Shown: piece after piece, positions 1-40,157 of the stretch
How the letters are laid out: each line of letters opens with the position of its first letter
Numbering within the stretch: position 1 is the stretch's first letter
IMG/VR virus record: IMGVR_UViG_3300033149_001491
Span: 1 to 40,157 of that record
Strand: one strand, 5' to 3'
DNA: 40,157 bases
Source of the DNA: a virus
Translations under genes and position numbers: made by a program
The notes under the pieces: generated by a model
The model's database searches: none
The model's input: only the letters and a program-made list of their open reading frames with translations
Told to the model about the DNA's origin: nothing

Positions 1-114
1 TACCACGATAATTGCAAGGGTCAAACTGGTAGGATATATTGCTGGAAGGACAAGGAGAAAGTGGATGGCATATACAAAATAGTCTATTACCGGGACTGGG
101 TGAGTGTTTACCGA
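1..114. repeat. Direct terminal repeat, left copy
   Basis: The first 114 bases are identical to the last 114 bases of the window. One open reading frame crosses the join in frame. This is what a circular or circularly permuted phage genome looks like after assembly. A true short terminal repeat on the virion DNA is possible but cannot be told apart here. Confidence 0.95.
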
Positions 115-153
115 ACCAGGAGGACTCCAATCCTGGTAAATAGGAGTAAATGA
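1..153 (+). CDS. Hypothetical protein, C-terminal part (junction-spanning gene)
   Basis: This is the end of the gene that starts at 39894 and crosses the circular junction; the frame is open from base 1 to the TGA at 151-153. The complete product is 100 residues, rich in Tyr, Lys and aromatic residues, with two cysteines in this half. I do not recognise a family. The stop overlaps the next ATG (ATGA at 150-153), typical of translational coupling within the early operon. Confidence 0.75.
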   Translation, partial: YHDNCKGQTGRIYCWKDKEKVDGIYKIVYYRDWVSVYRTRRTPILVNRSK

Positions 154-371
154 TGACTGAAAAAATCCCACCAACTAGCCCATGGAATTTGCCTCCTACT
201 CCAAAACAAGTCCGTGCCATCACCAGCCTTTGTATGTCCCTTGGCTTCCGAGAACCTTATGAGGAGAAAGTCAGGACCAGATATGAGGCTAGGAATATGA
301 TAGCTGGATTGAGAGAGGAGTTGAAAAAGAGGAAACAATGGGATGAAGATAGAACTAATAAGGAGGTTTAG
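150..371 (+). CDS. Small helical hypothetical protein
   Basis: 73 residues. After a proline-rich start it has a PTPKQVRAI segment, then a basic helix with a TRYEARNMI stretch and a charged C-terminus. The layout (a helix starting with T/K-Q, then an A/R-rich helix) recalls short phage proteins of the DUF3072 type, but I cannot confirm this. GGAG lies seven bases before the ATG, and the start overlaps the upstream stop. The stop is TAG, closely followed by the next gene at 374. Function unknown. Confidence 0.7.
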   Translation: MMTEKIPPTSPWNLPPTPKQVRAITSLCMSLGFREPYEEKVRTRYEARNMIAGLREELKKRKQWDEDRTNKEV

Positions 372-373
372 CC

Positions 374-562
374 ATGTTTACCAAACAACATTATGATGAG
401 ATAGCCCGGATACTGTGCCACCATAAACCTAACCCTGATAATGATGGTAAAATCTACTGGCAGGATATTGTCAAGGAATTTACCATGGCTCTATATTATG
501 ACAACCGGAGGTTTAATGAGGAGAAGTTTATACGAGCCTGTAACAATAAGATGTTTGTATAA
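374..562 (+). CDS. Small conserved phage protein of unknown function
   Basis: 62 residues, starting with a KQHYDEIARIL-like helix and ending in an NRRFNEEKFIRAC helix. This two-helix pattern is common in small early proteins of many phages, where it has no assigned function. A strong Shine-Dalgarno (AAGGAGG) sits just before the ATG and overlaps the end of the preceding gene. Likely cytoplasmic and co-expressed with its neighbours. Confidence 0.75.
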   Translation: MFTKQHYDEIARILCHHKPNPDNDGKIYWQDIVKEFTMALYYDNRRFNEEKFIRACNNKMFV

Positions 563-580
563 TATGCTATACAATATATA

Positions 581-608
581 AGTATAGTATTAGACAGACT
601 AAAATATA
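581..608 (+). repeat. AT-rich repeated element, copy A
   Basis: Contains TAGTATTAGACAGACTAAAA, the core of a motif found five times in this genome (also near 4495, 24381, 34883 and 35411), always between genes. The centre has TTAG/CTAA half-sites. Other copies sit just upstream of promoters. Here a TGCTATACA extended -10-like sequence lies immediately before it (565-573) but without a good -35. Confidence 0.6.
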
Positions 609-651
609 TTAAAGGATAAGTGATGGAGCATAAACTAGCTGAGGTTTAATT

Positions 652-1191
652 ATGGAGCATATCTATATCAAGGATACCATAACTGACAGGTCGTTATGGA
701 TAACCAGACAATATGAGGAGTATAGTAAATGGGATAATGATAAGGATGAAAGCACCCCAGCATATAGAGACTATTACTCCATACTAACTGATGGTATGCT
801 ATTCCGTGAACCAATCAAGGAGAGCTCCATCCGTAAAACCATCAAGGATTGGATGAAATGGATACCGACCCTAGATAAGGTCAAGGAGGCGATAGAATTT
901 ATGGAGCTGTATGAATATACCGGAGAACCTACTGAACAGGAGATGGAGCAACGCCTGACCTTTTGGAAATCCTGGTCACCCAATGCTTATAGGGATAATC
1001 ATCTCCGTATCAACCATCCTTGCCCCTGCTGTGGCTCTGATGTGGATACTGAATGGGTTAGAGAGGAGTGGAACATCTGTTATTCCTGTATGATAGCTTT
1101 TTCCATGGAGGACTTAACACCAGTAGTAACACCTGAGGAATATGCAAGGATAAGACTTGAGGAGGAAGTAGAGAATGAATGGTATGAATGA
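652..1191 (+). CDS. Hypothetical protein with C-terminal zinc ribbon
   Basis: 179 residues. The first 110 residues are charged and aromatic with no recognised domain. Near residue 123 is a CPCCG knuckle, followed about 20 residues later by CYSC: a four-cysteine zinc ribbon. The C-terminus is acidic. GAGG lies ten bases before the ATG. An eight-codon upstream frame (623-649) begins with the same ATGGAGCATA sequence. Probably an early accessory protein; function unknown. Confidence 0.75.
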   Translation: MEHIYIKDTITDRSLWITRQYEEYSKWDNDKDESTPAYRDYYSILTDGMLFREPIKESSIRKTIKDWMKWIPTLDKVKEAIEFMELYEYTGEPTEQEMEQRLTFWKSWSPNAYRDNHLRINHPCPCCGSDVDTEWVREEWNICYSCMIAFSMEDLTPVVTPEEYARIRLEEEVENEWYE

Positions 1192-1369
1192 TATAGCTCA
1201 GGCAGTGCATATCAGGAACCAGAAAGCTGAGGAATTGGAACAATCCATTAAAGTCCTTGCCAAGGAACTCTAGAGGCTCCGAGGCTTAACCAGCTATGAG
1301 CTATTGGAAGACCATACCATAGCAGAAAATATGAGGGATTATTGGAAGCACTTGGGTAATGCTGATTAA
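1175..1369 (+). pseudogene. Small gene interrupted by an in-frame amber codon
   Basis: An ATG at 1175, overlapping the previous gene, opens a frame of 32 codons ending at TAG (1271-1273). The same frame then continues for 31 sense codons to TAA at 1367-1369. Both halves look coding (charged, helical), and joined they read as one protein of about 64 residues. GAGG lies upstream of the ATG. TAG ends several other genes here, so general recoding is unlikely: this is a nonsense mutation, readthrough, or a short gene followed by remnant sequence. Confidence 0.45.
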
Positions 1370-1383
1370 GGAGAGATAGCCAA

Positions 1384-1548
1384 ATGTTAATCCGTTGTGC
1401 ATGGTGTGGAAGGATAATCGGTGATAAACCACCTTATGGATGTAAACACGACAAAAAGATAACTGACGGTATATGTGATGATTGCTACCGAAGGGAAATG
1501 AGGGAAATGAGGCACCGGAGAAAGGGGGCCAAACAAGGATGTGAGTAA
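1384..1548 (+). CDS. Small zinc-finger protein
   Basis: 54 residues with CAWCG at residues 5-9 and ICDDC near residue 31, then a strongly basic tail. This spacing (C-x2-C ... G-I-C-x2-C) is frequent in tiny phage zinc-finger proteins and suggests one bound zinc. GGAGAGATAGCCAA precedes the ATG, a good ribosome-binding site. It overlaps the small membrane protein gene that follows. Nucleic-acid binding is plausible from the basic tail but unproven. Confidence 0.65.
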   Translation: MLIRCAWCGRIIGDKPPYGCKHDKKITDGICDDCYRREMREMRHRRKGAKQGCE

Positions 1549-1627
1549 ATGGGTTATACTGATAGCTATAGGATTTATCATTCTATACCTACTACACGAA
1601 TACCTGGTTAAAGGATGGTTATACTGA
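1541..1627 (+). CDS. 28-residue single-pass membrane peptide
   Basis: A GTG-initiated frame of 28 codons, mostly a hydrophobic stretch (VILIAIGFIILYLL) ending in a short polar tail. It overlaps the stop of the zinc-finger gene, and its own TGA overlaps the following ATG at 1627, so it fits tightly into the operon. AAGGA precedes the start. One transmembrane helix is the only visible feature; role unknown. Confidence 0.5.
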   Translation: MSKWVILIAIGFIILYLLHEYLVKGWLY

Positions 1628-1794
1628 TGAAAGTTATATGCAGGATATGTGGATGGGAAGGAACTGAATCAGAGCTAACTGGTAGATACTCCACAAATCC
1701 AAAAGACCCGACCGATGTAGTCAAGGAGATTACCTGTCCTCGGTGTGGTAATCAGCCAGGGCTAGACTATTTGGAGGGGCAACCAGTTGCCTGA
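1627..1794 (+). CDS. Small rubredoxin-like zinc-ribbon protein
   Basis: 55 residues. CRICG at residues 5-9 and CPRCG near residue 37 form a two-knuckle zinc ribbon. The ATG overlaps the upstream stop (TGATG), and the end overlaps the TTG start of the next gene, indicating coupled translation. Function unknown. Confidence 0.65.
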   Translation: MKVICRICGWEGTESELTGRYSTNPKDPTDVVKEITCPRCGNQPGLDYLEGQPVA

Positions 1795-2215
1795 TTTAAG
1801 GGAGAGAATACTCCAAGAACGTGGACTGGTCAAGGTCAAAAAGCCGAAACAGAGAGGCATTACCCGTGACGGTTTTGGCAAGTTTGTCCCCAAGCCAAGA
1901 GCCATTATATCAGGCAAATCCAAGACTCCACTGATGAGGTATCTGGAGCAAAAATATCAGGTGGCTTTGGAGGATGTCCTTATCTCAGGGTCACTCAGCC
2001 AGGTAGCCAAGCAGTTAGGTAATGAGATAGACGTTTCCACTATCAGTAGGTGGATTAAGAGGTTTAAGCTAAGATATACTCCAGATAATCTACCTAGCTG
2101 TGAGGACTGCCGGTATTGGGACATAGATTGTGAAGGGGGTGTATGTAAGATATTGATGGATATGGAGGAATGGGATTTAGTATGGTTAAAAAGGAAGGAA
2201 ATAATGGAGAGATAA
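1787..2215 (+). CDS. Helix-turn-helix protein with cysteine cluster
   Basis: 142 residues with a TTG start chosen because GGAGGGG lies just upstream. The N-terminus is basic. Residues about 55-95 hold an HTH-like unit, with GSLSQVAKQLG followed by the recognition-helix-like STISRWIKRF. Four cysteines follow (CEDC, then two more around CEGGVC), perhaps a zinc site. Likely a DNA-binding regulator or accessory replication protein. It is read through to the next gene with no gap. Confidence 0.7.
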   Translation: MPDLRERILQERGLVKVKKPKQRGITRDGFGKFVPKPRAIISGKSKTPLMRYLEQKYQVALEDVLISGSLSQVAKQLGNEIDVSTISRWIKRFKLRYTPDNLPSCEDCRYWDIDCEGGVCKILMDMEEWDLVWLKRKEIMER

Positions 2216-2413
2216 ATGGTGAATAAAATAATGAAGGTTAAGTTGTCGGACGGTAGCATTATTAACATCTCCGCTGAGGGAGACATTTATCAAAACTTTG
2301 CGGATGCTGTCGGCGTCACTCGCTTAGAGGCAAAGGTAGTGTTGTATAAGATACTTTATGGAGCAGAAAATGTTGAAACTCAATACCAAATAATGGAAGG
2401 AGGTAACCAATGA
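2216..2413 (+). CDS. Small hypothetical protein
   Basis: 65 residues. The N-terminus looks like beta-strands (KVKLSDGSIINI) and the centre like a helix containing TRLEAKVVLYKILYG, a short stretch resembling the O-helix of family-A polymerases but far too small to be one. It starts directly after the upstream stop. ATG 2231 is an alternative start. Function unknown. Confidence 0.6.
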   Translation: MVNKIMKVKLSDGSIINISAEGDIYQNFADAVGVTRLEAKVVLYKILYGAENVETQYQIMEGGNQ

Positions 2414-2604
2414 AGGAAATTAAAGTCTTAATCCAGCAACTCCGTAACTACCCAAACAACTTCTTTGTCTATCCAATCAAGTATGAGGATGTGAAACATG
2501 ACCCTCCAATGAAGCCTGTTTATGGCTTAGTAGTCTGTAACATCCAAGGAGAGGAACAGGGCTTCATAGAAACAGGAACCAATGATGGTAATGTGGTTAT
2601 CTAA
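2410..2604 (+). CDS. Small hypothetical protein (phage ELI-QL type)
   Basis: 64 residues. It begins with an amphipathic helix (EIKVLIQQLRNYP), then strands around FFVYP. Many phages encode a similar small protein with a helix, a proline turn and a valine-rich strand, with no known function. GGAGGTAACCA precedes the ATG, which overlaps the previous stop. Confidence 0.65.
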   Translation: MKEIKVLIQQLRNYPNNFFVYPIKYEDVKHDPPMKPVYGLVVCNIQGEEQGFIETGTNDGNVVI

Positions 2605-2642
2605 ATCCCAACTAATACGCCAAATCAAGGAGGCACTAATCC

Positions 2643-2780
2643 ATGAGATTGACCAAATTGAATGGGCGGATAAAAGATATTCTCACCAGAACTGAGATAC
2701 CATTATGGGTCAGATGGGTAGTATTCCTATTGTTCATTGGGCTACATCTATTATGGTTCTCAGGATATTTTGGATTCTAG
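2643..2780 (+). CDS. Small single-pass membrane protein
   Basis: 45 residues: a basic N-terminal half, then a hydrophobic helix (WVVFLLFIGLHLLWF) and a short tail. AAGGAGG lies seven to eight bases before the ATG, the best ribosome-binding site in this gap. A competing 34-codon frame at 2591-2695 lacks one. Probably an inner-membrane protein; role unknown. Confidence 0.6.
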   Translation: MRLTKLNGRIKDILTRTEIPLWVRWVVFLLFIGLHLLWFSGYFGF

Positions 2781-2792
2781 AAAGGTTTATAA

Positions 2793-3563
2793 TTGAAAGG
2801 ACTAACACCTGCTGAACTGATACAATGGACTCCACCACACCATTCATGGATTATCAGTCATAACATCCTCTTGTCCCAAGGTTCTCTAATGGTCTATGGT
2901 AAGGAGGAGACTTGGAAATCTATGCTGGTAGGTCTGGACATGGCCTTCAAAATAGCCAATGGTAAAAGTTGGTTTGGTTATCCTACCAACCCTAATCCTG
3001 TCTATGTATTCCAAACCGAGATACCTCAAGCTCCATTAAGAGCCAGGATGATAAAGTATATGACTGGTAACCAGCTTAACAGTAACCATGTTTGGTTTGG
3101 CTCTGAACTTTACATGAAGGTGGACAAGGGCTGGGGCTATGCCGAATTAGAAAAGGAGGTAGCAAGGACCCAACCAAAAGTCCTAGTCGTTGACCCAATA
3201 TTCTCCTCCATGTCAGGTAAGCTTGTAGATGATTATGATGTTGGCATATTCCTAGATAGGATGGACATGCTCAGGTCAAAATACAAGCTGGCTGTTATCC
3301 TCATCCACCATAGCCGTATAGCCGAGCATAATGAGGGAGATACCTACCATTATGGCTCTGACGAGATATTTGGCTCCTCTCGCTGGCCTAGATGGTTAGA
3401 CACAATTATCCATTTAGATAAGGTAGAGGACAATGAGCAAACAAGGTTGGTAACCCTAGACCTGACCTTTGAGAAATGCCGTCATGCTGAGGAGAAGATA
3501 CCAAGAATGAGCATTATGGTTAATAGGGAGAATCTGGTATTTAATAGGGTAAAGGAGGTATAA
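2793..3563 (+). CDS. RepA/AAA_25-like RecA-fold ATPase, probable replicative helicase or loader
   Basis: 256 residues from a TTG start. Visible motifs: a Walker A variant GKEETWKS (36-43; the usual GK is WK, as in some RepA-like ATPases), an acidic residue in QTEIPQ near 76, Walker B VLVVDP (130-135) and a sensor-like IHHS (171-174). These fit RecA-fold hexameric ATPases of the RepA/AAA_25 group, which unwind DNA or load helicases. No primase domain is attached and none is seen elsewhere. It overlaps the next ATG by one base. Weak AAAGG upstream suggests modest translation. Confidence 0.8.
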   Translation: MKGLTPAELIQWTPPHHSWIISHNILLSQGSLMVYGKEETWKSMLVGLDMAFKIANGKSWFGYPTNPNPVYVFQTEIPQAPLRARMIKYMTGNQLNSNHVWFGSELYMKVDKGWGYAELEKEVARTQPKVLVVDPIFSSMSGKLVDDYDVGIFLDRMDMLRSKYKLAVILIHHSRIAEHNEGDTYHYGSDEIFGSSRWPRWLDTIIHLDKVEDNEQTRLVTLDLTFEKCRHAEEKIPRMSIMVNRENLVFNRVKEV

Positions 3564-3748
3564 TGGTTAAGGCAGTAGAAATCTGGGATGACGAGGTAAA
3601 AGGAACAGTCAAGCTTACAATAGCTCCAACCAAGCCTGGAGGTAACAGAACTGAAAGGAGGAAACATTTATCATCCAGAGCATATAAGAAACAGTTAAGG
3701 AAAGAAAGACTGGAAAAACAGAAGGAGGCAGACAATGAACAATCCTAG
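3563..3748 (+). CDS. Small basic hypothetical protein
   Basis: 61 residues; the C-terminal half is a highly charged Lys/Arg/Glu helix (for example RKERLEKQKE). GGAGG lies directly upstream and the start overlaps the stop of the ATPase gene. This coupling suggests it may partner the ATPase, but that is inference. Its TAG stop lies inside the next frame. Confidence 0.6.
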   Translation: MVKAVEIWDDEVKGTVKLTIAPTKPGGNRTERRKHLSSRAYKKQLRKERLEKQKEADNEQS

Positions 3749-3914
3749 ATGTCCTCACATCCGGCATACCGGAGGCTATAGTAAAGAGCTGGATGAATAC
3801 ATTGAAGGAGCAGATATGTGTTCCTTAGTGGACAAGTGGTGTTTGTTAGAGGAAGGTTTGGAATGTAAAATCTGGGAAGAAACACAGAAGGAGGAGCAAA
3901 ATGTGGAGACCTAG
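3735..3914 (+). CDS. Small cysteine-containing protein
   Basis: 59 residues with cysteines at about positions 6, 29, 36 and 44, a plausible zinc site with unusual spacing, and an acidic C-terminus. GAAGGAGG lies before the ATG. It overlaps the preceding and following genes by about 14 bases each. No family recognised. Confidence 0.6.
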   Translation: MNNPRCPHIRHTGGYSKELDEYIEGADMCSLVDKWCLLEEGLECKIWEETQKEEQNVET

Positions 3915-4149
3915 AGGTTGGAAAACTCCTAACGTTTATGCACTTAGAGATTGCAAGCCTAATCAAGCTGTTACCTCCCAGGATGTTAGGCTCATAACCA
4001 CAAAGGAGCAGCAGGCATTTGAGGCTGGTGCTGATGCCATGCTAGAAGCCCTATTAACCAAGGGTTTAAAGGTAAACAATATAGGTGACTTTCCCCAAGG
4101 TGTCGGAACTGTTATTTTTATTCCTGATGAGGAGGAGCAAGATGGATAA
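3901..4149 (+). CDS. Small conserved phage protein
   Basis: 82 residues. It begins WRPRGWKTPN and contains AFEAGADAMLEAL, a pattern recalled from small early proteins of many phages (a W-rich start, then an FEAGADAM helix). Function unknown. AAGGAGGAGCAAA precedes the ATG. It ends just after the start of the next gene (4142). Confidence 0.7.
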   Translation: MWRPRGWKTPNVYALRDCKPNQAVTSQDVRLITTKEQQAFEAGADAMLEALLTKGLKVNNIGDFPQGVGTVIFIPDEEEQDG

Positions 4150-4483
4150 AAACTTCCAAAAAGAATTTACCCAATGTCCCAACTGTGGCTCAGACCAACG
4201 CTTCTGTGAACAGTTAGCACAAGAACTCAAGGACAGAGGATTAGCCAGGCCTAGCTGGACATTTAACTTTGATGTCCGTAATGGTGTGGTAATGGATAGC
4301 CAATATACCCAAACCAAGATACTTACTGGAGCTGACTTACCAGGCTTCCTCATCCATACCGACATCTGTATGGACTGTGGCACTATCTATGCTGTTAGGC
4401 TGGCTAGACTAGAGGGTAAGATGAGACCAGCACCTAAGATGGGCCCTATACCACCACAGTTTAATAATCCTATGGCAAACTGA
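4142..4483 (+). CDS. Zinc-ribbon hypothetical protein
   Basis: 113 residues. ATG 4142 was chosen over the upstream in-frame start because GAGGAGGAGCAAG sits directly before it. A CPNCGS knuckle near residue 12 and CMDCGTIYAVRL near residue 77 are separated by a beta-rich middle, giving a split zinc ribbon. The C-terminus is proline-rich. This is the last gene before a non-coding gap with a repeated element and a promoter. Confidence 0.7.
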   Translation: MDKNFQKEFTQCPNCGSDQRFCEQLAQELKDRGLARPSWTFNFDVRNGVVMDSQYTQTKILTGADLPGFLIHTDICMDCGTIYAVRLARLEGKMRPAPKMGPIPPQFNNPMAN

Positions 4484-4494
4484 TATATAAATAT

Positions 4495-4527
4495 AATAAA
4501 TAGTATTAGACAGATTAAAAAATATTA
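4495..4527 (+). repeat. AT-rich repeated element, copy B
   Basis: Carries TAGTATTAGACAGATTAAAA, differing by one base from copy A in the core, in the same orientation. It lies 22 bp upstream of the -35 box of the promoter at 4550. This position suggests an activator or repressor site acting on that promoter. Confidence 0.6.
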
Positions 4528-4549
4528 CACCATTGGTGCAACCCAGCAC

Positions 4550-4578
4550 TTGACAAACTGCTCCAAATATGCTATGAT
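4550..4578 (+). promoter_or_regulatory. Sigma-70 promoter with extended -10
   Basis: TTGACA (4550-4555), 17 bp spacer, TATGAT (4573-4578), preceded by TGC (extended -10). Transcription would start near 4585, so the HNH gene must use ATG 4607 rather than the earlier TTG at 4550, which lies inside the promoter. It gives the replication block a second, internal start. Confidence 0.8.
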
Positions 4579-4606
4579 TAGTATAGTTACAGTAGCAGAG
4601 ACAATT

Positions 4607-5038
4607 ATGATTAGAGCCAAGGCAATAGAATTGGATGGTATGAAGTTTACCATCCCTATAGCAATTTGTAAGCGGTGCGGCTATACATGGGCGCTCAGGG
4701 AGGTAGTGCCGCCAATGTGTCCGAAATGTAGGACATCCAGATGGAACGATGAGTCGGGCAGGCCCGTGAATAGGGATGAGGTTATGCTCCAAATTATTAA
4801 CAGGCTATCACAGCTAGGCCCAGGTGAATTGTTTACTGAATTGGATAATCAAGGTGTAAGATGCCGTGATGGTGGTAAATGTCAGTCATGTGGAGAGTCC
4901 GACCGCAGCTCACAAATGCAAGATACCATACTTGAGGTTCACCATATTGATGGTGATAGGGAAAATAACTGTGGATGTAATTTAGTCCTGTTATGTAAAT
5001 TCTGTCATAGGTTAGTTACGCAAAGAAAGAATGGATGA
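4607..5038 (+). CDS. HNH endonuclease with N-terminal zinc ribbon
   Basis: 143 residues. A zinc ribbon (CKRC at 21-24, CPKC at 38-41) comes first. The C-terminal half is a typical HNH nuclease: CQSCG, then HHIDGD with the two histidines, an asparagine, and LCKFCH closing the structural zinc site. HNH proteins nick or cut DNA; in phages they act in homing, packaging or recombination. Freestanding between early genes and close behind its own promoter. No strong Shine-Dalgarno is visible. Confidence 0.85.
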   Translation: MIRAKAIELDGMKFTIPIAICKRCGYTWALREVVPPMCPKCRTSRWNDESGRPVNRDEVMLQIINRLSQLGPGELFTELDNQGVRCRDGGKCQSCGESDRSSQMQDTILEVHHIDGDRENNCGCNLVLLCKFCHRLVTQRKNG

Positions 5039-5058
5039 GTTTCATCAGTGAGGTATCA

Positions 5059-5217
5059 ATGAACAGGAAAGCATTTACGGTAAGACTGCCACCTGAGTTG
5101 GTAAAGGAGCTCAGAATTAAGTGTATAAAGGAGGGTCGCAGGGTTAATGAAATAATTGAGGAACTTGTAAGTGGATATGTATTCCCTATAGGAACAATAA
5201 AATCAAAGGAGGATTAA
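5059..5217 (+). CDS. Ribbon-helix-helix DNA-binding protein
   Basis: 52 residues. The N-terminal strand KAFTVRLPPEL is followed by two helices including EGRRVNEIIEELV: the classic CopG/Arc ribbon-helix-helix layout, binding DNA as a dimer. TGAGG lies six bases before this ATG. An upstream in-frame ATG at 5035 overlaps the HNH stop but lacks a ribosome-binding site. Probably a small repressor; its target may be one of the operator families described here. Confidence 0.75.
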   Translation: MNRKAFTVRLPPELVKELRIKCIKEGRRVNEIIEELVSGYVFPIGTIKSKED

Positions 5218-5218
5218 A

Positions 5219-6007
5219 TTGGCAGACCAACCATTATCACAGGAACAGGTATTAGCACAACTCAAAACCAGAGGATTTGAGACCGGAGGATTCCGCTCCC
5301 CATTACGTCATTTCCGTGGCAAATTGGACTCCATCACCGGAGCAATGGTTCAGAGAGGTAATATGCCCCAGCCTCGTCTGGAGGTATCATACAACTTCTC
5401 TGATGTAGAGGTATTCCAATCAACTGAGCCTTATCCATTCCCAGTAGCCCAAGTTTCCCTCATGCACTCCACCAGGGACAAGTCAGCTATGGGTGTCCTT
5501 GGAGCCAGCATGGATAAAATACTCAATGCCGATATAGATGGAAACACTCCACAGGAACAGGTAAAGAACCAGGATGCCCTCATTGGTGTGGTTCAGGAAT
5601 GGAAAGTGACTCCTGGACATATGATGCCAGATAGGGATGAACAAGGCAAGTGGGGAGAAGCCCCAAGAGAATGTTGGGAGGTTGTCTATGCTGAAGGTTT
5701 TGGTGGTACTCCTCATAGTGGAGTAGCTGAGCCACCGGCTGAGAGCCAGGTATCAGCTTCGGCTGAGGCTCCAGCCAAAGGCAAAACAGCACCCCAGGCT
5801 ACTGGTGAAACTCCAGCACAGAGAGCTATTAGCCTATTAGATGGTAAGACCCAGCAACAGTGGAATAATATAGTATTCCAGGATGCTTTGGTCAAGAGTG
5901 ACCCTCAACTGGGTAACTTCATTATTACCGGACAGTTCCTTGGCCGACTGGAGGAGTCTGGTGTGGTGGCCAAGGATGCTGATGGTATATATCATAAGGT
6001 AGGTTAA
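5219..6007 (+). CDS. Probable single-stranded DNA-binding-like protein
   Basis: 262 residues from a TTG start behind an excellent AAAGGAGG. The first 170 residues are beta-rich, with FRGKLDSITG and EVSYNFSDVEV suggesting an OB-like or related barrel. An Ala/Pro-rich linker (about 172-200) follows, then a helical C-terminal domain. This layout plus its place directly before a nuclease and a Sak4-like ATPase suggests it coats single-stranded DNA for recombination. The assignment is contextual; no diagnostic motif is present. Confidence 0.5.
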   Translation: MADQPLSQEQVLAQLKTRGFETGGFRSPLRHFRGKLDSITGAMVQRGNMPQPRLEVSYNFSDVEVFQSTEPYPFPVAQVSLMHSTRDKSAMGVLGASMDKILNADIDGNTPQEQVKNQDALIGVVQEWKVTPGHMMPDRDEQGKWGEAPRECWEVVYAEGFGGTPHSGVAEPPAESQVSASAEAPAKGKTAPQATGETPAQRAISLLDGKTQQQWNNIVFQDALVKSDPQLGNFIITGQFLGRLEESGVVAKDADGIYHKVG

Positions 6008-6044
6008 CAATTTAGCTTGCTGGTGTTAAGTATTCAGAATGGTG

Positions 6045-6120
6045 AACGTAATTACCCGCCGGCAAGCTTGCCAGCCACAGCCTGTGAAAGTCAGGACAAA
6101 GACATCCTGCTGGCTGGTGG
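6045..6120 (+). other. Structured, GC-richer intergenic segment
   Basis: The 134-base gap before the nuclease gene holds a perfect 12 bp palindrome GGCAAGCTTGCC, a CAGGA/TCCTG hairpin and an enclosing CCAGCCA/TGGCTGG pair. Its base composition is more GC-rich than its surroundings. It could be a folded leader RNA, a replication origin or a small insertion. A 33-codon ATG frame (6039-6140) also fits here but looks unlike a protein. Confidence 0.45.
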
Positions 6121-6141
6121 GAAACTTGGAAGGAGATTGAT

Positions 6142-7029
6142 ATGTTAGAATGGTTCCAGTGCCCTGATAAAGAACTAATCCCAGTTAAGGGCTGCATTAC
6201 CAAATGTAGAATGGATGAGCGGTGCCTTACACTACCAACCCTCAAACTAATCTCTACTGAGAGGAAATGGAATGGGAAACCATCCACTACCCAACTACTT
6301 AATGGGACAATGTATGAATTCCTTAAATTAACTCAGCCCTACGCCGTTGACCCTGACTCCAGAGCCTTTATGTTAGCTGGGACCAAGCATCACCAAGCCC
6401 TAGAGAAGGTAGCTAAGGAACTCAACCTACCATCCGAAGTAGCTTTGAGTATGGATAGAGACATCTTTGACCTGTTGGAGGATGAGGATGGAGAACTTGT
6501 TCTCTCGGATTACAAACTTTGGGGTAGCTTTAAGGTTGCCAAAGCTCTAGGTATTGTTGATGTAGGAAAGCAACCAGACCCTTCTGGAGCAGTTTATAAA
6601 TCCAGTGGTAAATGGGGCAAAGCCGGTGACCCTAAGATGGTCTCAGTGTTCCAAGCCATGCCTCAAGAGGCTGATAATTGGGAGGCTGAGTACCAGCAGA
6701 ACAACTATTGTAACAAGTTAGAGGATGTTGGTGTAAACCTAAAGAGGATGCAACTCCAAGTCACAGTCAGAGATGGTGGTACATCCATAGCCTATAGCAG
6801 AGGCATAATAAAAAACACTTACCGTATTCCTATACCAAGGCTGGACAGGGATGTGATTGATGAATATTTTGGTCATAAGGAGAAAGCCTTACTAACTGCC
6901 TTGGAACAGGGTAGTTGGGATGAGCCCTGTAATAATGCTGAAAGTTGGGAAGGTAGGAGATGTGATAAAAAGTATTGTGAGGTTTGGCATTACTGTCCCA
7001 AAGGCATTTTGGCTAATCCAGGAGTTTAG
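6142..7029 (+). CDS. PD-(D/E)XK nuclease, RecB/Cas4-like, with cysteine clusters
   Basis: 295 residues. Signs of the PD-(D/E)XK fold: histidine in GTKHHQAL (about 84), an acidic stretch, and SDYK (122-125) as the DYK motif, with a later QLQV helix. Cysteines near the N-terminus (7, 18, 22, 28) and a C-terminal set (about 263-285, ending YCEVWHYC) could hold zinc or an iron-sulphur cluster, as in Cas4/AddB-type nucleases. It likely resects DNA ends for the annealing proteins beside it. AAGGAG precedes the ATG. Confidence 0.7.
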   Translation: MLEWFQCPDKELIPVKGCITKCRMDERCLTLPTLKLISTERKWNGKPSTTQLLNGTMYEFLKLTQPYAVDPDSRAFMLAGTKHHQALEKVAKELNLPSEVALSMDRDIFDLLEDEDGELVLSDYKLWGSFKVAKALGIVDVGKQPDPSGAVYKSSGKWGKAGDPKMVSVFQAMPQEADNWEAEYQQNNYCNKLEDVGVNLKRMQLQVTVRDGGTSIAYSRGIIKNTYRIPIPRLDRDVIDEYFGHKEKALLTALEQGSWDEPCNNAESWEGRRCDKKYCEVWHYCPKGILANPGV

Positions 7030-7032
7030 TAT

Positions 7033-7287
7033 ATGCACATATCAGAGGTTAAGGAATTTTTAGATAGGTTTCCGGAAATCTATAGGATTGATATTAAAGG
7101 AAGCAAATTGGTGGTTAGCACATCCATCTTCAAATGGGTTGATGCAACTTGGGGTGAGTCGGATGTAGTTGAAGATGGCATAGCTTTGATGGGCAGCATA
7201 GACTTGGAAAGTGGTGAAATAGAAATACCAAAACATCAATTGCCTATAGGAATTGGTAGTGGTGCACCAAGATATATACTTAGATAA
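7033..7287 (+). CDS. Small hypothetical protein
   Basis: 84 residues, mostly predicted strands with an N-terminal amphipathic helix; no cysteines. CAGGAG lies eight to nine bases before the ATG. The frame is the same as the upstream nuclease, separated only by TAG and one codon, but the good ribosome-binding site argues for an independent start. No family recognised. Confidence 0.6.
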   Translation: MHISEVKEFLDRFPEIYRIDIKGSKLVVSTSIFKWVDATWGESDVVEDGIALMGSIDLESGEIEIPKHQLPIGIGSGAPRYILR

Positions 7288-7301
7288 TACAGGAGGTTGA
7301 T

Positions 7302-7532
7302 ATGCCTGGTTATGTCAAAGATGGACAGTATGTAGAAGTTAAGGACAGATTTGGAGAGCTTCCATTTGACCATGAGCTGGCAATAGAGTTGGCTGAGTTA
7401 TTCAAGCGGAGGACTGGTATGACCTTCAAACAGTCCAGGTTCCTGCTCTTACCTAGCCAGACCCAGAATGATTTAATCCGTGATGCTTCCATAGCGGTTC
7501 AGAATAAGAGGAAAAGGAGACAACAGAAATGA
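7302..7532 (+). CDS. Small hypothetical protein with basic C-terminus
   Basis: 76 residues. A helical middle (HELAIELAELFKRRTG) is followed by a strongly basic tail (NKRKRRQQK). AGGAGG lies upstream. Its TGA overlaps the ATG of the Sak4-like ATPase gene, so the two are translationally coupled and may act together. Function unknown. Confidence 0.6.
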   Translation: MPGYVKDGQYVEVKDRFGELPFDHELAIELAELFKRRTGMTFKQSRFLLLPSQTQNDLIRDASIAVQNKRKRRQQK

Positions 7533-8371
7533 TATTTGGCGGATGGGGAGAAGATAAATCGGCCAAGAGTACCTTAGCATTGTCATTTCCAAAACCAATG
7601 GTCTATATGGAATTTGATATAGGCGGCTTCCGTAGAGCTTGCCGTAATCTGCCACACCTACCTATCAAGGATTGGTATGACCAAAAGCTAATCAAGTATG
7701 AGGCTTATCCCTTGCCCATGACTTTTGGTAAGTTTGACCCATCCAAGTTAGAATTGAAGCCCAGCAGGTTGGTAGTTGGTATGAAGGAACTGTTCTATAA
7801 GTTTGCTTCCAACTATGTCAAGCATCTACAAGACCCTAATGTAGCCACCATTGTCATAGATACAGCTACCATCCTCAAGACGGTTACAGACGATGCTTAC
7901 CTCCAGGAAATACAGGAAATCCAGATGGAGACAATGAATCCTCAGACCGGTCTGGATAAGAATAACAAGCCTCTGAGGACTCAGCTCCAACAGATTGAAT
8001 ATAAGGAGCCTAACAACCGGACTAGAGGTATTTACTATAATGCCAAATCCCATGGCAAGCACCTGGTATTGACCCATCATGCCAGAGACGAATACAAGCC
8101 AATGCTTCAGAGGGATGGAACAATAGCCACTACTGCCACCGGTAAGAGGGAGAGAGCTGGCTTTGCCACACTTGGTGATAGTGCAGATATTATTGTTAGA
8201 TGCCGATGGAAAGATGCTAAAAAGGACAATAAAGGTAATATCATAGAACCTGGCAAACCATATTGCCAGGTTGAGTTGGCTGAGGTAAAAGAGTTGGAGG
8301 GTATGATATTTGAGTATCCAACTTTTGAGCTTATAGATAGAGCAATTAAATTTATTAGGGGCGAAACATAA
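7529..8371 (+). CDS. Sak4-like (AAA_24) RecA-fold ATPase, probable annealing recombinase
   Basis: 280 residues. It starts with a modified Walker A, GGWGEDKSAKST (4-15, Lys13-Ser14), then an acidic YMEFDIGG segment, Walker B TIVIDT (107-112) and a later HLVLTHHARDE segment. This order fits the AAA_24/Sak4 family of RecA-core phage proteins that anneal single strands, helped by a cognate SSB (known for Sak4 of phage HK620). Neighbours are an SSB-like protein and a PD-(D/E)XK nuclease. The Walker A is unusual: Ala-Lys replaces Gly-Lys. Confidence 0.75.
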   Translation: MIFGGWGEDKSAKSTLALSFPKPMVYMEFDIGGFRRACRNLPHLPIKDWYDQKLIKYEAYPLPMTFGKFDPSKLELKPSRLVVGMKELFYKFASNYVKHLQDPNVATIVIDTATILKTVTDDAYLQEIQEIQMETMNPQTGLDKNNKPLRTQLQQIEYKEPNNRTRGIYYNAKSHGKHLVLTHHARDEYKPMLQRDGTIATTATGKRERAGFATLGDSADIIVRCRWKDAKKDNKGNIIEPGKPYCQVELAEVKELEGMIFEYPTFELIDRAIKFIRGET

Positions 8372-8484
8372 TGCTCGGTGTGAGGATAGAGTCAGTTTAC
8401 TGGACACCAAAGACAAGTATATTACTAATAAGGTGCCAATCGGGTATAATGCTTTGGAAATCGGCTTCACCAGAAGCCCATTAA
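8371..8484 (+). CDS. Very small hypothetical protein
   Basis: 37 residues. The ATG overlaps the stop of the ATPase gene (TAATG), with AGGGG upstream; the end is followed directly by the ribosome-binding site of the next gene. Contains one cysteine and two tryptophans. Spacing is gene-like, but the product is too short for a family call. Confidence 0.4.
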   Translation: MLGVRIESVYWTPKTSILLIRCQSGIMLWKSASPEAH

Positions 8485-8497
8485 GGAGTGAAAGGAA

Positions 8498-8839
8498 ATG
8501 AAGGTTTATGTGGATGCATCACCAAGTGAGCTAGTCTGTGTTCCTGAAACGGGTGTGCCTTACTGTGAAATCTTGGTGGGTAAAACAGACAGTGAAGCCA
8601 AGTATTTGGCAGTAATCAGGGCACTAGAGAAATTCCCTAATACCACTGAAATACTGTCCGATAGTGAGGTTGTAATCAGGCAGATAAATACCGGACTTGG
8701 TAAATCCAATATTGCCTATGCTTGTGGTACACAAAATCTCAAGTCATTACTCCACAAGGTGTTGGAACTTTGTAAGGATAATGTAACATTCATACACATT
8801 CCCAGAAAACAAAATCCCGCTGGGAGGTTATTAGGCTAA
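8498..8839 (+). CDS. RNase H-like protein
   Basis: 113 residues. It begins MKVYVDAS (Asp6), then DSEAKYLAVIRALE (Glu33) and ILSDSEVVIRQI (Asp55): the first three acidic residues of an RNase H core, in the order of the RVT_3/RNase HI group. The final segment HIPRKQNPAGRLLG matches the family's last helix, but the usual fourth Asp is missing. RNase H would remove RNA primers during replication. GAAAGGA precedes the ATG. Confidence 0.7.
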   Translation: MKVYVDASPSELVCVPETGVPYCEILVGKTDSEAKYLAVIRALEKFPNTTEILSDSEVVIRQINTGLGKSNIAYACGTQNLKSLLHKVLELCKDNVTFIHIPRKQNPAGRLLG

Positions 8840-9582
8840 TGACCATAATGCTTGACCATTTTGAACCGGTCCAGATTGAAAACCTTATCCAGCAATCTGT
8901 TGGTGTCCATAGGATGGGATTGAATGGGCAAGGCATAGCTGATTATATGTGGTTTGCCGTGGATGGACATAGGATACAGATTGAAAGAAAACAGGCTGAT
9001 GAGGTTCTTGGTGGTATGGATTCTGTGGAGGAGCAACTACAAAGAGAATTGCAAAATGGAGTGGAGGAAACCATCCTCCTCATAGAGGGTGTTTGTGAGC
9101 CAGTATTTGGACTAAAAATAGCCACACAGACCTGGCGTAGGGCTAAACAAAAGAATGTCCTGGTGCCGGGTAGAACATACAACTGCTCATACACTGGATA
9201 TAAGGCTTGGCAGAATCAGCTAGATAAGGCTGGAGTTACCATTGTAGAAACCTTTGACTATACTGCTACTGCCATGACTTTGGTAGCTCTTTATCAGAAT
9301 AGCCAAAAGGAGGAACACAAGACACTTAGGCGTTATATTAAGGATAGGATATACATTGAATTACGGAATCCACACATTCTCTCATTGATGGGATTGAAAG
9401 GTGCCGGACTTGGTGAGGAAAAGGCTAAAGCAATTATAGCTAGGTATGGGACTTTCTGGTATGCAATACAGCAACCAGCAGAGGAACTGGCAGAAACTCT
9501 AGTAGGAGAGGAGGGCAAGGAAAAGAGATTGGGTATTAAGGCAGTGGAGAGATTATTTAAAGCTATAGGGAGGCAAGTATGA
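8839..9582 (+). CDS. XPF/ERCC4-type nuclease
   Basis: 247 residues. The N-terminal domain has an Asp at 35, then IERKQADEVLG (ERK at 49-51, Asp54), the ERKxxxD signature of the XPF/MUS81 nuclease fold. Residues about 183-204 (LKGAGLGEEKAKAII) form a helix-hairpin-helix DNA-binding motif. Such enzymes cut branched or flap DNA; here it probably resolves replication or recombination structures. The frame starts one base before the end of the RNase H-like gene. Confidence 0.8.
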   Translation: MTIMLDHFEPVQIENLIQQSVGVHRMGLNGQGIADYMWFAVDGHRIQIERKQADEVLGGMDSVEEQLQRELQNGVEETILLIEGVCEPVFGLKIATQTWRRAKQKNVLVPGRTYNCSYTGYKAWQNQLDKAGVTIVETFDYTATAMTLVALYQNSQKEEHKTLRRYIKDRIYIELRNPHILSLMGLKGAGLGEEKAKAIIARYGTFWYAIQQPAEELAETLVGEEGKEKRLGIKAVERLFKAIGRQV

Positions 9583-9770
9583 TTCCAGACTCATTCATAA
9601 TCTGCAACACTTGTGGTAACAAGATACATACACCAGAACATCCCACACCAGGGGATTATATACAATGTTCCTATTGTGGCACACCATATAGATATATTAA
9701 GGCTGGAAAGGATATTATCACTAAGGAGGTTGCAAGCGATGGAAAAAGAATTGACTACCAGCAAGATTGA
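9579..9770 (+). CDS. Zinc-ribbon protein
   Basis: 63 residues with CNTCGNKI (from residue 9) and CSYCGTPYRYI (from about residue 30): a complete four-cysteine zinc ribbon covering most of the protein. It starts within the stop of the XPF-type gene (ATGA), with GGGAGG upstream. Probably binds nucleic acid or a protein partner; role unknown. Confidence 0.65.
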   Translation: MIPDSFIICNTCGNKIHTPEHPTPGDYIQCSYCGTPYRYIKAGKDIITKEVASDGKRIDYQQD

Positions 9771-9996
9771 GAACAACCGATTCCTGCTAGGACAACTGGA
9801 ACTCAGCCTCATAATCAAGAGGATTATCAGGCACTACCAATATCATAACAAGAACCAAAATCCAAAGGCTGTAGTAATCCCACTATTAAAGGAAGTTGAT
9901 GGAGTTGAAGTCATCTATGAAAAAGAAATATTGGACACCAAACCAAGAACTGGTAGGTCTGGTGGCACAGACAGTCCAGACAATAGCCAAACATAA
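9739..9996 (+). CDS. Small hypothetical protein
   Basis: 85 residues. ATG 9739 was chosen because AAGGAGG lies nine bases upstream; the frame extends further back without a better site. The centre is a basic amphipathic helix (LSLIIKRIIRHYQYH), followed by strands. Its last 80 bases overlap the next gene in another frame, so the C-terminal tail is less certain. Confidence 0.5.
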   Translation: MEKELTTSKIENNRFLLGQLELSLIIKRIIRHYQYHNKNQNPKAVVIPLLKEVDGVEVIYEKEILDTKPRTGRSGGTDSPDNSQT

Positions 9997-10141
9997 GGGC
10001 TATGCAGCCTATCCCAAAGAGGTTGATATTAAGTTAGTGCTAGAAGCTTTGGCTCTGGTTAATATAGCAATAAAGGAGTGTCAGGATGGAACTAGAAGAG
10101 ACAGGGACAAAGGTACAGAGAGAGCTGCACGCTTATGGTGA
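9917..10141 (+). CDS. Small helical hypothetical protein
   Basis: 74 residues, largely helical (VAQTVQTIAKHKGYAAYP, then KLVLEALALVNIAIKE), resembling small phage proteins I have seen without function. It overlaps both neighbours heavily (80 and 56 bases). GGAG lies 12-13 bases upstream of this ATG. The amino-acid pattern looks more protein-like than the competing frame's tail. Confidence 0.5.
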   Translation: MKKKYWTPNQELVGLVAQTVQTIAKHKGYAAYPKEVDIKLVLEALALVNIAIKECQDGTRRDRDKGTERAARLW

Positions 10142-10271
10142 ATGGAAAACAGTAGAACCAACCATAACAATGACCATTAAGGCTCCCAAAGGTATATGCC
10201 AAATCTACGGGAATACTCCACAAGCTAGTAAGGCTATAAGAGCCTTTATGGAGTGTCATAGAGAGGATTAG
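10086..10271 (+). CDS. Small hypothetical protein
   Basis: 61 residues with a beta-rich centre (TITMTIKAPKG) and a helical end. AAAGGAG precedes the ATG. It overlaps the previous gene by 56 bases and ends in TAG one base before the LAGLIDADG gene. No family recognised. Confidence 0.55.
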   Translation: MELEETGTKVQRELHAYGEWKTVEPTITMTIKAPKGICQIYGNTPQASKAIRAFMECHRED

Positions 10272-10272
10272 T

Positions 10273-10719
10273 ATGGAACAGATAGAATTGGCATACTTTG
10301 CAGGATTCTTTGATGGAGAAGGTTCAGTATCCATAACCAAGGCAGGTTCCAAAAACCATTATAGGCTACAGTGTGGAATTACTCAAACCAACCACAGATT
10401 GTTAATATTGTTCAAGGATAATTTTGGTGGTGGCATAACCGAAATGTCCACCCATTATGAGGCTAGGTGGGGCAGGAAGCAATGTTGGAGGTGGTGGATA
10501 ACAGACACTAAGGCAGGGGAATTTCTGTCCATCATACTTCCCTACCTCAAACTCAAAAAGGGGGAGGCACAGGTTGCCATAGAATTCCTCACAACTAGAA
10601 CAGGACATAGAGGAAACATACCGACACAAGAATGGGAGGTAGCTATACAGGAAACATACATTTCAAGATTGCAGGATGCTAGAATACTATCATTGGTGGA
10701 GGAGCATAAGGATGACTGA
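10273..10719 (+). CDS. LAGLIDADG homing endonuclease (single motif)
   Basis: 148 residues. LAYFAGFFDGEGSV near the N-terminus is the LAGLIDADG helix with its catalytic acid; one copy means it should act as a homodimer. It is freestanding, not in an intron, and sits between a small gene and the methyltransferase, overlapping the latter slightly. GAGAGGATT precedes the ATG. It would make a double-strand break in phages lacking the gene. Confidence 0.85.
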   Translation: MEQIELAYFAGFFDGEGSVSITKAGSKNHYRLQCGITQTNHRLLILFKDNFGGGITEMSTHYEARWGRKQCWRWWITDTKAGEFLSIILPYLKLKKGEAQVAIEFLTTRTGHRGNIPTQEWEVAIQETYISRLQDARILSLVEEHKDD

Positions 10720-11524
10720 ATTCGCACCCGAACACACAAGAGATGAGGAAACTGGTTGGATTCTTTTTCCTAGGGATACTCAGTTTAGGAAACAGTTATT
10801 CTTTCCTGCTGAGGTTAACCAACATCCGGCTAAAATGAACCTACACCTACAGCAAGCCTGCATTGAGTATGTGGCTAGGGAAGGTGAGATAATACTAGAC
10901 CCATTTGGAGGGACAGGTAGCCTAATGATAGCCGCATTACAAGGCATTAGAGTAATCCTGCTAGAGATTGAGGATGGCTACCATCAACTACAACAACAGG
11001 CTAAGGATGAATTGGAAAGGCAGGTGCCTGGAGCCGGTAACCTGGTTATCCTAATACACGCCGATAATAGGATGGTAATGCCCATACCATGCAGCCACAT
11101 TATTACCTCACCACCTTATGCTAAGGCTCTACACCAAAAGACAATCCGTAAGGGTGCTGAGGATGATGACTTTGTTAAGATGGATAAACTGATAAACCAG
11201 TATAGTAAAAGTCCCAGGAATATTGGTGCTATGGATAACTTCCTATACAACCAGACAATGGAGAAGGTTTATAAACTCTGTTATGATTCCATTCTACCTG
11301 GAGGCACCTTAACTATTATACTCAAGGACAGGATAGAGAAGCAGAGAAGAATTAGCCTCACTGGTTGGGCTGATAAAGTATGTCAGAGGATAGGCTTCAA
11401 ACAGATACTACATGAGAGGTGGAAAACGCCTGGCATACAATTTACGGCCATTAACAAAGCACATGGGCTTGAGGTCGTGGAAGATGAGAGTATTATGATT
11501 TATAAAAAGGAGGGTAGTGATTAA
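10712..11524 (+). CDS. DNA methyltransferase (N4-cytosine or N6-adenine type)
   Basis: 270 residues from ATG 10712, chosen for the GGAGGAGCATAAG before it. Motif I DPFGGTGS (63-70) binds AdoMet; motif IV TSPPY (132-136) is the catalytic loop of amino-methyltransferases. Motif I precedes motif IV with no large recognition domain between them, so the order is like gamma-type or permuted enzymes rather than the common beta type. No restriction partner is seen; likely protects phage DNA or marks it for regulation. Confidence 0.85.
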   Translation: MTEFAPEHTRDEETGWILFPRDTQFRKQLFFPAEVNQHPAKMNLHLQQACIEYVAREGEIILDPFGGTGSLMIAALQGIRVILLEIEDGYHQLQQQAKDELERQVPGAGNLVILIHADNRMVMPIPCSHIITSPPYAKALHQKTIRKGAEDDDFVKMDKLINQYSKSPRNIGAMDNFLYNQTMEKVYKLCYDSILPGGTLTIILKDRIEKQRRISLTGWADKVCQRIGFKQILHERWKTPGIQFTAINKAHGLEVVEDESIMIYKKEGSD

Positions 11525-11708
11525 CTATTTATTAGGACTAGCCGGTATGTGGATATTCACTGACGGTATCATCAGTATCCGCCTCTACATCAATGCTAAG
11601 GATGAAACTGGTAAGAAAACTCAATGTTGGTCACATGACCACTCTATCAGGGTTATCAGGATGCTGATTGGTATAGGTATAATGGTAATAGGAGGATTAA
11701 ATGGATAG
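11517..11708 (+). CDS. Small membrane protein
   Basis: 63 residues from a GTG start overlapping the methyltransferase stop, behind AAGGAGG. Two hydrophobic helices (about 2-20 and 48-61, MLIGIGIMVIGG) flank a polar loop with one cysteine and a histidine-rich turn. Probably in the inner membrane; role unknown. Confidence 0.6.
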   Translation: MINYLLGLAGMWIFTDGIISIRLYINAKDETGKKTQCWSHDHSIRVIRMLIGIGIMVIGGLNG

Positions 11709-11913
11709 TCAATATAACCCCATAGGATACACAGAACTTCAGGTTGGGAACATTCCAACATTCAAACCATTTATTGGTTATGAGGTAATTGGTTTGGCTT
11801 TGTCAGAATACTCATTAGACGAGACATTAGAACCATTTGCCGTAACCAATGGAATCCTTGGTGGGTATGAGCAACCCATTATTTGGTGTAAAAGGAAGGT
11901 ATATGATAGGTAA
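11701..11913 (+). CDS. Small hypothetical protein
   Basis: 70 residues with no cysteine cluster or clear motif, proline- and glycine-containing and probably beta-rich. GGAGG precedes the ATG, which overlaps the previous gene. Its TAA overlaps the polymerase ATG, so translation of the polymerase is likely coupled to it. Confidence 0.6.
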   Translation: MDSQYNPIGYTELQVGNIPTFKPFIGYEVIGLALSEYSLDETLEPFAVTNGILGGYEQPIIWCKRKVYDR

Positions 11914-13571
11914 TGTATTTTGTTAATGACCCATCAGCCCTTAGCTACTATCTGGGTGAGAAGGAGCCAACACCAGGCTTTGCCAAAAAGCTGCTGTTTG
12001 AAACATCACATCCATTAGTAGCTGTGGATGTAGAAACCATTAGTCTCAAGGAAAGGATTGCCATTGGCATTGGTATAGCCATATCACCTACTGAGGCTTT
12101 TTATTTCAGGACATTTCCAGAGGAGAGTCAGGCTATTCCCTGGCACTTATTAAAGAGTACAGGAATCACCAAAATCTACCATAACTCACTGTTTGACCTT
12201 TCAGCACTTAGAGAATTTGAGGTGGATAATACCAATATCCTTGACACTAATGTTATGTCCAGGCTCCTCGGTTATAAGTTCAACAGCCTGGTAGACCTTG
12301 GTATGGTGCATCAACTACCTATCACAGAGGCTAAGGAGATGATGCCAAGCAAAGGGACAATGTTGAATGTTGACCCTGATGAGGTGGCTAGGAAATGTAT
12401 GTATGACTGTTTGGCTACCTATAGGCTGTATCAGGACTTTTGGGCTAGGGTTGACCAGCAATATGTTGCTACGGAAATGCAGGTTATCCCAATCTGTATT
12501 GAGATGAGTAATAGAGGATTAAAGATTGACCAGGAGATGAGGTCTGAGGTGGAAGGCCAGCTACAGGAGCAGGCTGATTATTACTACTCCTTATGTGATA
12601 ATGAGGGTTTTAATCCTGGCTCTCCTCAGCAGGTGGCTTATATGCTGGCTAAGAGAGGAGCTTACTCGGTATTTCACAGGTTACCATTTACCAGGAATTA
12701 TAGGAAGCGAAGCCTATCCACAGCAGTAGAAATCTTGGAAAAGATGGATGACCCTCTAGCATCTATAGTGTTGGCTTACAGAGGCTACAGCAAATTACTT
12801 TCAACCTACATCAGACCTTGGGCAAAGGAGGATAGAGCCACTACCAGATTTCATTTGGATGCTATTACAGGCAGACCATCCAGCACAGATAGGAATATGC
12901 AGAATATACCTGGAAAGAAATTGCAGGCTGAGAGAGGCTACCCTAACTGTAGAAATATACTATTGCCAGATAGTGGTACTTGGACGGATGTTGACTGGAG
13001 CCAACTTGAATTAAGGATACTAGCATACCTTAGTCAGGACAGGGAGATGCTCCATATCTATGAGGTTGGTGGTGATATACACCAAACCACAGCAGACTTT
13101 CTGGATATTCCTAGAGCCACAGCCAAAAATGTGAACTTTGCCTTGGTCTATGGTGCTACAGACCAGACGTTGATGGAAACTGCCCACATTAGGAGTATTG
13201 AGAGGGCTAGACAGTTAAGGGAAAACATATTCAGGCTGTTTACTGGAGTAGGTGATTGGATTGAAACTCTTAACCATGGAATACCATCCTTTGCCACTAC
13301 AGTATTTGGCAGGACTATCAGATTGCCTGACCCTGAGGAGGAGAGCATAGATGGTATATATCGTAAGAATATCAATTATAGGATTCAGGGTACAGCAGCA
13401 GAGATATTAAAGAGAGGGTTGATAATACTCAAGGACTTACCTCTAGCCCTACAAGTCCACGACGAGGTTCTTTGTGATGGCTACTTCTCTGAATCTACAT
13501 TTGAGCCTTTGGAGCATATAGCTCCGTTCAGGACACCAGTGGAGGTTAAGTATCTTGCCAGATGGGAATAA
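11913..13571 (+). CDS. Family-A DNA polymerase with 3'-5' exonuclease
   Basis: 552 residues. Exonuclease motifs: DVE (39-41), HNSLFDL (90-96) and YDCLATY (164-170). Polymerase motifs: motif A DVDWSQLELRIL (catalytic Asp361, Glu366), motif B R401-K405-F409 before YG, and motif C QVHDEV (514-519). It lacks the 5'-nuclease domain of cellular Pol I and is compact, as in phage replicative enzymes. Phe409 matches Phe762 of E. coli Pol I. Last gene of the plus-strand unit, facing the structural block. Confidence 0.95.
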   Translation: MYFVNDPSALSYYLGEKEPTPGFAKKLLFETSHPLVAVDVETISLKERIAIGIGIAISPTEAFYFRTFPEESQAIPWHLLKSTGITKIYHNSLFDLSALREFEVDNTNILDTNVMSRLLGYKFNSLVDLGMVHQLPITEAKEMMPSKGTMLNVDPDEVARKCMYDCLATYRLYQDFWARVDQQYVATEMQVIPICIEMSNRGLKIDQEMRSEVEGQLQEQADYYYSLCDNEGFNPGSPQQVAYMLAKRGAYSVFHRLPFTRNYRKRSLSTAVEILEKMDDPLASIVLAYRGYSKLLSTYIRPWAKEDRATTRFHLDAITGRPSSTDRNMQNIPGKKLQAERGYPNCRNILLPDSGTWTDVDWSQLELRILAYLSQDREMLHIYEVGGDIHQTTADFLDIPRATAKNVNFALVYGATDQTLMETAHIRSIERARQLRENIFRLFTGVGDWIETLNHGIPSFATTVFGRTIRLPDPEEESIDGIYRKNINYRIQGTAAEILKRGLIILKDLPLALQVHDEVLCDGYFSESTFEPLEHIAPFRTPVEVKYLARWE

Positions 13572-13574
13572 CAG

Positions 13575-13612
13575 AGAGGGAGTCAAGGCGGCAACTAACC
13601 TCAACTCCCTCT
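13575..13612. terminator. Hairpin between convergent operons
   Basis: AGAGGGAGT (13575-13583) pairs perfectly with ACTCCCTCT (13604-13612) across a 20-base loop, in the short gap where the polymerase gene and the last structural gene converge. No T-tract follows on either strand, so it is not a standard intrinsic terminator, but the position suits a bidirectional transcription barrier. Confidence 0.45.
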
Positions 13613-13668
13613 ACAGCAAGGGTTTGTAACCGCCAAACTATTCCATTTGCTCGGTATCCCTTAACTGC

Positions 13669-15405
13669 CTATGCAGGTTGTTTTGTGCTCACAGATGATG
13701 TCCTTTTACGATACTCACTTTTGTTCCTTAACTTAGCCTCATATTCATTCAGCCTTGCCAAGCCCTCTGCCCTAAACCTATCACTCAATACAAGGTCTCC
13801 ATTAACAGTCTCAGCCCATTGCCCAGCTTCCTGTAGATGTTGGCTTATCTCCTCTAGTCTAGCTCTACCTTCGTTCATAAATCCTGTGGCTATATCACTC
13901 CAGCCAGAAGCCTGTTGGATATAGCTTAACAGATTATTGAGCCTAATACCGGCTTCCTGTAAATAACCCTGAGCCGCTGCCAGTCTGGTATTACCAATGT
14001 CAGTCCTGGCTCTGGCATAATCCGCATAAAGCTCTGCTACTCGGCTACCAGTATTCACCGCATCAATCTTGTCATCACCAGTTTCCAATAATCCCTCAGC
14101 ACCTACAGTAGCCTGTCCCAGGTCTGTGGTATCAACATCATCAAGGTAGGTATTGGCGGCATCCACCGCTGTTAATATGGCTGTCCTCAGTCCTGCTATA
14201 TCAGTGGTTATCTTAGTCAGCCAAAATTTGGCATCCTCGTCAGAATTGTTCTCCAGGTAGGTAACCACCTTATCCAAGGCTGTGTCTGCCAATGTGTGTA
14301 TGGCTGTAGTAAGTCCTAGCTCAGTCCTTAGTGCGGATAAGTCAGTGGCGGCCTGCTGCTCAAATTGCTGAGCCTCTATTAACAAGGCATAGCCAGCAGC
14401 ACCGATAGCCACAAGCTGGTCTAGTATGGCTGGATAACTACCTTCACTCATTTCACCTGGAGGGCTATGGTTCTCCTCATAGTAGATAGCCAGATGGTCA
14501 TCACCACTGGTAGTCATTTCCTCTTGGGACTGTCCTGCCCTCTTACTAACTATATACATAAAGTCTCCGTAGATGGAGAAGGAAACAAATTGCTGAGGAA
14601 CTAAATCAACAGGGTACTCTACTCTGATAATTCTATTGGCTATCGGTATCAGTGAGCTAATGTCCACACCTAACCTGCTCTTGGTATAATCAATCAGGTA
14701 GGCTGTTCCTGCTGCCATATCACCACCATTGATGAACTTGATAGCTCCATTCCTATAGTCCATGGTATAGTCAGTATCTCTGGTATAAGTGGTGGTGCCA
14801 GCAGCATTGGTAACCGTCTCACTCTTTGGACGGATTGGTTTATTAGCCAGGAATATATAACTGTCATAGGCATTACCAGTTCCTACATCAATTACATCTC
14901 CAGCAGCAGCAGTTCCAGCTACATTATCAACCTCTACTTCCTCTACGTATTTGAAATACCTATGACCTTGGACAGCATCACCAGCCACTAGCTGAGGTAA
15001 TGTCCATCGCTCCTCAATATAATGGTTGTTCTGGTCATAACCTTTAACTATGATGGTAAGCTCAGTTACGGAATTATCAGCATCAGTTAGGGTAACTGTC
15101 AACCTGCGAGGAACATCAGGAGTTTTATCTGTTATGGTTAAAGTGTCACCAGCACTAACATCATTAAGAGTCTGTGCATCCACAATAGCATCAGGGCCGG
15201 CTGTGTCTGGAGTGGTAATACTCTCATCCTCAACATCAAAATCTGTGGTTTGCTCATAAATACTTTCCTTAGGCAAATGGCGACTTAGGTCCTCCACAGC
15301 CCTCTTAACAGACCTGTCCAGCTCGGCATCAGACCATAATGAGCCGGTATCCTTGAGGTCAGTCCTTAATGCAGCCCTAAACTCAGGGAGTGTCATTCCT
15401 TGCAT
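13669..15405 (-). CDS. Virion protein with connector-like N-terminus and long helical tail
   Basis: 578 residues from the start at 15405, chosen because TAGGAGGGAT precedes it (an upstream ATG at 15435 lacks one). Residues 1-50 (TLPEFRAALRTDL ... WSDAELDRSVKRAV) resemble head-tail adaptor proteins. About 60-250 are beta-rich (DTLTITDKTPD and similar). About 330-560 form long Ala/Leu/Gln-rich helices, likely coiled coil. Probably a head-tail joining or tail protein. The last gene of the structural unit. Confidence 0.55.
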   Translation of the reverse strand: MQGMTLPEFRAALRTDLKDTGSLWSDAELDRSVKRAVEDLSRHLPKESIYEQTTDFDVEDESITTPDTAGPDAIVDAQTLNDVSAGDTLTITDKTPDVPRRLTVTLTDADNSVTELTIIVKGYDQNNHYIEERWTLPQLVAGDAVQGHRYFKYVEEVEVDNVAGTAAAGDVIDVGTGNAYDSYIFLANKPIRPKSETVTNAAGTTTYTRDTDYTMDYRNGAIKFINGGDMAAGTAYLIDYTKSRLGVDISSLIPIANRIIRVEYPVDLVPQQFVSFSIYGDFMYIVSKRAGQSQEEMTTSGDDHLAIYYEENHSPPGEMSEGSYPAILDQLVAIGAAGYALLIEAQQFEQQAATDLSALRTELGLTTAIHTLADTALDKVVTYLENNSDEDAKFWLTKITTDIAGLRTAILTAVDAANTYLDDVDTTDLGQATVGAEGLLETGDDKIDAVNTGSRVAELYADYARARTDIGNTRLAAAQGYLQEAGIRLNNLLSYIQQASGWSDIATGFMNEGRARLEEISQHLQEAGQWAETVNGDLVLSDRFRAEGLARLNEYEAKLRNKSEYRKRTSSVSTKQPA

Positions 15406-15415
15406 ATTATCCCTC

Positions 15416-16300
15416 CTATATTGAAGTTCCTCCAAACCGATTTATTTTATAAATTAGGGCAGCACCCGCAGCAACGAATTCACCGCTTATCTCATCCGCT
15501 GATGCTGCTATCCTTCTTATTCTAATGGCTAGGGCATCACCAATCTCTACGTTATCAGGAGTGTCCACATCATAGTCTAATGTAAAGGATATTTTGAAAC
15601 TTTTATACTGGGCTGCTGTTCCTGTCTCAGTCTCTACCTCCACATCATGTGCGGTTATTGGGACAGTATCATCATAAGTCCAATGCCCCCACGATACCTG
15701 TAGCTTGAACTTCTTGTCTGTATTGGCAGTATCTAACCAGCCACCTATATAAACAGTAAAGTCGCTGGCTCCATCCCATCTCATAGGCACACAGACACAG
15801 GAAAATAACTCCTCATTATCGTTATTATAGATGGGTAGACTGAATCCCATAAACAGTCCCCGTGTTACTCTGGTAGGTTTACCGGCGGCTATTATTCTGA
15901 CTACATCTATAGGAAATGTCATTGTTAGGTATCTAACGGAATCAGTGAGCAATAGGGTTTCCACCTGAGCCTGAGTCAGGGCGGTCACATTACCTCCTGT
16001 AATCCTACCAACCAACCTTTGCTCTGCTATGGCTATTGCCACAGGAGTATCATCGGTTATGCCACCAAGTAAGGACTGGGCGTCAACGGTAGTTTTGGCT
16101 ATTGCTACTGCTACAACCTCGTTATCCAATACATGCTGGTCATCGGCCAGCAATCCTGATAATCCAGTAACAGAAATTTCATCATCACCGCCATTTTGAT
16201 GCCTTGCTTTATGATGGTGATGAGGGCTATACTCACCTATACTCAGCAGCTTCCTGTCTCTGGGTCTGCCCTGCTCCCTGACTTCAACTAACTTTGGCAT
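15416..16300 (-). CDS. Tail fibre-like protein
   Basis: 294 residues. The N-terminus is basic with an HHHHKARHQNGGDDEI segment, followed by SVTGLSGLLADDQHV, a pattern found near the attachment or hinge end of phage tail fibres and baseplate-attached proteins. The remaining 180 residues are beta-rich and jelly-roll-like. Likely a receptor-binding or fibre subunit beside the FN3-bearing protein. TAGGAG precedes the ATG. Confidence 0.6.
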   Translation of the reverse strand: MPKLVEVREQGRPRDRKLLSIGEYSPHHHHKARHQNGGDDEISVTGLSGLLADDQHVLDNEVVAVAIAKTTVDAQSLLGGITDDTPVAIAIAEQRLVGRITGGNVTALTQAQVETLLLTDSVRYLTMTFPIDVVRIIAAGKPTRVTRGLFMGFSLPIYNNDNEELFSCVCVPMRWDGASDFTVYIGGWLDTANTDKKFKLQVSWGHWTYDDTVPITAHDVEVETETGTAAQYKSFKISFTLDYDVDTPDNVEIGDALAIRIRRIAASADEISGEFVAAGAALIYKINRFGGTSI

Positions 16301-16308
16301 AATATCTC

Positions 16309-17712
16309 CTAATCAAACAGTTTTTGCCACCAACTTTTCCTCCGTTCCTGTATCTCCTTCAACCTTCTCTGTGCCTCCGGGCTACTGATGATTATGGCCC
16401 TAGTCCTTTCAGTAACGGGCATAGCCCAAGGTTCTCCAGCAGCCCTAGCTTTGGCCCTCTGAATTTCAGCACGCCTCCTCTCCAATTCTTGGGCTTCCTG
16501 CTCCCTTCTAGCCAACACATCATAGGCATAGATTGTTGGTCTGGATGGAACTTTCTGGACTTGCTGGGTTATGGCCGCAGCACGGTATGGATGTCTCCTT
16601 ATAACCTCACGAGCATATCTTGTCAACATGGAAGGCTCACCAATGGCTCTAGCCTTGGCAGCCTCATACTCCTGCTCAGATATGGGGCCCATAGTAACTC
16701 TCGGTGGCTTTTTCTCGGCCTCATCTTTGACATCCTTTTTGGCTTCCTTCTTAGCCTGCTCTACCATTTCCTCCACCTCATCTTCCTTACGCTTCTGGAT
16801 ATTGGCACTCCTTGTCCCTACCTCAGCATAAGGTATGCCAATGTCAACATCTACCTCACCAATAAGTATCTCTAGCTGGTATAGTCCTTGCCTCCTGTTG
16901 TATCTGTGGATTAGCTGGGTAGCCCTGGCTACGGTATCGGCTGGGTAGACAGTTCCCTTATCAGCGGTAAATTCAACCTCACCACCATAGCTAGTTCCGG
17001 CAGCATTGGTAATATAAGCCCTAACATAGTATTTGGTTCCAGGAGTTAAGCCAGTGATGCTGGAGGTAAATGCCCCTGTAGCAGCGGGAACTCCATTTTC
17101 TGTCTTATCATCATCTACATTAGGAGTTCCTGTAGTATTCCAGCAGTGTCCATGCTGGGTAGCAGATGGTGCACCTAAAGTTGTCACATTACCATTACCA
17201 GTAGCAGTAGTTCCAGATATACTGGTAACAGCCTGAGTAGTTACTGTTGGTGTTGCTACATCCTCGTAGGTGTAGATGTAACCAGCATCGTAAGTTTCCT
17301 GGTCATCCCATGCAGGCCCACTTACCTTCCTTGTCGCAAACTCACCTGCTTTTACATCAGACTTTTCCCCATAGACATAGGCTCTGGATACCGCATCGGC
17401 TCCAGTGCACCTCGCCAACAATGCAACTTCCTCATTTATAGTAACAGGACTATCAAATGTAACCTCATACCAAGTCGGATTCACACTTAGCGACGAAGTA
17501 GCCATCAGGAGTTTACTTGCAATTATGCCAAAGTCACTTGTCCTCAAAATCGTAAGGTAAATGTCCCCAGATGGCGAGCTACCTGATTGAGAGAGACAAA
17601 GTGATAATTTAGACACCACCCTGTTAGATATAGTAAGTCGCTGACCAGCAGAGACATCAGCATTTATACCATAGATTACAGAACCTACACTAGTTTGTTC
17701 TTCCGTTGCCAT
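16309..17712 (-). CDS. Adhesin-like tail protein with fibronectin type III domain
   Basis: 467 residues. About 1-150 form a beta-sandwich-like domain. About 153-250 are an FN3-type domain, with the repeat-typical SITGLTPGTKYYVRAYITN before YGGEVEFTAD. About 300-340 are a charged coiled coil, and the rest is Arg/Glu-rich helices. FN3 domains in phage tails help attach to cell-surface sugars or proteins. It starts within the stop of the hub-like gene. Likely displayed on the particle as an attachment protein. Confidence 0.6.
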   Translation of the reverse strand: MATEEQTSVGSVIYGINADVSAGQRLTISNRVVSKLSLCLSQSGSSPSGDIYLTILRTSDFGIIASKLLMATSSLSVNPTWYEVTFDSPVTINEEVALLARCTGADAVSRAYVYGEKSDVKAGEFATRKVSGPAWDDQETYDAGYIYTYEDVATPTVTTQAVTSISGTTATGNGNVTTLGAPSATQHGHCWNTTGTPNVDDDKTENGVPAATGAFTSSITGLTPGTKYYVRAYITNAAGTSYGGEVEFTADKGTVYPADTVARATQLIHRYNRRQGLYQLEILIGEVDVDIGIPYAEVGTRSANIQKRKEDEVEEMVEQAKKEAKKDVKDEAEKKPPRVTMGPISEQEYEAAKARAIGEPSMLTRYAREVIRRHPYRAAAITQQVQKVPSRPTIYAYDVLARREQEAQELERRRAEIQRAKARAAGEPWAMPVTERTRAIIISSPEAQRRLKEIQERRKSWWQKLFD

Positions 17713-18806
17713 TAGTGTCCTCTCTGGTCTTGGACTTCTATTTTATCATAAAGCTCCACACGGCAATCGTGAGGAACTATAGCTCTCCTGAATGAGGTTT
17801 CCGAGTTAATTCTGGTCTGGATAGCGGCTGCCACATTATCAGCATCGGTTTGGTTGTCTATCCAAGGAATAATATAAACCTCAAATTGCTCTGGATAGTT
17901 ACCACTAGGAGCACCACTATCACCAGTTACCAGGCTAGACCAATCATCACCATCAGGACTATTACAGGCTGTATAAATCCTGTTGGGTATTGGCTCAGTT
18001 TCCCTCTCCATATACTCATAAGCTACCATCTCATCCTGTGCCGTGGCTTGGGATTGTGGAATACAATAAGTTTCATCCACTGAGTCACCTGATTGAGGAT
18101 GGACCAACTCCCAATTGGTATCCGACTTCTGCCTTAGATAGCATTTGGTTAATCCCAACAGCTCATACAGGAACTCGGCATAGCTATCAAGGGTAATTTG
18201 TCCACCACTCCTGGAGACATTAACGGAAATTCTAGGATAAATAACATCTATTATTCCATCACTACCACCAACTATAGATGCTTCAAGAGTCCAACCGAGA
18301 ACTGTCTCAAGGACATTCTCTATCAGGTCATAAATGGTGTAATCGTTGGAAAACTCGTTAAAGGTGTAATGGTATAATGGTGCCGATGCTCCTTCATTCT
18401 CAGCTATTACCTGAGCATACCTCTCTCTGAGGAACTGCCACAACCCTGTGCAATAAAGCTGGCAAACTATCTCACCCTCAGAGCTAACTATTTCCTGACT
18501 CCTTACATAAAGCCTTGGAGTTCCATCACTAGTTCCATCTCCACAATACTCATCACCACTGCCGGTAGTAAAGCCTAGACCAATCTGGAAGTTATAACCC
18601 ACAAAGCTATTAGAGTCAAAATACCTATCATCATTACGGAATACCAATGTAGCCCTATCTCTATAAGGCTCCTCAATGTATTCCATAAACAATAGGCGGC
18701 CGGATAAGTCTATGGAGTTTATGGCAATCCTGATGTAAGGCACTTTCTCCGAAGCCTTCTGGGCTGCTAACATAGTTCCTGATATTGACCTAGCCACTTT
18801 TACCAC
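17712..18806 (-). CDS. Tail hub/baseplate-like structural protein
   Basis: 364 residues from a GTG start behind GAGGAACG. Beta-rich throughout; the early segment (VPYIRIAINSIDLSGRL, then EPYRDRATLVFRN) resembles tail-tip and hub proteins that begin with a short barrel followed by a strand-D-x-R turn. Placed between the holin-like gene and the fibre genes. No enzymatic motif seen. Function inferred from fold impression and context. Confidence 0.5.
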   Translation of the reverse strand: MVKVARSISGTMLAAQKASEKVPYIRIAINSIDLSGRLLFMEYIEEPYRDRATLVFRNDDRYFDSNSFVGYNFQIGLGFTTGSGDEYCGDGTSDGTPRLYVRSQEIVSSEGEIVCQLYCTGLWQFLRERYAQVIAENEGASAPLYHYTFNEFSNDYTIYDLIENVLETVLGWTLEASIVGGSDGIIDVIYPRISVNVSRSGGQITLDSYAEFLYELLGLTKCYLRQKSDTNWELVHPQSGDSVDETYCIPQSQATAQDEMVAYEYMERETEPIPNRIYTACNSPDGDDWSSLVTGDSGAPSGNYPEQFEVYIIPWIDNQTDADNVAAAIQTRINSETSFRRAIVPHDCRVELYDKIEVQDQRGH

Positions 18807-19041
18807 CGTTCCTCATTCTCAGGTATGTATAGAGTTCAGCCAAAACCTTAGTATGCTCTCTTTGGACATCCTGGTTATCCTTACTGGTCTTGTTGTAATC
18901 ATCAATAATCTTGGTCAACCTGTCCTCCATGAATTTTCTATCCTCCCTTATCTGCCTGATAAGGTATTTAACAGTCAGCCACAAGAGAAAGGCCAGGACT
19001 CCGGCTATTCCTCCAATACTGCCAATATATTCTAATGTCAT
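18790..19041 (-). CDS. Holin-like small membrane protein
   Basis: 83 residues. One N-terminal transmembrane helix (IGGIAGVLAFLLWLTVKYL, about 7-27) is followed by a charged, probably coiled-coil tail. Single-pass holins and pinholins of the BhlA/hemolysin-XhlA type look like this. It sits among the tail genes, a common place for lysis genes, but no endolysin was found next to it. GCAGGAGA precedes the ATG. It could also be a virion-associated membrane anchor. Confidence 0.5.
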   Translation of the reverse strand: MTLEYIGSIGGIAGVLAFLLWLTVKYLIRQIREDRKFMEDRLTKIIDDYNKTSKDNQDVQREHTKVLAELYTYLRMRNGGKSG

Positions 19042-19044
19042 GGA

Positions 19045-19308
19045 TTAAATCTCCTGCTCCGACTCACAGGGTTTATTCTCATCATGGCGGCAAACATGAT
19101 AGGTAGCCATTACAGTCATCTCCTCATTGTCTTTACCCTCGTTTATCCTGACCGCATATTTCTTGGCTCTCCTCACTTCACGAACATAATCAGCCAAATG
19201 GTCAGCTACCTCCTGTGGCAGCTTCTCTTTTATCTGGGTTATGGTAGGATTCTCTGCAATATCGCCCAGAGGAATTGCCAGTTCAGTCCTTAATCTTAGG
19301 TAAGACAT
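19045..19308 (-). CDS. Hypothetical virion-region protein
   Basis: 87 residues. The first part is helical with a KLPQEVADHLADYVREV segment, then beta-rich, with two cysteines near the C-terminus (about 74 and 81). GAGGTATTGGT precedes the ATG. Located between the LamG-like and holin-like genes. No family recognised. Confidence 0.55.
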   Translation of the reverse strand: MSYLRLRTELAIPLGDIAENPTITQIKEKLPQEVADHLADYVREVRRAKKYAVRINEGKDNEEMTVMATYHVCRHDENKPCESEQEI

Positions 19309-20052
19309 TTACCAATACCTCCACTTCGTAGCATTATAGATATTTCCTATTTCAAACGCACGACCATAAATCATAAAATCCCCTATTATTCCAGTAATAT
19401 CTTCCGTTACTGCTGTATAGGGAATATCATTATTTGGTCTACCACCAATCGCAGCATAATTGGTTCTATCCGCTATACCTTGAAACCACTTAGTTTTATC
19501 GGTTGAGACCGAAAACGCTTGAGCAGGTGCAGTGTCGTTAACATAAAGAACTGGGGAAGTTCCGTCTTGCACTAATCCTATGAGCACCCACTTCTGGTAA
19601 TCATCTATATTTGCATCTGTATCCAATGTCCATTGTTGTGCACTTTTATAAAGGCAATCCGCTTGTAACTTGCCAGAGTTAATGCTGATTTCAATGTGGC
19701 TGGTATGAGGCCCTCCACTATTCCTAACGCTAAAGTGGATATATTGTGCTGCATTGTCATTCTCCGAGTAGAGCCAAAACAGGATAGTTCCGCTTGTATA
19801 TGTGTCTAAGGTAGATACAATAGGAGTTAGGTCAATCCAATCATCTACCCCATCAAAGGTTCTACCAGTCCTGCCCCAAGTAGCACCAGTTACGGTGCAG
19901 ACACATCTATTCTTATCGTAGGAGTAGATGGTGCTGCCTGTCATATCCGAGTAGGGATACCACAAAGGTAGATATAGGGCAAGGGCTGGGTCCAAAATAT
20001 CCACTGGCAGTATTTTTCCACCATGAGCCTGCATAACTGCTGTAGGTAACAT
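19309..20052 (-). CDS. LamG/concanavalin A-like virion protein
   Basis: 247 residues. It reads like the LamG jelly-roll: an early ALYLPLWYPY strand, TFDGVDDWIDL, then GTILFWLYSE, a KWVLIGLVQDG strand and the closing IIGDFMIYGRAFE. This pattern is typical of carbohydrate-binding domains on tail fibres and neck appendages. It likely aids host attachment. It overlaps the stop of the upstream gene. GTGGAGCAATA precedes the ATG. Confidence 0.7.
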   Translation of the reverse strand: MLPTAVMQAHGGKILPVDILDPALALYLPLWYPYSDMTGSTIYSYDKNRCVCTVTGATWGRTGRTFDGVDDWIDLTPIVSTLDTYTSGTILFWLYSENDNAAQYIHFSVRNSGGPHTSHIEISINSGKLQADCLYKSAQQWTLDTDANIDDYQKWVLIGLVQDGTSPVLYVNDTAPAQAFSVSTDKTKWFQGIADRTNYAAIGGRPNNDIPYTAVTEDITGIIGDFMIYGRAFEIGNIYNATKWRYW

Positions 20053-20756
20053 TAGTATTGCTCCACTAACAGGATAATAGTCATATCATCGGTAGCTGTT
20101 TGGGTAAAAGCATCTCTGGTTACCAAAATCCCATAAAGAGCATCATCACCAGAGGCGCATTTGAACGGTAGAGGCAGGTTACTGGCTGGGGTATTTGGTG
20201 TAGCTACAGCCAACGAGTCAGTAGTTCCGAGGCTATCCATAGCTGGAAAATCTATTCTACCTACAACCTTGGCCATGTCAGCGGCATCAGGAGCAGTATT
20301 GGCTGCATTGTCATCCAACTCGCTGGTAGGAGGAGCATTGAATAGGAATAAGGTAAGTCTTGGTGTAACAGACTCGGACTCACTGATGGCTATGGCACTT
20401 ATCACCAACCCATAGGCTCCATTGGTTCTACCTATAGCATCAAAGTCCCAATCAGTTCCCTCTCCATTGGTATCGGACTCTGAGAGGACATCGTTGGCAG
20501 CATAGGCACTAGCAGCCTCAAGGGCTTTGGTAGTCCTAACTTCTACTATGCTACCGCCGACCTGACCTCTATCCTTGATAGACCAATTTGTTCCATCATA
20601 GGTAATGTAAAGTATTCCAGTATCATACTCATAGAACGTGGAACCGACTGTAGGCTCTGGTAATCCTGAATGGGCTGCTATGGTGGGTTTGGTATCGGTA
20701 CTGGCACCTATATACTTGACGGTTTTTGCTTGGATTGCTATTGCTTTTACGGTCAT
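20052..20756 (-). CDS. Virion structural protein, unknown role
   Basis: 234 residues, beta-rich with no cysteines until residue 208. The segment YEYDTGILYITYDGTNWSIK (about 43-62) is a pattern I have seen in phage appendage or neck proteins (short strands around DGTNW). Probably a virion surface or joining protein made next to the LamG-like protein. AAAAGGAGG lies well upstream. Confidence 0.5.
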   Translation of the reverse strand: MTVKAIAIQAKTVKYIGASTDTKPTIAAHSGLPEPTVGSTFYEYDTGILYITYDGTNWSIKDRGQVGGSIVEVRTTKALEAASAYAANDVLSESDTNGEGTDWDFDAIGRTNGAYGLVISAIAISESESVTPRLTLFLFNAPPTSELDDNAANTAPDAADMAKVVGRIDFPAMDSLGTTDSLAVATPNTPASNLPLPFKCASGDDALYGILVTRDAFTQTATDDMTIILLVEQY

Positions 20757-20789
20757 CGGCTTATACCTCCTTTTCTTGGCTTAGCCTAT

Positions 20790-20981
20790 TTAGCGTATTC
20801 TTCCTTCGTTTAACTCCTTGCCTGTTTTTTCCCTGGCTATGCCATAAGCCATCCCAGCACACTCCTTCTGGTCTCTACCACCTTCACGCATACACTGAGC
20901 TATGGACTGGCTTATTGCTTCTCTGATTGTTCCTTCTCCACTTTCGGGAGTTAATCCCTCTACTGGTAATGGCATCCTCAT
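20790..20981 (-). CDS. Small conserved phage protein with paired cysteines
   Basis: 63 residues. A helix with SIAQCMREGGRDQKECAGMA and then AYGIAREKTGK resembles short phage motifs that accompany head genes (a helix, C-x10-C, then an AREKTG end). Function unknown. TAGGAGGTA precedes the ATG. It begins inside the 3' end of the zinc-ribbon gene. Confidence 0.55.
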   Translation of the reverse strand: MRMPLPVEGLTPESGEGTIREAISQSIAQCMREGGRDQKECAGMAYGIAREKTGKELNEGRIR

Positions 20982-21111
20982 TACCTCCTATTATAGTATA
21001 TTTCTCTCCGCACTGAAAACACCTACCTTGCCAGACCAGCGGTTCAATAGGATAGAGCTGGCTTATCTCTCCACCACAAGGACACATCTCTCCTATCTCA
21101 ATAGCTGGCAT
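20884..21111 (-). CDS. Small zinc-ribbon protein
   Basis: 75 residues with CPCGG near residue 9 and CFQCG near residue 31, a compact zinc ribbon. The last 33 residues overlap the next gene in another frame and are Arg/Asn/Ser-rich, so that tail may be incidental. GGAGGAAAT precedes the ATG. One of many zinc-ribbon proteins of this phage. Confidence 0.55.
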   Translation of the reverse strand: MPAIEIGEMCPCGGEISQLYPIEPLVWQGRCFQCGEKYTIIGGNEDAITSRGINSRKWRRNNQRSNKPVHSSVYA

Positions 21112-21602
21112 ATTTCCTCCCTATGTTCAATCATCTTGGCTATGATGCTATGAACTCCACCATGAGGTTGTGGCTCTTTCCAGTAAAGTGTTGGATAACC
21201 ATCATCCCTAGGAGCCCATTTACCGTCCAATATAGCCCTGATAATCTCCTCAAGTATAAACTGTAACCTCTCCCTGTAGTAACCATCATGTTCAACCTCA
21301 CCAATAAGCAGCCTGCCCGAAGCCCTAAATAGCCCTATCCTACCAGAATTATCCTCATAGGAGTAGAACTTATCCATAATATCCAACAAGGCAAGAGATA
21401 TTGGGTGCTCCAAATTATCTCTGGTGGGTTCTGGATACTCATTGGCTAATGAGATTATGGACTCCAACAGTGGAGCCTTAACCTGCTCAATAAAATATTG
21501 TCTGAATGGAGTATTAAGAATAATACGGCTAAGTAAGTTGGATGTCAGGTTAGGGTTATCACCCACAACTCTGTCTTTTAAGGTTTTCTCAAGTAGTTCC
21601 AT
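21093..21602 (-). CDS. Virion-region hypothetical protein
   Basis: 169 residues using the ATG at 21602. AAGGAG lies before it, just past a strong hairpin, whereas the longer frame from a TTG at 21674 has no ribosome-binding site and runs through the hairpin. Mostly helical, with FRQYFIEQVKAPLLESI and an aromatic segment near the end. No family recognised. It lies between the capsid-associated gene and small head genes. Confidence 0.55.
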   Translation of the reverse strand: MELLEKTLKDRVVGDNPNLTSNLLSRIILNTPFRQYFIEQVKAPLLESIISLANEYPEPTRDNLEHPISLALLDIMDKFYSYEDNSGRIGLFRASGRLLIGEVEHDGYYRERLQFILEEIIRAILDGKWAPRDDGYPTLYWKEPQPHGGVHSIIAKMIEHREEICQLLR

Positions 21603-21619
21603 CTTTCTCAGGACTCCTT

Positions 21620-21648
21620 GGGAGGGAGCAGTTTTCCCACTCCCTCCC
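21620..21648 (-). terminator. Strong hairpin ahead of the 21602 gene
   Basis: GGGAGGGAG (21620-21628) pairs perfectly with CTCCCTCCC (21640-21648) over an 11-base loop, inside the mRNA between two structural genes. No U-tract follows, so it is more likely an RNA-stability or processing element, or an attenuator, than a full terminator. The next gene's AAGGAG lies directly after it. Confidence 0.5.
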
Positions 21649-21657
21649 TTTTCCTTA

Positions 21658-22449
21658 TTACCAGCTTGGGTCAAGGTCGCACTTTATCAAGCTGTATTCA
21701 GTACTTGACGCAACACTCTGCACTATACCCACGGTTGGTAAGGTATCGTTGGAGCTAGGGCCTACGGCACCAGCGGTAGTCAGAGGAACTACCCTATTAC
21801 CTACCACTACCGTACCGGCTGTTAGGGCTGCTACTATACCCTTAGTCTTTATCCAGGCATAGTACTCGGAGGTAAAGCTGGAATGATTGACATAGCCAAC
21901 AGGAACCCCAGTAGGAGTAGTAGGCATAACAATTACTCCATCGTAGAGGTTCTTCCTTAGCCCTACCTCAGAGCTAGTGGTAAGAGCCACCTCCAATGGG
22001 TCTACCAAGGTAATAACCACATCGGCATCGGTAGCTGTTGAAGCTGGATGGGATTTAATCTTATAAACAGCTCCTTCACCAGCCGCATCATTGACAAACA
22101 GGCTACCATCCTTATACATATTGGCTGTAATGTCGGTAGTTGAGTTGGTAATGGTAACACTAGTATCTCCTACCGAAGCATTGGCAGCTACTGCCAAGTC
22201 CTTAGTATGGCCTGTAGTAACCACAGCCTGTTGGAGTAGCTTGCCTATGGTTACAGCACTACCTCCACACTTGGCATATCTGAATACGCCATCGTCGGCG
22301 ATTAGGGCTGCGCCAAGTGGGAATTCCTGAACGGAACTCTCAGCCCTAACATCAGGCTCAGGGAGATGTATATTTGTTATAACATCTACCCTAGGTAGAA
22401 CCAGGACTCCTTGTTTGGTATTTATTAACTTGTGTAAGAAAGCAGTCAT
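21658..22449 (-). CDS. Capsid-associated protein, possible decoration protein
   Basis: 263 residues, beta-rich, with Ala/Thr/Val repeats such as SVGDTSVTITNSTTDI and GTVVVGNRVVPLTTAG. It lies directly after the major capsid gene, where decoration or head-stabilising proteins are usual. No enzyme motif. Hairpins flank the gene on both sides of the mRNA, suggesting its level is set separately. GAGGAGGAAA precedes the ATG. Confidence 0.5.
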   Translation of the reverse strand: MTAFLHKLINTKQGVLVLPRVDVITNIHLPEPDVRAESSVQEFPLGAALIADDGVFRYAKCGGSAVTIGKLLQQAVVTTGHTKDLAVAANASVGDTSVTITNSTTDITANMYKDGSLFVNDAAGEGAVYKIKSHPASTATDADVVITLVDPLEVALTTSSEVGLRKNLYDGVIVMPTTPTGVPVGYVNHSSFTSEYYAWIKTKGIVAALTAGTVVVGNRVVPLTTAGAVGPSSNDTLPTVGIVQSVASSTEYSLIKCDLDPSW

Positions 22450-22473
22450 TTTATTTCCTCCTCTTTTATTTTT

Positions 22474-22492
22474 GGATGATGGGTCGTCATCC
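22474..22492 (-). terminator. Small hairpin after the capsid gene
   Basis: GGATGA pairs with TCATCC over a 7-base loop (22474-22492), 3' of the larger hairpin in the transcript. There is no U-tract in the transcript direction. It may be a second element of the same mRNA 3'-end or processing region. Confidence 0.35.
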
Positions 22493-22503
22493 TTATTCGC
22501 TTA

Positions 22504-22532
22504 TCCCTACCAATACTTTTCTCTGGTAGGGA
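22504..22532 (-). terminator. Hairpin after the major capsid gene
   Basis: TCCCTACCA pairs perfectly with TGGTAGGGA over an 11-base loop directly after the major capsid stop codon. It resembles mRNA-stabilising or partial-terminator hairpins that keep capsid protein levels higher than those of downstream genes. No U-run follows in the transcript. Confidence 0.5.
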
Positions 22533-22542
22533 CTGCAACGGG

Positions 22543-23619
22543 TTAGGCTACTATTGCCGAATCATCGGCATCAAAGATTCTGCCGAGACAAAGGGTAGAA
22601 CCAAGCAGAACTGAGCCATAGGTATCCATTCTCATACCACCAGCATTGTAGTCCTCCAGCCTATCCCAAGTCCACAGCTCATAGAAGTCTCCTTCACCCT
22701 CTGTGCCTCCATAGGCATAGGTAATGCCAGCCTCTCTGGCTAGGACATTACCAAGTTTGACACAAAAGACGGAATAGGTCAGGTCTGAGCTATACTTGGC
22801 TCTCTTATTGCTGGTTCCACCGGTTCCAGTACCATCTTCCTCTCCTACCAGATAATCAGTCCTGACCAGCGGTATGCCCATAAAGAACAGGATTGGCTTA
22901 CCAAGGTCGTTGATGCCTCTGGTAATCAGGGAATAATGGTAGGTCTCGTTGCTGGATACTGCATAGGTAAAACCTCGCTCATCGTAGGCAGCATCAAAGC
23001 GGATACCAATCTGAGGTGGAATCCAAATCTCATCCACACCATACCTCATATTATCAATCTGGGTTCTGAGGTACAACAGGGATAAGGCACCGGACTCCAT
23101 GTCCATGTTCTGCTTATTGTTGGTGTTGTCGGTAGTTGTCCAAGGTGAGCCTCTCTCGGCGGCTAGGGCATGAAGTCCATCAAACTGAGTTGGTGTGCCT
23201 CCATAAGTGGTATCACCATAGACGATTCTATCACCAGCCTTCCGCTTGAGACCTTTCTCCATTTCCAGCAGCACCTGGGCTTTATAGTCATTATAGGTGC
23301 CATAGATGTTCTGGACATATCTATCCAGCTTCCTCTGTAGATACATATAACGGAGAGTGGACTCAACCTCGGTGTAGTCAACATCCTCGCCCCAAACCAA
23401 CTGGTCACCAACATCAGCCTCTGATACGGCGTCCTCGGTTCCAGTGGACTCTCTTAACCATTCTATTTTGAGACCGGTTCCGGCTGCCTGCCCTACGGGC
23501 AAACGCTCCAAAGGGTTATTGCGTTTTATATCCTCCTCAAAGACGCCTGGAATCTTTGTGGATTGTGTCAGCTTTTGAGCCTCGGCAAGGGTTTTCCAAT
23601 GGCCTCCACTATTTGCCAT
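22543..23619 (-). CDS. Major capsid protein (probable HK97 fold)
   Basis: 358 residues, directly after the scaffold gene, the canonical place for the coat protein. About 30-120 contain extended, hinge-like segments (VGQAAGTGLKIEWLRE; VESTLRYMYLQRKLDRYV), with later beta-rich and helical parts (DEIWIPPQIGIRFDAAY; YGSVLLGSTLCLGRIF). No protease is seen, so maturation may rely on the separate scaffold. It assembles into the icosahedral head. AAGGAGG precedes the ATG. Confidence 0.8.
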   Translation of the reverse strand: MANSGGHWKTLAEAQKLTQSTKIPGVFEEDIKRNNPLERLPVGQAAGTGLKIEWLRESTGTEDAVSEADVGDQLVWGEDVDYTEVESTLRYMYLQRKLDRYVQNIYGTYNDYKAQVLLEMEKGLKRKAGDRIVYGDTTYGGTPTQFDGLHALAAERGSPWTTTDNTNNKQNMDMESGALSLLYLRTQIDNMRYGVDEIWIPPQIGIRFDAAYDERGFTYAVSSNETYHYSLITRGINDLGKPILFFMGIPLVRTDYLVGEEDGTGTGGTSNKRAKYSSDLTYSVFCVKLGNVLAREAGITYAYGGTEGEGDFYELWTWDRLEDYNAGGMRMDTYGSVLLGSTLCLGRIFDADDSAIVA

Positions 23620-23633
23620 ATTACTTGACCTCC

Positions 23634-24281
23634 TTATTCAACTTTGGCTGGAGCCTTAGCCCCTATTCGGTGTCCACGCTCCTCATGCTCCTCCAGAATT
23701 CTTCTAGCTCTATCCAAGGGAGTTTCCGGAGCTGTGCCACCACCAGATTTACCACCATCATAATTGGCAGGTTTAGCTTTTACATCTCTACCAAATACTT
23801 TGGCAGCATCTTCCAATTGCCTGAGTTGGTCAAGGGTTTTGTCCTTTAATGATTCCTCTGTAGCACCAGCACCTATGAGGCTTTGGCGCACACGTTCAGC
23901 CAGCTCACTTTCATATTGGCTGAGCTTCTCCTTGTGGGAGCCTAGTTCTGTTTCCAACTCACCCACCCTCGTCTTATGGGTGTCATAGTCCTTATACTGC
24001 TCGGTGAGGTTATCCCTCTCCGCCTGAGCTTGGAGAAGTTGCTGTTTAGATTCCTCCCGGAGTCTATTAGCCTCGGCAAGGTCTGTTTGGAACTTTCCTT
24101 TTTCAGTTTCCCAGTCTTGCTCTATCTTCTCCTTACTCCCTTTTACCGCCAACAGGTCAGCTTCCTTCACGAAGCGAGTAGTCTTACCTTCTACAGGAAT
24201 ATCTACTGAGCCATCCTGGTTAAAGGTTAGGTTTACTCCCTCCGCTCCAGTTGTTCCCTGTCCGGCATTTTCCTCAGTCAT
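23634..24281 (-). CDS. Scaffolding protein
   Basis: 215 residues: acidic N-terminus, a long coiled coil (about 50-150, Glu/Gln/Lys-rich with regular leucines), then a Gly/Pro-rich linker and a basic helical end. This is the usual form of phage scaffold proteins, which guide capsid assembly and leave or are cut. It lies directly before the capsid gene behind its own promoter. TAGGAGGTAACACT precedes the ATG. Confidence 0.8.
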   Translation of the reverse strand: MTEENAGQGTTGAEGVNLTFNQDGSVDIPVEGKTTRFVKEADLLAVKGSKEKIEQDWETEKGKFQTDLAEANRLREESKQQLLQAQAERDNLTEQYKDYDTHKTRVGELETELGSHKEKLSQYESELAERVRQSLIGAGATEESLKDKTLDQLRQLEDAAKVFGRDVKAKPANYDGGKSGGGTAPETPLDRARRILEEHEERGHRIGAKAPAKVE

Positions 24282-24303
24282 AGTGTTACCTCCTACTTAT
24301 TCT

Positions 24304-24333
24304 ATTATAACATACTAGCTTCATTCTAGTCAA
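24304..24333 (-). promoter_or_regulatory. Sigma-70 promoter for the scaffold and capsid genes
   Basis: On the minus strand: TTGACT (24333-24328), 18 bp spacer, TGT before TATAAT (24309-24304). The start of transcription falls near 24297, 16 bases before the scaffold ATG with its good ribosome-binding site between. Repeated element C lies about 50 bp upstream. Confidence 0.75.
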
Positions 24334-24360
24334 GCTCAGAAGCACCAGAATAAGAAATTA

Positions 24361-24410
24361 GCTTCAAAATATTTTTATATAATAAATAGTATTAGATAGA
24401 CTAAAATATA
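24361..24410 (+). repeat. AT-rich repeated element, copy C
   Basis: Contains AATAGTATTAGATAGACTAA (from 24384) on the plus strand. It is preceded by TTAGCTTCAAAATATTTTT, a second block shared with copy D. It lies between the giant-protein gene and the scaffold promoter, about 30 bp upstream of the minus-strand -35 box. Confidence 0.6.
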
Positions 24411-24434
24411 GCTCCCTGCTCAACCTGGTGCTTC

Positions 24435-27400
24435 TTATAGTCTCTTACCAACACTCCTGCTAATCTGTTTAAAGGCTTCCTCACCGGCTGGAGTTTGGAA
24501 GCTGGATACTCTACCCCAGAAATAGAGCCAGCCATCAAGGTAGGGATTGGCATATCTCAGGGCTTTTCTGGCCTCACTAACATCAGAGCGGAAGGCTGAG
24601 ACCAGTTTTCTACCATCAGCCCTGGTTATATTCTTAATTACATCCTGTCTGGCTAAGTCCTGATTAACTCTTTCCAGGTATAAAAACTCATTTATTAGCC
24701 TTTGTTCCTCCTCCTCATAATTGCTCAGGACTTTTTGCCATACCTGGTTATACTTGCTAATATATTGCTCATTAACCTCTCTCCTGATAGCCTCTAATGG
24801 AGTTTGGTGCTGACTAAGGAAGGATTCCCATTCAGATTTCCACTGGTCTGGAACAGCCTCCTCTACAGCAGTCCTTTCAGCCCAGAAGGTTTCCCAATCC
24901 TGTCTTAATTCTCCTGTCTCAGGGTCTCTAATCTCCTTAACCTCAATGTCAAAGTAGAGGTTCATTAGCTCTTTTAACGGATGCAAAACTGGAACTGGTA
25001 TGCCCTGCTCCTCAAAATACTTTCTCCTCTCATCTAGTTTGAGTAATGGATTCTCCTCCTGCTTCTGGTCTATAAAGGCTCTCCTATCACTATAGAGGTT
25101 AGAGACTCTAGATACATAGTCTTTGGTGGATAAACCTCCTGTTAAGGCTTCCCTCTCCAGCTTAACCACCTCAGCCCTCTGGTTCCCAACATACCTTTCA
25201 ATCTCATCCCAATCAAGGGTAAGTTTATCAGCCACTAATTGTTGCTTACCTGGATATAAAGTGGAGGCTAGGGTTTGCCATTTCCAATAATCCAACTCCT
25301 GCAAGAACATCTGGTCTTCCGGAGACATACCTCCAACCATATCCCAAATTCTATGGCCATGTAGCCTTAACCATTTTTGCTGGTCTGGGGTATAGCCATA
25401 TTTCTCCTCTATATACTTGGTGATTGTATCATAGAGTTGCCTTTGCTCTGGATGTCTTAGCCTGGCTAGTCCTGACTGCTCAAATAATAAGGATAAGGCT
25501 CCTACAGTTCTGCGGGATTCATCCCAAACAGCCTGTTCTTCATCGGTTAGCTCCTCTCCAGCATTTCTCTTGGCATTGATTACTGAGGCATCATAACCTC
25601 TATTGGTTACTTCTCTCATTATCATATAATTCCTAAACCGTTCTCCAAATATATGGTCGGTGAGGAGCTTGATAAACTCATTATCAGGAGCTATGGCTTG
25701 GGCTATCATTAGAGGAGACTTCCAGATTGCTGGAATAACCTCTCCCATCTGAGGCTCCAAGCCACCAAACATGGCTAGAGGTATGCCAATATGGGCACCT
25801 GGATAGAAGCCATAGCGGGTGAGGAAGTCATTAAATTCTAGGAGGCTGGTGGCCCCCTCATAAGCATCATAGTATTCAGGATAGTCCCTTCTTGACAGCC
25901 TGGTGGTTAGGGTGCCATAGATAGTTCCTCTAAATGGATTGACTTCAACACTGGTTCCTGCTACTGGGATATAGCCATAGTCAGTATTATCCTGCCATCT
26001 TTCATAGGCAGTAAAGGTTCCTGGATGCCTAATAAATGAGCGGGGTAGCCAGAACCATCTCTGGGACTCATAGCGCCAGAAGGGATAAATGGCTTTCATT
26101 ATGGAGTCAAATACATTGGCATTGGAGTAGTCGGTATATTCTTTGTAATACCATTTTTGGGCTTCATCCATAGCCTGTTGTCTGAGGTCTTGTAAGCCTT
26201 GATAATCAGATTTTAGCTTAATTGAAGGCTTACCAGTAATGAGTTTTGCTTTTGGTAAATTTATATTGGTAACCGTTATTTCAGCCATCTTTATTGGAGC
26301 TTTATTAGTTGTTATTATACCCTTATCCACAAGGCTCTTTACTATCCCAGCTCCCTCATCAGTTGCCAAATCTATATGGACTGTCCGCCCTCTAGCCTTA
26401 GATAATGCTTCCAAGTATAACTCTGTACCAAGACCTTGCCTACGAAATTCCTCAGCAACATTTATACCCTCAATTTTCATAGTATTTTTGGTCATTCTAT
26501 ATTGGATAAAATTACCTGTAACATTACCTTTGGTATCATAATCCCTTAATATAGTAGAGCCAGATGGATGTAACTCCTCCCTCAATATAAGTTTAGTAAC
26601 AGGCTTCTTACCAACCATACCTGGTTCAAATGCCAACTTCTCCACCATATCAGCAGTTTCATCCACATACCTACCAATCTCGGCTACCTCATTATCAGGA
26701 AGCAACTTGGCATGGTAGAGATGGTGTAAATCCTCTCTAACAGCCTTCATCTCTAGTTGTTTGGAGGTCATCCAGCTAACTGCTTCTGGATTAACCCTCA
26801 AACTCCTGACTAGCTGGTCATAAACATCACCAACAGCTTCTCTGGTAAAGCCTTCATCTCCAGTTCTTACCATAGCCATAACATATTCTATAAAGCCATC
26901 TCTATCATTGACTATGGTGAGGTTGTCCATAATAGCTCTGGATAGGTCATCACCTTGAGCACCCACCAGCCGGCCCACATCATAAGGAGTAAGGACTCTA
27001 TCAGTAACTTTAATAGCTGGTCTGGAGAATGGTTGGATACCAGCAGCCATATCTACAGCCTGCAAACTTCTGGTTATATCTCCATCCAGCTTCATCATTT
27101 GGAGGTTAAGGTCGTGGTATTGACTATCTATATTGCGGTAGAAATCATCCCACCAATCACTGGTTAGGTCTTTTCTACCTACTTTGGCAAAGGTCTCTCT
27201 ACGCCAAGCCATATTCTCAGCACGGAACTTGTCAGCCAGTAATCTCTTGGACTCTAACAGGTCAAATAACCTTTGAGACCTGTCAGCCCAATCCTTACCA
27301 AAATTGAATTTGGTTACGTCAGCCCTCATCTTACCTAACAAGGTTTCCAGATTATTACCTGACTTTTCCATAAACTCCAGAATATCGTCATAAATCTTGT

Positions 27401-30293
27401 CAAAATGAGCCCGCCTCTCGGCCAATGGTAGTCCTCTACTCCTGATGGTAGCTTGAGCCATTATCTGTTTTGGAGTGGCTCCATAGACCTGGCTGGCTAT
27501 GTTGAGGTTAACCATCAGGTGGGCCATTTCCTCTGGATTTCTTACCTCCAGCTTGGCTAACTCATCGGTTAGGGCTTGGAATTGCTTGGTGGCTAGTTCA
27601 GCTCCTCTAAGGTACTCTTCTACCAATCTACTATTAGCATCTCTCATTACCTTATTAACTGACCTAATGCCATCAACATATAAGGTATTATCGTCAAATT
27701 CCTTGATAATAAAGTCCCTTACACTATTAGGTAAATCAGGATGCTCTTTAAGGATGTTGTTTACTTCTTTCCTATAAATAGATTTACGGGTAAACAAATC
27801 TTTAACAGACCTAATACTATCCAGGTCTAGGGTGGTTTTGGCATCTACCACAGCCTGTCTTAGCTCTCTAACCAGCTTCTTGTCAACTAGTTGTGGTAAT
27901 CTGCCCTCAGCCCGGACAATGGCTTCAAACTTCTCTCCACCCATCTCTTTGAACAGGACTAGGTATTTCTGACCTACAAAGTTTCTCCTCAAGTCCATAC
28001 CAAATCCGCCAGGCAATCTTACCAGGCCTGTATAAAGTTTGTCTGCCCATTCCTTCTGTCCTACCACAGCTAGTTGGAGTATCCAATTATTCCATTCTTC
28101 CTCACCACCTCTCCTTGTAAGTTTGCCCATAGTCTCAGAGACTCCAAGGGCAGGATTAACCAAGTCAGGGTCAACAGCAAGCCCTTTACTAATATGGGCA
28201 AACCTATCAGTAGTCATTCTCCTTGGGAATACACCACCTAGTATTGACCTCCAATAATCCTCAATAACATTCATTGGGCCATACATACCAAAGGTTAGGT
28301 ATGATTCGGCAGTAGGTCTAATAATTGTTTGCTCCACATATTTACGCCATACAGCCTGAACCTTTAACTCAGTTCCAGCTATAAAGCTCTGGATTCTGGT
28401 AGCCTGCTTCAACCATTCGGCCTGCTCCATTTGGCTAATATAGTAACGGAAATTCCTCTTAACCAGTGCATTAAGAGCCTTACCTGGATTACTCAATCTG
28501 GCAAATGCCTTAGCCTCGGCTACTATGTTACCGGCTCTACGGCTTAACAGGTTAGCAGCCTGGTTAAATAGTTTTGGCTCACCGCCTCTCAATCCAAATA
28601 TTTCCAATATCCTACCAGCACCTTCGTTAACTGTCATTAGCTTGGCAGTCTTGCTACCATATTTCTGGAATACAGATTCAAATATGGCATTAACATCACT
28701 AACCATTTCTCTGGTAATTTGTTCTCTGGTTAGTCCTGCTCCCAATCTCTCAGACCATCTCAGTATGGTATCCTGGTCTAATGGATTGTGCATTAGCAAG
28801 GCTCTACCAAATTGGGCTAATTCATCGGTTGCCTGAGGATTGTCAAAAGCATATCGGATAGAACGGTTGGCTATCTTAGTCCAATCCTTCATAGTCATAC
28901 CACGGTTGACCAGCTTGCCTTTACCAGCAAACTTCTCCAGGCTTACCTTTGCCCATTTACCACTCCAATCAGCAGCTATCAAGGCTCTCTGTGATATGGT
29001 CTTTGGCATCTTACCAGCTAGCCATTTAATACCATTGAATGGTGCTTCAAATGGGGCAAAGATAACTCTATTAGCCTTGTTCAAAACTGTGGCAAAGCGG
29101 GCAAACCTACCTGTCATACCGGCCGTCATTGAGGCTCCTAAGGTAAATACACTGAGCCACATTAGAGGGTCGGTAATGGTTTCCATTACCATATATTTCA
29201 GCAGGAACTCAGGAACACCACTGAATGGGGCATCCCATTCCTCCCAAGCTTTCTGGAGGGCTTGCCAATCACTATCAGAGGTAGCTCTATGCTGTTGGTA
29301 TAAATGTTCTATATCAGGGATAAAGGTTTTATACAGAGCCGCTGCCATTGGCTGGCTGGTAGTCTCAAAATACTTTCTGCCGACCTCCAACAGGGCTACT
29401 CCGGGCATTACCGCCATTTCCTTGAGGAAGTCAGTTAGCTTGTAATCGGGCATCTCGGCTATGGCTTTCCTGGTCTGGCCCAACTGTTCATTGTAGAGTT
29501 TGGATTCAGCCAATATCTCTTTGGCTTGTGCCTCAATCTTTTCCACAGCGGACAAATCAGCATATTCTGGATAAAGCTGGTCAAATAGCTCCTGCCATTC
29601 TGATTCTGGTAATACTGGTTCAGGCATTTCTGGAGCTTGTAATGATTGTAATATGGATTGGACTGTAGCTACTTGGAGGGTAACAGGGCCAGTGATACCT
29701 GGTGCTGGAACTTCCAGCTCAGGCAGTAGCTCTGGGGCCATCTCCTCACCAGCTTCTAATGGCTGTCCGGCCCTAACTGATTGGAATATCCCTTCCACAG
29801 CCTTCCTAACATCATCCAACTCAGCCTGAGTCATTCCTTCTGGAGGGGTAAAGGTCTTAAATACATCCTCTACATTAGCAAAAAACGTACTAGGGTCTTT
29901 TGGAGTAGCTCCAGCCTCGGAAATCTGTTGTAGAGCTAGAAGGTTCTGTGGAACCACACTATAAATATTGGCATAGAATTGTTCCTTAGCCATATTGGTG
30001 GCCACATCCTCCAGGTCAGTCTTGACCTGGCCCATTCTCTGTTTGATGGCTGGAGTGGTTGGTGATAGTGGGCCCCAACTAAGTATGTATGGCTCAGCTA
30101 TTTTGGCTATGGCTGATATTGGTTCTGGTAATTTCTCAGTCCAGGCTCCACGTTCCTGGAGACTGATAAGTTCAGTTTCCAGTTCCTGCCCTCTAGTGCC
30201 AAGCCGCTCTAGTCTGGTGAAGTGGCTCTCAGCCTTTTTCTGCCAATCATCCAACAACTTTTGGAATGGACTTTTCTGTTCTCCATTAGGCAT
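24435..30293 (-). CDS. Giant virion-type protein with an embedded GNAT-like domain
   Basis: 1952 residues, the largest gene (about 15% of the genome). The first 130 residues are helical and coiled-coil-like; about 374-430 contain a hydrophobic segment (LSVFTLGASMTAGM and the following helices) that could insert in membranes. About 1225-1345 look like a GNAT acetyltransferase core, with EEFRRQGLGTELYLEA as the acetyl-CoA loop. About 1380-1520 are an aromatic domain (IYPFWRYESQRWFWLPRSF). The rest is long helices. Its place after the portal suggests an internal or ejection protein. Confidence 0.65.
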   Translation of the reverse strand: MPNGEQKSPFQKLLDDWQKKAESHFTRLERLGTRGQELETELISLQERGAWTEKLPEPISAIAKIAEPYILSWGPLSPTTPAIKQRMGQVKTDLEDVATNMAKEQFYANIYSVVPQNLLALQQISEAGATPKDPSTFFANVEDVFKTFTPPEGMTQAELDDVRKAVEGIFQSVRAGQPLEAGEEMAPELLPELEVPAPGITGPVTLQVATVQSILQSLQAPEMPEPVLPESEWQELFDQLYPEYADLSAVEKIEAQAKEILAESKLYNEQLGQTRKAIAEMPDYKLTDFLKEMAVMPGVALLEVGRKYFETTSQPMAAALYKTFIPDIEHLYQQHRATSDSDWQALQKAWEEWDAPFSGVPEFLLKYMVMETITDPLMWLSVFTLGASMTAGMTGRFARFATVLNKANRVIFAPFEAPFNGIKWLAGKMPKTISQRALIAADWSGKWAKVSLEKFAGKGKLVNRGMTMKDWTKIANRSIRYAFDNPQATDELAQFGRALLMHNPLDQDTILRWSERLGAGLTREQITREMVSDVNAIFESVFQKYGSKTAKLMTVNEGAGRILEIFGLRGGEPKLFNQAANLLSRRAGNIVAEAKAFARLSNPGKALNALVKRNFRYYISQMEQAEWLKQATRIQSFIAGTELKVQAVWRKYVEQTIIRPTAESYLTFGMYGPMNVIEDYWRSILGGVFPRRMTTDRFAHISKGLAVDPDLVNPALGVSETMGKLTRRGGEEEWNNWILQLAVVGQKEWADKLYTGLVRLPGGFGMDLRRNFVGQKYLVLFKEMGGEKFEAIVRAEGRLPQLVDKKLVRELRQAVVDAKTTLDLDSIRSVKDLFTRKSIYRKEVNNILKEHPDLPNSVRDFIIKEFDDNTLYVDGIRSVNKVMRDANSRLVEEYLRGAELATKQFQALTDELAKLEVRNPEEMAHLMVNLNIASQVYGATPKQIMAQATIRSRGLPLAERRAHFDKIYDDILEFMEKSGNNLETLLGKMRADVTKFNFGKDWADRSQRLFDLLESKRLLADKFRAENMAWRRETFAKVGRKDLTSDWWDDFYRNIDSQYHDLNLQMMKLDGDITRSLQAVDMAAGIQPFSRPAIKVTDRVLTPYDVGRLVGAQGDDLSRAIMDNLTIVNDRDGFIEYVMAMVRTGDEGFTREAVGDVYDQLVRSLRVNPEAVSWMTSKQLEMKAVREDLHHLYHAKLLPDNEVAEIGRYVDETADMVEKLAFEPGMVGKKPVTKLILREELHPSGSTILRDYDTKGNVTGNFIQYRMTKNTMKIEGINVAEEFRRQGLGTELYLEALSKARGRTVHIDLATDEGAGIVKSLVDKGIITTNKAPIKMAEITVTNINLPKAKLITGKPSIKLKSDYQGLQDLRQQAMDEAQKWYYKEYTDYSNANVFDSIMKAIYPFWRYESQRWFWLPRSFIRHPGTFTAYERWQDNTDYGYIPVAGTSVEVNPFRGTIYGTLTTRLSRRDYPEYYDAYEGATSLLEFNDFLTRYGFYPGAHIGIPLAMFGGLEPQMGEVIPAIWKSPLMIAQAIAPDNEFIKLLTDHIFGERFRNYMIMREVTNRGYDASVINAKRNAGEELTDEEQAVWDESRRTVGALSLLFEQSGLARLRHPEQRQLYDTITKYIEEKYGYTPDQQKWLRLHGHRIWDMVGGMSPEDQMFLQELDYWKWQTLASTLYPGKQQLVADKLTLDWDEIERYVGNQRAEVVKLEREALTGGLSTKDYVSRVSNLYSDRRAFIDQKQEENPLLKLDERRKYFEEQGIPVPVLHPLKELMNLYFDIEVKEIRDPETGELRQDWETFWAERTAVEEAVPDQWKSEWESFLSQHQTPLEAIRREVNEQYISKYNQVWQKVLSNYEEEEQRLINEFLYLERVNQDLARQDVIKNITRADGRKLVSAFRSDVSEARKALRYANPYLDGWLYFWGRVSSFQTPAGEEAFKQISRSVGKRL

Positions 30294-30294
30294 T

Positions 30295-32001
30295 TTACAG
30301 CTCTCCTAATCCAGTAGTAGGTTCGGCAACTTCCCTAGGCATAACCTCCCTCAAGATACCACCCGTCTCAGCTCCAGCCTCTCTGCCAGGAGTAGGTCGC
30401 TGAGTTGGCTGTTGGGGTAACCCTATCTCCTGTTCTACACTAGCAGCCAGTTTGTCATACAGGGCGGCGGCATCCATATCACCGGCTCTCCTTAGCCTAC
30501 CAGCTTGGGCTCTATAGGCTAGTATAGCATCAACCATTATTGCTTTGGGATGGGATAGGGCATCTTCCTCCCTAACCTGGGCTTGGGTTCTTATAGTATC
30601 CTGAACCTCGGGGAACATTCTGTCCATTATCCATCTCTGAGGTAATCTAAAATTGGGATTAAGCATCCTAGCAATGGTGGCTCTTTGAACCATGTAGCCA
30701 GGGATTTGTATTTCACTGGTAACCTTGAATCTGAATTCCTCTGGTAGGTTGGTAGGCATTTTGAATCTATGAGGGCTGAACTTGTTAGCCTTCATCATGT
30801 TATACCAGAAGTTGTCCACATCACTTAGGACTCCCTCTAGCCCCTCCTCATAAGGAGTTAGTTGTTGCAGTGCTGAGGAGGCTACATTAGCCATAGCCAG
30901 ATAACTTAGTTGCTGTTGCAGGTTGCCATGTAATACCCATGGAAACAACCCTCGTTGTATCATATTGGAGTATTCAAACATGGCAGTCCTTAGTTCTACT
31001 GGTATTGGAGGAGGTTGGACAGCCCCTATCTCATCGTTGGGACCAAGGTGGAAAATGGCTCCCCACTTATCAATATTCTCCTCAGTCAGGATAGTAGTAT
31101 CACTGGTGGTCTTTTCATACCATCTATGCTGGGCTGCTGACCTGGCTGCTTGTTGGATGAAACTCAACATTTTGTTATAGGTCAGGGTCATCCGCTCATT
31201 GGTAGCTACTATGGCCTCACCAAAGTTTTCCTGCCATTTCTTGTTTTGGGCTATAGCACCTTCATCGGGTAAGCCTCCACAGGGAGAGACAAACACTGGC
31301 ATAGTAGGCTCTCCCAATTTCTGCATTAGCCTGTTAATATATATATCCTTCTCAGGAGGCTTGACGTATTCCTGACCCAATACAATGGCATTGGTAATAT
31401 CTCCATCGTCATCAAAGCCCCAGTAATCATAAAGACTGGTATTATGGGTAATCCTCTGCTTGGTTTCCCAACCCTGTAACTTGGCCTTCCTATTAGCCTC
31501 AGCAGGAGTCATTGTGTAGATATGTGCTACCTCAATTAGACCATCTGAGCCAAACTCTGGATAGACTTCTATCGGATTCCAAATGTCAGCCCAGACTCGG
31601 TCTGGAGTAGCCATAGCAAAGACACTGTACCAGCCAGTGGCAAGTAGGAGGCTAACTAACTTGGATGTAAATCTCTGCCTACCTGACCTTCTATACCTTT
31701 CCTCCTCATTGGCCCAGCGTTTGATAAAGTATGACTCTAATTGGCTGGTAGCTGTTACTTCCTCTGGGGTAAATTCCTCACCCTCAATCTTGTGGCTGAT
31801 AATGCTACTGATTAAGAGCCATCTGCCAAGGTTATATCCAGTCTTAGGGTCATTAGAGACTACGGACTCCATACCCTCCTGTTTGAGCTTGTCCTCTAGC
31901 TGGAGGATTTTATACCAGTCCCTAATCTTACGGTCTCTGGTTGACCATTTCCCTTTCAACTTACCACATTTCTGTATCAAATCATCCGCAGTTAAAGCCA
32001 T
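30295..32001 (-). CDS. Portal protein
   Basis: 568 residues between the terminase and the giant protein, as expected for the portal. Early helical wing, a mixed domain (for example GWYSVFAMATPDRV and WADIWNPIEVYPEFG), a long helix-rich stem region and a disordered Pro/Thr-rich C-terminus are visible. It forms the twelve-subunit ring through which DNA is packaged. Its stop overlaps the giant gene's start region, so the two are translationally coupled. GGAGGGTAAT precedes the ATG. Confidence 0.8.
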   Translation of the reverse strand: MALTADDLIQKCGKLKGKWSTRDRKIRDWYKILQLEDKLKQEGMESVVSNDPKTGYNLGRWLLISSIISHKIEGEEFTPEEVTATSQLESYFIKRWANEEERYRRSGRQRFTSKLVSLLLATGWYSVFAMATPDRVWADIWNPIEVYPEFGSDGLIEVAHIYTMTPAEANRKAKLQGWETKQRITHNTSLYDYWGFDDDGDITNAIVLGQEYVKPPEKDIYINRLMQKLGEPTMPVFVSPCGGLPDEGAIAQNKKWQENFGEAIVATNERMTLTYNKMLSFIQQAARSAAQHRWYEKTTSDTTILTEENIDKWGAIFHLGPNDEIGAVQPPPIPVELRTAMFEYSNMIQRGLFPWVLHGNLQQQLSYLAMANVASSALQQLTPYEEGLEGVLSDVDNFWYNMMKANKFSPHRFKMPTNLPEEFRFKVTSEIQIPGYMVQRATIARMLNPNFRLPQRWIMDRMFPEVQDTIRTQAQVREEDALSHPKAIMVDAILAYRAQAGRLRRAGDMDAAALYDKLAASVEQEIGLPQQPTQRPTPGREAGAETGGILREVMPREVAEPTTGLGEL

Positions 32002-32011
32002 ATTACCCTCC

Positions 32012-32116
32012 TCACCAAGATATTGTAATGCCTATCTGGATATTCTTATCACTAGGATTAAGGTCAAACAGGTTAATAGTAATGGTAAGTTCCCAAACCT
32101 TAAATGAGAATTTCAT
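32012..32116 (-). CDS. Very small hypothetical protein between terminase and portal
   Basis: 34 residues, mostly beta-like (KFSFKVWELTITINLF). GGGAGGAGTAAG precedes the ATG, and the gene fits exactly in the gap between the terminase and portal genes. No function assigned. Confidence 0.5.
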   Translation of the reverse strand: MKFSFKVWELTITINLFDLNPSDKNIQIGITISW

Positions 32117-32133
32117 CTTACTCCTCCCTTTTA

Positions 32134-33714
32134 TTACCATCGCCAGCCCCCTCGGCCGACATAGCCTACCTTCCTTCTATTAGGCGATAAACAAACCGCA
32201 CCTACAGCAAAGCTCATAAAGATGTCATTAGGGCCAACTACAGCTACCTTATCACCAATAAGTCTATGGTTACGACATTGATGGATAAATTCAATGTCAT
32301 AACACTCCAGGTCATAGAGATACTTCTCCACCTGCTGGAGCATATAGTCCTTGTTGCCTGAGGTAGTTCTCCAACCAGGGCTCCTTGTCTCTATACCACT
32401 AATAATGTCCTTCCTCATATAGATTGGCTTACGACCTTTCAATAGTTCAGTAATAGCCAAGCCATGACTATTATCCTCCCAGGTAATTTCAGCCCGGCCA
32501 TAATAGTCGCTGGCGGCTACAGCCTTACGGACAGTTACCTCTGGAGCATAGAGTCCCACATCTCTGGCACAATACCTAATTCTGTTATTACCATTCTCAT
32601 CCTGGATAAAGCATAGGACTGTTATGGCTGTCTGAGTAATTCTGGCCTGGCCAGGGTCTATAGCTACCAGATACTTTTTATCCTTTTCCGGAGGAAACCA
32701 GATTTGGAGATTATCCCTGCTCTGAGGAGCTGGGTAACAATTCTCAGCCAGCTTATCCGTAGTGTTGGTGTCAAAATACATATCACCAGTGGCTAGAAAG
32801 CAGGAGACATCATCCTCTGGAAATTCCTGTTTGAATAAAGTTCTGGTCTCTCCTCTCCTTTTCAGACTCTCCATTACCTTCATCATCCAACGGCGCCATC
32901 TTATCTGGTCAAAACTGAGTCCTTTTAGGTAGTGGAGAGTTTCCTCCTCAGTATTGAGGTTGAACTCTGGCTTATCTGTTTCTGGTATCTCCTTAATCCT
33001 GGGGTCATCTAGGGATATGGAGTATTCTGGATGCATGAACCAGGCAAAGAAATGAGGAGTAAATATGGAGCTGCCCTTCTTAGCATCAATATACCAATCG
33101 TGGAACTCATTTTCCTCACCGTTGGGAGTTGAAAAACTATCCACTGTACCACCAGCCGGTATTCTTGCCATGGCTGGGGCTATTACCCTCTCAGTAGCCT
33201 CAGGGACATAAAAGGCATGCTCATCCAACAATAGGTGGTGGATAGCTTCGGTTCTGCCTGCTGTTTTACTCCTGGCTGATGCTATATAGATGGAGCTAAT
33301 ACCAATCAGCTTACCATCAACAAGGAATTTGAATGTTTTTAACAAATCCGAATCATGATGGATTTCAGGAAAACCTGGTATTCCTAAATTGGCTAAATGG
33401 TTATAAAAGAAGCTAACCTTGCCCAATAGCCGTTGGGTAATAAAGTCCTCATAGGCAACTAAAACAGTATTTGTACCTGGAGTAGTTAAAGTATCTGCCA
33501 GTCTATTGGCTATCCTCTCTGTAGAAAAACCTATCTGAGCTGGCTTGACCCAAATATCAAAGCCAGTCTGAGTCCTATCCACCTCATCTTGAATAGGGTT
33601 GTAGACAAAAGGAACTATCCGCCTCTGCTTGGTCTCAACCACAAAGAAGGACTCAATAAGTTTTCTCTTATTTGTAATCAGCTCCCTAAATTTTTCCTTA
33701 ACATCGGTAGCCAT
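32134..33714 (-). CDS. Terminase large subunit
   Basis: 526 residues. N-terminal ATPase: Walker A-like KPAQIGFST (57-65; lacking the usual GK), Walker B LLLDE (161-165) and coupling motif DSFSTPNG (192-199). C-terminal RNase H-fold nuclease: AIDPG (351-355), an acidic TWEDNSHG segment and Asp497 in PNDIFMSFA near the end. It cuts and pumps phage DNA into the prohead at the portal. Headful or unique-end packaging cannot be decided here. Confidence 0.9.
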   Translation of the reverse strand: MATDVKEKFRELITNKRKLIESFFVVETKQRRIVPFVYNPIQDEVDRTQTGFDIWVKPAQIGFSTERIANRLADTLTTPGTNTVLVAYEDFITQRLLGKVSFFYNHLANLGIPGFPEIHHDSDLLKTFKFLVDGKLIGISSIYIASARSKTAGRTEAIHHLLLDEHAFYVPEATERVIAPAMARIPAGGTVDSFSTPNGEENEFHDWYIDAKKGSSIFTPHFFAWFMHPEYSISLDDPRIKEIPETDKPEFNLNTEEETLHYLKGLSFDQIRWRRWMMKVMESLKRRGETRTLFKQEFPEDDVSCFLATGDMYFDTNTTDKLAENCYPAPQSRDNLQIWFPPEKDKKYLVAIDPGQARITQTAITVLCFIQDENGNNRIRYCARDVGLYAPEVTVRKAVAASDYYGRAEITWEDNSHGLAITELLKGRKPIYMRKDIISGIETRSPGWRTTSGNKDYMLQQVEKYLYDLECYDIEFIHQCRNHRLIGDKVAVVGPNDIFMSFAVGAVCLSPNRRKVGYVGRGGWRW

Positions 33715-33906
33715 TTATTTCCTTCTACGCATCTTGGATAAAGTGATTGCCAGCCTTGCTCTCCTACCAGTAACTCCTGACCTCTTAGCAGCCCTACGGA
33801 GCCATGACTTACTGATACCATCTTTGAGTGCTCCTTCCCTTTTTGCTGTGGCTCTGAGGGCTCCTGGCCTCTTAATCGCTTGGCTTATCCATCTCTTTGC
33901 TGCCAT
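33715..33906 (-). CDS. Small, very basic protein
   Basis: 63 residues, about a third Lys/Arg, with repeats of AxRxxGALR-like units. It probably binds DNA or RNA, or packs with DNA. AGGAGGAGGAAA precedes the ATG, which overlaps the upstream gene's tail by about 35 bases. No family recognised. Confidence 0.55.
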   Translation of the reverse strand: MAAKRWISQAIKRPGALRATAKREGALKDGISKSWLRRAAKRSGVTGRRARLAITLSKMRRRK

Positions 33907-34039
33907 TTTCCTCCTCCTGATACTGTTCTATATCATTATAAAATGGAAACAGCAAAATATTGTATTCCTTACAACCACACTCAGGACACTCATCTAGCCT
34001 TGTAAGGTATATTCTTTGACATTCCACGCATACCTTCAC
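33872..34039 (-). CDS. Small zinc-ribbon protein
   Basis: 55 residues from a GTG start. CVECQRIYLTRLDECPECGC is a compact zinc ribbon, followed by a hydrophobic strand (NILLFPFY) and an acidic end. GAGG lies upstream. It overlaps the genes on both sides. Similar short proteins are common near terminase genes in my experience, without known function. Confidence 0.55.
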   Translation of the reverse strand: MKVCVECQRIYLTRLDECPECGCKEYNILLFPFYNDIEQYQEEENGSKEMDKPSD

Positions 34040-34145
34040 GCCTTTTCCTCTCGCCTCGGATTCCTATTCTGGTTACCTGAGCCTTGAGCAGATTACGCCG
34101 TCCTGCACTAGCTTGACGGGGTGTTGCACGATAACCTCTGGCCAT
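33990..34145 (-). CDS. Small arginine-rich protein
   Basis: 51 residues with about a dozen Arg and few acidic residues, likely a nucleic-acid-binding peptide. GAGGTAAGG precedes the ATG, which overlaps the end of the upstream zinc-ribbon gene; its 3' half overlaps the next gene in another frame. Plausible but unconfirmed. Confidence 0.5.
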   Translation of the reverse strand: MARGYRATPRQASAGRRNLLKAQVTRIGIRGERKRREGMRGMSKNIPYKAR

Positions 34146-34279
34146 TACCTTACCTCATTCCTCTCTATAACCTGGACTAACTCCATCTGTCCACAGATAG
34201 GACATTTCCACAATACCTGCTTATCAGTCTTTGTAGCTACCCTCATTGGAGTACCACACTTATTACAGGTTTCAGCCAT
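34145..34279 (-). CDS. Small zinc-ribbon protein
   Basis: 44 residues from ATG 34279, chosen for GAGAGGAAAA upstream. CNKCGTPMRV near the start and CPICGQMELV near residue 27 form a zinc ribbon. It overlaps the end of the terminase small-subunit gene. Confidence 0.55.
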   Translation of the reverse strand: MAETCNKCGTPMRVATKTDKQVLWKCPICGQMELVQVIERNEVR

Positions 34280-34817
34280 GTTTTTCCTCTCTTGACAGCC
34301 TAATCTCAAGGACAGTTTTTGTCCAATCCAGAGCATCCTCTCTAACCTTACCATCACCAGCCAATAACTGTCTGAGGAGGGCTAGGTGTTGTGGAGTGTA
34401 GAATTTCCTGATGATAGCTAGGTATTGCTGTTCCCTTTCATTAAGAGGTTTGCCGGTAGCATCCTTATACAGAACTTTGAAATCCTTGGTAAGGACAAGT
34501 TTGAAATTACGGGTGAATTCAATGTCCAGAAGTTGGTTGGATAAATCCTTTCTTACATCTGGTATCTTGGATACAAACTCCACAAAGTCAGGGTCATTTT
34601 GGGTCCAACGGGTGAGGGTTTTATCATGGATACCAGTCAGTCTTTTGGCCTCTACTCTGGAGAATCCTGCCACAAGATAGCCAAGGTAAGCTGCCTTCTT
34701 GTCTCCATCCATATACAGTGGCAGTAGGCTTTGTATCATACCTTCTGTAGGACTTGTCCCAGTCTGTTCCATCAACTCCGCACTATTCTCGGTTAAATTC
34801 CTAGAGTGCTTTGTCAT
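34272..34817 (-). CDS. Probable terminase small subunit
   Basis: 181 residues from ATG 34817, chosen because GAGGTGG precedes it and the promoter at 34836 would leave the longer frame untranscribed. A helix-turn-helix-like unit (YLVAGFSRVEAKRLTGI, then KTLTRWTQNDPDFVEF) is followed by helices for oligomerisation. Small terminases bind the packaging start site and hand DNA to the large subunit. The large subunit lies four small genes downstream. Confidence 0.65.
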   Translation of the reverse strand: MTKHSRNLTENSAELMEQTGTSPTEGMIQSLLPLYMDGDKKAAYLGYLVAGFSRVEAKRLTGIHDKTLTRWTQNDPDFVEFVSKIPDVRKDLSNQLLDIEFTRNFKLVLTKDFKVLYKDATGKPLNEREQQYLAIIRKFYTPQHLALLRQLLAGDGKVREDALDWTKTVLEIRLSREEKHG

Positions 34818-34835
34818 TATCCACCTCTTGTCTCT

Positions 34836-34864
34836 AGTATAGCACAAATAAGCTCAGATTGCAA
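34836..34864 (-). promoter_or_regulatory. Promoter with possible operator in the spacer
   Basis: Minus strand: TTGCAA (34864-34859), 17 bp, TGC before TATACT (34841-34836). The spacer holds TAGCACAAATAAGCTC (34840-34855, plus strand), which matches 12 of 16 bases of the operator family copy at 37182. A repressor there would block the packaging genes. Repeated element D lies just upstream. Confidence 0.65.
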
Positions 34865-34866
34865 GT

Positions 34867-34900
34867 TTAGCTTCAATATTTTTTAGTCTACTTATTAGAT
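34867..34900 (-). repeat. AT-rich repeated element, copy D
   Basis: Diverged copy: TTAGCTTCAATATTTTTT (34867-34884) matches the first block of copy C, and TTAGTCTACTTATTAGAT (34883-34900) is the core in reverse orientation. It ends next to the -35 box of the terminase promoter. Confidence 0.5.
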
Positions 34901-35352
34901 GAGTTTTGTATAGCAACCTTTAATTCTGTATACTTACCACCAAACCCATGTTCCATAAACTCACATCCTATGTGGCAACGCTGGCACACCCAAATACCCC
35001 ATTGTGGATTATCATCATCCCAATGGTGATAATGTAATCGTTTCTCAACAACTTTACCACATATCTCACAATATCCTGTCCAATCCCTCTTGCGTACCTT
35101 GCGATATTTACCGTTTATTATTAAAACATTGTGTCTATGATAATCCTTTTTATCTTTCCAAACCCTCTTTCTACCTCTACTGTTACCCTTCCTCCTCTCT
35201 CCATCAATACCCCATCTTTTGAAACTGATGCATTTCTCAGGGCTGGCACAAATCTGCTGGATTCTTTGTCTACTTACTCCACAAACATCAGCTATTTCCT
35301 GATAGGTAAGCCCTTCCTGCCTCATCCTCAAAACAATTTCCAACTTATTCAT
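34888..35352 (-). CDS. HTH-HNH protein beside the terminase
   Basis: 154 residues from ATG 35352, which lies six bases after the -10 box, so the mRNA would be essentially leaderless; an upstream ATG at 35376 lies inside the promoter. An N-terminal HTH (GLTYQEIADVCGVSRQRI) is followed by a basic linker and a C-terminal HNH nuclease (CEICGK, then HYHHWDDDNP and CQRCH). It could be a homing enzyme, a packaging cofactor or a regulator; the HTH and promoter control suggest a regulatory element. Confidence 0.75.
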   Translation of the reverse strand: MNKLEIVLRMRQEGLTYQEIADVCGVSRQRIQQICASPEKCISFKRWGIDGERRKGNSRGRKRVWKDKKDYHRHNVLIINGKYRKVRKRDWTGYCEICGKVVEKRLHYHHWDDDNPQWGIWVCQRCHIGCEFMEHGFGGKYTELKVAIQNSSNK

Positions 35353-35358
35353 ATCCCC

Positions 35359-35387
35359 ATTATAACACAATGTCAAATCTATCGCAA
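35359..35387 (-). promoter_or_regulatory. Divergent promoter, minus side
   Basis: Minus strand TTGCGA (35387-35382), 17 bp, TGT before TATAAT (35364-35359): an extended -10 promoter. The first base of ATG 35352 falls where transcription should start, six bases past the -10, implying a leaderless message like that of lambda cI from PRM. Confidence 0.7.
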
Positions 35388-35398
35388 CAAATTTGACA
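35371..35398. promoter_or_regulatory. Inverted-repeat operator candidate
   Basis: TGTCAAAT (35371-35378) and ATTTGACA (35391-35398) are perfect inverted arms separated by 12 bases, together spanning the -35 box and part of the spacer of the promoter at 35359. This geometry suits a dimeric repressor. Confidence 0.6.
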
Positions 35399-35410
35399 CA
35401 CTTTAGAAAT

Positions 35411-35438
35411 ATATTTTAGTCTATCTAATACTATTTAT
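35411..35438 (-). repeat. AT-rich repeated element, copy E
   Basis: On the minus strand it reads AATAGTATTAGATAGACTAA, identical to copy C. It lies exactly between the divergent promoters at 35359 and 35461, so one bound protein could act on both. Confidence 0.65.
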
Positions 35439-35460
35439 ACTAATAGAATATTCCAGGCAC

Positions 35461-35489
35461 TTGACAAGTTTCTTCCATTATGCTACAAT
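35461..35489 (+). promoter_or_regulatory. Divergent promoter, plus side
   Basis: TTGACA (35461-35466), 17 bp, TGC before TACAAT (35484-35489). It launches the plus-strand unit. Transcription should begin near 35496, which is also the first base of the first ATG. Confidence 0.75.
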
Positions 35490-35495
35490 ATAAAT

Positions 35496-35735
35496 ATGAA
35501 GCTATGTAGTGAGATGGAGAGGAGGGGAATTAAAGACCCTGATTCACGGGAAGGTGTAGATTGCTGCCTCAATTGTGGATTGGGATTCTGTGAGATAGAG
35601 GTAGGAAAAGATAGGGGGGTAATTTACAGAAGGAAGCAGCAGGCGAGACAGTTAGCTGAGGAAGGATTAACACTGGAGGAAATTGCCAAAGAACTCATAG
35701 TAAGTGTCCGGACAGTTCGGAGGTATTTGGCATGA
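35496..35735 (+). CDS. HTH regulator with N-terminal cysteine cluster
   Basis: 79 residues from ATG 35496, six bases after the -10 box; ATG 35514 is an alternative with a weak ribosome-binding site. Cysteines (CCLNCGLGFC near 23-32) probably bind zinc. The C-terminal HTH (QLAEEGLTLEEIAKELIVSVRTVRRYL) resembles sigma-region-4 or resolvase-type helices. As the first gene of the plus-strand unit it may regulate the divergent promoters, as Cro or CI do in lambda. That is inference. Confidence 0.65.
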   Translation: MKLCSEMERRGIKDPDSREGVDCCLNCGLGFCEIEVGKDRGVIYRRKQQARQLAEEGLTLEEIAKELIVSVRTVRRYLA

Positions 35736-35977
35736 TAGGGACAATGAGTAATATGACTGGATGGGGCTACTATATGCAGAGTAGTAATATGGAAATAGAT
35801 GAACTGGGCAGCCAGCTCTCCGTGGAGATTGGTTGTGCTGTTCATTATCCAGCTTTTGGTAAAAAGTTGTTTGAATGTGAGTGTGGAGTCGTATTTCCTA
35901 CTTATCTGGTTAAGGGTAGGAATTGGGACTTAATTAGAAGGAAGCATGAGGAAGAAAGGAGATATAGCATTGTCTAA
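35732..35977 (+). CDS. Small hypothetical protein with cysteine pair
   Basis: 81 residues, overlapping the upstream stop (ATGA). The centre has FECECGVVFPTYLVKGRNWDLI, a short pattern (C-x-CG, strand, basic helix) found in small phage proteins. Function unknown. Confidence 0.6.
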   Translation: MIGTMSNMTGWGYYMQSSNMEIDELGSQLSVEIGCAVHYPAFGKKLFECECGVVFPTYLVKGRNWDLIRRKHEEERRYSIV

Positions 35978-36113
35978 GTTAAGGCTTGCTATTTGTCCTG
36001 GTTGTGGTAAGGCTATTAACAGGCATGATGGCAGGAGGATTACTTTAACTCATAGAGTTACTAAGGCTGAGATTACTTACCATCTTAAATGTTATCAGGA
36101 GACAGGACATTGA
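35970..36113 (+). CDS. Small zinc-knuckle protein
   Basis: 47 residues from a TTG at 35970, chosen for AAAGGAG eight bases upstream; ATG 35946 is in frame too. CPGCGKAI and a later H-x2-KCY suggest a zinc site. It overlaps both neighbours by a few bases. Confidence 0.5.
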   Translation: MSKLRLAICPGCGKAINRHDGRRITLTHRVTKAEITYHLKCYQETGH

Positions 36114-36247
36114 TAGAACTGTGTATATATTATACTACTACTGGCTATCCATCCTTTAAGCCTAAATGCCTTAAAGGTATGAAAGCATCCTTAAAATGTC
36201 ATAGCTGGAATAAACAATGCCCTTGTTATGAGGTTTCTGGTAAATGA
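36110..36247 (+). CDS. Small cysteine-rich protein
   Basis: 45 residues from a TTG start with CAGGAGACAG upstream. Five cysteines (positions 5, 20, 30, 37 and 39) and basic residues; it could bind a metal. It begins within the previous stop, and its stop overlaps the following ATG. Confidence 0.45.
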   Translation: MIELCIYYTTTGYPSFKPKCLKGMKASLKCHSWNKQCPCYEVSGK

Positions 36248-36675
36248 CTATTCCAAATGTCACCTTTCGCTGGTGCGGTAAGCAGGCTACCTGTAAATGG
36301 TGTGAACAGCAAATAGAGGTAGCACAGCCAATGGTAGTTGTTTTCTTTTGGAACAAAGGTGCTGATGGGAGGAGATGGAATGTCCAGCAATGCTATCATC
36401 CAGAATGTTGGCTTAAACAGGGTTATGACTATTTGGATATGAATCCTTATGTAGCTCCGGTAAGGAGTAGGCCAAGGTTGGAACTCAATGATAAGGATAA
36501 GCAACAGAGATACCTATTAACTAGGCGGTATCATTCCTGCATACAGAGACTTAATAGGCTGGATAATGGCTCAGAGCCACTTAGGGTATTAGAGTTGGAA
36601 TGTCAAATGGCTGACTTAATGTTGGAGATGAGAAAGGTTGGAGGAGTGCCGAAGAAATGGCTAGAGAGGCTATAA
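36244..36675 (+). CDS. Zinc-finger hypothetical protein
   Basis: 143 residues. Residues about 17-56 hold CKWCEQQI, a strand-rich middle and CYHPECWLKQGYDYL: a zinc finger of a type seen in phage proteins, resembling PARP-type fingers only loosely. The C-terminal half is charged helices. Translationally coupled to both neighbours. Confidence 0.6.
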   Translation: MTIPNVTFRWCGKQATCKWCEQQIEVAQPMVVVFFWNKGADGRRWNVQQCYHPECWLKQGYDYLDMNPYVAPVRSRPRLELNDKDKQQRYLLTRRYHSCIQRLNRLDNGSEPLRVLELECQMADLMLEMRKVGGVPKKWLERL

Positions 36676-36899
36676 CCAAGCAGTTTAACGGCAGCAAATA
36701 CCAATGCTACCTGGCTGGTAACAGCTGGCGTTGTCCTGATGCGCCTATCAATCCTGAGATACCGTTACAGGTTCAGCATAATACTGGTGCCCATCATTGG
36801 CTGCCATTCAGGGCAGGCAAGGCTAATGAGTTTTACTGTCTGTATTGCTTTGAGATAAGGAAGTTCAAAATACACTGGGATGGAGGTAAGAAAGAATGA
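36657..36899 (+). CDS. Small cysteine-containing protein
   Basis: 80 residues with CYLAGNSWRCP and, later, CLYCFEIRKFKIHW: a possible zinc site built from two short knuckles around a His-rich middle (HNTGAHHWLPF). It starts 19 bases before the end of the upstream gene. Function unknown. Confidence 0.55.
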   Translation: MAREAITKQFNGSKYQCYLAGNSWRCPDAPINPEIPLQVQHNTGAHHWLPFRAGKANEFYCLYCFEIRKFKIHWDGGKKE

Positions 36900-37066
36900 C
36901 TAGGCTTGAAATCCTCAGAACCCTCTACCAAACAGGATTTACCCTCCAACTTGGACATCGGGCTTATGGCCTCCACCCATTACGCTGGATTGGTAGGCAT
37001 TACCTCAAATCTAACTCCAACAACTTCCCATGGATTTATAGGAAATTGGAAAATCTAAAAATTTGA
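36896..37066 (+). CDS. Small basic hypothetical protein
   Basis: 56 residues, basic and aromatic (HPLRWIGRHYLKSN), with no cysteines. The ATG overlaps the previous stop. It is the last gene before a 367-base non-coding region. No family recognised. Confidence 0.5.
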   Translation: MTRLEILRTLYQTGFTLQLGHRAYGLHPLRWIGRHYLKSNSNNFPWIYRKLENLKI

Positions 37067-37136
37067 AATTTCCAGAGTGGATATAGAAAAATAAAAACCT
37101 ATCTCTAATTGCCTTGACCCGTGCCTAGATGGAAGG

Positions 37137-37197
37137 TAGAACAAATGTTCTTATGCTGGCAGGGTAGAACAGATGAGCTAATAGAACATTTGTGCTA
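37137..37197. promoter_or_regulatory. Cluster of three related palindromic operators
   Basis: TAGAACAAATGTTCTT (37137), TAGAACAGATGAGCTA (37165) and TAGAACATTTGTGCTA (37182) share the form TAGAACAnnTGnnCT. The first also fits the Gram-positive LexA form GAACn4GTTC (37139-37150). They stand 46-106 bp upstream of the -35 box of the promoter at 37243. Confidence 0.7.
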
Positions 37198-37242
37198 AAA
37201 TGAGCCGAAAGTATCAACCTTGCGGGCTGAGCATCCGTCCTA

Positions 37243-37271
37243 TTGACAAGTATGTCCTATTGTGCTAGACT
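37243..37271 (+). promoter_or_regulatory. Sigma-70 promoter of the structured leader
   Basis: TTGACA (37243-37248), 17 bp, TGC before TAGACT (37266-37271). Transcription should start near 37279, exactly where the first leader hairpin begins. The -10 is weaker than in the other promoters. Confidence 0.65.
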
Positions 37272-37278
37272 ATACATA

Positions 37279-37433
37279 GTGAGTATAGACTCACAAGCTG
37301 GCTGGAAGTGGTAATAGCCAACTAGCACGTTAACAAAGCTGATAGTCCTTCATAAAGACAATTCAGCTATGAATAGCGAATTACTCTAGCTGCTAGGGCA
37401 TAGGAGTAATACAGAAAAAGGAGTGTTACTACT
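37279..37433 (+). ncRNA. Structured 5' leader RNA with several hairpins
   Basis: In about 155 bases before the ATG at 37434: GTGAGT/ACTCAC with a 4-base loop (37279-37294), TGGCT/AGCCA (37299-37320), AGCTGA/TCAGCT (37337-37368) and ATTACTC/GAGTAAT (37380-37410), all perfect arms. The last hairpin stops about 10 bases before AAAAAGGAG. It could regulate translation, stabilise the message or be released as a small RNA. It matches no riboswitch class I recognise. Confidence 0.5.
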
Positions 37434-37610
37434 ATGCGAACAAGCTATTGTGTATACTTCCGCATTAAGGGTCAATCTACTGGTACTCTAGAAGTACCAG
37501 ACTTCACATACCAGCAAGCACTCAAACGTGCTAGGGAATTATCCAAGTATTCAGACACAGAATCTATCATCATACTACAGGAAGTAGAACACGTTAAACA
37601 ACCAGGATAG
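37434..37610 (+). CDS. Small hypothetical protein behind the structured leader
   Basis: 58 residues. A strand start (SYCVYFRIKGQ), TGTLEVPDF, then a helix (YQQALKRARELSKY) and a strand: a small alpha-beta fold. AAAAAGGAG lies about 12 bases before the ATG. No family recognised. Its long, folded leader and operator cluster suggest it is tightly regulated. Confidence 0.6.
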   Translation: MRTSYCVYFRIKGQSTGTLEVPDFTYQQALKRARELSKYSDTESIIILQEVEHVKQPG

Positions 37611-37679
37611 ATGAGCAAGCTCCTATGTCCTATCAGCTAGAGTAAAATCCAAATTGCTATTCCAAATAGTGAGGTTACA

Positions 37680-38201
37680 ATGGCAGAGCAAACACTTGAA
37701 CAAATCAAGGCACAGATTGCAGACTGCATAGCCAAAGGTGATGACGCTGGGATGATGGAAGCTATTAAACAGCTAAACAAAATGAAGGCTGAAATCACCA
37801 AAGCTGCACAAGAACAGGCTAGGAAGGAAGCCGAAGCATTAGCCGGAGCAAGGGAGAAGCTGGCTACATCAATCTACAAAGCTGTAAGGCAAATTCCAGA
37901 TGTTCTTAACCAGCTAACCGCAGTCAAAGCTACAGGCTTTACATTCAAGCTGGACACAGAGGAAATCCAGTATAAGAGTGTAGCCCTGGCAGTCCCAGCA
38001 GTCAAGCAATCAAGAGGTGGTGGCGGCGGCAAAAGCACCGCCGAATACGGTGTGAGCCTATCTGATATCTTTGACAGGTTTGCCACAGACGAGGATAAGG
38101 CAAAGCTGAAAGCTGCGGAAAGCAATTCAGCACAATGGAGTATTAAAAATGCCGTCAAAAAGCGGGCAATTGCCGAAGGAAAGCTTCAACCTGTAAAGTA
38201 G
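37680..38201 (+). CDS. Hypothetical protein with helical and Gly-rich parts
   Basis: 173 residues. N-terminal helices (about 1-60, Gln/Ala/Lys-rich), a beta-type middle (GFTFKLDTEEIQYKSVAL), a glycine linker (SRGGGGGKS), then a helical C-terminus with basic residues. GAGGTTACA precedes the ATG. It is followed directly by a strong terminator, so with the upstream small gene it forms a short unit of its own. No family recognised; nucleic-acid binding is a guess. Confidence 0.6.
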   Translation: MAEQTLEQIKAQIADCIAKGDDAGMMEAIKQLNKMKAEITKAAQEQARKEAEALAGAREKLATSIYKAVRQIPDVLNQLTAVKATGFTFKLDTEEIQYKSVALAVPAVKQSRGGGGGKSTAEYGVSLSDIFDRFATDEDKAKLKAAESNSAQWSIKNAVKKRAIAEGKLQPVK

Positions 38202-38212
38202 CCAAATTGAGG

Positions 38213-38243
38213 AACCGAGGATTAGTTGCCATCCTCGGTTTTT
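38213..38243 (+). terminator. Intrinsic terminator
   Basis: AACCGAGGAT (38213-38222) pairs perfectly with ATCCTCGGTT (38231-38240) over an 8-base loop, followed by a T-run to 38243. This is a textbook Rho-independent terminator, right after the 37680 gene. Confidence 0.9.
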
Positions 38244-38255
38244 CTATGCCTAAAA

Positions 38256-38315
38256 TAGGAACATTGGCTAGGTACTAAAGGAATAATGGCAGAACATATT
38301 AGAACATTTGAGCTA
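38256..38315. promoter_or_regulatory. Operator-like sites upstream of the GIY-YIG promoter
   Basis: TAGAACATTTGAGCTA (38300-38315) matches the copy at 37182 in 15 of 16 positions, and TAGGAACATTGGCTA (38256-38270) is a looser relative. An overlapping half-site (AGAACAT, 38291-38297) lies beside the first. They stand 30-90 bp upstream of the -35 box. Confidence 0.6.
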
Positions 38316-38345
38316 TTGCCAGTATCAAGCTGAAAACCACAGCTA

Positions 38346-38374
38346 TTGACAATTGCAATAGTTTATGTTATAAT
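38346..38374 (+). promoter_or_regulatory. Consensus sigma-70 promoter
   Basis: TTGACA (38346-38351), 17 bp, TGT before TATAAT (38369-38374), a perfect match with an extended -10. The start of transcription falls near 38381, only about three bases before the ATG at 38384, so this message is nearly leaderless. Confidence 0.85.
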
Positions 38375-38383
38375 ACAGGTAGA

Positions 38384-38728
38384 ATGTATAATGATAGGTT
38401 TATAGTCTATATCCTACACTTTGACCGGCCATACTGGCAAGCTGGTAAGGCTAATTGCCAGCATTATGTCGGTTATACCAAAGACTTGCCAGCCAGGCTG
38501 GACAAACACCGGCAAGGTAATGGCTCCAAGCTGGTAAGATATGCCAATAATCAAGGGATACAATGGCAGTTAGTTTTACAGGAAGATTATCCTGACCGGT
38601 CATCGGCTATGAAGCGGGAATTACAGATTAAGAGGAATGGTGGAGGTAAGAGGTTATGTCCGATATGTCGGCACCTGGAGCTGGACTATAAGGACATATC
38701 AGCAGTAATGCAGGAGGCTAACCCATGA
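38384..38728 (+). CDS. GIY-YIG endonuclease
   Basis: 114 residues. IVYILHF near the start and HYVGYTKDLPARLDKH are the GIY and YIG elements, with the conserved Arg in the following helix; a later ELQIKR helix closes the fold, as in the short UPF0213/YhbQ-like type. A CPICRH end could bind zinc. It cuts or nicks DNA; freestanding phage copies can be homing enzymes. First gene after a perfect promoter. Confidence 0.85.
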   Translation: MYNDRFIVYILHFDRPYWQAGKANCQHYVGYTKDLPARLDKHRQGNGSKLVRYANNQGIQWQLVLQEDYPDRSSAMKRELQIKRNGGGKRLCPICRHLELDYKDISAVMQEANP

Positions 38729-38856
38729 CCATAAATAAGCTGGTTAATTACGGCATAGGTATCAAGACTACAACCTATTTCAAACTGATGTATCCTATCT
38801 ATACTGGTGTTAGGGAATATGGCATAATGCACGTGGCAGTATTTGGTATTAACTAG
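38725..38856 (+). CDS. Small hypothetical protein
   Basis: 43 residues, Tyr- and Gly-rich with mostly strand-like segments. The ATG overlaps the GIY-YIG stop and CAGGAGGCTAACC precedes it. Ends in TAG. No family recognised. Confidence 0.5.
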   Translation: MTINKLVNYGIGIKTTTYFKLMYPIYTGVREYGIMHVAVFGIN

Positions 38857-38869
38857 CTGGAGGTAAGCC

Positions 38870-39067
38870 ATGCTAACAGTTGAGGATACAATCCTATACC
38901 AGCATGAGTCAAAGCCAAGTATTAAGACTATAGCAGCCCATGTCAAGACGAAGCCAAAGCCTAGATACTCTGATGGTATTAGACATCCAATAACTATCAT
39001 CTATCCTAATGGCACCAGAGAGGTCAGGCTTGGTGGTAAAGTTATTAGGGAAAGGAGGTTACAATGA
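38870..39067 (+). CDS. Small basic hypothetical protein
   Basis: 65 residues, basic and beta-rich toward the end (HPITIIYPNGTREVRLGGKVI). CTGGAGGTAAG precedes the ATG. Its stop overlaps the next ATG. Function unknown. Confidence 0.6.
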   Translation: MLTVEDTILYQHESKPSIKTIAAHVKTKPKPRYSDGIRHPITIIYPNGTREVRLGGKVIRERRLQ

Positions 39068-39270
39068 TTAAGAAAGGGACCAAAGTCAGAATACTTAACT
39101 CTAATGGAGCACCATGTAAACCAGGAGACACGGCTATCATAGATTCCAGGTCTATATGCAATGGCAAACCCGAAAAGGAAGATGGCCGTGCTGTGTACAA
39201 GGCCACCCTGCCTGACTGTCCGAGACAGACCTGGTTTTTCACCACACGTCATTTTGAGGTAATGGAATAA
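39064..39270 (+). CDS. Small SH3-like hypothetical protein
   Basis: 68 residues. The start KKGTKVRILNSNG, then CKPGDTAII, and the end TWFFTTRHFEVM resemble a small SH3-type barrel common in tiny phage proteins. AAAGGAGG lies before the ATG, which overlaps the preceding stop. Role unknown. Confidence 0.6.
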   Translation: MIKKGTKVRILNSNGAPCKPGDTAIIDSRSICNGKPEKEDGRAVYKATLPDCPRQTWFFTTRHFEVME

Positions 39271-39288
39271 GGAAAGGAGGTAATACCA

Positions 39289-39437
39289 ATGTCCGGACAA
39301 AACATCTTATCCAAAGCTGCAACCACTATTGAGATGATTCCGTGCCGATTCAAGACCGGCTCCACTGGCTTCCGTGGCCCAAGTACCAAGTCCAGGTCAT
39401 AGCTGTCAAGGTTGGTAGCAAGCCTGAGTCCAAGTAA
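39289..39437 (+). pseudogene. Small phage gene, apparently frameshifted
   Basis: ATG 39289, with AAAGGAGG upstream, opens a 37-codon frame stopping at TAG 39400-39402; it contains an EMIPCRFKTGSTGFRG-type start. The reading frame -1 to it continues to TAA 39435-39437 with a coding-like tail (KYQVQVIAVKVGSKPESK). I recall full-length phage proteins joining these two parts, so a small indel, sequencing error or programmed shift is likely. No clear slippery heptamer is seen. Confidence 0.5.
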
Positions 39438-39447
39438 GGAGGATACT

Positions 39448-39882
39448 ATGGCAGAGCCAAGCAAAAAATCACCGGAGATGGAGAAGCTGATAGATGCCTT
39501 TAATCCATCAGGCAGGAAACGGGTAGATTCCATCAAATCCGGTATTTGCGCATGGTGTGGCAAACAGGCAACAAAGTTTAGGGATGAGTTATCTAGGAAG
39601 GAATATACCATCTCCGGATTCTGTCAGGATTGCCAAGATAAAACTTTTGGGACTGGTGAACAGCCTGATGTTGAAGTAACTACTCTACAACGCCCAACCT
39701 GGGGATATTGTGTTATGAAATGTTTGCGTGACCTTCATAACAAGGATTATGCCCACTTACCAGACTTTGCCACCGCTGAGGAGCATGGTATAGGTAAGCC
39801 AGTTACACTAAGAACTGGTACTGGTGAGGAAGTATGTCAATTGCCTTGGGGTGAGTTTAAGAGTGTATATGTTATAGATTAA
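39448..39882 (+). CDS. Zinc-finger hypothetical protein, phage family
   Basis: 144 residues from ATG 39448, chosen for AAGGAGGATACT upstream. The centre CAWCGKQATKFRDELS and then TISGFCQDCQDKTFG form a C-x2-C/C-x2-C zinc finger I have often seen in phage proteins of unknown function. The C-terminus is mixed alpha-beta (for example GKPVTLRTGTGEEV). Possibly a DNA- or protein-binding accessory factor. Confidence 0.7.
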   Translation: MAEPSKKSPEMEKLIDAFNPSGRKRVDSIKSGICAWCGKQATKFRDELSRKEYTISGFCQDCQDKTFGTGEQPDVEVTTLQRPTWGYCVMKCLRDLHNKDYAHLPDFATAEEHGIGKPVTLRTGTGEEVCQLPWGEFKSVYVID

Positions 39883-39893
39883 GGAGGTGGATA

Positions 39894-40157
39894 ATGTTGT
39901 TTGAAGTTATCATTACCAGAACCTGCAGTGCCGGTAAATACTGGCAGACTTATGACCAGACCAGAAAAGTCTTTGATACCAAACAGGAAGTATCAAGGTT
40001 TCTAAGTCAGGAATACTACTACGCCAAGACCACTATTCCTGTCTACCACGATAATTGCAAGGGTCAAACTGGTAGGATATATTGCTGGAAGGACAAGGAG
40101 AAAGTGGATGGCATATACAAAATAGTCTATTACCGGGACTGGGTGAGTGTTTACCGA
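39894..40157 (+). CDS. Hypothetical protein, N-terminal part (junction-spanning gene)
   Basis: Starts at ATG 39894 after AAGGAGGTGG and remains open to the window end; it continues as bases 115-153, giving 100 residues in total. The N-terminus is a strand (LFEVIITRT), followed by a helical part (KQEVSRFLSQEYYYA). No family recognised. Its uninterrupted frame across the join supports circularity. Confidence 0.75.
   Translation, partial: MLFEVIITRTCSAGKYWQTYDQTRKVFDTKQEVSRFLSQEYYYAKTTIPVYHDNCKGQTGRIYCWKDKEKVDGIYKIVYYRDWVSVYR
40044..40157. repeat. Direct terminal repeat, right copy
   Basis: Exact second copy of bases 1-114. Removing it gives a unit genome of 40,043 bp. The copy lies inside a coding frame rather than in a non-coding end, which favours assembly overlap of a circular molecule over a biological packaging repeat. 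Confidence 0.95.

What the first reader, a model, noticed from the sequence alone, without database searches (positions are those of the whole stretch)
24435..30293. 1952-residue protein with an embedded GNAT acetyltransferase-like domain, after the portal
A single gene takes about 15% of the genome and joins coiled coils, a hydrophobic segment, a GNAT loop (RRQGLGTEL near residue 1284) and an aromatic domain. If packaged and injected, it could deliver an acetyltransferase into the host at infection, a strategy known for some large polyvalent phage proteins. No separate tape-measure gene exists.
Basis: partly seen in the sequence, partly recalled or inferred. Interest (0 to 1): 0.72.

Follow-up and report, generated by a model that had tools for sequence, protein, structure and literature searches.

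The report
Phage giant protein with swappable enzyme
A giant protein encoded among the shell-building genes of an uncultured virus of microbes carries a real acetyltransferase-type enzyme domain in a slot where related viruses carry other probable enzymes or nothing, which suggests an exchangeable payload, perhaps delivered into the host at infection.

Summary
The gene is real: minus strand, 24435-30293, 1952 aa, in a 40-kb phage genome with a 114-bp terminal repeat. The GNAT domain (residues ~1224-1346) is also real: Pfam Acetyltransf_1 above its cut-off, a GNAT topology in AlphaFold2, and GNATs as Foldseek hits at probability 1.00. The GNAT is not a fixed part of the protein. In about 25 relatives from viral metagenomes, the order TerL, putative portal, giant gene, g215, MCP recurs where the contig allows. 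The backbone is conserved over its length, but residues ~1222-1356 form one hypervariable slot. It holds a GNAT here and in two relatives, ADP-ribosyltransferase-like domains in about ten, and a short linker in nine. Sister proteins with nearly identical flanks differ in slot content. The same GNAT, 67% identical, sits in a giant protein of a phage whose TerL, portal, MCP and backbone show no detectable similarity, so the domain travels on its own. I read it as interchangeable effector cargo of a virion-associated, polyvalent-like protein. Packaging, injection and catalysis are inferred, not shown, and the closest solved structure is a non-catalytic acetyl-CoA-binding domain. The concept (polyvalent and MuF proteins) is known; this backbone family and slot appear undescribed in the libraries searched.

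The parts
24435..30293 (-). giant late gene, 1952 aa; polyvalent-like virion-associated protein (predicted)
   Evidence: ORF and translation; conserved family of 1.5-2.6 kaa proteins in about 25 viral contigs
26256..26624 (-). GNAT acetyltransferase-fold domain, residues 1224-1346; acetyl-CoA loop RRQGLG at 1284-1289
   Evidence: Pfam 5.8e-6; AF2 core pLDDT >80 with GNAT topology; Foldseek PDB/BFVD; 60-67% identical copies in L026 and L028
26226..26630 (-). hypervariable cargo slot, residues ~1222-1356, between conserved anchors
   Evidence: family alignment: only 5-10 of 21 relatives have letters here and mean identity is 0.11-0.19, against 0.4-0.8 for most of the neighbouring backbone
26640..26696 (-). 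upstream slot anchor, residues 1200-1218 (E-IxxIxRYxDxTAxxVE)
   Evidence: alignment of slot flanks
24438..26192 (-). downstream anchor and C-terminal backbone, residues 1368-1952 (RQxAMDEAxKWYYKE...), the most conserved part
   Evidence: A7 alignment; AF2 mean pLDDT 66.9, well modelled only in its last ~270 residues; no fold match in BFVD
26013..26087 (-). YPFWRYESQRWFWLPRSFIRHPGTF motif, residues 1403-1427; inteins sit inside this motif in four relatives (L021-L024)
   Evidence: intein profiles
29109..29192 (-). moderately hydrophobic conserved segment, residues 368-395
   Evidence: Kyte-Doolittle scan, maximum 1.15
30295..32001 (-). putative portal, 568 aa, just upstream of the giant gene
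   Evidence: position between TerL and the giant gene, conserved in relatives; no profile hit
32134..33714 (-). terminase large subunit
   Evidence: tblastn to annotated phage terminases, E to 2e-19
34272..34847 (-). probable terminase small subunit
   Evidence: PHROG 4102 E=3.7e-4
23634..24281 (-). 215-aa protein next to the MCP (scaffold/protease position)
   Evidence: conserved synteny; weak head maturation protease hit, E=0.038
22543..23619 (-). major capsid protein
   Evidence: PHROG 212 E=2.2e-12
1..114 (.). terminal direct repeat, left copy
   Evidence: identical to 40044-40157
40044..40157 (.). terminal direct repeat, right copy
   Evidence: identical to 1-114

Best explanation
The gene encodes a giant head-associated protein, made with the capsid module and sitting at the MuF position directly after the putative portal. 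It is most likely packaged and expelled into the host with the DNA. Its backbone does the phage's own constant job, probably assembly or genome ejection, while one slot near residue 1290 carries interchangeable effector cargo. In this phage the cargo is a compact GNAT that would use host acetyl-CoA to acetylate a host protein (RNA polymerase, ribosome or a defence component are plausible targets) at the start of infection; relatives carry ADP-ribosyltransferase-like cargo or none. Shown here: the GNAT fold, the conserved backbone, the slot, cargo turnover, horizontal transfer of the GNAT, and the gene position. Inferred: packaging, injection, catalysis and target.
For: GNAT fold: Pfam above cut-off, AF2 topology b-b-b-b-a-b-a-b-b with core pLDDT above 80, Foldseek GNATs at probability 1.00. 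Slot: one search shows it filled by GNAT (window, L005), ART-like domains (L006, L011, L013, L016, L017, L019, L020, L022, L023), a short linker (nine loci) or other sequence (L002/L018); at least nine changes of cargo state on a 21-tip backbone tree. Recent turnover: L005 (GNAT) and L008 (no cargo) have 88-90% nt-identical flanks; L033 (ART-like) and L034 (unrelated segment) share a 91% identical C-terminus. Cargo moves on its own: the window GNAT is 67% identical to that of L028 (E 1e-55), whose TerL, portal and MCP are not detectably similar and whose backbone gives no hhalign match. Conserved TerL-portal-giant-g215-MCP order, the place of MuF genes, whose product gp7 is in SPP1 capsids (PMC5576092). 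Literature: ART and GNAT domains in phage polyvalent proteins predicted to be injected (PMC5512222).
Against: No virion proteomics. The backbone has no recognised domain (no Pfam LPD, no MuF) and no fold match in BFVD. The nearest solved fold is the acetyl-CoA-binding domain of ICL2. Only one enzymatic domain is recognisable in the window protein itself. Portal identity is positional. Most ART calls rest on motifs; Pfam supports two, both under the curated cut-off, and profile searches of PDB with two ART-like groups gave nothing relevant.
Confidence: 0.58

Rival explanations
1. The GNAT domain is a non-catalytic acetyl-CoA-binding sensor or binding module, as in ICL2 or PanZ, which tunes the giant protein or reports host metabolic state.
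For: The best Foldseek matches are M. tuberculosis ICL2 (E 1e-5, TMq 0.58), and entries 4crz/4cry (from memory, PanD-PanZ complexes) are also matched.
Against: The acetyl-CoA loop has canonical V-x(4)-R-x-x-G-L-G spacing in the window; other slot occupants look like enzymes (ART-like; HExxH inserts elsewhere in the protein), and a slot that swaps with them fits effector cargo better.
Confidence: 0.17
2. The protein acts in the producing cell late in infection (capsid assembly or modification of phage or host proteins) and the GNAT is not delivered into the next host.
For: Encoded in the packaging/head module; nothing here tests packaging.
Against: Swappable and frequently absent cargo is hard to reconcile with a role in assembly; MuF and polyvalent precedents at this gene position are virion-associated (PMC5576092, PMC5512222).
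Confidence: 0.17
3. The giant protein is simply the phage's tape-measure or ejection protein and the slot only tolerates random insertions; the GNAT has no selected function.
For: No other late ORF exceeds 588 aa; nine relatives carry only a linker; near-identical contig L001 has a frameshift inside the GNAT loop.
Against: The GNAT is kept at 60-68% identity in three divergent phages, which points to selection on the domain itself; occupants recur as the same few domain kinds, such as the LYHGAP ART-like domain in L016, L020 and L033.
Confidence: 0.06

Closest known systems
Phage polyvalent proteins (Iyer et al. 2017, PMC5512222)
   Same: very large late-gene phage product beside the packaging genes; GNAT, ART and possibly zincin-like domains, the same effector kinds described there
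   Different: backbone matches none of Pfam's polyvalent-associated (LPD) models; here one fixed slot in a conserved backbone carries exchangeable cargo; the window copy shows only one enzymatic domain
MuF polymorphic toxins (PMC5576092)
   Same: gene directly downstream of the putative portal; conserved carrier plus variable effector, including ADP-ribosyltransferases
   Different: no MuF domain detected; cargo is internal, not C-terminal; much larger; no candidate small immunity gene follows at once
Phage T4 Alt and phiKMV-type Rac
   Same: Alt is an injected protein modifier (PMC5512222); Rac is a phage GNAT acting on host RNA polymerase (as reviewed in PMC7824862)
   Different: stand-alone enzymes; no sequence relationship tested or found here
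C-terminal GNAT-like domain of M. tuberculosis ICL2
   Same: closest solved fold (Foldseek E 1e-5)
   Different: cellular metabolic enzyme; about 20% identity; that domain binds acetyl-CoA and is, to my knowledge, regulatory

Membership tests
GNAT superfamily | profile match above curated cut-off | tested here: met
   PF00583 27.0 bits against 20.7
GNAT superfamily | GNAT fold | tested here: met
   AF2 topology and Foldseek probability 1.00 to GNATs
GNAT superfamily | Q/R-x-x-G-x-G/A acetyl-CoA loop | tested here: met
   RRQGLG at 1284-1289; L028 REQGLG and L005 RRKGIA also fit; L026 TRKGLG departs at the first position
GNAT superfamily | acyl transfer activity | not testable with these tools
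   needs a biochemical assay
phage polyvalent proteins | two or more domains of disparate biochemical activity in one chain | tested here: inconclusive
   window protein: one enzymatic domain recognised; L026 has GNAT plus ART-like; L006 and L023 have HExxH motif plus ART-like
phage polyvalent proteins | late-gene, portal-terminase phage context | tested here: met
   TerL, putative portal, giant gene, g215, MCP order in the window and relatives
phage polyvalent proteins | known polyvalent-associated domains | tested here: inconclusive
   none in the backbone by Pfam; ART-PolyVal in slots of L019 and L017 at E 9.6e-7 and 4e-4, under the cut-off
phage polyvalent proteins | injection with DNA | not testable with these tools
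   needs virion proteomics and an injection assay
MuF proteins | MuF domain | tested here: not met
   no Pfam or PHROG MuF hit
MuF proteins | gene immediately downstream of portal | tested here: inconclusive
   position fits; the 568-aa neighbour is a portal by position only
tail tape-measure protein | tape-measure profile and location in the tail module | tested here: not met
   no tape-measure hit for the giant protein; gene lies between putative portal and MCP

The most novel reading that the evidence does not exclude
Several phage lineages with unrelated packaging and capsid genes share a pool of mobile effector domains (GNAT, ADP-ribosyltransferase-like and others) that plug into an internal slot of otherwise fixed giant injected proteins, so that a phage can change its first-strike host-takeover enzyme by swapping one cassette of 100-400 aa.
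Probability: 0.45. Interest if true: 0.78.

Novelty: new variant of a known kind. Interest (0 to 1): 0.62.

Why it matters
Phage proteins that enter the cell before any phage gene is expressed are hard to find and their payloads hard to compare. A conserved backbone with one hypervariable slot gives natural with/without pairs (L005/L008, L033/L034) and a simple rule for finding new host-takeover or counter-defence enzymes: read what sits in the slot. It also shows an effector domain moving between phages whose packaging and capsid genes are not detectably related.

Tried and rejected
Relatives among cultured phages: none (tblastn of the protein and of its GNAT); plasmids: none for the GNAT. 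Bacterial and archaeal genomes (pattern-based scans with the C-terminal block and with the GNAT): none, so the host is unknown. Backbone identity by Pfam, PHROGs and fold search: nothing. Portal confirmation by profile: nothing. Purely vertical descent of the GNAT: rejected because its closest copy is in the least related phage. Homology of the L028 giant backbone: no match. MuF domain: considered and not found. A PDB-sequence hit for the window protein to an RNA polymerase gamma subunit (E=0.011) was treated as chance. Linking the LYHGAP ART-like group to the L017 ART by hhalign failed, so those ART calls stay at motif level.

Full report
WHAT IS THERE. The finding's coordinates hold a single 1952-codon ORF on the minus strand. 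The record is a 40157-bp IMG/VR viral contig with an exact 114-bp terminal direct repeat, so it is probably a complete genome. Reading along the minus strand the late genes are: probable TerS, TerL, a 568-aa putative portal, the giant gene, a 215-aa protein, the MCP, then smaller genes of which none exceeds 588 aa. The plus strand carries a family A DNA polymerase and an N6/N4-type DNA methylase.

THE GNAT IS REAL. Pfam Acetyltransf_1 matches residues 1263-1311 at E=5.8e-6, 27.0 bits against a curated cut-off of 20.7. A profile of four related domains finds acetyltransferases among PDB sequences (best E 7e-4). AlphaFold2 on residues 1215-1371 with a four-row alignment gives mean pLDDT 71.7, with the core near 80-92 and disordered ends, and the strand/helix order of a compact GNAT. 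Foldseek against PDB gives 43 matches with E<=0.001, all listed at probability 1.00 and GNAT-type; BFVD gives viral GNATs. One caution: the top PDB matches are the C-terminal domain of M. tuberculosis ICL2, which binds acetyl-CoA and to my knowledge regulates rather than catalyses.

IT IS CARGO IN A SLOT. The first scan returned L001 (near-identical) and L002 (55% identical overall). L002 is collinear over its whole length except that the GNAT is missing. A scan with the conserved C-terminal block returned 23 loci, most of them new, and later scans added L026, L028, L033 and L034. In a family alignment most of the backbone beyond residue 275 has 0.3-0.8 mean identity to the window, while residues ~1226-1350 align in only 5-10 of 21 relatives at 0.11-0.19. 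The slot contents are: GNAT in the window and L005; ART-like domains in L006/L007, L011, L013, L016, L017, L019 (two in tandem), L020, L022 and L023; a 35-57 residue stretch, mostly a proline-rich linker, in L003, L008, L009, L010, L012, L014, L015, L021 and L024; an unassigned ~80-aa segment in L002/L018. Pfam ART-PolyVal matches L019 at 9.6e-7 and L017 at 4e-4, both under the curated cut-off; the other ART calls rest on motifs alone, and profile searches of PDB with two of the groups were empty or irrelevant.

CARGO TURNS OVER FAST AND TRAVELS. On a backbone tree that leaves the slot out, at least nine changes of cargo state are needed for 21 tips. L005 and L008 are sisters with 88.5% and 90.1% nucleotide identity on the two sides of the slot, yet one has a GNAT (483 nt) and the other a linker (120 nt). 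L033 and L034 are 91% identical over the C-terminal block but carry unrelated slot segments. The window GNAT is 60% identical to that of L026, in the same slot of a backbone only 23-32% identical. It is 67% identical (E 1e-55) to one in L028, where a 2716-aa protein lies between a putative portal and an MCP; TerL, portal and MCP of the two phages show no pairwise similarity (best E 0.005), and the window family's C-terminal backbone profile has no hhalign match in that giant protein. The closest GNAT is thus in the least related phage, which is horizontal transfer of the domain. Its conservation across unrelated carriers also argues that the domain itself is under selection. L005's GNAT is a more distant lineage (hhalign E 7e-7). 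The LYHGAP ART-like domain shows a weaker form of the same pattern: 51% between L016 and L033 against 35% for the backbone.

HOW IT PROBABLY WORKS. The giant gene follows the putative portal and precedes the g215-MCP pair in the window and in nearly every relative long enough to show it. This is where MuF genes lie; MuF protein gp7 of SPP1 is in the capsid at one to two copies bound to the portal, and a MuF protein with ADP-ribosyltransferase activity is known (PMC5576092). Iyer et al. (PMC5512222) described phage polyvalent proteins with ART, GNAT and peptidase domains near late genes and predicted that they are injected; they noted two GNAT families, RimI-like, likely to act on proteins. The simplest reading is that the backbone serves the virion and the slot carries an effector used on entry, here an acetyltransferase. 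Steps shown: fold, slot, turnover, transfer, position. Steps inferred: packaging, injection, catalysis, target. Rivals are an acetyl-CoA sensor, an enzyme used only in the producing cell, or a selectively neutral insertion; the last is unlikely given the conservation of the domain.

KNOWN OR NEW. The idea of giant injected phage proteins with enzymatic domains is known. The backbone here matches no Pfam, PHROG or BFVD entry convincingly, has no cultured-phage relative at tblastn sensitivity, and shows an internal exchangeable slot with between-phage transfer of one occupant. I call it a new variant of a known kind. Limits: structural alignments are shallow, the relatives were found by pattern-based scans that miss divergent members, the portal is positional, the hosts are unknown, and no paper search can exclude an unheld description.

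Noticed in passing
L021, L022, L023, L024, within the motif matching window residues 1403-1410: About 300-aa insertions, most beginning with Cys or Ser and ending GN followed by Thr, lie inside the most conserved motif of the giant protein; two tested match intein splicing (E 1.3e-4 and 1.9e-3, under the curated cut-off) and one a LAGLIDADG model: probable inteins in a virion-associated protein, at slightly different insertion points.
   Followed up: partly
L006/L007 at the position of window residue ~868; L023 at ~990: Two further insertion sites of ~160 aa carrying HExxH motifs (YHEIFHD; AHEIAHT), possibly zincin-like peptidases as reported for polyvalent proteins; no Pfam support.
   Followed up: partly
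L001:12480-12527 (near-identical contig): Relative to the window one substitution and a 28-bp deletion remove the acetyl-CoA loop of the GNAT and shift the frame (stop after 1297 codons); otherwise one mismatch in ~12.5 kb. A real variant or an assembly error near the contig end cannot be told apart without reads.
   Followed up: partly
L026, giant protein upstream of the GNAT (KKFLYHGGPELEGDMLEAGYLTTDI): A second, ART-like motif at a different position of the same chain, so this relative may carry two effectors; no significant Pfam match.
   Followed up: partly
L028:3569-4132: An HNH endonuclease gene lies directly before the giant gene of this unrelated phage (PHROG 1985 E=3.8e-10), a possible homing nuclease that could help move cargo.
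   Followed up: no
L034 slot: A ~120-aa slot occupant (NIYHLRSPYRKQLDEMARTKKFDEG...) with no Pfam match, in a protein whose C-terminal block is 91% identical to that of ART-like-carrying L033: a candidate new effector domain.
   Followed up: partly
window 10676-11524 (+) and 11913-13571 (+): N6/N4-type DNA methylase and family A DNA polymerase with 3'-5' exonuclease on the strand opposite to the late genes.
   Followed up: no

Follow-up and report, generated by a model that had tools for sequence, protein, structure and literature searches.

The interval between positions 35352 and 35496, at which the early and late operons of the window part, is most probably a conserved early/late divergent promoter hub, with accessory genes on predicted leaderless promoters. 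The window, i.e. the whole stretch of DNA analysed, comprises the 40,157 bp of an IMG/VR virus record. Its first 114 bases are repeated identically as its last 114, in keeping with a complete circular or terminally redundant genome. The uncultivated phage it represents is of the lytic type. Its leftward late operon is composed of the genes for TerS, TerL, portal, a 1952-aa protein, scaffold and major head protein, while the rightward early operon carries PolA, an AAA helicase, and nuclease and methyltransferase genes. New in this phage group are the mixture of predicted leaderless and leadered messages among equivalent genes and a dispersed, genome-specific element, E.

Relatives were collected by a TerL search of viral contigs, which gave about 25 distinct IMG/VR records; a terminase search of genome contigs found no relative of the window's terminase, and the terminases of named phages are related to it only distantly. 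Rfam gave no match across the window. The 1952-aa protein (24435-30293, between the portal and scaffold genes) has only a weak acetyltransferase match, and divergent homologs of it occur in 16 relatives.

The divergent promoters and the inverted repeat

All promoters were called by consensus only and are therefore predicted. On the minus strand the -10 box is followed by GGGGAT and then by the ATG at 35352-35350, and on the plus strand by ATAAAT and the ATG at 35496, so that the sequence bears out the claim of the original prediction that both ATGs lie exactly six bases past their -10 boxes. With the standard sigma70 geometry, such a gap would place the start site at the A of the ATG. The features of the region and the copies of E are collected in Table 1.

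Table 1. Positions of promoters, genes and repeated elements in the window.
Feature	Position	Strand	Remarks
E site 1, between the divergent promoters	35408-35452	-	its forward direction faces the minus promoter
E site 2, upstream of the scaffold/major head protein promoter (24333-24304, minus)	24368-24410	+	
E site 3, within the early operon, where it separates genes 374 and 652	567-610	+	
Additional E copy, preceding a sigma70-type promoter (4550-4578) and the HNH gene 4607-5038	4483-4526	+	
E', degenerate fifth copy, at the HTHm 3' end and upstream of the TerS promoter	34875-34897	-	
Minus promoter, -35 box TTGCGA	35382-35387	-	17-bp spacer
Minus promoter, -10 box TATAAT, extended (TGtTATAAT)	35359-35364	-	
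Plus (early) promoter, TTGACA-17-TGcTACAAT	35461-35489	+	-35 box 35461-35466, -10 box 35484-35489
Inverted arms TGTCAAAT/ATTTGACA, perfect, 8 bp	35371-35378 / 35391-35398		flank the minus -35 box
HTHm, 154 aa, predicted leaderless	34888-35352	-	N-terminal HTH and HNH-type part
HTHp, 79 aa, predicted leaderless	35496-35735	+	first gene of the early operon
TerS (terminase small subunit), leadered	34272-34817	-	heads the late operon in relatives
TerS promoter, TTGCAA-17-TGcTATACT	34836-34864	-	Shine-Dalgarno leader

The arrangement is not peculiar to the window. Not counting the near-identical L001, 17 relatives were positive in an automatic search for divergent promoters upstream of TerL, and in nearly all of them the pair encloses an E-like sequence; three further relatives have divergent promoters around E. 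The spacers of several early promoters of relatives share ACC(T/C)T(A/G)TG directly before the -10 box, an example being TTGACAAACGGACTACCTTATGTTATAAT in the promoter G001:C1:15398-15426.

The perfect inverted arms over the minus promoter, proposed before to form an operator, are present, but the operator reading did not stand. Chance alone would yield 0.21 repeats of this kind in a stretch as long and of the same composition, and 47 occur over the entire window; comparison with relatives lends no support, and the HTHm gene is absent from most of them. In the HTHm promoter of the relative G011 the only such repeat is a 7-bp pair, TGTCAAG/CTTGACA, formed by two -35 boxes.

Predicted leaderless messages

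A scan for strong promoters in the window and 25 relatives gave 110 sites, for which the distance from the -10 box to the first ATG of an ORF of at least 35 codons was counted. Below 16 bases the distances found were 5 (one case), 6 (eight cases), 8 (one case) and 9 (two cases); there were none from 10 to 15, and from 16 upwards there is a broad class with Shine-Dalgarno sequences. The eight cases at offset 6 compare with 0.27 per neighbouring offset (Poisson about 5e-10, with independence approximate as the records are related). The best AGGAGG match never exceeded 3/6 in the offset-5/6 class and never fell below 4/6 at offsets of 16-32, a complete split. Start codons are backed by orthologs for five of the eight offset-6 genes (HTHm of the window and of G011, both predicted leaderless; HTHp of the window with G002; G010 with G011; and a conserved gene of G014).

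Because of the spacing classes, the missing Shine-Dalgarno sequences and the ortholog-supported starts, the original prediction of leaderless messages has strong comparative support at the level of sequence, and leaderless initiation at the ATG is likely for both genes, 35352 and 35496. It is unlikely that the mRNAs instead have 5' ends further upstream, or that a downstream start codon with a Shine-Dalgarno sequence is used. Two promoters with a 3-base-longer spacing (window 38384 and HTHp of G002) and an AGGAGG just inside HTHp (35520-35525) would fit that alternative, but no suitably placed start codon follows the internal AGGAGG, the eight offset-6 cases are different ones and intermediate spacings are absent, the N-termini of homologs align at this ATG, and the HTH match of HTHm starts at residue 3 already.

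The G011 homolog of HTHm lies at a different genomic site and is also predicted leaderless. The G014 gene (p35732) is predicted leaderless while its orthologs, e.g. in G001 and G003, are leadered, so within one phage group nature supplies leadered and predicted leaderless versions of orthologous or equivalent genes behind otherwise matching promoters. The two 9-base cases, the GIY-YIG gene at window 38384 and HTHp of G002, would have leaders of about 3 bases; the former follows a perfect TTGACA-17-TATAAT promoter (38346-38384) and its predicted leader is 3 bases long. The offset-8 case, in G010, was rejected as near-leaderless, since it concerns a scaffold gene with a leader, the start of which aligns at an ATG further downstream.

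Phage lambda has been named as the first case of leaderless initiation (PMC3160421), and in Deinococcus-Thermus and other bacteria the ribosome-binding site gives way to a -10 motif some 6-7 bp ahead of the ORF (PMC12340547, PMC3160421). The phage genes described here are alike in having the -10 box 6 bp before the ORF and no Shine-Dalgarno sequence, but differ in that their promoters combine a strong -35 box with an extended -10 box and in that the same genomes also hold a Shine-Dalgarno class. In the scanned set, PHROG Arc-like repressor matches were obtained for Arc-like (ribbon-helix-helix) proteins at window 5035-5217, L047 12966+ and L049 2398-, and in two relatives the genes are seemingly expressed from offset-5/6 leaderless promoters.

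Element E and the helix-turn-helix genes

The repeated element noted between the two promoters proved to be real, conserved and syntenic. Its consensus is TAGTATTA-N12-TATA, about 26 bp, of which the first block was the search seed and the TATA block was not seeded. In nearly complete relatives E occupies three syntenic sites, with the orientation fixed at each; around site 3 a sigma70-type promoter was sought nearby and not found. The degenerate copy E' scores 19/23; outside the E copies no place in the genome exceeds 16/23. In the variable part of E, copies from one genome are 81% identical, against 54% for copies at the same site in different genomes, a difference reached in 0 of 2000 permutations. 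This greater likeness within a genome suggests, from sequence comparison, that E is a site read by a co-evolving phage-specified factor, although concerted exchange among the copies could give the same pattern. Covariation of E within genomes provides a handle on early/late timing in phages with no recognised polymerase or lysogeny genes.

E was rejected as a palindromic operator, its dyad symmetry (0.649) being only slightly above that of shuffles (0.620), and HTHp and HTHm were rejected as dedicated E readers, both being absent from most relatives that keep E. Candidate binders are the conserved HTH protein 1787-2215 (11 relatives) and the ribbon-helix-helix protein 5035-5217; a link to E was sought for both and found for neither. 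The operators and stoperators of cluster A mycobacteriophages are 13-mers in more than 20 copies, oriented with transcription (PMC9283540). E resembles stoperators in being short, asymmetric and repeated in promoter regions and intergenic gaps, and differs from them in its length of about 26 bp, its three to five copies and an orientation which is constant at each site yet does not everywhere follow transcription; moreover, in this phage lysogeny genes were not seen.

Helix-turn-helix matches were found for both products of the divergent genes, as had been claimed. HTHp has a conserved Cys cluster (C4, C24, C27, C32) and a C-terminal HTH, and its homologs among the relatives are in G002 and G008. 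HTHm has a putative nuclease part of the zinc/beta-beta-alpha type (C-x2-C...YHHW...C-x2-CH), with the YHHW, the C-x2-CH and the paired cysteines invariant in homologs. All three members of the HTHm family match the phrog_2340 endonuclease (best 1.6e-6), and on these PHROG matches and the conserved Cys/His residues the putative HNH assignment is based. The AlphaFold model has an HTH followed by a beta-hairpin and a helix (mean pLDDT 74); the fold search against the PDB gave nothing below E 0.001 (best E 0.11).

HTHm is a putative HTH-HNH gene, probably gained by this lineage. Among the relatives only G011 has homologs, three copies of which one is decayed by frame shift. In the window HTHm has E with its promoter on one side and E' with the promoter of TerS on the other; in G011 the ends of one homolog and of a decayed remnant adjoin E at sites 2 and 3. 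The second HNH gene of the window (4607-5038), unrelated to HTHm and with no homologs in the relatives, also follows an E copy and a promoter, which suggests, without proving it, that HNH genes travel with E-promoter units or accumulate alongside them. Like free-standing phage HNH homing endonuclease genes, HTHm is patchy, sits in gaps beside conserved genes and has a decayed, frame-shifted copy (in G011); unlike them it has an N-terminal HTH, adjoins E and, in two genomes, has its own predicted leaderless promoter.

In the reading as a divergent hub, the sigma70-type RNA polymerase of the host would use extended -10 promoters to transcribe the early operon to the right and the late (terminase) operon to the left. 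The first gene on either side would, in this lineage, start at +1, with ribosomes engaging the 5'-terminal AUG directly. The E between the promoters would belong to a small group of scattered sites, and a DNA-binding protein encoded by the phage probably binds these to coordinate the early, terminase and scaffold/head units. The HTH-HNH endonuclease gene, presumably a homing-type element, would have been gained beside E along with a further E-promoter unit, which would leave TerS with a separate promoter of its own. An extension of this scheme, in which E, read by a phage factor that diverges between genomes, is the operator of a small phage-wide early/terminase/head circuit and its sites are exploited by mobile HTH-HNH genes with portable leaderless promoters, is tentative and on balance improbable; such promoters, ending in the gene's own ATG, would work wherever the gene had landed.

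About equally doubtful is that E is not regulatory but the target or landing site of homing-type HTH-HNH genes. The ends of HTH-HNH genes or remnants no more than about 30 bp from E or E' in three cases (the window and sites 2 and 3 of G011) and the second HNH gene downstream of the extra E copy at 4483 speak for it; against it, E stays at its sites in relatives without an HTH-HNH homolog, and its co-variation within genomes is not needed by a purely parasitic target. The short, asymmetric and directional nature of E and its conservation inside each genome would also suit a directional promoter read by an RNA polymerase or sigma factor that the phage specifies, but at site 2 E runs in every case opposite to the late genes, and no RNA polymerase or dedicated sigma factor was recognised among the scanned ORFs, making this quite improbable.

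Least probable of all, and to a high degree unlikely, is the lambda-like PRM/PR switch of the original prediction, with HTHm and HTHp as repressors that oppose each other by way of E and the inverted repeat. The two genes are divergent and each has an HTH, and the message is predicted to be leaderless, as is the cI message made by lambda PRM, in which six bases separate the -10 box and the ATG. Here, however, both directions are predicted leaderless; in place of two divergent repressors of the CI/Cro type there are a putative HTH-HNH nuclease and a Cys-cluster/HTH protein; and in place of shared palindromic operators there are an inverted repeat at chance level and a central E which is hardly symmetric and which, with the divergent promoters, is kept where neither HTH gene exists. 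As for a temperate module, no integrase family was found among the scanned ORFs of the window, in agreement with the earlier note of its absence.

Other features of the early region

At window 37243-37433 a strong promoter without a close downstream ORF would give a leader of 150-190 nt upstream of early genes. Similar leaders are present in relatives (L041 1962+, L052 494- and L038 970-), with the conserved blocks GAAGTGGTAAC, TAGCAC and CCTTCATAAAG. No Rfam match was found for this leader, which is possibly a structured phage RNA leader. A 26-nt inverted repeat (37381-37406 / 37620-37645), 92% complementary and with its arms 213 nt apart, flanks the small gene 37434-37610.

Follow-up and report, generated by a model that had tools for sequence, protein, structure and literature searches.

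A putative 16-bp repressor operator common to a family of uncultivated phages

Lambda-type immunity regions combine several palindromic operators between divergent genes with an S24 repressor and an integrase. Sites of the mycobacteriophage L5 type are described as asymmetric 13-mers, read by a monomer and located both at promoters and between genes (PMC9283540). The Gram-positive LexA motif is reported as GAACn4GTTC (PMC3323433), and GIL01 offers the precedent of a phage run by host LexA (PMC4551915). One account describes GIL01 as a phage that does not integrate (PMC9700832), and another reports that its gp6 protein recruits polymerase at promoter P3, where the gp6 palindrome is centred at -43.5 (PMC6182141). 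As portrayed in these reports, GIL01 comes closest as a precedent for the sites analyzed here, whether they are read as repressor operators or as LexA boxes. These sites lie in a virus record that is 40157 bases long and bears an end repeat of 114 bases, hereafter the window, i.e., the whole stretch of DNA under analysis. Four of them make up a real operator family of an ordinary kind, putatively bound by a regulatory protein.

Operator copies among the first early genes

Late genes of the window run leftward from 35376 to about 13669, and early genes run rightward from 35496 through the join to 13571. The four operator copies sit among the first early genes, three of them in the gap 5' of the 58-aa and 173-aa ORFs and the fourth between the 173-aa and GIY-YIG genes, 98 bp beyond the end of the former. 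The elements of this region are listed below, with bit scores from a weight matrix built from relatives only and mismatches counted against TAGAACANNTGNNCTA.

34864-34836, minus strand: late promoter TTGCAA-17-TATACT, containing the fifth site of the initial annotation
34840-34855, no strand given: this fifth site, rejected; late-promoter spacer and -10 region
37137-37152, plus strand: operator copy 1, TAGAACAAATGTTCTT; 20.1 bits, 1 mismatch
37165-37180, plus strand: operator copy 2, TAGAACAGATGAGCTA; 19.4 bits, 0 mismatches
37182-37197, plus strand: operator copy 3, TAGAACATTTGTGCTA; 24.7 bits, 0 mismatches; one base separates it from copy 2
37243-37271, plus strand: promoter TTGACA-17-TAGACT, 45 bp downstream of copy 3
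37434-37610, plus strand: 58-aa ORF of no family, between the operator cluster and the 173-aa gene
37680-38201, plus strand: 173-aa gene, flanked by operator clusters in relatives; candidate regulator or regulated gene
38209-38244, plus strand: terminator-like hairpin and T run after the 173-aa gene; -20.7 kcal/mol, z -5.3; absent from the pattern-scan list
38300-38315, plus strand: operator copy 4, TAGAACATTTGAGCTA; 21.0 bits, 0 mismatches
38330-38345, plus strand: 16 bases adjoining the -35 element, CTGAAAACCACAGCTA; -9.9 bits, not an operator; relatives carry the operator here
38346-38374, plus strand: perfect early promoter TTGACA-17-TATAAT, 30 bp below copy 4

The promoter at 37243 likely drives both 37434-37610 and 37680-38201, and that at 38346 reads into the GIY-YIG gene and the distal early genes. 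The window yielded neither structured RNAs nor tRNAs. Homing-endonuclease-like genes are represented among its scanned proteins by one LAGLIDADG (placed at 10273-10719 by eye), one GIY-YIG (38384-38728) and HNH matches (34888-35376), and a 1952-aa ORF on the minus strand (24435-30293) occupies 5.9 kb of the late region.

The initial annotation had proposed a phage-wide, palindromic family of five members. The coordinates and letters of four of them (37137, 37165, 37182, and 38300) are correct, as is the 15/16 match between the sites at 38300 and 37182. A weight matrix derived from 42 non-redundant sites of relatives, with the window excluded, ranked exactly these four first (19.4-24.7 bits), the next best position in the window reaching 10.2 bits. 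The shuffled-sequence control called for in the annotation did not equal these scores; the matrix maximum over 60 shuffled windows was 17.1 bits, with 1.3 hits of at least 10 bits expected per shuffled window. Likewise, the exact pattern occurs three times in its own record and not once when read backwards. At up to 3 mismatches, the window showed no excess (43 matches observed vs 49.4 expected from shuffles), and hence only near-exact copies carry signal. The fifth member, assigned to the terminase promoter, had to be discarded: with 3 mismatches and 8.8 bits it scores at chance level, and its likeness to the others is that of TGTGCTATACT in the -10 region. As an operator it was further rejected because it overlaps the late promoter and TGTGCTATACT is common to relatives' late promoters devoid of the operator. 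The palindrome is clear in relatives, but window copies are symmetric at just 5 or 6 of 8 base pairs. Similarly, the phage-wide distribution is seen in relatives, in which sites occur at early, RHH-gene and two late promoters, but all window sites fall within 37.1-38.3 kb. The exact fit of copy 1 to GAACn4GTTC was confirmed, and this is the only window copy with an intact core.

The operator in related phages and its position at promoters

IMG/VR was searched with the terminase (8 loci), the DNA polymerase (17 loci) and the tandem-site pattern (27 loci), and tblastn was used to map regions homologous to proteins of the window; L004 and L038, which are the same contig and repeat the window, were excluded as relatives. 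The motif of the relatives is the 16-bp TAGnACAnnTGTnCTA, its position frequencies being biased towards the pattern by the selection of motif sets with mismatch limits. The conservation in related phages anticipated as a check was indeed found, as matches with at most one mismatch occur in 16 of 29 whole virus records, compared with a single match of the backwards pattern in all 29. This putative operator is common to an uncultivated phage family whose members measure about 40-44 kb. In a phage collection, the DNA of 30295-34847 found no match, and all protein matches of the DNA polymerase and terminase stayed below 60% identity (20-28% among the matches listed).

The sites keep company with the 173-aa gene. 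By hand tally, 28 of 36 distinct sites are located within 1 kb of a 173-aa homologue (nine operator-bearing family records of at least 24 kb, window included), and 12 of the 15 loci with a homologue have a site within this distance, in both gene orientations; no such site was found at L010, where the contig end cuts it, L176, or L179. The gene is oriented like the early genes in the window, L171, L175, L178, L179, L011, and L176, and is reversed with respect to its neighbors in L172, L173, L174, L177, L028, and L008, with the sites in the divergent gap. An extra copy lies 53-62 bp past the 173-aa stop codon in L173, L174, L177, L028, and L008, that of L008 being altered at its end. A distant relative found after the alignment (L023) also carries two sites, located some 200 bp ahead of its 173-aa homologue. 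Seven such sites were also observed in 250 bp of a 70.7-kb virus record (L037, 1455-1702), with no homology to the window detected in the stretch examined.

Strong promoters, defined by TTGACA and, 16-18 bp further on, a hexamer differing from TATAAT in no more than one base, numbered 81 distinct instances in 34 family loci. A site with up to 2 mismatches is present no more than 80 bp upstream of 27 of these 81, whereas upstream sequences read backwards gave 0/81; the best-scoring upstream site is 0-1 bp away at 15 promoters and 39-44 bp away at 6. Conversely, 15 of 46 sites abut a promoter of at most 2 mismatches in total, vs 21 of 8400 random positions (coding DNA included); because the relatives share ancestry, neither sites nor promoters in these counts are independent. 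TTGACA is perfect in all 15 abutting promoters and TATAAT in 11 of them. Most read into early genes, two read into RHH genes (L028 and L049), and two are late promoters (L176 and L007). All 15 abutting sites belong to relatives, none of the four window copies being in this position.

In the window, the 37243 promoter has a counterpart 39-40 bp below the operator in L172, L173, L174, and L177, and the spacer of the promoter at 38346, ATTGCAATAG, closely resembles those of relatives' operator-abutting promoters. We infer that the adjoining 38330-38345 stretch may be a decayed operator copy. As a separate trait, a TG before the -10 element (extended -10) is common to the best promoters of the window, those at 38346, 37243, 35461, 35387 (minus strand), and 34864 (minus strand), and is also present in many promoters of the relatives.

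Proposed repression and alternative readings

The sites adjoining perfect promoters suggest an operator through which a repressor acts on early promoters and, in certain relatives, also on the RHH-gene or a late promoter. Indeed, several near-identical palindromic copies lie in regulatory DNA, with the full palindrome in relatives. We lean, with a modest degree of confidence, towards a phage-family repressor that would act as a dimer on this 16-bp operator and hold the early promoters off. The binder would more probably be a phage than a host protein. In relatives, a dimer sitting directly upstream of the -35 element would block RNA polymerase from an otherwise perfect promoter, since a palindrome pressed against -35 implies, on anatomical grounds, collision of the bound protein with polymerase; repression rather than activation is proposed because a perfect -35 needs no activator. 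The distal early genes (in some phages the RHH gene or late genes) would then be silent for as long as the protein remains bound. Additional copies, 39-49 bp ahead of the 173-aa promoter and just past the terminator of that gene, may allow binding that spans the gene through cooperation or looping. In the phage of the window, the copy against the early promoter would have been lost and accessory copies would remain, three at least 45 bp above one promoter and one 30 bp above the other; with these left, control is probably weaker or exerted by looping.

Two further genes of the window were considered as sources of the binder.

1787-2215, plus strand: 142-aa HTH protein with conserved cysteines; leading candidate binder
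5035-5217, plus strand: ribbon-helix-helix (RHH, Arc-like) protein; no operator upstream in the window

The HTH protein is the leading candidate, followed by the 173-aa protein. The former was found in every operator-bearing family record that covers the region; its helix-turn-helix is nearly invariant, and its structure model is weak (mean pLDDT 68). The two proteins occur in 5/5 operator-bearing family records tested with both, and both are missing from three site-less family records (G440, G441, and G442; the first two are fragments, in which an absence carries little weight). The fragment G421 (L023) has sites and the 173-aa protein but no HTH match. In addition, 22 other virus records with similar tandem sites, several of them near-duplicates, lack both proteins, which fits a host protein or unrelated proteins as reader and counts against either candidate as the sole possible reader of such sites. 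An operator precedes the RHH gene in three relatives, abutting its promoter in L028 and L049 and lying 82 bp before the gene in L044; the RHH protein was rejected as common binder on the grounds that its strand residues, judged by eye, vary between relatives but the operator does not. A lysogeny repressor is not supported, as a search limited to the families PF00717 (S24) and PF00589 (tyrosine integrase) gave 0/11 records. As a side observation, three Dehalococcoidia genomes (L059, L070, and L078) carry the pair TAGAACAAATGTTCTA / TAGAACAAATGTACTA, or a close version, ahead of a gene coding for a small HTH protein whose cysteines form a cluster; that of L070 is weakly Mor-like.

The sites may instead be boxes for host LexA, in which case the SOS repressor would hold the early genes off and DNA damage would release them, as in GIL01, a reading that we regard as tentative and somewhat unlikely. 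It draws on the exact GAACn4GTTC core at 37137, on the GIL01 precedent as reported (PMC4551915), and on the failure to find a phage S24 repressor. Moreover, TAGAACATTTGTGCTA of copy 3 is identical upstream of a dinB-like gene, named by eye, in a Clostridia MAG (L066), TAGAACATCTGTTCTA lies 190 bp before the lexA domain in another such MAG, in which PF01726 confirms lexA, and second boxes with phage-like GCAC half-sites occur at some Chloroflexota lexA promoters (TAGCACAAATATTCTA in L119). However, the core is kept in just 10 of 42 relatives' sites and 1 of 4 window sites, and in the phage half-site TAG and the A at position 7 are fixed while position 4 is free. For comparison, 36 Chloroflexota lexA promoters provided 29 exact boxes, which free positions 1, 2, and 7 and average 7.3 bits with the phage matrix, a contrast that stems partly from selection, each set having been picked by its own core. 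At the lexA promoters inspected, mostly from Chloroflexota, boxes with a visible -35 element sit on its downstream side (within the spacer or close to the start), whereas the abutting phage-family sites lie upstream. Most phage-family sites thus have neither the core nor the promoter position of a LexA box, and for this reason we do not class them as such. LexA keeps some probability as the binder, though less than a phage protein. Were LexA the binder, a phage family without a found integrase would be wired to host DNA damage.

Cellular genomes did not single out one regulator. One genome scan located tandem sites at 61 cellular loci, some near SOS-type genes (dinB-like by eye) and about 25 beside TetR-like genes (also by eye), mostly in Bacteroidota and Campylobacterota; with such varied neighbors, the tandem pattern marks neither one host nor one regulator. 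Separately, a LexA-like pair precedes a similar gene, FtsK-like by eye, in four Chloroflexota and one other bacterium (L075, L083, L093, L098, and L114). Terminase relatives were detected in 1 of 400 Chloroflexota genomes and 6 of 299 genomes of a Clostridia phylum, with just 23-28% identity, and the DNA polymerase matched 385 of 400 Chloroflexota genomes through host polA-type proteins (at most 38% identity among the matches listed). Comparison of 20200-40157 with 245 genomes of the class of G002 returned one 27-base match, near which no CRISPR-like repeat array was found.

The 173-aa protein might itself be the repressor, its gene, promoter, terminator, and flanking operators forming a self-contained cassette that was placed, in either direction, where the early region begins in this phage family; we deem this unlikely, and if true it would define a new repressor class. 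Its model shows a long coiled coil followed by C-terminal helices (mean pLDDT 77). Family searches assigned it no known family and no recognized DNA-binding domain, and fold searches with this model and that of the HTH protein gave no match at E 0.001 or better. The C-terminus of the 173-aa protein diverges in L173 and L011, whose operators do not.

We see only a slim chance for an activator that, from the -35 edge (centre near -44), recruits polymerase. This position equals that reported for GIL01 gp6 at P3 (PMC6182141) and is occupied by 15 of 46 sites, but the other 31 sites lie elsewhere, and the abutting promoters, with the perfect hexamers enumerated above, should need no help. Iterons or a partition site (an origin of replication or a centromere, with an origin-binding protein close by) are very improbable: the 16-bp tandem repeats are spaced by 17-39 bp in non-coding DNA beside a conserved coiled-coil gene, but promoters of separate operons (RHH and late) also have copies abutting them, and no ParA-like or initiator family was among the families listed for 66 proteins at 1e-4 (PHROG: 25 of 41 families), scans that omitted the 1952-aa ORF at 24435-30293. 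That the four sites are chance or a by-product of promoter sequence is scarcely credible, as the absence of excess at 3 mismatches and the chance-level score of the site at 34840 are outweighed by the window-blind matrix, already refuting chance for the four sites, by conservation in virus records, and by the upstream-of-promoter and promoter-abutting excesses. The favored repressor operator offers a testable handle on early-gene control in an uncultivated phage family, with a defined 16-mer, its promoters, and three candidate binders.

Comparison with known systems

The operator is unnamed in the titles and abstracts surveyed, a statement that we restrict to these. Its similarity to the Gram-positive LexA box lies in the comparable palindrome length, the GAAC half-site, the tandem pairs and some identical 16-mers near SOS-type genes, and its difference in the second GAAC half, which most phage-family sites do not have, and in the fixed TAG flank. 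GIL01, in which host LexA with gp7 is reported to act at P1 and the LexA-like gp6 at P3, similarly places promoters under LexA-type palindromes, but here no LexA-like protein was recognized, the -35 elements are perfect, and the binder is a candidate only. The several palindromic copies between divergent genes in L172, L173, L174, L177, L028, and L008 recall lambda-type operators; since the S24-repressor and tyrosine-integrase searches gave 0/11 records, we do not class the locus as a lambda-type immunity region.

Relatives (e.g., L175, L178, L179, and L008) frequently contain another repeat, the asymmetric ACTTKACATAAY (search pattern TTATGT[AC]AA), with 79 contexts and a backwards control near zero; in the window it occurs only at 4991 and 7310. 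Two of its 50 stricter copies fall in homology-tagged coding DNA, and their orientation (29 to 21) shows no clear bias; it overlaps -35 sequences and recalls L5-type sites. The 16-bp operator resembles L5-type operators and stoperators in its several copies across the phage family, some at promoters and some between genes, but it is palindromic and clustered rather than an asymmetric, dispersed 13-mer. The phage-family site putatively works like a phage repressor operator.
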